The notes under the pieces: model-generated | Seen by the model: the letters and a program-made list of their open reading frames with translations, nothing else | Database searches by the model: none | What the model was told of the DNA's origin: nothing | Made by a program: the position numbers and the translations under genes | Shown: positions 1-22,496 of the stretch, one piece after another | How positions within the stretch are numbered: position 1 is the first letter of the stretch | Layout: each line of letters opens with the position of its first letter | Virus record (IMG/VR): IMGVR_UViG_3300001450_000355 | Location: 1-22,496 of that record | Reading direction: 5' to 3' (one strand) | DNA from: a virus | Length of the DNA stretch: 22,496 nucleotides

Positions 1-1
1 T

Positions 2-76
2 TCGGGTTTTCACTCGTACCTTCCAGATTGGGTATATACAGCGCTTAATGTACCACCGTTAGAAGATGAGGACTAG
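2..76 (+). CDS. 3' end of an upstream gene (partial)
   Basis: An open frame enters the window at position 2 and runs to a TAG at 74-76. The 24 visible residues end in the acidic sequence VPPLEDED. The next gene's ATG lies only 9 nt after the stop, the same tight packing seen through the rest of the left half, which supports this being a real gene tail and not chance. Too little is visible to name the product. Confidence 0.6.
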   Translation, partial: SGFHSYLPDWVYTALNVPPLEDED

Positions 77-85
77 ATTAGCAAC

Positions 86-700
86 ATGAAGATTACAAAA
101 CAACAACTTAAAGCTTTAATTCGTGAACAGGTCGCAGCAGTCGTTAACGAGACAGACTGGCGCAATGTTTCTGGCAAGGACTACCATAAGTCTCAAGGCG
201 AAGCCGGCCCATATGCCGATGACGATGAAGATGAGGATTGGTACGAATTTCGACACAGAGAGGATCAAGATCAATGGTTGGATGTCGAAGATGAAGACGA
301 GGAGCTTAAACTTAAGGGCCCCAAGCACGATCCTGCGGATCGCGGTGCCCGCGGAGATCACGGAAATTATCGAAAGGGCAAGCTAACTGACTTCAAGGAA
401 GATATGAAAGATGTCGCCGGGCTTATGTCGCAAGCCGGAGCATACGAGATGCCCCCCGACGCCATGCAACGCTTGATGCGAGTTATCAAAGAGCTTTCGC
501 CGGCCTTATCTGACGAAGAGTTGCACGATTTTGCTCAACAGCTCATCAAATCCGGCGGCTTGGATACCGCACTCGGCGCCCCCGAAGAAGTGGGCTTACA
601 AGAAGAGGAAAACAATCCTTGGGCAATCTGTACGTCATCAGTTGGCCGCGAAGATAAAGAGAAATATGAGAAATGCGTTAAGAGTGTAAAGAAGAAATGA
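86..700 (+). CDS. Acidic protein with phage head-type N-terminal leader
   Basis: A 204-residue protein of unknown function. It opens with MKITKQQLKALIREQ, an amphipathic basic leader that recurs in other proteins of this window (starts at 1428 and 9260). In T4, internal head proteins carry a different N-terminal capsid-targeting peptide that gp21 removes at L/I-x-E; the L-I-R-E here would fit such a site, which is inference. Residues about 45-75 are very acidic (runs such as DDDEDEDW). Residues about 125-155 look helical. The tail reads WAICTSSVGREDKEKYEKC and ends KSVKKK, a C-terminus I recognise as recurring in marine phage proteins. The stop overlaps the next start as ATGA. A virion-internal or scaffold-associated role is plausible but unproven. 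Confidence 0.8.
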   Translation: MKITKQQLKALIREQVAAVVNETDWRNVSGKDYHKSQGEAGPYADDDEDEDWYEFRHREDQDQWLDVEDEDEELKLKGPKHDPADRGARGDHGNYRKGKLTDFKEDMKDVAGLMSQAGAYEMPPDAMQRLMRVIKELSPALSDEELHDFAQQLIKSGGLDTALGAPEEVGLQEEENNPWAICTSSVGREDKEKYEKCVKSVKKK

Positions 701-1131
701 ATATAATATTTGAAAATTGGAGAATTGACCTTCAATATGAAGAGTGGCTAAAGAACAGGCCGATCAATGAGAGCAGATCCGATCTTACACGCTCACAAGC
801 TGCCAAGATTCTTGGAATAGCAGCTGACGCAGATATCCGCACCGCAAAAAAGGCTTTTAGAAAGTTGGCAATGACCCATCACCCAGACAAGGGCGGGAGC
901 GAGCAAAAGATGATGTCTCTCAATGCGGCTTGGGCAATCTTTAATGAAGACGATACTCCGAAACCTGAAGCCGCCGGCGCAACTACATCTGGAGGTGGCA
1001 AAGCCCAAGGCGCCGCCACTCCCGAGCCGAGTAACGACAAGAGCGCGTTGTACAACACAATTATACAAGCGATGGGTAAAGCGTTTGCCCCACCACAAGC
1101 TGCGGTTGCAGAAGGAAAACAAACCAAATGA
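697..1131 (+). CDS. J-domain (DnaJ-like) co-chaperone protein
   Basis: A 144-residue protein with a J domain at about residues 31-85. It contains AKILGIAADADIRTAKKAF, the diagnostic HPD tripeptide at residues 62-64 followed by KGG, and a last helix (MMSLNAAWAIF). HPD stimulates the ATPase of Hsp70/DnaK, so the expected partner is host DnaK. The Gly/Phe and Cys-rich zinc regions of full-length DnaJ (about 375 residues) are absent. What follows is a low-complexity Ala/Gly/Pro stretch and a short helix, so this is a J-domain-only protein. The first 30 residues are not typical of J proteins and may bind a phage client. It is translationally coupled on both sides (ATGA at 697 and at 1128). Recruiting DnaK to head or tail protein folding is inferred from context. 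Confidence 0.85.
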   Translation: MNIIFENWRIDLQYEEWLKNRPINESRSDLTRSQAAKILGIAADADIRTAKKAFRKLAMTHHPDKGGSEQKMMSLNAAWAIFNEDDTPKPEAAGATTSGGGKAQGAATPEPSNDKSALYNTIIQAMGKAFAPPQAAVAEGKQTK

Positions 1132-1427
1132 ATTTATTGAGCAAAATTACGGGATGGCTTGCAAAGCCCACTCCAGTTACAGCTGTCGAAGAGGTTGAAG
1201 AAGCCCCCCCGGTGGAAGTAGCTGTTGGCGAGTCTTCTGGCGAAGTCTTTGTTAGGCTCTGTCGTGTTGCCGGCGTAAAAAGTAAAGAACTGAGCAAAGT
1301 AAACGCGTCCGATACTTTTGAGGCGTGGTACACGGGCCCAGTTACAGACGCTGCTATCTTGGAGGCTATCGCTGCTTTTAAAAGCGAACACCCCGGGATC
1401 AGTGCAAAACTTTCAGGGAAGATCTAA
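1128..1427 (+). CDS. Small protein of unknown function
   Basis: A 99-residue protein that I do not recognise. It starts inside the stop of the J-domain gene (ATGA) and its stop directly abuts the next ATG at 1428. Residues 1-15 (MNLLSKITGWLAKP) could form a short amphipathic helix. Residues about 16-35 are acidic and Pro/Val rich. The remainder (GEVFVRLCRVAGVKSKEL to the end) looks like a small alpha/beta domain. The tight coupling on both sides and coherent codon use support a real gene. Confidence 0.7.
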   Translation: MNLLSKITGWLAKPTPVTAVEEVEEAPPVEVAVGESSGEVFVRLCRVAGVKSKELSKVNASDTFEAWYTGPVTDAAILEAIAAFKSEHPGISAKLSGKI

Positions 1428-2054
1428 ATGAACATTACAAAGGATAGAATAATCGAAATCATCAAAGAAGAGGTGATTAACGAATCCGGCGGAGTTTCCA
1501 ACTTTGGCGGAGTTGCTTCAAACTTGGGCGCCCAACGCGCCGATGGCAACGATATATCCGATCATGATTTATACGGTCCACAACAAACGGCCGAAGATAG
1601 CTTTGTAGGTCTTATGATCGACATTGGACAGATGCTTGATATCTGGGAAGAGAAAGAGTATCACTCTGACGAGGCTAGGTACATTAGCTATTTTCAAGAT
1701 CTTCAGGGGCTATTAGAACAATACGATCCCTGCGCCCACCAAGGCAAGAAATGTGATGAGGTGCATCCAAACCAAAGCCATGAAGAATGCATCGAGGTTA
1801 CGATCAATAATGCATTGTACGAAGCGACCAACAGAAAACTTAATGAGATGAAACCACTGGCTTTGAGAATGGCCGACCGCCGGCGCGCCGCTAAGAAAAA
1901 TCGCGTAGGCGGCACTCTTAACATTGAAGATATAGAAGCCGTTTTACCAGATCTGTCACCCGGCGAACAGACGGACATTCTCGAAAAATACAAAGAGTTA
2001 AACAACCAAGACGACCTACGTCAAGCGCTTGGAATGAACGAAAACAAGGAGTAA
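1428..2054 (+). CDS. Leader-motif protein, unknown function
   Basis: A 208-residue protein. Its N-terminus, MNITKDRIIEIIKEEVINE, matches the leader of the proteins at 86 and 9260 (M-x-I-x-K, then L/I-x-x-I-I-x-E-E). Residues about 100-130 contain three Cys and two His (DPCAHQGKKCDEVHPNQSHE), which could bind a metal, although spacing does not match a standard zinc finger. A basic helix (MADRRRAAKKNR) follows, then a C-terminal helical region beginning LNIEDIEAVLPDLSPGEQ. A prohead-internal role is inferred from the leader only. It abuts its neighbours with almost no spacing. Confidence 0.75.
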   Translation: MNITKDRIIEIIKEEVINESGGVSNFGGVASNLGAQRADGNDISDHDLYGPQQTAEDSFVGLMIDIGQMLDIWEEKEYHSDEARYISYFQDLQGLLEQYDPCAHQGKKCDEVHPNQSHEECIEVTINNALYEATNRKLNEMKPLALRMADRRRAAKKNRVGGTLNIEDIEAVLPDLSPGEQTDILEKYKELNNQDDLRQALGMNENKE

Positions 2055-2056
2055 GT

Positions 2057-2257
2057 ATGATGGAAAAATCAAAAGCATTTGTTGACACTTGGTTATCAAA
2101 ACTAACATCCCGCAAACTAATGGTGTGGGCCACTGCGACAGGGCTGGCGTTAACCGGCCACGTTACCAGCGATGATTGGGTAATTATTTCCGCAATCTAT
2201 ATCGGAGGTCAGACAGTGATCGATGGTATTGCAAGACTGCGGGGGTACAATGATTAG
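2057..2257 (+). CDS. Small membrane protein, holin-like
   Basis: A 66-residue protein with two hydrophobic segments, about residues 22-38 (MVWATATGLALTG) and 42-60 (WVIISAIYIGGQTVIDGIA), separated by a short polar turn HVTSDD. It has a basic N-terminal region (SKLTSRK) and a polar tail. Size and hairpin topology fit small phage holins, which permeabilise the inner membrane to start lysis. The following two genes look like spanin-type proteins, which strengthens the reading. No endolysin is visible in the window, so a role other than lysis, for example superinfection immunity, remains possible. The preferred start is the ATG at 2057 with GGAGTAAGT upstream; an in-frame ATG follows immediately at 2060. 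Confidence 0.65.
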   Translation: MMEKSKAFVDTWLSKLTSRKLMVWATATGLALTGHVTSDDWVIISAIYIGGQTVIDGIARLRGYND

Positions 2258-2633
2258 AGAGGCGACCATTAAATTCATCCTAAACAACTGGAAGCAAATA
2301 CTTTTTGGAACGCTCCTACTAGTCTTGATGGCCAAATTTAGGTACGATTACCACCAGCTTGAGAAGGCATATGAAGTTAGCCAGCAGTCGTTGGAAGAAC
2401 AGATTGCTGGCCTAAAAGACATTCATAGGCGAGAGCTAGAACGTCGCGACGAAGCGATTAAAAACTACCGTGATGCTCTGGTTGAATTAGAGAAGGACTA
2501 TACGGATTCTCAAGTGGTTATAGAGCGCGAACGTCGCACATATAAAAACGACCGCGTAAAAGATTTTAAGAATAACCCAGAAGCTTTGAGTAAAGATATT
2601 GAGGAGGCGTTCGGTTTTATAAATGTTCGTTAG
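2250..2633 (+). CDS. Inner-membrane spanin-like coiled-coil protein (Rz-like)
   Basis: A 127-residue protein from the ATG at 2250 (MIREATIKFILNNW). This start overlaps the previous stop by 8 nt; an upstream in-frame ATG at 2223 would give a 33-nt overlap and is less likely. One transmembrane segment lies at about residues 14-28 (WKQILFGTLLLVLMA). A long charged coiled coil follows at about 32-105, rich in Glu, Arg and Lys. That architecture, an N-terminal anchor with a periplasmic coiled coil, is that of Rz i-spanins, which fuse inner and outer membranes late in lysis. No sequence-level match can be claimed because spanins diverge quickly. The next gene overlaps its 3' end. Confidence 0.6.
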   Translation: MIREATIKFILNNWKQILFGTLLLVLMAKFRYDYHQLEKAYEVSQQSLEEQIAGLKDIHRRELERRDEAIKNYRDALVELEKDYTDSQVVIERERRTYKNDRVKDFKNNPEALSKDIEEAFGFINVR

Positions 2634-3045
2634 TTTGCTAATGCTGTTTACAGTGACCGCCCACGCCGAGGAACCGGGGAAGTTTATAATGTTGCGCCAG
2701 AACGAGTGCGCCCCATTTGAAGGTGTTTTGTTTAACCCTGTTGCAACTGCCGAGATTCTTAAAATAAAAGTCTATGCCAAGCGCGAGTGTGAAGTGAAAT
2801 TATCGTATGAATTAGAAAAGAAAGATATAGAGTTTCAATTAGAGAAAGACAAATACAATATTCGATATGATGCGCTTGCAGAAGAACACAAATTGCTTAT
2901 CGTTCAAAAAGATATAGAGATTACACAACTTCGTGAATCACTTTTGAAACAATCCCCACGTAATAATTGGCTGTGGGCAACCGCCGGCGCAATCGTAGGC
3001 GCCGCCGCTACTTATGGAGCATATAGAACATTCAATGACAATTAA
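2623..3045 (+). CDS. Secreted, C-terminally anchored coiled-coil protein (lysis-associated?)
   Basis: A 140-residue protein with an N-terminal signal peptide (MFVSLLMLFTVTAHA, signal peptidase I-type AHA before EE). A short domain follows with two Cys, containing NECAPFEGVLFNP and then KRECEVKL, possibly a periplasmic disulfide. A coiled coil spans about residues 65-110. A C-terminal hydrophobic segment lies at about 115-134 (WLWATAGAIVGAAATYGAY). There is no lipobox Cys, so it is not a classical o-spanin lipoprotein. I recognise the APF-GVLF pattern as recurring in marine phage proteins. A strong GAGGAGG ribosome site sits at 2601-2607, and the start overlaps the previous gene by 11 nt. It may pair with that coiled-coil protein in the periplasm. 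Confidence 0.65.
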   Translation: MFVSLLMLFTVTAHAEEPGKFIMLRQNECAPFEGVLFNPVATAEILKIKVYAKRECEVKLSYELEKKDIEFQLEKDKYNIRYDALAEEHKLLIVQKDIEITQLRESLLKQSPRNNWLWATAGAIVGAAATYGAYRTFNDN

Positions 3046-3427
3046 AGATCCCGACAAGATCGCCGCAATCGAGAAAGCCATATCCCAGAAGTACGGCGCC
3101 GAGACAATTAGAAACCCTCGTGCAGAATGGGGAGAAGAGAAAGAAAAAGAATATCTCGCACAGATGAAAGAATTCTATGCGAAGGTCAAGCACAATGAAG
3201 AGGCACAGGAAAAAGTTGACATTAATGGTATAAAGGTTTCAAAAAAACTACTTAATAGAGAATCTTTAAAATGTTGTTCTGTCTGCGGATCTTTTCCAAA
3301 GAAATCAATGGATGATGTATGCCTTGCTAAATTTGACTGTTGCAGTAACTGCCACGTTCAATATGTGGAAGGTAGAGAAGAAAGATGGTTAAAAGGATGG
3401 AGACCTAATAATGGCAACAGTTTATGA
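3035..3427 (+). CDS. Small protein with paired Cys-x-x-Cys motifs
   Basis: A 130-residue protein from the ATG at 3035 (MTIKDPDKIAAIEKAISQKY). An in-frame ATG at 3014 would add seven residues and a 32-nt overlap with the gene before it, so 3035 is preferred; its 11-nt overlap repeats the arrangement of the previous gene pair. The first two thirds are helical and charged. The end holds KCCSVCGSFPKKSMDD, about 11 residues, then CCSNCH, followed by VEGREERWLKGWRP. Two C-x-x-C pairs about 18 residues apart suggest a zinc-ribbon-like fold. I recognise this Cys region as recurring in marine phages, but no function is known to me. Confidence 0.75.
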   Translation: MTIKDPDKIAAIEKAISQKYGAETIRNPRAEWGEEKEKEYLAQMKEFYAKVKHNEEAQEKVDINGIKVSKKLLNRESLKCCSVCGSFPKKSMDDVCLAKFDCCSNCHVQYVEGREERWLKGWRPNNGNSL

Positions 3428-3971
3428 AATAGTACAAGGCTTGGCCCAAGCAGCCGCCAACGCATATGATGGCGCACTTGGCGAAGACTATGAGCCGGAT
3501 AAGCCCGGCATTTTGCGCAGGGAAGAAGGCAATGCCCTCATCGACCAGCGCGTTATGGATGGATTCAATGTCAAGTTTTATGGCAACAAGATGTGTTTAT
3601 CATACCAATCGGAGATCAAGTTGAAAGAAGTTTACGCTTCAGGCTTTGAAACCGAGATGGAGCAGCGCATTGCCGACATCGCCGGCTGGCTCAAGAAGGA
3701 ATACAAGAAGATCACAGGTGACTCAGTTAGCCTAACTGAAAATGGTGAGATTGACGTCCGCGTCGAGAACACGTCCCGAGTTCGCACATGGGTCACAGCC
3801 AAAATGAACTACACTGTTGGCGGCCTCGATGAGGATTTGTCAGTTATAGAGCCATCTAAAGACCGCCTTGATAAAGGCTGGAAAACCTTCCTCGATCAAG
3901 GTGGCTGGAATGGTGAAGGCGGCAAGCGCCCCGACAACGATTCTCGCAAGAAAGATAAGGGACCACAATAA
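3411..3971 (+). CDS. Conserved phage protein upstream of terminase, unknown function
   Basis: A 186-residue protein starting MATVYEIVQGLAQAAANAYD. It has GGAG about 9 nt upstream and a 17-nt overlap with the preceding gene. Features include a middle beta-rich region (NVKFYGNKMCLSYQSEIKLKE), a helical region (EMEQRIADIAGWLKKEYKK), a second beta region with SRVRTWVTAKMNY, and a polar Gly/Lys/Asp tail. From memory this family recurs next to the terminase in marine T4-like phages, but I cannot name its function. Its place immediately before the terminase suggests a packaging or head role, which is inference. Confidence 0.75.
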   Translation: MATVYEIVQGLAQAAANAYDGALGEDYEPDKPGILRREEGNALIDQRVMDGFNVKFYGNKMCLSYQSEIKLKEVYASGFETEMEQRIADIAGWLKKEYKKITGDSVSLTENGEIDVRVENTSRVRTWVTAKMNYTVGGLDEDLSVIEPSKDRLDKGWKTFLDQGGWNGEGGKRPDNDSRKKDKGPQ

Positions 3972-3982
3972 CTTGATAATGC

Positions 3983-5566
3983 ATGACTTTTCAATTAGAC
4001 AAAAAACAAAGAGTAAAGGAAATATTAAAGTGCGGTAAGGATCCCGCTTACTTTCTTAAGACTTACGCCCGTATATCACACCCGATGCACGGGCTTATTC
4101 TTTTTAATACTTATGATTTTCAGGACGACCTTCTCACAGACTTTAATGACTACCGCTTTAATGTAATCCTCAAAGCGCGCCAGCTTGGTATCTCTACGAT
4201 CACCGCTGGTTACATTGTTTGGATGATGTTGTTTCACCGCGATAAGGCTGTGCTCGTCATGGCTACCAAGTTTGCGACAGCGGGAAACTTGGTTAACAAA
4301 GTAAAGAAGATTATGAAGAATCTCCCTGATTGGATTCGAATCGCAGATATCGATATTGATAACCGCACATCCTTCATCTTATCCAATGGTTCTTCGATTA
4401 AAGCAGCCTCCACCTCTGGAGACGCCGGCCGTTCGGAAGCTTTGTCGCTTTTAGTTCTTGATGAGGCCGCCCACATCGAGGGCTTGGGAGAACTATGGAC
4501 AGGTTTGTACCCCACGTTGTCAACTGGTGGCCGCTGCATCGCACTTTCAACACCCAATGGCGTTGGCAACTGGTTCCATAAGACATGTATGGATGCGGAG
4601 GCTGGCACAAACAATTTTAATTTGACAACACTTATGTGGGACGTTCACCCCGACCGAGATGAGGGCTGGTTCAAGAAAGAAACCAGAAACATGTCGAAAC
4701 GACAAATCGCACAGGAACTTGAATGTAACTTCAATACGTCTGGCGAGACTGTGATAGATCCAGATTGTATGCGATGGCTGTTGTCAAACGTTAAAGAGCC
4801 CAAGTACAGGACTGGCTTCGATAGAAATTTTTGGATTTGGGAAGAACATGACCCAACATGCAATTATTTAATGGTTGCCGATGTTGCAAGAGGCGACGGG
4901 GAAGATTACTCAACTTTTCATATTATCAAATTAGAAACTTTAGAGGCAGTAGGAGAATATCAAGGCAAGCTGACGCCTGATATGTTCGCCGGCATGTTGA
5001 ATCAAACCGGCCGCGAGTTCGGAAATTGTATGCTTGTAGTAGAAAATAACAATATTGGCTACACAGTTCTGGATAAACTGATAGAATATGATTATCCCAC
5101 CTTGTATTTTTCCGTAAAGTCAACACATGAATATATTGAGCAACACCAAGCGAACTACCATAATTCAGCAGTTGCGGGATTTTCCACCAGCGTGAAGACA
5201 AGACCTCTCATCATTGCGAAATTAGAAGAGTTTATAAGAAACAAACTAATTAAACTATATTCGACTCGCACTATTAACGAGATGAAGACTTTTATATGGA
5301 GGAACGGCAAACCTCAAGCAATGAAGGGATATCACGACGATCTTATCATGGCGTTGGCCATAGCTTGTTGGGTACGAGACACAGCCCTTCAAGTAAACGC
5401 TAGAGATTTGAACTACCAAAAAGCATTTTCAGATGCAATTATAACTTCTAGGACAAGCATGAACACGCAGATAAAAGGACAACATGGATATAAGAAAGAT
5501 AACATTATGGATCAAATAAGTGAGGCTCGTAAAACATACGATGAATTTAAATGGATTATAAAGTGA
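3983..5566 (+). CDS. 17: Terminase large subunit (T4 gp17-like)
   Basis: A 527-residue DNA-packaging motor ATPase and nuclease (T4 gp17 is 610). The ATPase domain shows the Walker A variant ARQLGIST at residues 65-72, a Walker B LLVLDEAA at 157-163 with D160 and catalytic E161, and the coupling motif ALSTPNG at about 187-193. The RNase H-fold nuclease domain shows VADVARGDGEDYS (D300), LVVENNNIG (E354) and YHDDLIMALA (D452/D453), matching the three acidic positions of T4 gp17. It docks on the portal, pumps DNA into the prohead and cuts the concatemer. No gp16-like small subunit is visible beside it. The ATG at 3983 has no strong Shine-Dalgarno sequence and lies 12 nt after the previous stop. 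Confidence 0.97.
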   Translation: MTFQLDKKQRVKEILKCGKDPAYFLKTYARISHPMHGLILFNTYDFQDDLLTDFNDYRFNVILKARQLGISTITAGYIVWMMLFHRDKAVLVMATKFATAGNLVNKVKKIMKNLPDWIRIADIDIDNRTSFILSNGSSIKAASTSGDAGRSEALSLLVLDEAAHIEGLGELWTGLYPTLSTGGRCIALSTPNGVGNWFHKTCMDAEAGTNNFNLTTLMWDVHPDRDEGWFKKETRNMSKRQIAQELECNFNTSGETVIDPDCMRWLLSNVKEPKYRTGFDRNFWIWEEHDPTCNYLMVADVARGDGEDYSTFHIIKLETLEAVGEYQGKLTPDMFAGMLNQTGREFGNCMLVVENNNIGYTVLDKLIEYDYPTLYFSVKSTHEYIEQHQANYHNSAVAGFSTSVKTRPLIIAKLEEFIRNKLIKLYSTRTINEMKTFIWRNGKPQAMKGYHDDLIMALAIACWVRDTALQVNARDLNYQKAFSDAIITSRTSMNTQIKGQHGYKKDNIMDQISEARKTYDEFKWIIK

Positions 5567-5574
5567 GAATATAA

Positions 5575-7587
5575 ATGGCAAGATCTAACAGAAACTACAA
5601 GAACCCAGCGAATGAACAATCGGGGCTTTTCAAAGCACTCACCCGGCTGTTCTCTGGGCCGATTATCAATTACCGCTCTCAGTCCGGACGCCGCATCAGG
5701 CGACAACACCTTGACAAGTTTGGCACGCGATTCAAGTCTGCATCCGGCCAGCAGTTTAAGAAGTCGCTTTACAACCCATTAGACGTTGTAGCTACCGATG
5801 CGATTGCAAACCAGCGCAGAACAGAGCGCTATGTGGACTTTGATCAGATGGAGTATACGCCAGAGATTGCATCGACGTTGGACATTTATTCTGACGAGAT
5901 GACAACATATTCTGAGTTGCGCCCCATGCTCAACATCAACTGCTCAAACGAAGAGATTAAAGCGGTCCTTACCATCTTATATGATCAGGTGTTAAACCTA
6001 AAGTATAACCTTTTCGGCTGGAGTCGTACCATGTGCAAGTATGGTGATTTCTTTCTATATTTGGACATCGACGATAAGTACGGCATCAAGTCAGTCATTG
6101 CACTACCGCCTCAAGAGATTGAAAGGTTAGACGGCAAAGACTCCACTAATCCAAATTATGTCCAGTTTCAATGGAACTCAGCCGGCATGACGTTTGAGAA
6201 TTGGCAGGTGTGTCATTTCCGCATTTTAGGAAATGATAAGTATCTCCCATATGGATCTTCCATTCTTGAGCCGGCCCGCCGTATCTGGCGCCAGCTTACA
6301 CTTATGGAAGATGCAATGATGGCTTATCGTGTCGTGCGCTCGTCTGAACGCCGCGTCTTCAAAATTGATGTTGGGGCTATTCCACCGCAAGATGTTGAAC
6401 AGTACATGGAAAAGGTTGTCACGCAGCTTAAGCGACATTCCGTAGTAGATCCATCCACCGGCCGTGTTGACTTACGATATAACCCCATGTCAATTGAAGA
6501 AGATTACTTCATCCCAGTACGCGCTGGTTCAGTCACTGACATCCAAAGTTTAGCCGGCGCACAAAACATTACGGCAATTGACGATATTAAGTATCTTCGC
6601 GACAAACTGTTCTCTGCTCTTAAGATTCCTGCCGCATACCTTTCGATGGGAGAGGAAGCAGCAGAAGATAAATCAACTCTTGCACAAAAAGACATTCGAT
6701 TCGCGAGAACAGTTCAGAGACTGCAGCGCGTTATTATTGCAGAGCTTACAAAGATTGGTATTATCCATCTTTATACGCTTGGGTTCCGCGGCGATGACTT
6801 GCTGAGCTTCACCCTGTCTCTCAACAATCCTTCAAAGATCGCCGAACTTCAAGAGCTTGAGCACTGGAAACAAAAGTTCGACATTGCCGCATCAGCGACT
6901 GAAGGTTACTTCTCTCGTCGTTGGGTTATGGAACACGTATTCGGCATGTCCAATGAAGAATTCCAGCGCAACCAGCGTGAGATGTATTACGACCGTAAGC
7001 ACGACGCGTCACTACAGGCAGTCGCAGAAGCGGCCGCAGCTGCCGGCGCAGCCGGCGCCATGGGTGGTGGGGATCTTGGTGGAGACTTAGGCGCCGAGCT
7101 TGGCGACAATATTGTCGGCGGCCCAGCAGAAATGCCAGCCGGCGACATCGGCCCAGAGGCTGGTGGTGCCCCAGAGCCCGCCGGCGATGCCGGCCCAGAC
7201 GATGATTCTTCTCTGTTAGCAGTCCCCCCCGGAAGCCGTGACGTCCGCAAATATGACAAGTCAACGTACAAAGCGAAGAGCGGAACCAACGACCGAAGAA
7301 GTGGTGCCGGCCCCCGGAAACGCGCCAATGATGCATCGGCAGGAAACCAGAAAGCTAGCGCCGGCTCACGAAATGTGTTTCCCGGCGGTCGAGACATATC
7401 CAACTTAGCGAAACCAATTGGGGCCAATGTGGGTATTTATGAAGAAGAACAGTCTACTTATACGTTGAGAGAAACCTCAGAAGAGATTAAACTCTTTGAA
7501 GTTAACGAATCTGTTCGAACATTACTTCAGGGGCTCGACATCAAGGAAGGTATATTAATGGAGAAGAAAGATGAAGACAAGGCATAA
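5575..7587 (+). CDS. 20: Portal vertex protein (T4 gp20-like) with extended C-terminus
   Basis: A 670-residue portal protein that would form the dodecameric ring at one head vertex, through which DNA enters and to which the tail joins. The typical gp20 core spans about residues 50-480, with MEYTPEIASTLDIYSDEMT near residues 82-100 and the region containing KYLRDKLFSALKIPAAYL at about 340-360. T4 gp20 is 524 residues; the surplus is C-terminal. Residues about 480-545 are Ala/Gly/Pro/Asp low complexity, 545-610 are basic and Ser/Gly rich, and the final 60 are acidic and helical. The gene follows the terminase by 8 nt, whereas in T4 the tail sheath and tube genes lie between 17 and 20. Confidence 0.95.
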   Translation: MARSNRNYKNPANEQSGLFKALTRLFSGPIINYRSQSGRRIRRQHLDKFGTRFKSASGQQFKKSLYNPLDVVATDAIANQRRTERYVDFDQMEYTPEIASTLDIYSDEMTTYSELRPMLNINCSNEEIKAVLTILYDQVLNLKYNLFGWSRTMCKYGDFFLYLDIDDKYGIKSVIALPPQEIERLDGKDSTNPNYVQFQWNSAGMTFENWQVCHFRILGNDKYLPYGSSILEPARRIWRQLTLMEDAMMAYRVVRSSERRVFKIDVGAIPPQDVEQYMEKVVTQLKRHSVVDPSTGRVDLRYNPMSIEEDYFIPVRAGSVTDIQSLAGAQNITAIDDIKYLRDKLFSALKIPAAYLSMGEEAAEDKSTLAQKDIRFARTVQRLQRVIIAELTKIGIIHLYTLGFRGDDLLSFTLSLNNPSKIAELQELEHWKQKFDIAASATEGYFSRRWVMEHVFGMSNEEFQRNQREMYYDRKHDASLQAVAEAAAAAGAAGAMGGGDLGGDLGAELGDNIVGGPAEMPAGDIGPEAGGAPEPAGDAGPDDDSSLLAVPPGSRDVRKYDKSTYKAKSGTNDRRSGAGPRKRANDASAGNQKASAGSRNVFPGGRDISNLAKPIGANVGIYEEEQSTYTLRETSEEIKLFEVNESVRTLLQGLDIKEGILMEKKDEDKA

Positions 7588-8401
7588 TAAAAAGAGAAAC
7601 ACCGCGTTTGTTTATGAGGCCCTTGTAAGAGAAGCCACAGTCGCAATTTTAAAAGAAAACACAGAACGCCGCAACAAGGTTGTTACGATTATAAAGAAAC
7701 ACTTTGGAGAGGATTCTCAACTTAAGCAACAGTTAGAGTGTTATCGTTCACTTTATGAAGTTCGTGGAGTTTCCGAAAACACAGCGAAGAGAATTTTGAA
7801 CGAGGCAAAGATGGCCAGTCGTCTTCTTGATATTAATGGCCTCTTTGTTAGCCAGAGCGATTTAATTGATGATGTAAACAAAGAAGTGACACCCGAAGTC
7901 TTTAATAATTTCGTTCCTAACTATAAAACTTTAGCCAGCATTTCCCAAATGTTTTCTGTGAAAACATCACCTCGCGACCGAGTTATGTTAGAGAACCAGA
8001 TTATCAAAACTATGACATCCGCCCCACCGCCTAAAGTTAATGTTGCCGGCATCGATAACATAACATACAAAACGTTTGTTAATAAATTCAATAACAAATA
8101 TAAAGATGGCTTACTGCAAGAACAGAAAGACTTGCTGACTAAATACATTTCTTCTTTTAGCGATAATGCGTTAGAACTTAAGATGTATCTCAACACAGAA
8201 ATCAGCCGTCTCAAGCGGCGCATGAACGAAGCCTTGTCCATCGAAGAGATTAGGAATGATAATGAGATGACGAGAAAGGCAAGCGACGTGGTCGCCCGCC
8301 TTGAATCATACGCCAAGAGTGAAGTCACAGAAGAGGTTCTCATGACTGTACTTCAGACTCAATCACTAGTTGGAGAAATATACAATGCCGATAACAATTA
8401 G
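7571..8401 (+). CDS. Conserved phage protein between portal and protease
   Basis: A 276-residue, largely helical and highly charged protein beginning MKTRHNKKRNTAFVYEALVR. The start has GGAGAAG just upstream and overlaps the portal stop by 17 nt. I recognise the N-terminal KKRNTAF-YEALVRE pattern as conserved in marine T4-like phages near the portal, without a named function. In T4 the equivalent position holds the small prohead core genes 67 and 68, so a prohead core role is a reasonable positional guess, though size and sequence do not resemble them. Confidence 0.8.
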   Translation: MKTRHNKKRNTAFVYEALVREATVAILKENTERRNKVVTIIKKHFGEDSQLKQQLECYRSLYEVRGVSENTAKRILNEAKMASRLLDINGLFVSQSDLIDDVNKEVTPEVFNNFVPNYKTLASISQMFSVKTSPRDRVMLENQIIKTMTSAPPPKVNVAGIDNITYKTFVNKFNNKYKDGLLQEQKDLLTKYISSFSDNALELKMYLNTEISRLKRRMNEALSIEEIRNDNEMTRKASDVVARLESYAKSEVTEEVLMTVLQTQSLVGEIYNADNN

Positions 8402-8927
8402 GGTTGGCGATGAAGCTAACAAGAAATTAGTTACCCTTGAGATGGATATCCGCAAAAGTATAAGCGGAGATCTCATGATTTTTGATCACGGCGACATCGA
8501 CATAGTTCTTTCGACAGAGCAGAACAAGGTGATTGCGTTTCCCAAGGAAGTTATCTCTGATTATGTTTATGGCGCCCAGAACAGGTTGTTTACATTTCTA
8601 CGTAAAAGAGGCATCGTCGTCGCTGAATCAGTGCAGGCCGGCGCCTTTTACGGCTCTTTCGAAGCCACCATGCAAACCCCCAAGGTTGAAGGTATGAGCG
8701 CCGCCAAAATGGCATTAGTCAACATTTCTAACTTTATCACAGAAGAACGCCCATACTTTGAGGCCACAGAAGCAATCATTTCAATGACAGATGACGAGTA
8801 TATCGATCCTGACAATGAAGACGCTACAGAACTTGGTGAAGTACCACAGGCCGTCAAGCAAGGTTCGATGCGCAAAGGATTCGTTAGAGATGCTTACGCT
8901 ATGAACTACCTCTACACGTTAGAATAG
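8385..8927 (+). CDS. Conserved phage protein, unknown function
   Basis: A 180-residue protein beginning MPITIRVGDEANKKLVTLEM. The ATG at 8385 is chosen over a TTG at 8370 because GGAG at 8372-8375 is correctly placed for it. It overlaps the previous gene by 17 nt. The N-terminal half is predicted beta (VTLEMDIRKSISGDLMIFDH, then DIDIVLSTEQNKVIAFPKE). A helical middle follows (DYVYGAQNRLFTFLRKRG), then an acidic segment (DDEYIDPDNEDATELGE). From memory it recurs in marine myoviruses beside the previous gene. It could be a virion or assembly component; nothing in the sequence assigns it. Confidence 0.8.
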   Translation: MPITIRVGDEANKKLVTLEMDIRKSISGDLMIFDHGDIDIVLSTEQNKVIAFPKEVISDYVYGAQNRLFTFLRKRGIVVAESVQAGAFYGSFEATMQTPKVEGMSAAKMALVNISNFITEERPYFEATEAIISMTDDEYIDPDNEDATELGEVPQAVKQGSMRKGFVRDAYAMNYLYTLE

Positions 8928-8934
8928 GAAACAG

Positions 8935-9270
8935 ATGGAACTTATAACCTTTGCGCTCGTTGCGTACGGACTTACACAAATCTTAGTCTACAGCGACATG
9001 CCACTTATAAAGCTGATGCGCCCATCAAAAGAAGCATGTCGAGGATATGGGAAGGTATTTCATTGCCCGATGTGCATGGGTTTTCATGTCGGTTGGTTTT
9101 TAATGCTACTTTCTCCGTTTACAGAACTATTTAATTTTGACATTACTGTAATCAATTTCTTTCTTCTTGGCTGGCTCTCGTCTGGAACATCATATGTTTT
9201 GAACATGGTCTTCGGAGATAAAGGAATACAGTATTCACAAACTATGGAGATATCTAATCATGAAGATTGA
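8935..9270 (+). CDS. Small membrane protein, DUF1360-like
   Basis: A 111-residue integral membrane protein. It has a hydrophobic N-terminal segment (about 3-20), a loop carrying HCPMCMGFHVGWF with C44 and C47, a hydrophobic stretch (about 50-62) and another at about 70-92. The C-x-x-C-x-G-F-x-V pattern next to a membrane helix is what I associate with DUF1360 proteins of unknown function. GGAAACAG precedes the ATG. It sits between head-assembly genes; T4 has a membrane-bound assembly initiator (gp40), so a link to prohead initiation at the inner membrane is conceivable but is speculation. Confidence 0.65.
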   Translation: MELITFALVAYGLTQILVYSDMPLIKLMRPSKEACRGYGKVFHCPMCMGFHVGWFLMLLSPFTELFNFDITVINFFLLGWLSSGTSYVLNMVFGDKGIQYSQTMEISNHED

Positions 9271-9553
9271 TAAAAAGAGACTTAAGCAAATTATAACTGA
9301 AGAAATCCAGAAGTTCGAAGAGAACAATCCCTCAGCCACCGAGATTGGCGCCACAGCACGTGGCGGTGATATGCGCAAAGATATTTCCGCTGCCAGTGGA
9401 AAAGGCCGCGGCCTCATCGGCCGCCTACAAAAGATGATTCAACACATCGGCGCAAACAAAGTTACGCCCAATAGCCAGATGATGACTAAACTTGGACATC
9501 TTGAGGCCGCACTGGGCATACAAGCTGAACAGCCCACAGGAGAAGGACAATGA
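9260..9553 (+). CDS. Small leader-motif protein
   Basis: A 97-residue protein that opens MKIDKKRLKQIITEEIQKFEE, the third clear copy of the leader motif in this window. I-I-T-E would be a candidate gp21-type L/I-x-E cleavage site. The remaining part is polar and Gly-rich with a helical patch (LIGRLQKMIQHIG) and ends EQPTGEGQ. The start overlaps the preceding stop by 11 nt. Its position directly before the prohead protease, together with the leader, makes a small prohead core protein (in the role of T4 gp67/gp68) a reasonable inference. Confidence 0.75.
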   Translation: MKIDKKRLKQIITEEIQKFEENNPSATEIGATARGGDMRKDISAASGKGRGLIGRLQKMIQHIGANKVTPNSQMMTKLGHLEAALGIQAEQPTGEGQ

Positions 9554-9615
9554 ACAACACTTGGACTAAGAAGTGGATGCTTCAACCTGTCAGACTTTGT
9601 AAGTCTGGCTGCTAA
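9550..9615 (+). CDS. Possible 21-residue leader peptide ORF
   Basis: A short ORF begins with an ATG overlapping the previous stop (ATGA at 9550-9553) and ends at TAA 9613-9615. The peptide starts MNNTWTKKWM and ends LCKSGC. GGAGAAGG lies just upstream, so it has both a ribosome site and the coupling geometry seen at other real starts here. Without it, the gap before the protease gene would be about 100 nt, large for this operon. It may be a real micropeptide or a translated leader controlling the protease, but coding status cannot be settled by eye. Confidence 0.4.
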   Translation: MNNTWTKKWMLQPVRLCKSGC

Positions 9616-9635
9616 CTCGCGCCGGTAGCGCCGGC
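9587..9635 (+). promoter_or_regulatory. Tandem hairpins in the protease gene leader
   Basis: Two inverted repeats lie between the 97-residue gene and the protease. The first is CAGACTT (9591-9597), loop TGT, AAGTCTG (9601-9607), extendable by a G-T and a G-C pair. The second is GCCGG (9621-9625), loop TAGCG, CCGGC (9631-9635), which also contains a GCGCCGG direct repeat (9619-9625 and 9628-9634). Neither is followed by a T run, so they are not typical terminators. The protease ribosome site AAAAGGA begins at about 9641, so folding or passage of ribosomes through the small ORF could modulate its access. Confidence 0.45.
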
Positions 9636-9654
9636 ACCTTAAAAGGATAAACCA

Positions 9655-10260
9655 ATGAGCAAGAAAGTACTAAGAGAATATTACGCGCTGTGTGAGGGAG
9701 GAGTCTGCAAGGATCTTCTAACTGAACAAGAAAAACAATACGTCGCAGACGGCGGAATGATTCTTTCCGGCATTATGCAGAAGTCCGACACCGTTAACGG
9801 TAACGGCCGTGTATACCCCCACAATGTTTTAATGAAAGAGATGAAGAACTACCAAAAGCTTGTCAAAGAATGTCGAGCACTTGGAGAGTTGGATCACCCA
9901 GAAGATTCGGTGATTAATCTTAAGAACGCATCTCATATGATCACAGAGGTGTGGTGGGAAGGCACAGCAGTGATGGGAAAAGCTAAAGTACTTGATACCC
10001 CTTCCGGCAAAATTCTACGCTCTCTGGTAGAGTCTGGCGTCACGCTAGGCATATCTTCGAGAGGTATGGGGTCGGTCACTGAATCGAACGGACAGACTAC
10101 GGTAGAAGAAGACTTCCAATTGATTTGTTTTGATTTTGTATCAGAACCATCAACCCCCGGCGCTTTCATGATGAAGGAAGCCATGGGTCACACCAACCAA
10201 GTGTTCACCAAAGCTGACCGCATCAATCGCCTCTTAAACGAGGTGCTTGAGGATGAGTAA
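9655..10260 (+). CDS. 21: Prohead core protease (T4 gp21-like)
   Basis: A 201-residue serine protease (T4 gp21 is 212) that cleaves scaffold and capsid proteins in the prohead, typically after L/I-x-E. Conserved elements: MQKSDTVNGNGRVYP near residues 41-55, GELDHPE with catalytic His81, LGISSRGMG with the Ser at 134/135, and FDFVSEPSTPGAFM with Asp160. The His-Ser-Asp arrangement is that of the herpesvirus-assemblin/gp21-type prohead protease fold. The ATG at 9655 follows AAAAGGATAA. The 686-residue acidic protein gene starts inside its stop codon region. In T4 the scaffold gene 22 follows 21; here several genes intervene. Confidence 0.95.
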   Translation: MSKKVLREYYALCEGGVCKDLLTEQEKQYVADGGMILSGIMQKSDTVNGNGRVYPHNVLMKEMKNYQKLVKECRALGELDHPEDSVINLKNASHMITEVWWEGTAVMGKAKVLDTPSGKILRSLVESGVTLGISSRGMGSVTESNGQTTVEEDFQLICFDFVSEPSTPGAFMMKEAMGHTNQVFTKADRINRLLNEVLEDE

Positions 10261-12313
10261 CTGGTCGAGCTACAAGGGAGATAAGCTTTTAGCCGAAGGG
10301 TGGCGTTCCTACCTTAAGGGTGATTTGTATGCCGGCGAGAAACTTGAAGAGATTTTCGGACTTGGAAAAGGAAAAGAGAAGAAGTGGGCGGATATTGCCT
10401 CCGGTGAAGACAAGGGCGATCCTAACGCTGCCCGGGGCACAGTCTATAACAATGTCCTTGCGGAAGTAACCGCGTGGGTGGGCCAAACGATCCAAGAGAT
10501 GCGTAAGGACCCCGAGACGCCAGAAGAAGTCCGCGCCATTGTTCAAGAAATTGATGAAGTGGCTATCGTTGACGAATTTGAAGAAATGATTACAGCCCAG
10601 CAATTCGAGTTGCTGGAGCAGTCTGCCTTTCAGCGCGATGATCAGGACGGCGGCGTTGCACAGACTGGCCATGTTGCCGATCCAGAAGCTGAGGAAGGCG
10701 AAGACCTTCCTTTAACGTTTGAGCCCGATGGCCATGAAAACATCACCAAATTTATCGAGGTCATCAAAGATAACCCCGAACACGTAGAGAAGTTTGTTAC
10801 AGAGCTTAAACGCTCCGGCTTCTCTAACTGCGTAGATACACTGGGTTGTAAGAAACCTGCAGTTGAGGCCGGCGCCACCGGCCTTGTTCGTAAGTTCCGC
10901 GGCCCCGGCGGCGTCAACATGGGCGGTGTTGGCGGAGACACCGGATTGAAGGGCGGTGGACAGCAGATCGACAAGAAGAAAGAGCCTGAGAAGGTCACAA
11001 CGCAAGATGGCACTGCTTTGGTATTACAACAAGGTGATCAAGAACTAGTGGCCGTTGATACAGATGGCGATGGCAAAATTGATGAGGTTACACCGCTTGT
11101 TGACAAGGTACTGGAGCTATTGCGCCAGCTTTGTGCATACGAAGTGTATCCTGAAGACGGACGCGACCAAGCAATGAAGCAGCTTGAAGACACCGTACGC
11201 CCAGAGCTTGAAGCCGCCGGCACAGATGAGCTTGGACAGTTAATTAAAGAGCTGGAAGAGGAGATTGCACAACAGGGTGCGTGCCGCCTTCAGATTGGCG
11301 CCGGCCCCGATGCAGGAGAGATCGCAGGGCCAGACGATATGAAGCAGCTACAAGGCCCAGATGAGATTCTCATTGATTATCAAGACTCACTGAATCGCGC
11401 CATGGAAATGGCTCGCTCCGGCGGCGTAGAGAACTTTGAGAAAGATGATTTCGATCTGATTTATATGGCGATGGGCGATTGTAACGACGAAAGCAATATT
11501 CAATTTGGAGAGCCGTCAGAATCATCCACCGTTAGAGAAGCCGTAGATTACGATAAGTGTAAAGATTTAAGAGAACTCGGAGCCTCCCCACAGTTTATTC
11601 AGCTTGTCGCGAAAGCGATTTCAGGCGTGACTGATGGGATTGAATATGAAAAGTTTTTCCTTAACCTCCCCGGCGCCGCGATTGAAGACGGACCCCCTGA
11701 CGATGATGAACAAACTAGCGATGACGATGTCGATGACGGCGGAGATGATGACGGCCAAGATACGGCCACCACGCATGGATTACCCCAAAATTGGAAACCA
11801 AAAGGGGACGCTCTCAAAGGTCAGCGTTGGATTGAAAATAGCTATAAGTTGCTAGGCAAAGATGCAGGAAAAACCAGCTGGGAAGACGATCTTCGCGATT
11901 TTGCTGACAAGATAGGCAAAGTGAAATTCGGAGGCTCATTAAGTGAGCGTAAAAAAGGCCATGGCTTCGATGCCGAAGACGTAGCTAAAATGATGGGAGG
12001 TAAAGAGGATTCCGAGAAGCTATCCCGCGCCCTGAAGCTACTGAGAAACAGAAACCAGAAAGGTACCGGCGCATATACCATCATGTTAGCATTGAGCAAG
12101 TTGAAGAAGAGAGAAACTAGTGGCCCCCGCGCCACTCAAGTAAGAGATTATTTACAACAGCTATATGGCGCCATTCGAAAATCAGCCCCCGCCAAGAAGA
12201 AGCCGGAAGACGCTGCACCAGAAGCCCAAGTTCAACAAGCCGCAGAAAGTTTACTTAGAGAATCAACCATCGATAGATGGCAGCAAATTGCTGGAATTAA
12301 AAAGAGAGTATAA
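10253..12313 (+). CDS. Large acidic prohead-associated protein (inferred)
   Basis: A 686-residue protein, acidic over most of its length, not matched to a named family. The ATG at 10253 has GAGGTG about 7 nt upstream and an 8-nt overlap with the protease. It opens MSNWSSYKGDKLLAEGWRSY. Near residue 270, DTDGDGKIDEV resembles a Ca-binding EF-hand or dockerin loop, but the usual Glu at position 12 is Thr. Residues about 480-505 are an Asp-rich run. Residues about 520-640 look like a separate helical domain (WIENSYKLLG onward). The end, LLRESTIDRWQQIAGIKKRV, has an L-R-E site like the capsid protein's and an AGIK tail shared with the gp22-like scaffold. I infer a prohead core protein processed by gp21. 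Confidence 0.8.
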   Translation: MSNWSSYKGDKLLAEGWRSYLKGDLYAGEKLEEIFGLGKGKEKKWADIASGEDKGDPNAARGTVYNNVLAEVTAWVGQTIQEMRKDPETPEEVRAIVQEIDEVAIVDEFEEMITAQQFELLEQSAFQRDDQDGGVAQTGHVADPEAEEGEDLPLTFEPDGHENITKFIEVIKDNPEHVEKFVTELKRSGFSNCVDTLGCKKPAVEAGATGLVRKFRGPGGVNMGGVGGDTGLKGGGQQIDKKKEPEKVTTQDGTALVLQQGDQELVAVDTDGDGKIDEVTPLVDKVLELLRQLCAYEVYPEDGRDQAMKQLEDTVRPELEAAGTDELGQLIKELEEEIAQQGACRLQIGAGPDAGEIAGPDDMKQLQGPDEILIDYQDSLNRAMEMARSGGVENFEKDDFDLIYMAMGDCNDESNIQFGEPSESSTVREAVDYDKCKDLRELGASPQFIQLVAKAISGVTDGIEYEKFFLNLPGAAIEDGPPDDDEQTSDDDVDDGGDDDGQDTATTHGLPQNWKPKGDALKGQRWIENSYKLLGKDAGKTSWEDDLRDFADKIGKVKFGGSLSERKKGHGFDAEDVAKMMGGKEDSEKLSRALKLLRNRNQKGTGAYTIMLALSKLKKRETSGPRATQVRDYLQQLYGAIRKSAPAKKKPEDAAPEAQVQQAAESLLRESTIDRWQQIAGIKKRV

Positions 12314-12747
12314 TGAAAAAATCAGATTTAAAAGAATTAATTAAACCCATAGTGAAGGAGTGTATCCATGAGACCCTTATTGAAGAGGGTCTTCTGTCTA
12401 ATATTGTAGCAGAGGTTGCTAAGGGAATGCAAGGCAACTTAGTTGTTGAGACTACCCAGAGTACAAAAAACCCTGACGAGGCCCTATTTAATGAGCGTAA
12501 ACAAATGAAGCGCAAAACTGAAGATACCCACAAGAAACTTAAGGAACATCGAAGAAAGTTAATGGACTCCATAGGCTCTGACGCGTATGGTGGAGTAAAC
12601 TTGTTTGAAGGTACCGAGCCTATGAGTGGCCATGATACCTCCAAAGCAAAAGCCGGCTCGGTTGACTTAGGCGATCCAAGTGATTCTGGAGTAGATATCA
12701 GCAGCCTTGTGGGCGGCGCTTCACAAATCTGGAAGGCAATCAAATGA
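12313..12747 (+). CDS. Leader-motif-like protein, unknown function
   Basis: A 144-residue protein whose ATG shares its A with the previous TAA. It opens MKKSDLKELIKPIVKECIHE and then LIEEGLLSNIVAEVAKG, a helical N-terminus related in pattern to the leaders at 86, 1428 and 9260 though less exact. I recognise the KELIKPIVKEC-x-E pattern as common in marine phage proteins. The middle is strongly basic and helical (KQMKRKTEDTHKKLKEHRR). The end is Gly/Ser/Asp rich with ISSLVGGASQIWKAIK. It is coupled to the bS21 gene through ATGA at 12744. Its placement in the prohead block suggests an internal or assembly protein. Confidence 0.75.
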   Translation: MKKSDLKELIKPIVKECIHETLIEEGLLSNIVAEVAKGMQGNLVVETTQSTKNPDEALFNERKQMKRKTEDTHKKLKEHRRKLMDSIGSDAYGGVNLFEGTEPMSGHDTSKAKAGSVDLGDPSDSGVDISSLVGGASQIWKAIK

Positions 12748-12989
12748 AAAAAACATCGAATGTATCAGTCAAGTTAAAGCATTGCGGCAACAACACAGAG
12801 AAAATGATCCGAAGGTTCATTAAGAAATGTAAGAAAGAAAGAATTATTGATGAGATCAAGGACCGCCGCTATTATAAAAAGCCGTCTGAAGCCAAGCGCG
12901 AGAAGCAAAGAAGAGCCGAACGGTTTAGGCTTCGCGAGGAAAGAAAGAAACAAAGAGCGATAGAAAGGCGCAATAGAAATAATAGATGA
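12744..12989 (+). CDS. rpsU: Phage-encoded ribosomal protein bS21
   Basis: An 81-residue, very basic protein with the S21 signature: SVKLKHCGNNTEKMIRRFIK, then KKCKKERIIDEIKDRRYYKK and PSEAKREKQRRAER. Bacterial S21 is typically about 60-75 residues with the pattern E-xx-(L/I)-RRFK-K-CKK-x-GI-(L)-E-(I)-R-(K/R)-R-x-YY-x-KPS followed by basic helices, and the match is close throughout. bS21 sits on the 30S platform near the anti-Shine-Dalgarno region and aids initiation. Virus-encoded S21 is known in some aquatic phages. The gene is coupled to its neighbour by ATGA and ends where a late-promoter element begins. The last about 15 residues (Arg/Asn-rich) extend beyond the usual end. Confidence 0.9.
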   Translation: MKKTSNVSVKLKHCGNNTEKMIRRFIKKCKKERIIDEIKDRRYYKKPSEAKREKQRRAERFRLREERKKQRAIERRNRNNR

Positions 12990-13000
12990 CTATTTATATT
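12989..13000 (+). promoter_or_regulatory. Putative late promoter element (ACTATTTATATT)
   Basis: ACTATTTATATT overlaps the end of the bS21 gene and lies about 31 nt before the ATG at 13027. Five other copies of the same CTATTTAT-like element precede genes further right. T4 late promoters have TATAAATA about 10 nt before the transcription start; this element has the same length and T/A character. It marks the change from the long overlapping operon to short structural units. Confidence 0.55.
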
Positions 13001-13026
13001 TGTAAACAAAATTTGGAGGTTTTATA

Positions 13027-13443
13027 ATGGCAATGTCATGGCAAGCTGAGGTGGGCATCAACCACACCCCGGCATATCAAGTAAGCGGAAGACCATTTGC
13101 TAGCGCTAGTGTTAGATACGATAGCGGCGCCACGGCACAGGTGGTGAGTTTCCCTTATGTAACACGTTGGTGGCAAATTCACAACCGAGGCGTCTCAGAT
13201 TTGAGAGTTGGGTTTTCGGCTCTTGGAGTTGCCGGCACCAATTACAACTATTATCTTACAGTGCCCCCGAGTAGTTCAGTCGGCTTCGGCAAATCCGACA
13301 TGTATGAAATGAAAGTTTCGCAATTGTGGCTTTACGGTGCCACCGCCGGTACCTGCGATGTAGTAGCTGGTTTAACGACCATCCCGCCACGTAGAACATC
13401 AGGTAGTTTAGGTAAGAACTTCTCCGGCTCTGTAGGAGTGTAA
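13027..13443 (+). CDS. Small beta-rich structural protein
   Basis: A 138-residue protein preceded by an excellent ribosome site (TTTGGAGGTTTTATA). It has no charged or helical segments of note and is rich in Gly, Ser, Thr, Val and aromatic residues (for example FPYVTRWWQIHNRGVSDLRVGF and PPSSSVGFGKSD), which suggests a compact beta-sandwich. It ends SGSLGKNFSGSVGV. It lacks the C-terminal module of the next genes. It heads the fibre-like cassette and lies under the first late-promoter element, so a small virion surface protein is likely. It could instead be a neck or connector protein; no family name can be given. Confidence 0.75.
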   Translation: MAMSWQAEVGINHTPAYQVSGRPFASASVRYDSGATAQVVSFPYVTRWWQIHNRGVSDLRVGFSALGVAGTNYNYYLTVPPSSSVGFGKSDMYEMKVSQLWLYGATAGTCDVVAGLTTIPPRRTSGSLGKNFSGSVGV

Positions 13444-13447
13444 TTAG

Positions 13448-14131
13448 ATGGCTAGGTTTGCATGGGCATATGTAAACTGCTCCGGGTCAGGCGCGGATGG
13501 AGCATCAGCAGGACCGACAGGATCACTGCAGTTTATAAGCGGCTCTGGCGGTCACACGACCGGTTCAGCAAAGCTTGTGTTTTACACAGGCTCGTCCGGT
13601 GGTTATACAGCCAATTCACTGGTTCTCTCTGGTAACTTCCATGTGAGTGGTACGATTAGTGCTAGCGTCTTTCATGTTAAAGACACAGCTATCATCGATG
13701 CTACAGGCTCAACTTACTTTGGTGACAGTAACGATGACGTTCACATGCGCACCGGTAGTTTGGTTGTCAGTACTGTTGCTGGTAATCTTATTCTAAGCAC
13801 CTCTTATGGACAACAAACAACATACGTCAAAGGATTTGGCGGTAACTATAAACCTGTTACAACTGCCACATATACAGTCACTAATGGCGATTATCTCTTA
13901 GGCATACAGCGTGGAAACTACATAACAATGTCACTTCCGGCACCCACGGCTGGCAACACAGGCCGCATTTTCTTAATTAAAGATGAGTTTAACACCCGCG
14001 GAACTGGCAGCATTTATATTACTGGCGCCGCTACGGGATTTACTATCGATCATTCCGACTCATATGTAATGTCAGGCTCAAGTCCTGCAATAAGTTTGTA
14101 CTCAAACGGTAGCAATTGGTTTGTCTTCTAA
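13448..14131 (+). CDS. Fibre-like structural protein with shared C-terminal module
   Basis: A 227-residue protein. Residues about 23-45 (PTGSLQFISGSGGHTTGSAK) form a module also present in the proteins at 14154 and 16967. SGTISASVFH at about 68-76 recurs in the protein at 16967. The C-terminal 90 residues form the cassette's common module: TVTNGDYLLGI, then ITMSLPAPTAGNTGRIFLIKD, a beta stretch with TIDHSD, and the ending ISLYSNGSNWFVF. Such modules occur at the ends of phage fibre or decoration proteins. It is probably a trimeric surface protein, but whether on head, tail or baseplate is not shown. The ATG lies 5 nt after the previous gene. Confidence 0.75.
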   Translation: MARFAWAYVNCSGSGADGASAGPTGSLQFISGSGGHTTGSAKLVFYTGSSGGYTANSLVLSGNFHVSGTISASVFHVKDTAIIDATGSTYFGDSNDDVHMRTGSLVVSTVAGNLILSTSYGQQTTYVKGFGGNYKPVTTATYTVTNGDYLLGIQRGNYITMSLPAPTAGNTGRIFLIKDEFNTRGTGSIYITGAATGFTIDHSDSYVMSGSSPAISLYSNGSNWFVF

Positions 14132-14153
14132 TTAACTCTAGGAGGCACACCAC

Positions 14154-14897
14154 ATGGCATACAATGTTTTATCAGGTACTGTAATCGCAGCAGAAAAGTA
14201 TCTGCCCGGCGATTTAATGGTCAATGTTGTGTCGGGAAACCTCAGCACATCTGATGGTGCGGCCGTTATAAACGTTCCTCGCGTGTCGAACGCCACCAAT
14301 AACGCGGTCCTTACGAATGTAGGTGGAGATGCCAACACTCTCACGTGCGAGAGCAATTTAACGTTCGATGGGGACACTCTTAACGTTGTGGGAGAGATCA
14401 CAGCGAGCACCGGTGTATCCGCGTCTTTCTTTATGGGAGATGGCAGTCGTCTAACAGGCATTAGTGCCGGCGGCGGCGGTAACGCCAATGCCCAAGGGCC
14501 CATCTATTCGCTTCAGTTTACGACTGGCTCTGGTGGCCTCAGTGGTTCTGCAGGTCTTATATTTAGTAGTTCTGTTTTAAGTGTTGGCGGGGGATTAAAA
14601 CTTAATCGAGTGGAGGTCAACTCGAACTATCTTGTATCAACTACAGATTATTATATCGGTGTCGACACATCAGAGAATGCCAACCCCATAACAGTTGGTC
14701 TTCCTAGCGCAAGCCTTCTTCAGAATGGGCAAACGTATGTCGTAAAAGATGAGGGAGGCGATGCTATCACCAAAAATGTGTCGATTTCAGCCGTTGGAGC
14801 CGATACTATCGATGGTCGAAATACAGTACTTTTGCAGTCGCCCTATGCATCGATTCAGCTTTATTGTAACGGCTCGAATAAATACTTTATTTGCTGA
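14154..14897 (+). CDS. Fibre-like structural protein with shared N- and C-terminal modules
   Basis: A 247-residue protein with TAGGAGG upstream. The N-terminus MAYNVLSGTV matches the start of the 381-residue protein (MAYNVLKGIV). Residues 68-104 (SNLTFDGDTLNVVGEITAST and then FFMGDGSRLTGISAG) are the common phage-fibre F-x-G-D-GS-x-LT-GI type and also align with residues 79-119 of the 381-residue protein. GPIYSLQFTTGSGGLSGSAG at 115-134 is the SLQF module. Residues about 158-247 are the common C-terminal module (PITVGLPSA, VVKDEGGD, DTIDGRN, SIQLYCNGSN). The architecture fits a fibre assembled from reusable beta modules. Confidence 0.75.
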   Translation: MAYNVLSGTVIAAEKYLPGDLMVNVVSGNLSTSDGAAVINVPRVSNATNNAVLTNVGGDANTLTCESNLTFDGDTLNVVGEITASTGVSASFFMGDGSRLTGISAGGGGNANAQGPIYSLQFTTGSGGLSGSAGLIFSSSVLSVGGGLKLNRVEVNSNYLVSTTDYYIGVDTSENANPITVGLPSASLLQNGQTYVVKDEGGDAITKNVSISAVGADTIDGRNTVLLQSPYASIQLYCNGSNKYFIC

Positions 14898-15022
14898 TTT
14901 TAAAAGGCCTTTTTTTAACTATATATTAGCGATGGACGTCGTGTGTGCACTTTCGAGCTGTATACGGGACGTCCGTCTTTAGCTTGTTTTGAAAAACAAA
15001 TAACTTTTGGAGGGTTTTATAA
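14898..15022 (+). promoter_or_regulatory. Leader region with late-promoter element and long hairpin
   Basis: This 125-nt gap holds a possible weak attenuator (AAAAGGCCTTTTTTT, 14902-14916). Next comes ACTATATATTAG (14918-14929), a one-base variant of the late-promoter element at 16721. A 10-bp inverted repeat follows (GATGGACGTC at 14931-14940 with GACGTCCGTC at 14968-14977, one G-T pair). Its loop can pair further through GTGTGT (14941-14946) and GTATAC (14960-14965). A weak TTGTTT/AAACAA pair lies at about 14984-14999. A very strong ribosome site, TTTTGGAGGGTTTT, precedes the ATG at 15023. The hairpin would sit at the start of the mRNA and may stabilise it. Confidence 0.5.
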
Positions 15023-16642
15023 ATGGCTTATAAATTTCAATTAGGAGACGCAATACTCAGTGGTTCTTTAACCGCTAAGCAAGGTAGTCTCTATTCTTCG
15101 GGTTCTCTCACGGATATCGCTTTGCGCGATAACGCCGGCGTTCGTCGCTTTGATGTCGACTACAACGGTGGTCAAGTTCGTTTGCGTCTCGCGAACTCAG
15201 CTGGCGCTGTTAAGGCGTCGATTGCCGAGACCGGCACCATCTCTGGTTCAGGGGACCTGAACGCTCTTGGCGCTCTTGTCGTCGGTTCGCAACTGTATGG
15301 TATTAATGCCAACGGTGCAATCACTGGTTCTAGTGGTAATTTCGGTGATGGTAACCTTACCAACGTTGGCGACATTGCTCTTGATAGCATTTCTGCTGAT
15401 GGTGCTAGCTTCTCGTTCGGTTCTAACTGGACTGCTGCTAGCCGCACATGTGCCGATCTCGGTATTGTGACAACTGCTGATATTAACGGTGGTACTATCG
15501 ATGGCACTGCTATCGGTGCTACAACCCCTGCTGTGGTTTCCGGTAGTGCTTTCTCAGGATCTGGTGTTATGCAGATTGGGGGTGCGATGACCACCGGTGG
15601 TACAGTTAAGCTCGACGGTGTTGCTGATACGGCTCTTGCTGTTGCTGCTGATAGTTTCTACTACCTTGACGCGACCGATGGTCTTGTGAAGAGAGACACG
15701 ATGGCTGATTATGCTGCTGCATTGGTTAACTCGGAGCCCGGCTTCGCGTCTACCGGTGGTAAGATTCAGTTCGATCCGAGCAGTCTCGCTGCTGCTTCAA
15801 TCGCTTCTGGCGACTCGATGATCCTTGTCGATGCAAATGATAGCGACATTCCTAAGAAAGAGACTATCGATGATATCGCTACTCTTTTCGCTGGTAACGG
15901 CCTTACCGCTGCCTCTGCAGTTCTTGCAGTGCAGGTTTCTGGTGCAATTCATGTTGCTTCGGATAAGGTCTCGCTTTCGGGCTCTGTGGCTGGTAACGGT
16001 CTCGGCTTCTCCGGTGGTGTTGATAGCATCTTGGATCTTTTTGTTAGTGTTGATAACTCGTCCATCGAGATTAGCTCTGATTCGCTTCGCGTGAAAGCTG
16101 CTGGTGTCACTGATGCCATGCTTAACGATGATGTTGCTACTGGTCTTGCTGGTGTCGGCCTCTCTGCCGCTTCTGGTGTCATGGCTCTTGACCTCAACGA
16201 ACTGGGCGCAGCCGCTGTTAATGTTGCTGCTGATAGCATCGCTATTGTAGATGCTGACGACAGTAACGCTTCTAAGAAAGAAAGCATCGCTGACCTTGTG
16301 TCGGCCATGGCTGGTGCCGGTCTTACCGCCACCAACGGTGTTCTTTCTACAGATGCTGGCGGTACACCGACCGGTGTTGGTAACGCTGACGCTACGTTGA
16401 CCGAGGGTACCACTTATGGTACTACTACGTTGACAGCGGATCGTACTTGGTCGCTCCCGGCTTCTCCGGATGCGGGTGACATGGTTCGCGTTAAAGCACC
16501 GCCTAGTTTGGATGGCTTCAAGCTACTCGTTGCTAAGCAAGGTTCTCACACTATTGATGGCGTGAATGATATCATGCTCGAATCTGATTCGGCGTCGGTT
16601 ACGCTCATCTACGTTGCTGCTAACCTGTGGAAGATCGTCTAA
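15023..16642 (+). CDS. Abundant fibre-like structural protein (539 residues)
   Basis: A 539-residue, Ala/Gly/Ser/Asp-rich protein almost lacking Lys-rich or helical segments. INGGTIDGTAIGATTPA at about 154-170 is a motif typical of phage fibre proteins. Three copies of a module lie at about 208-235, 263-295 and 403-437, with the pattern A-D-S-x-x-x-(V/L)-D-A-x-D, then K-(K/R)-x-(T/S)-(I/M)-x-D and often GAGLTA-x-NGVL. The C-terminus (ADRTWSLPASPDAGDMVRVK, then HTIDGVNDIML and LWKIV) is a version of the cassette's C-terminal module. Codon use (GCT, GGT, GTT, CTT, CGT) matches the major capsid gene and differs from the neighbours, implying very high expression. It is probably a major virion surface protein. 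Confidence 0.75.
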   Translation: MAYKFQLGDAILSGSLTAKQGSLYSSGSLTDIALRDNAGVRRFDVDYNGGQVRLRLANSAGAVKASIAETGTISGSGDLNALGALVVGSQLYGINANGAITGSSGNFGDGNLTNVGDIALDSISADGASFSFGSNWTAASRTCADLGIVTTADINGGTIDGTAIGATTPAVVSGSAFSGSGVMQIGGAMTTGGTVKLDGVADTALAVAADSFYYLDATDGLVKRDTMADYAAALVNSEPGFASTGGKIQFDPSSLAAASIASGDSMILVDANDSDIPKKETIDDIATLFAGNGLTAASAVLAVQVSGAIHVASDKVSLSGSVAGNGLGFSGGVDSILDLFVSVDNSSIEISSDSLRVKAAGVTDAMLNDDVATGLAGVGLSAASGVMALDLNELGAAAVNVAADSIAIVDADDSNASKKESIADLVSAMAGAGLTATNGVLSTDAGGTPTGVGNADATLTEGTTYGTTTLTADRTWSLPASPDAGDMVRVKAPPSLDGFKLLVAKQGSHTIDGVNDIMLESDSASVTLIYVAANLWKIV

Positions 16643-16681
16643 TCTAAAGCTTTTGCTTCGGTTAAGATATTCTTAATTTTT

Positions 16682-16716
16682 GGATGCCCCTCCTTGTGGG
16701 GGGCATCCTCTTTTTT
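16682..16716 (+). terminator. Rho-independent terminator
   Basis: GGATGCCCC (16682-16690), a 9-nt loop, then GGGGCATCC (16700-16708) gives a 9-bp GC-rich stem. It is followed by TC and six T residues (16711-16716). It lies 40 nt after the 539-residue protein gene and would end that unit. Confidence 0.9.
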
Positions 16717-16720
16717 GGGG

Positions 16721-16730
16721 ACTATTTATT
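16721..16730 (+). promoter_or_regulatory. Putative late promoter element (ACTATTTATT)
   Basis: ACTATTTATTAG begins 5 nt after the terminator's T run and ends only a few bases before the Smr gene ATG at 16734. It is the closest match to the element at 14918 (one base differs). If transcription starts at the usual T4 late distance, the mRNA would begin at or within a base or two of the ATG. Confidence 0.5.
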
Positions 16731-16733
16731 AGT

Positions 16734-16943
16734 ATGGAAACATTAGATTTACATGGCGCCCGTCACGAAGAGGTAGAGCATAAGGTTCATAGGTTTATTT
16801 ACCAAGTGTCTTTGCCCTGTAAGATAGTCACCGGCCATTCACTGGCAATGAAAGGTATAGTGCGGAGTGTTCTGAAAGAATATGATTTAAAATCTCACTA
16901 CGAAAACTATGTAAATAATGGATGTTTGATCGTCACAGACTAA
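16734..16943 (+). CDS. Small Smr-domain protein
   Basis: A 69-residue protein beginning METLDLHGARHEEVEHKVHR. The Smr domain is recognised by L-D-L-H-G at the start, ITGHS at about 35-40 (VTGHSLAMKGIVRSVLKEY; the family usually has a TGxG-type loop), and the final YVNNGCLIVTD strand. Smr domains of MutS2 and stand-alone proteins have nicking endonuclease or RNase activity, with D-x-H and the TGxG loop as key elements. Here LDLHG is intact, but the loop reads TGHS. The length equals a bare Smr domain. There is no Shine-Dalgarno before the ATG, and an upstream in-frame extension to 16680 would run through the terminator, so it is rejected. Nucleic-acid processing during infection is plausible. 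Confidence 0.8.
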   Translation: METLDLHGARHEEVEHKVHRFIYQVSLPCKIVTGHSLAMKGIVRSVLKEYDLKSHYENYVNNGCLIVTD

Positions 16944-16966
16944 AATAATACAAGGAAATAATAAAT

Positions 16967-18112
16967 ATGGCTTATAATGTACTCAAGGGTATAGTTGAGG
17001 GTTCAGTTGACCAATATGGTGACCAAGAGATTGACGGCGTAAAGGTATTTAAAAACACGATCAGCGCTAGCGTCTTTTATGACACTGACGCACAAAGTCC
17101 GTGCGCGACATTTAAAGATGTTGCGATACACGAGGTCCAAGGAGCAGTAAAGAATTCAATCTTGACATTTCAAGGAGAAGGAAAAGCCAAAGCTGAACGC
17201 AATTTAAGTTTTGATGGCCGCCGCTTAACTACGAAAGAGGTATGTGCTACTAACTTCGTTGGCGGCGCCGCAGGCCTTTTCGACATACCAGCCAGCAATA
17301 TAAGCGGCACAATCTCTGCCGGCGCGATAAACGCTGGGCCCGGAATTAGAAATGTAAGAGGGGGTTTGCAGGTACACCCCGGTAAAGGTATAGAAGTGAA
17401 CTCTAACGGCACTACAATCGATTTTGGCGCCCATGGCGGCCTCTCCTTCAAGGGAAATAAACTTGTGGCATCTCCCCAAGCATGCTTGGACATTACACTC
17501 AAGGGCCAGAACCTTGGCGATGACGATTTATTGATGGTGCATGATGCATCACGCAACGAAGTACGCAAAACAACGTTAGCTAATTTGTACAACTCGTACC
17601 TTAATTCTAAGATGCCCCATCCAGAGGGTCCACTTCACAGCGTTCAGCTCCGCGGCCGAAAAGGGTTTGCAGCCACCGCCAATCTAACTTATGATGTGGA
17701 GGGAAACGTACTTGGTGTTTCGGGCGAGACCAAAACAAACCTTTTGACAACAACTGGTAACGCAACCTTTCAAAGTACAGTTAATAATAAAGCTGCAGTC
17801 CATAATAACATAACAACCATCACAGATAAGACATACGATGTGGGTGACACAGATTATACAGTCCTTTGCGATACCACTAAAAACGTTATTCGAGTAACCC
17901 TACCGCCGGCATGCAACCACATTGGGCGTGTGGTCGTTATCAAGAAGGTAAACAAAAACAAATATAAGCTAAATTCTAACTTGTTATTCATTGCGGTAAA
18001 AGAAGGAATGGTGGACTACGCCGAGGATATCACAGTTAAATATAATAATTCTTCAAGAGTGGTTCAATCTGACGGTGAAAACTGGTGGATTATTGGGAAA
18101 GCCGGAACATAA
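16967..18112 (+). CDS. Fibre-like structural protein (381 residues), mosaic of shared modules
   Basis: A 381-residue protein starting MAYNVLKGIV, like the protein at 14154. TISASVFYDT at 31-40 recurs in the protein at 13448. NLSFDGRRLTTKEVCATNFV at 79-98 aligns with the protein at 14154. A DDLLMVHDASRNEVRKTTLA module at 186-205 matches the three internal repeats of the 539-residue protein. GPLHSVQLRGRKG at 221-233 is a degenerate SLQF module. The common C-terminal module starts near 288 (TYDVGDTDYTVL, VIRVTLPPAC, RVVVIKK, SDGENWWIIG). Compared with its relatives it is richer in Lys and Asn and uses ordinary codons. AAGGAAATA lies upstream of the ATG. It is probably a minor fibre or decoration protein. 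Confidence 0.75.
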   Translation: MAYNVLKGIVEGSVDQYGDQEIDGVKVFKNTISASVFYDTDAQSPCATFKDVAIHEVQGAVKNSILTFQGEGKAKAERNLSFDGRRLTTKEVCATNFVGGAAGLFDIPASNISGTISAGAINAGPGIRNVRGGLQVHPGKGIEVNSNGTTIDFGAHGGLSFKGNKLVASPQACLDITLKGQNLGDDDLLMVHDASRNEVRKTTLANLYNSYLNSKMPHPEGPLHSVQLRGRKGFAATANLTYDVEGNVLGVSGETKTNLLTTTGNATFQSTVNNKAAVHNNITTITDKTYDVGDTDYTVLCDTTKNVIRVTLPPACNHIGRVVVIKKVNKNKYKLNSNLLFIAVKEGMVDYAEDITVKYNNSSRVVQSDGENWWIIGKAGT

Positions 18113-18137
18113 AATGGTTCTTTTCAGGCTCCGATAC

Positions 18138-18148
18138 ACTATTTAACT
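18138..18148 (+). promoter_or_regulatory. Putative late promoter element (ACTATTTAACT)
   Basis: ACTATTTAACT lies about 32 nt before the scaffold gene ATG, nearly the same distance as the element before 13027. The leader between them contains TTTTTTAGGAG, a good ribosome site. No terminator precedes it, so the unit upstream may also read through. Confidence 0.5.
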
Positions 18149-18176
18149 TTGCAAAACTGTTTTTTAGGAGAACTTC

Positions 18177-19430
18177 ATGTCAAATTTATTAAAAGAGGCA
18201 ATTGTAGACGCGTCTGCATTGCGCGAAGCAGCGTTGAAAAATGCTGAATCATCCGTAATCGATAAGTATTCGGCTGAGGTGCGCGCTACTCTTAACCAGC
18301 TACTGGAGCAAGACGACCTTATGGGTATGGATCTTGATGCCGTGGCTGACGCTGGTGCTACAGACCCAATGGGTGCAGACGCCGGCCCCGACCCGATAGC
18401 TGGTGCAGAAGAGCCGGCCATGGGTGCAGCCCCAGAGGCTGCTGATCCTGCTGCAGCCGCCAGTCCAGCCGATGAGTCCTTGGAAGAGGACTTGGAGGAC
18501 GTGCCTGTCGCCGCCACCGATAATATCGGCGATATGGACGGCCAGAATCTTAAAGACATTCCGGGCGAAGGCGATCCTGTCGAGGTCACTTTAGATCTTG
18601 GTACGCTTAAAGAGTCGGTCGCCGCGCTGCAGGCAGAGATTGAAGAAGATTTGACCTTTGACGAGTACACACTTATCGATATGCTTTCGGAAGAGGGAGC
18701 AACGTCCGCCCCCGAGGACAATCTGTTTGACACAGAAGAGTCCGGCGGCGATGACGACGATGACGATGACGAAGGTTCATCGAGTGCCGAAGCAGAAACA
18801 GCATCTGCATCGGGCATCGCAGCCACTGATGCCGCACAAAAAGGCATAGGCGAAGAAATTGAAATCTCCGATGACATGATTGATGAAATCGTTGAGAGAC
18901 TTACAGTAGATATGGGTGCTACCCTATCCGGTTGGGCAGGACGCTCATCCGAGAGTATCAAATATGAACTTGCGCGAGCACTTGCAGCTCGCCGTAGCAC
19001 CGATGTACAAGCTGATTTAGATATTATGAGGAAAGCCCAAGAGGAGCTAGTTTTCGAAAATAAACGGCTGAAGGGGCGACTTTCACAATACGAGCAAGTA
19101 ACAGGCGAGCTTAAGGAGACACTGCAAACAGTTAACCTTTCGAACGCCCGCTTGCTTTATACGAATCGGGTATTAAGAAGTACCTCCTTAAATGAGCGGC
19201 AAAAAACAAAAATTGCCGAGTCTATTTCAAAGGCCGATTCTGTCGCAGAAGCAAAGACAATTTATAATACGCTTCAAAGCACAATGGAGGAGGCGCCCAA
19301 ACGCGCCCCACAATCATTGAGCGAAGTTATTAGCCGTCCAACTTCTGTAATTCGTGCAACTCGTAAAGAGTCAGCACAACCCACCGACGTGTTCGCAAAA
19401 CGGATGCGTCGTTTAGCCGGGATTAAATAG
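18177..19430 (+). CDS. 22: Prohead core scaffold protein (T4 gp22-like)
   Basis: A 417-residue acidic scaffold (T4 gp22 is 269) expected to form the prohead core and be degraded by gp21. The N-terminus MSNLLKEAIVDASALREAAL is helical. Residues about 50-200 are very acidic and Ala/Pro/Gly rich, with a run of seven Asp near 191-197. The C-terminal half carries the family signal: KRLKGRLSQYEQVTGELKET, then SNARLLYTNRVLRSTSLNER and KADSVAEAKTIYNTLQS. It ends with VFAKRMRRLAGIK, a tail resembling that of the 686-residue protein. Its place directly before the capsid gene is as in T4. The long acidic insert is the main departure from T4. Confidence 0.9.
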   Translation: MSNLLKEAIVDASALREAALKNAESSVIDKYSAEVRATLNQLLEQDDLMGMDLDAVADAGATDPMGADAGPDPIAGAEEPAMGAAPEAADPAAAASPADESLEEDLEDVPVAATDNIGDMDGQNLKDIPGEGDPVEVTLDLGTLKESVAALQAEIEEDLTFDEYTLIDMLSEEGATSAPEDNLFDTEESGGDDDDDDDEGSSSAEAETASASGIAATDAAQKGIGEEIEISDDMIDEIVERLTVDMGATLSGWAGRSSESIKYELARALAARRSTDVQADLDIMRKAQEELVFENKRLKGRLSQYEQVTGELKETLQTVNLSNARLLYTNRVLRSTSLNERQKTKIAESISKADSVAEAKTIYNTLQSTMEEAPKRAPQSLSEVISRPTSVIRATRKESAQPTDVFAKRMRRLAGIK

Positions 19431-19445
19431 ATACATAAAAATATA

Positions 19446-19452
19446 GGAGGTA
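19446..19452 (+). promoter_or_regulatory. Very strong ribosome binding site of the capsid gene
   Basis: AGGAGGT, a near-complete complement of the 16S anti-Shine-Dalgarno sequence, lies 8 nt before the ATG at 19461 in an otherwise A/T-rich leader. It fits the expected very high capsid synthesis. No separate promoter element is clear in the 30-nt gap. Confidence 0.7.
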
Positions 19453-19460
19453 TTATTAAA

Positions 19461-21254
19461 ATGGCTAGTATTATAGAAAGATTGACCGAAGGTGTAGTCA
19501 ATCGTGATATGCGCGCTGAAGGCAGCGCATTGTTAAATAAGTGGGAGAAGACAGGTCTTTTGGAGGGTTTAGATTCAGATCGTAAGCGTTCTGGAATGGC
19601 CCGCATGCTTGAGAACCAAGCAAAAGAGCTTCTCCGTGAGTCGAGCAGCATGAGTGCTGGTGATGTTGAGGGCTTTGCAGCCGTCGCGTTCCCCATCGTT
19701 CGCCGCGTGTTCGCAGGTTTGATCGCAAACGATCTCGTTTCGGTCCAGCCGATGAGTCTCCCTTCCGGACTCATCTTCTTCCTTGATTTCGTGTTCTCAC
19801 CGAATCTTGGAGGTTCCAACAGTCAAACCAACCGCATGGGTAACATTGTCGAGAAATCGATTTATGGTACCAATCAGGTTGGTAGCCAGATTACTGGTGG
19901 TGTGAGCCTTGTGGGTGCAACCCTTAAGGAAGACCTTTCTGGTCCTCGCACTGTTGGTGCTCGCGGTTATGCTTATGCATCTCCGACTGGCTCTCAGACG
20001 TGTGCTACCACTGCGTTCAAGCTTGCAGATTCCTTCTCGCTCTCTGGTTCCACTGAGACCCAGCGTCGTAAGTTCCTGCAGTATGATCCTGACATTATGG
20101 CTCTTTCGTCTTCGGGCGAGGCTATTGGCGTTATGGTCGTAGTGATGAAGGGTAACGAAATCACTGGCTCTAATGGTACTAAGTTTGACCGCCAGAACTT
20201 GGGTGCTATTTCGGCCTCGTGGGCAGCTAGCACTAGCGTCGACAGCAGCGCACGACTGATTCGTCGTCTTACTACTCAAACTGGTTCTGGCGAAGCAGCA
20301 AACGTGCAATTCGTGGTCATCGACAATGGCGATGGCGGCGCGCAGCTCACCAGAGGCACTACATTGGTCAATGGCGCTGCAGTTCTGCAGTTCCCCATTA
20401 AGGATAACCTTACGACCAGCAATGCGCTTGGTTCTGTGGTTGGTACCACACTATGGGGACTTGAGGGCAACGAAGATATCCCCGAGATTGACATCAAAGT
20501 CGATTCCGTGGCTGTCACCGCGATGACCAAGAAGCTGAAGGCCAAGTGGACGCCAGAGTTGGGACAGGATCTTAATGCCTATCACAACCTTGACGCCGAG
20601 GTCGAGCTTACCAGCATTCTCTCTGAGCAAATTGCTCTTGAGATTGACCGTGAGATCCTTGCGGACCTCGTTAACGGTGCAACCGCTGGTACTTACTACT
20701 GGTCGCGTTCGCCGGGTCTGTTCTTGAACCGTGAGACGGGTGTCGAAATCGGCGCTAGTTCTGCGGCTCCGGACTTCACCGGTACCGTGTCAGAGTGGTA
20801 CGAGACTCTTTGTGAGACCATCAATGATGTGTCCGCTCAGATTCACCGTAAGACTCTGCGTGGTGGTGCTAACTTTGTCGTCTGCGGACCCGAGGTTGCA
20901 AACATCCTTGAGTTCACGGCTGGTTTCCGCGCAAGCGTTACCGCTGATGACGAGACTGGTTCCATTGGTGCAGTCAAGGTCGGCTCGCTGAGCAAGAAGT
21001 TCGATGTCATTGTTGACCCGTACTTCCTCCGCAATGTGGTTCTTATTGGCCGTCGCGGCTCCTCTTTCCTTGAAAGCGGATACGTGTACGCTCCGTACGT
21101 CCCACTGCAGACCACGCCCACTATCTTTGGGCCGGAAGACTTCGTGCCCCGTAAGGGAGTCATGACGCGTTATGCGAAGAAGATGGTGCGCCCCGACCTT
21201 TATGGTCTGGTCATTATCTCCGGTCTTCTCGGAATCGCCGGCGCCACTAGCTAA
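19461..21254 (+). CDS. 23: Major capsid protein (T4 gp23-like)
   Basis: A 597-residue HK97-fold capsid protein (T4 gp23 is 521). Family hallmarks: NKWEKTGLLEGLD near residues 26-38, ARMLENQAKELLRESSS at 47-63, and the highly conserved VEGFAAVAFPIVRRVFAGLI to ANDLVSVQPMSLPSGLIFFL region at about 69-108. The C-terminal part contains TPELGQDLNAYHNLDAEVEL and ends GLVIISGLLGIAGATS. gp21 cleaves T4 gp23 after an L/I-x-E site near residue 65; here LLRE at residues 57-60 is the obvious counterpart, which would remove a 60-residue propeptide. The gene is rich in GGT, GCT, CGT and CTT codons. It would form the hexamers of the head shell. Confidence 0.97.
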   Translation: MASIIERLTEGVVNRDMRAEGSALLNKWEKTGLLEGLDSDRKRSGMARMLENQAKELLRESSSMSAGDVEGFAAVAFPIVRRVFAGLIANDLVSVQPMSLPSGLIFFLDFVFSPNLGGSNSQTNRMGNIVEKSIYGTNQVGSQITGGVSLVGATLKEDLSGPRTVGARGYAYASPTGSQTCATTAFKLADSFSLSGSTETQRRKFLQYDPDIMALSSSGEAIGVMVVVMKGNEITGSNGTKFDRQNLGAISASWAASTSVDSSARLIRRLTTQTGSGEAANVQFVVIDNGDGGAQLTRGTTLVNGAAVLQFPIKDNLTTSNALGSVVGTTLWGLEGNEDIPEIDIKVDSVAVTAMTKKLKAKWTPELGQDLNAYHNLDAEVELTSILSEQIALEIDREILADLVNGATAGTYYWSRSPGLFLNRETGVEIGASSAAPDFTGTVSEWYETLCETINDVSAQIHRKTLRGGANFVVCGPEVANILEFTAGFRASVTADDETGSIGAVKVGSLSKKFDVIVDPYFLRNVVLIGRRGSSFLESGYVYAPYVPLQTTPTIFGPEDFVPRKGVMTRYAKKMVRPDLYGLVIISGLLGIAGATS

Positions 21255-21282
21255 ACACTAGTACAAACGTCAAAATAAATGT

Positions 21283-21320
21283 AAAGCCTCCGTTTTTTGA
21301 ACGGGGGCTTTCGTTTGTTT
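21283..21320 (+). terminator. Rho-independent terminator after the capsid gene
   Basis: AAAGCCTCCGTT (21283-21294) pairs with AACGGGGGCTTT (21300-21311), a 12-bp stem with one T-G pair and a TTTTG loop. The T-rich CGTTTGTTT follows. It lies 28 nt after the capsid stop and would separate capsid mRNA from the next unit. Confidence 0.88.
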
Positions 21321-21324
21321 GAAG

Positions 21325-21355
21325 CTACTTATAGGCGAAAGGAGAAATCCTTTCG
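21325..21355 (+). promoter_or_regulatory. Late promoter-like element with 5' GNRA hairpin
   Basis: CTACTTATA (21325-21333) is a variant of the CTATTTAT element. It is immediately followed by a perfect 8-bp hairpin: CGAAAGGA (21336-21343), a GAAA tetraloop (21344-21347), TCCTTTCG (21348-21355). Two flanking G-T pairs can extend the stem. If transcription starts just after the element, the hairpin would sit at the extreme 5' end of the mRNA, where such structures protect transcripts from decay. The actual ribosome site, AAGGAGAAA, is further down at about 21383. Confidence 0.55.
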
Positions 21356-21396
21356 TTAATTGACCTAATTAATATTCATATAAGGAGAAATATATT

Positions 21397-21879
21397 ATGG
21401 GAACCAAAAGAGTAGGTTGGGCACGAATTCGTAGCCTGATTAACGAAAACGCAAACCAACTTGGGCCGCGCTATGCGCATGTCCGCAGTGCACTCACCGC
21501 AAACACAACACTTACAGCAGCCGACTATGGCAAGGTAATCTTGCTCAATGGAGCTGCTGCAGCAAACTTTACAATAACGCTTCCAACTGATCCAACAGTT
21601 GGCGCAGAACTTACATTCTGTCTTGCTGTTAATAATAACGCCGCAGCACAGGTGGTGGTAGATAGCGGAACTGACAACAAAATCGAAGGTTTTGCCATTG
21701 CTCTCTTAGCTTCGTCAAACACTACTGCGTACCACTCGCACAAAATCTTAGGATTTGATGATGCAGCCAAAAGAGGTTCAATGTTTCATATAGTGTGCGT
21801 CGATGCAACCGTCGGCGCCCGTCGCTGGTTAATTCTTGATTCTAAGTGTGACATCGCATTCATTAATGCAATTGTCTAA
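21397..21879 (+). CDS. Probable capsid accessory or decoration protein
   Basis: A 160-residue protein directly after the capsid gene. It begins MGTKRVGWARIRSLINENAN, a short basic-amphipathic segment. A beta-rich domain follows with TLTAADYGKVILLN, ANFTITLPTDPTVGAELTF, QVVVDSGTDNKIEG and RRWLILDSK. The ITLP-x-x-x-x-G pattern is similar to the C-terminal module of the fibre-like cassette, although the ending differs. I recognise the GTKR-G-AR-x-LI start as recurring beside capsid genes in marine phages. Its own promoter, terminator and strong ribosome site suggest high expression, consistent with a head-surface protein. A function cannot be proven from sequence. Confidence 0.7.
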   Translation: MGTKRVGWARIRSLINENANQLGPRYAHVRSALTANTTLTAADYGKVILLNGAAAANFTITLPTDPTVGAELTFCLAVNNNAAAQVVVDSGTDNKIEGFAIALLASSNTTAYHSHKILGFDDAAKRGSMFHIVCVDATVGARRWLILDSKCDIAFINAIV

Positions 21880-21906
21880 ATCTTAAAATATATTTTTATA
21901 TTTTTA

Positions 21907-21945
21907 CCTCCCCCCTTTCCTTTTTGGATTGGGGGGTTTTCCTTT
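21907..21945 (+). terminator. Rho-independent terminator
   Basis: CCCCCC (21910-21915) pairs with GGGGGG (21931-21936). Inside, TCC (21918-21920) can pair with GGA (21926-21928) across a TT/TT internal loop. TTTTCCTTTT follows. It sits 30 nt after the accessory protein gene and just before the next late-promoter element. Confidence 0.85.
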
Positions 21946-21958
21946 TGTTGAGAACAGC

Positions 21959-21968
21959 ACTATTTACT
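21959..21968 (+). promoter_or_regulatory. Putative late promoter element (ACTATTTACT)
   Basis: ACTATTTACT lies about 25 nt before the ATG at 21992, right after a terminator, the same terminator-promoter order as at 16682-16730 and 21283-21333. A TAGGAG ribosome site separates it from the gene. Confidence 0.55.
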
Positions 21969-21991
21969 TACACACCATAGTAGGAGTTAAC

Positions 21992-22354
21992 ATGGGTAAA
22001 AAACGAAGATTAAGAAGTGCACAGGCCAAGTTTGGCATTAAGCACAGTGCACATCCCCGGATGGCGCTTTTGAACAGCCAGACAGAAACAGTCGTCAACA
22101 CCGCGCCATCGGCACCGGTTGCGAAGATTGAAACGAAAGTTGAGCTAGCGCCAAAAGTCGTACTCGCACCACCGGCACCGCCGGCACAAGAAGTCGTAAT
22201 GACTGCGCACGCACCGGAAGTTACAATAAAGGCCCCTGTTGTTAAGTCAGAGACCAAGGTTAAGACTACAACCACCAAGAAGCGCCCCACTACGACAAGA
22301 ACAACCCGCAAGAAGAAAACAAAAAAGAAGACTTCTTCAGAAGCATCAGCATAA
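21992..22354 (+). CDS. Lys/Thr-rich basic protein, possibly DNA-binding
   Basis: A 120-residue protein from the ATG at 21992, chosen over a TTG at 21929 because TAGGAG lies 8-13 nt upstream and the longer form would span the terminator and promoter. It begins MGKKRRLRSAQAKFGIKHSA, a basic start of a type I have seen in marine phage proteins. The middle is Val/Pro/Ala/Lys rich with repeated ET-K-V and A-P-P-A units, and the end is a Lys/Thr/Arg tail (TTTTKKRPTTTRTTRKKK and more). The composition resembles histone H1-like tails, so packaging-associated DNA binding inside the head is possible. Low-complexity composition limits confidence in any function. Confidence 0.7.
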   Translation: MGKKRRLRSAQAKFGIKHSAHPRMALLNSQTETVVNTAPSAPVAKIETKVELAPKVVLAPPAPPAQEVVMTAHAPEVTIKAPVVKSETKVKTTTTKKRPTTTRTTRKKKTKKKTSSEASA

Positions 22355-22437
22355 AGGCTTTTCTTTATAGTGCGCGCGGTATTATAGGTGGAGTTTTGTC
22401 TCGCAGTTCACTAATTATTGCGAAGGAAACTATTTGA

Positions 22438-22496
22438 ATGCCCACCAATCTTAGCCCAAAGTCTCAAACTAGCGCAATTGTGCTCACCTCAACCGG
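22438..22496 (+). CDS. Start of a downstream gene (partial)
   Basis: An ATG at 22438 opens a frame that stays open to the window end, with visible start MPTNLSPKSQTSAIVLTSTG. AAGGAAA lies about 11 nt upstream. The 83-nt gap before it contains TATTATAGGTGGAG (about 22380-22393), which resembles the CTTATAGG at 21328, and may hold a promoter. Only 19 complete codons are visible, so the product is unknown; a structural gene is expected from the neighbourhood. Confidence 0.5.
   Translation, partial: MPTNLSPKSQTSAIVLTST

Follow-up and report, generated by a model that had tools for sequence, protein, structure and literature searches.

An interchangeable N-terminal leader on otherwise unrelated proteins of uncultured T4-type phages: a candidate capsid targeting sequence

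Why should proteins that have nothing else in common begin with the same peptide? The question is raised by a virus record of 22,496 bases from a T4-type phage (the window, meaning the whole stretch of DNA that was analysed), in which three open reading frames (ORFs) with dissimilar bodies share an N-terminal leader, here called class I. In the list below and throughout, an arrow marks a predicted or known cut.

86..700, + strand: carrier ORF, 204 aa, opening with MKITKQQLKALIREQ; class I leader residues 1–22 (86–151); predicted cut V-V-N-E↓T; profile score 32.3 bits
1428..2054, + strand: carrier ORF, 208 aa, opening with MNITKDRIIEIIKEE; class I leader residues 1–19 (1428–1484); predicted cut I-N-E↓S; profile score 31.7 bits
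9260..9553, + strand: carrier ORF, 97 aa, opening with MKIDKKRLKQIITEE; class I leader residues 1–21 (9260–9322); predicted cut F-E-E↓N; profile score 38.5 bits

A first-pass annotation of this DNA had described such a leader on four proteins, an observation that is far beyond chance and correct at three of the four places. With a class I profile built from relatives, the three carriers score 31.7–38.5 bits against −2 for the next best start in the window, and the motif as originally worded never arose when the first 60 residues of each protein in the window were shuffled (~28,000 trials each). The fourth place, where a looser version (KELIKPIVKE) had been read, did not hold up. That ORF is outside the profile hits of the window and its N-terminus belongs to one family conserved over its full length, ruling it out as a leader carrier.

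12313..12747, + strand: conserved single-copy family, 144 aa, not a leader carrier; 35 sequences 55–90% identical over their full length; no class I profile match

In low-confidence AF2 models, the N-terminus of this protein is one continuous helix of 39 residues (pLDDT 61), and the carrier at 9260..9553 has a helix at residues 5–22 followed by low-confidence sequence (pLDDT 54). Two homologues of the first carrier, L213 and L226, have the same leader as it does; its C-terminal NNPWAICTS..CVKSVKKK module is also C-terminal in other carriers and is found in 7 class I carriers.

Relatives of the window were fetched by their protease and gp23 (160 head-gene loci) and by a degenerate DNA pattern for the leader (80 IMG/VR loci). 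The class I profile, which spans 20 positions and was built from the head-gene loci, finds 118 ORF starts at its threshold of 10 bits in those 160 loci and 0 in reversed sequence, with a wide empty gap in the scores. The consensus in related contigs is MKITKxxLKxIIKEELxxVLxE, with I12 and E14 among its most conserved positions, and about 330 distinct carriers were counted across all loci. At the invariant leader residues, synonymous codons vary roughly as they do in the bodies, which rules out conservation at the nucleotide level; the constraint therefore acts on the peptide. The strand of the carriers carries no information, as 90–95% of genes lie on one strand.

Comparison of the carrier bodies with all other ORFs revealed homologous bodies under a different leader, class II (consensus MKLLFENWRxYLxE), for which 136 starts reach a profile threshold of 10, against 0 in reversed sequence. 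One such ORF, left out of the carrier set first proposed, sits between two class I carriers of the window.

697..1131, + strand: DnaJ-domain ORF, 144 aa (Pfam DnaJ, 2.9e-9), with a class II leader of the long variant, MNIIFENWRIDLQYEEWLKNRPINE↓S (697–771); class II profile score 10.2 bits

The two classes are interleaved in eight near-complete genomes, and in G042 they follow one another as I, II, I, II, I inside 3 kb. Four pairs of bodies occur under both classes, with E values of 6e-35, 3e-26, 5e-16 and 4e-14: a 2H phosphodiesterase with tRNA_lig_CPD in both members, a PGMEPYDLSTLV protein, a DHIxGI(D/E)AKL protein and a protein of 280–340 aa. In the first three of these pairs, similarity restarts at the predicted junction, although the class I member of the phosphodiesterase pair has no Glu there (MKK↓N). 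When aligned on the junction Glu, the classes share a hydrophobic residue at −12/−11, Glu at −9, hydrophobic residues at −7 and −4, Leu or Ile at −3 and often Asn at −2, a comparison in which −3 and −1 were selected for and only −4, −7, −9 and −11/−12 are independent.

The remainder of the window places these leaders among the head genes of a T4-type phage, with terminase, portal, protease and gp23 clear by PHROGs and Pfam. The carrier at 9260..9553 lies directly upstream of the protease gene.

3983..5566, + strand: gp17-like large terminase (PHROG terminase, 5.8e-54)
5575..7587, + strand: gp20-like portal (PHROG portal, 1.1e-71)
9655..10260, + strand: gp21-type prohead core protease (Peptidase_S77), the presumed cutter (Pfam PF03420, 4.6e-35; PHROG head maturation protease, 5.6e-56)
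10247..12313, + strand: large low-complexity ORF, 688 aa, TTG start, with class II-like KLLAEGWRSYLKG near its N-terminus and a C-terminal LLRES..RWQQIAGIKKRV
18177..19430, + strand: ORF in the scaffold position (gp22 slot, directly 5' of gp23), with six L/I-x-E↓small sites and a C-terminal RMRRLAGIK tail
19461..21254, + strand: major capsid protein gp23 (Pfam Gp23, 4.7e-72), predicted propeptide cut L-L-R-E60↓S

Relatives of the low-complexity ORF share the family N-terminus WSSFxxDKLLMExWRxxLxE, and the scaffold-position ORF recurs at the corresponding place in near-complete genomes. The C-terminal tail of the low-complexity ORF was found in 139 ORFs, compared with 6 when the sequence was reversed. 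An S21-like ORF is found at 12744. By gp23, the nearest annotated relatives, all below 60% identity, are Rhodothermus phage RM378, Flavobacterium phage immuto, Microcystis phage Mel-JY01 and LR756508, a huge uncultured phage.

We read the leader as a capsid targeting sequence (CTS), and put the probability of this reading at about 0.72. An amphipathic N-terminal helix of about 22 residues would let accessory proteins dock on the scaffold core while the prohead grows, the gp21-type protease would cut after the Glu of a hydrophobic-x-E at residues 18–22, and the body would be freed inside the head alongside the DNA, probably to be injected with it. Docking, cutting, location in the virion and injection are all steps that we infer from sequence. 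Of the readings considered, capsid targeting has the best support, and the strongest new evidence for it is the existence of a second, T4-like leader class.

The predicted propeptide cut in gp23 of this lineage is LL(R/K)E↓(S,A,N,T,G,Q), which lines up with FLTE↓A of T4; of 107 distinct gp23 sequences, 105 have a hydrophobic-x-E in that register. Among 287 non-redundant carriers, 74% have a hydrophobic-x-E with its Glu at residues 17–26, compared with 18–21% in later stretches, and for the same motif followed by a small or polar P1' residue the figures are 38% and 2–8%. A small or polar P1' is found at 49% of junctions versus 29% (Fisher p = 4e-6). Alternatively, the leader may direct proteins to the head yet stay uncut, as a retained docking helix for the scaffold, the portal or the capsid interior. 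This is unlikely, but it is the alternative that survives best: a model shows the leader as a single helix (residues 5–22), amphipathic by pattern, its C-terminal Glu could be a matter of helix composition or capping, and about 26% of carriers have no hydrophobic-x-E at 17–26. The junction Glu may in part reflect helix composition. However, the P1' preference at the junction is like that of the gp23 site and unlike the rest of the body, and in the swap pairs body similarity restarts straight after the Glu, both of which favour a cut leader.

The second alternative places the leader outside the virion altogether, as a ligand for some intracellular partner during infection (a phage-modified polymerase, the ribosome or a proteolysis adaptor, for instance), its likeness to a CTS being coincidental. 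Leader genes also occur in clusters far from the head genes, some bodies are enzymes (NUDIX, kinase-like and 2H phosphodiesterase proteins among them), and the T4 late promoter TATAAATA is essentially absent 5' of the carriers (1 of 83), all of which would suit such a role. Against it stand the swaps with class II, a leader in the T4 register, the position of the T4 ip genes, which likewise lie away from the head genes, and the restriction of the leader to a gp21 lineage, and we regard it as improbable, a little more so than the uncut helix.

The restriction to gp21 phages deserves a careful reading. A tblastn search with the class I leader through 50,697 phage records returned LR756508 only, and one through plasmids returned none; the same search with class II in phage records gave chance-level matches only. 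A tight DNA pattern for the leader, which matches 39 of the 80 viral loci, found nothing in GTDB (84,980 bacterial and archaeal species, each represented by one genome), and a literature search on the leader letters found nothing relevant. Peptidase_S77 is present in all eight leader-pattern records of at least 100 kb, and a gp21-type protease is also present in G048, G050 and LR756508. None of the contigs examined with a full head block is without the protease. Eight contigs of 51–100 kb do lack it, six of which have none of the lineage's terminase, portal, protease or gp23, while G047 ends just before the protease position and G011 has gp23 fragments only. A comparison with protease-less phages had been proposed as a check on the leader, and within the data examined the leader was not found to be common without the protease; within those same data it is confined to gp21-bearing phages. 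Nevertheless, the 80 pattern loci look like one lineage, as every one has some ORFs in common with nine large genomes and in 78 the shared fraction is 20% or more, and neither leader class was found in the cultured gp21 phages immuto, RM378 and Mel-JY01. The association between leader and gp21 is confounded by ancestry, with one lineage and one huge phage behind it. Because it comes essentially from a single lineage, it is not independent evidence of function.

Where the cut would fall is a separate matter. The first-pass annotation had placed it at I-R-E, I-K-E and I-T-E, residues 12–14, where I12 and E14 fit L/I-x-E and are the most conserved positions of the leader. Comparison with gp23 disfavours this site: the residue that follows it (P1') is Glu in 91% of cases, and Glu is never found at P1' among the listed gp23 sites, which are followed by small or polar residues. 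Thus the second site fits the presumed specificity of the lineage's protease and the first does not. The register shared by classes I and II and the swap junctions moreover place the cut 5–8 residues later, and residue 14 of class I falls opposite the invariant Glu of class II, E6. The likely site is the second hydrophobic-x-E, at residues about 18–22, with cleavage at 12–14 quite improbable. In the window the leaders end in V-N-E, I-N-E and F-E-E, so strict L/I-x-E is seen in one only. Of the T4-like prohead-targeting reading as first put forward, the core is retained, given the gp21 gene in the window, the occurrence of the leader in gp21 phages and its interchange with a T4-like leader, whereas the cut site and the carrier at 12313 are not.

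The bodies of the carriers had been described as unrelated, which is borne out in the window and well beyond it: the 335 bodies from all loci fall into 190 BLAST clusters at E 1e-3, of which 158 have a single member, and in a MAFFT alignment of 139 carriers the sole consensus left is MKITKxxLKxIIKEExxxxxxE. That the carriers are paralogues of one expanded family whose bodies have diverged is very improbable, since, although one cluster holds 88 bodies and some modules are common to several carriers, there are 190 clusters, the bodies include different known folds (pentapeptide, HNH, 2H phosphodiesterase), which already contradict this idea, and the same body occurs under two leader classes.

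Returning to capsid targeting, the cargo it implies is variable in both number and kind. Of 77 loci, 38 have a leader ORF in the slot just 5' of the protease, drawn from various cargo families, and the other 39 have none there, as is expected for optional accessory cargo. Counting both classes, near-complete genomes encode 8 to 19 carriers apiece, 5–12 of them of class I, and there are 20 of class I in the 480 kb of LR756508. Class I bodies include pentapeptide-repeat, HNH and 2H phosphodiesterase proteins and class II bodies NUDIX, DnaJ and kinase-like proteins, while most carrier bodies have no known family. A broader proposal, for which we consider the odds slightly better than even, is that one phage lineage has two parallel classes of head-targeting tag, an aliphatic and an aromatic one, swapped between homologous cargo, which load 8 to 20 modular proteins (2H phosphodiesterase, NUDIX, pentapeptide-repeat and DnaJ bodies among them) per virion and so form a general protein-delivery system that can be recognised from sequence.

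If the capsid-targeting reading is correct, head cargo in uncultured T4-type phages could be recognised computationally by this tag, which would name hundreds of candidate injected proteins, most of them without a known family, that could be screened for counter-defence in the manner of T4 Ip1-3. Apart from their leader these T4 proteins are not homologous; they are injected and inhibit type IV restriction enzymes (PMC12373910). The leader studied here would also provide a second natural tag by which proteins could be loaded into T4-type heads.

Among known systems, freshwater bS21 phages of Bacteroidetes resemble the window in having a head block of terminase, portal, prohead protease, S21-like gene and major capsid protein, although in those phages S21 is on the opposite strand, unlike in the window (PMC9723584). 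The ejection proteins of SPN3US and other phiKZ-type phages are also numerous head-internal proteins cut after the Glu of a short motif by a gp21-related prohead protease (PMC9026906); the cleavage motifs and the phage group differ, and the likeness is one of description.

The closest parallel is the CTS of the T4 internal proteins IPI, IPII and IPIII, a short N-terminal leader that gp21 removes from small accessory proteins otherwise unlike one another, T4 too being a phage with gp21, gp20, gp17 and gp23 (PMC9026906; PMC3012670; PMC12373910). As with most of the present leaders, it ends in hydrophobic-x-E: IPII and IPIII open with MKTYQEFIAE↓A, and IPI with MKTFKEF...ITE↓A. The differences are considerable. 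The class I leader has about 22 residues compared with 10–19 in T4, an additional conserved MKITKxxLK part, Glu at −9 and aliphatic rather than aromatic residues at −7 and −4, and MKITKxxLKxIIKEEL bears no resemblance to MKTYQEFIAE beyond the register. Additionally, T4 has three internal proteins, compared with the 5–12 class I carriers of a near-complete genome here and the 20 of LR756508. To judge by these comparisons, the likeness to the T4 CTS would be one of working and not of demonstrated homology. Class II is nearer to T4, with aromatic residues at −7 and −4, though its sequence is still different. What the three have in common is a register. Truncation and substitution of the T4 CTS have shown that targeting depends mainly on residues 4 and 7, and processing on residues 8 and 10 (PMC9026906); in IPIII aligned on the cut these are −7, −4, −3 and −1, where class II has W, Y/F, L/I and E, and class I has L/I, V, L and E, with −7 and −4 the independent positions of the four. 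If the reading proposed here is true, the positions tested in T4 would be suggested as a general rule.

The C-termini of two otherwise unrelated proteins, the one encoded at window 10247-12313 and the scaffold-position protein encoded at window 18177-19430, share a tail, R(M/W)xxLAGI(K), as do relatives of both. The tail is carried by 139 ORFs in related loci, against 6 in reversed sequence, and in the 10247 protein it is preceded by LLRE|S. It is absent from every class I carrier, that is, every protein whose N-terminus has the first (MKITK-type) of the two proposed head-targeting leaders. The tail may constitute a second assembly signal.

Among class I carriers, a C-terminal module, NNPWAICTASVGREDKEKYEKCVKSVKK, has been shuffled onto seven with differing bodies. 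Class I carriers, one of 611 aa, are also present on the 69 kb contig G011 (loci L372-L375), where the head genes are represented only by pieces of gp23, with neither terminase nor portal nor protease found.

Features of the window and of related sequences

Window 596-697: NNPWAICTASVGREDKEKYEKCVKSVKK module, also in related loci L183, L226, L064, L170 and L263
Window 8935-9270: ORF for a small, conserved protein with the pattern MELxTFILxAYGLTQILVY..CPMCMGFHVGW
Window 12744-12989: ribosomal protein S21-like ORF (PHROG, 4.3e-7)
Window 13027-18112: run of glycine-/serine-rich ORFs with weak, fibre-like PHROG matches
LR756508.1 156507-158102: gp21 protease ORF, 576 aa

In most loci the small 8935-9270 protein, probably a membrane protein, is encoded immediately ahead of the protease or of its cargo slot, the optional leader-ORF position. 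In the distantly related huge phage LR756508.1, the Pfam profile match of the protease is split into two separated halves, a pattern that perhaps reflects an inserted domain or an intein.

The glycine-/serine-rich run is flanked by the S21-like gene and the scaffold. The S21-like gene itself has the protease on one side and the capsid gene on the other, the same placement as in the bS21 phages of PMC9723584.
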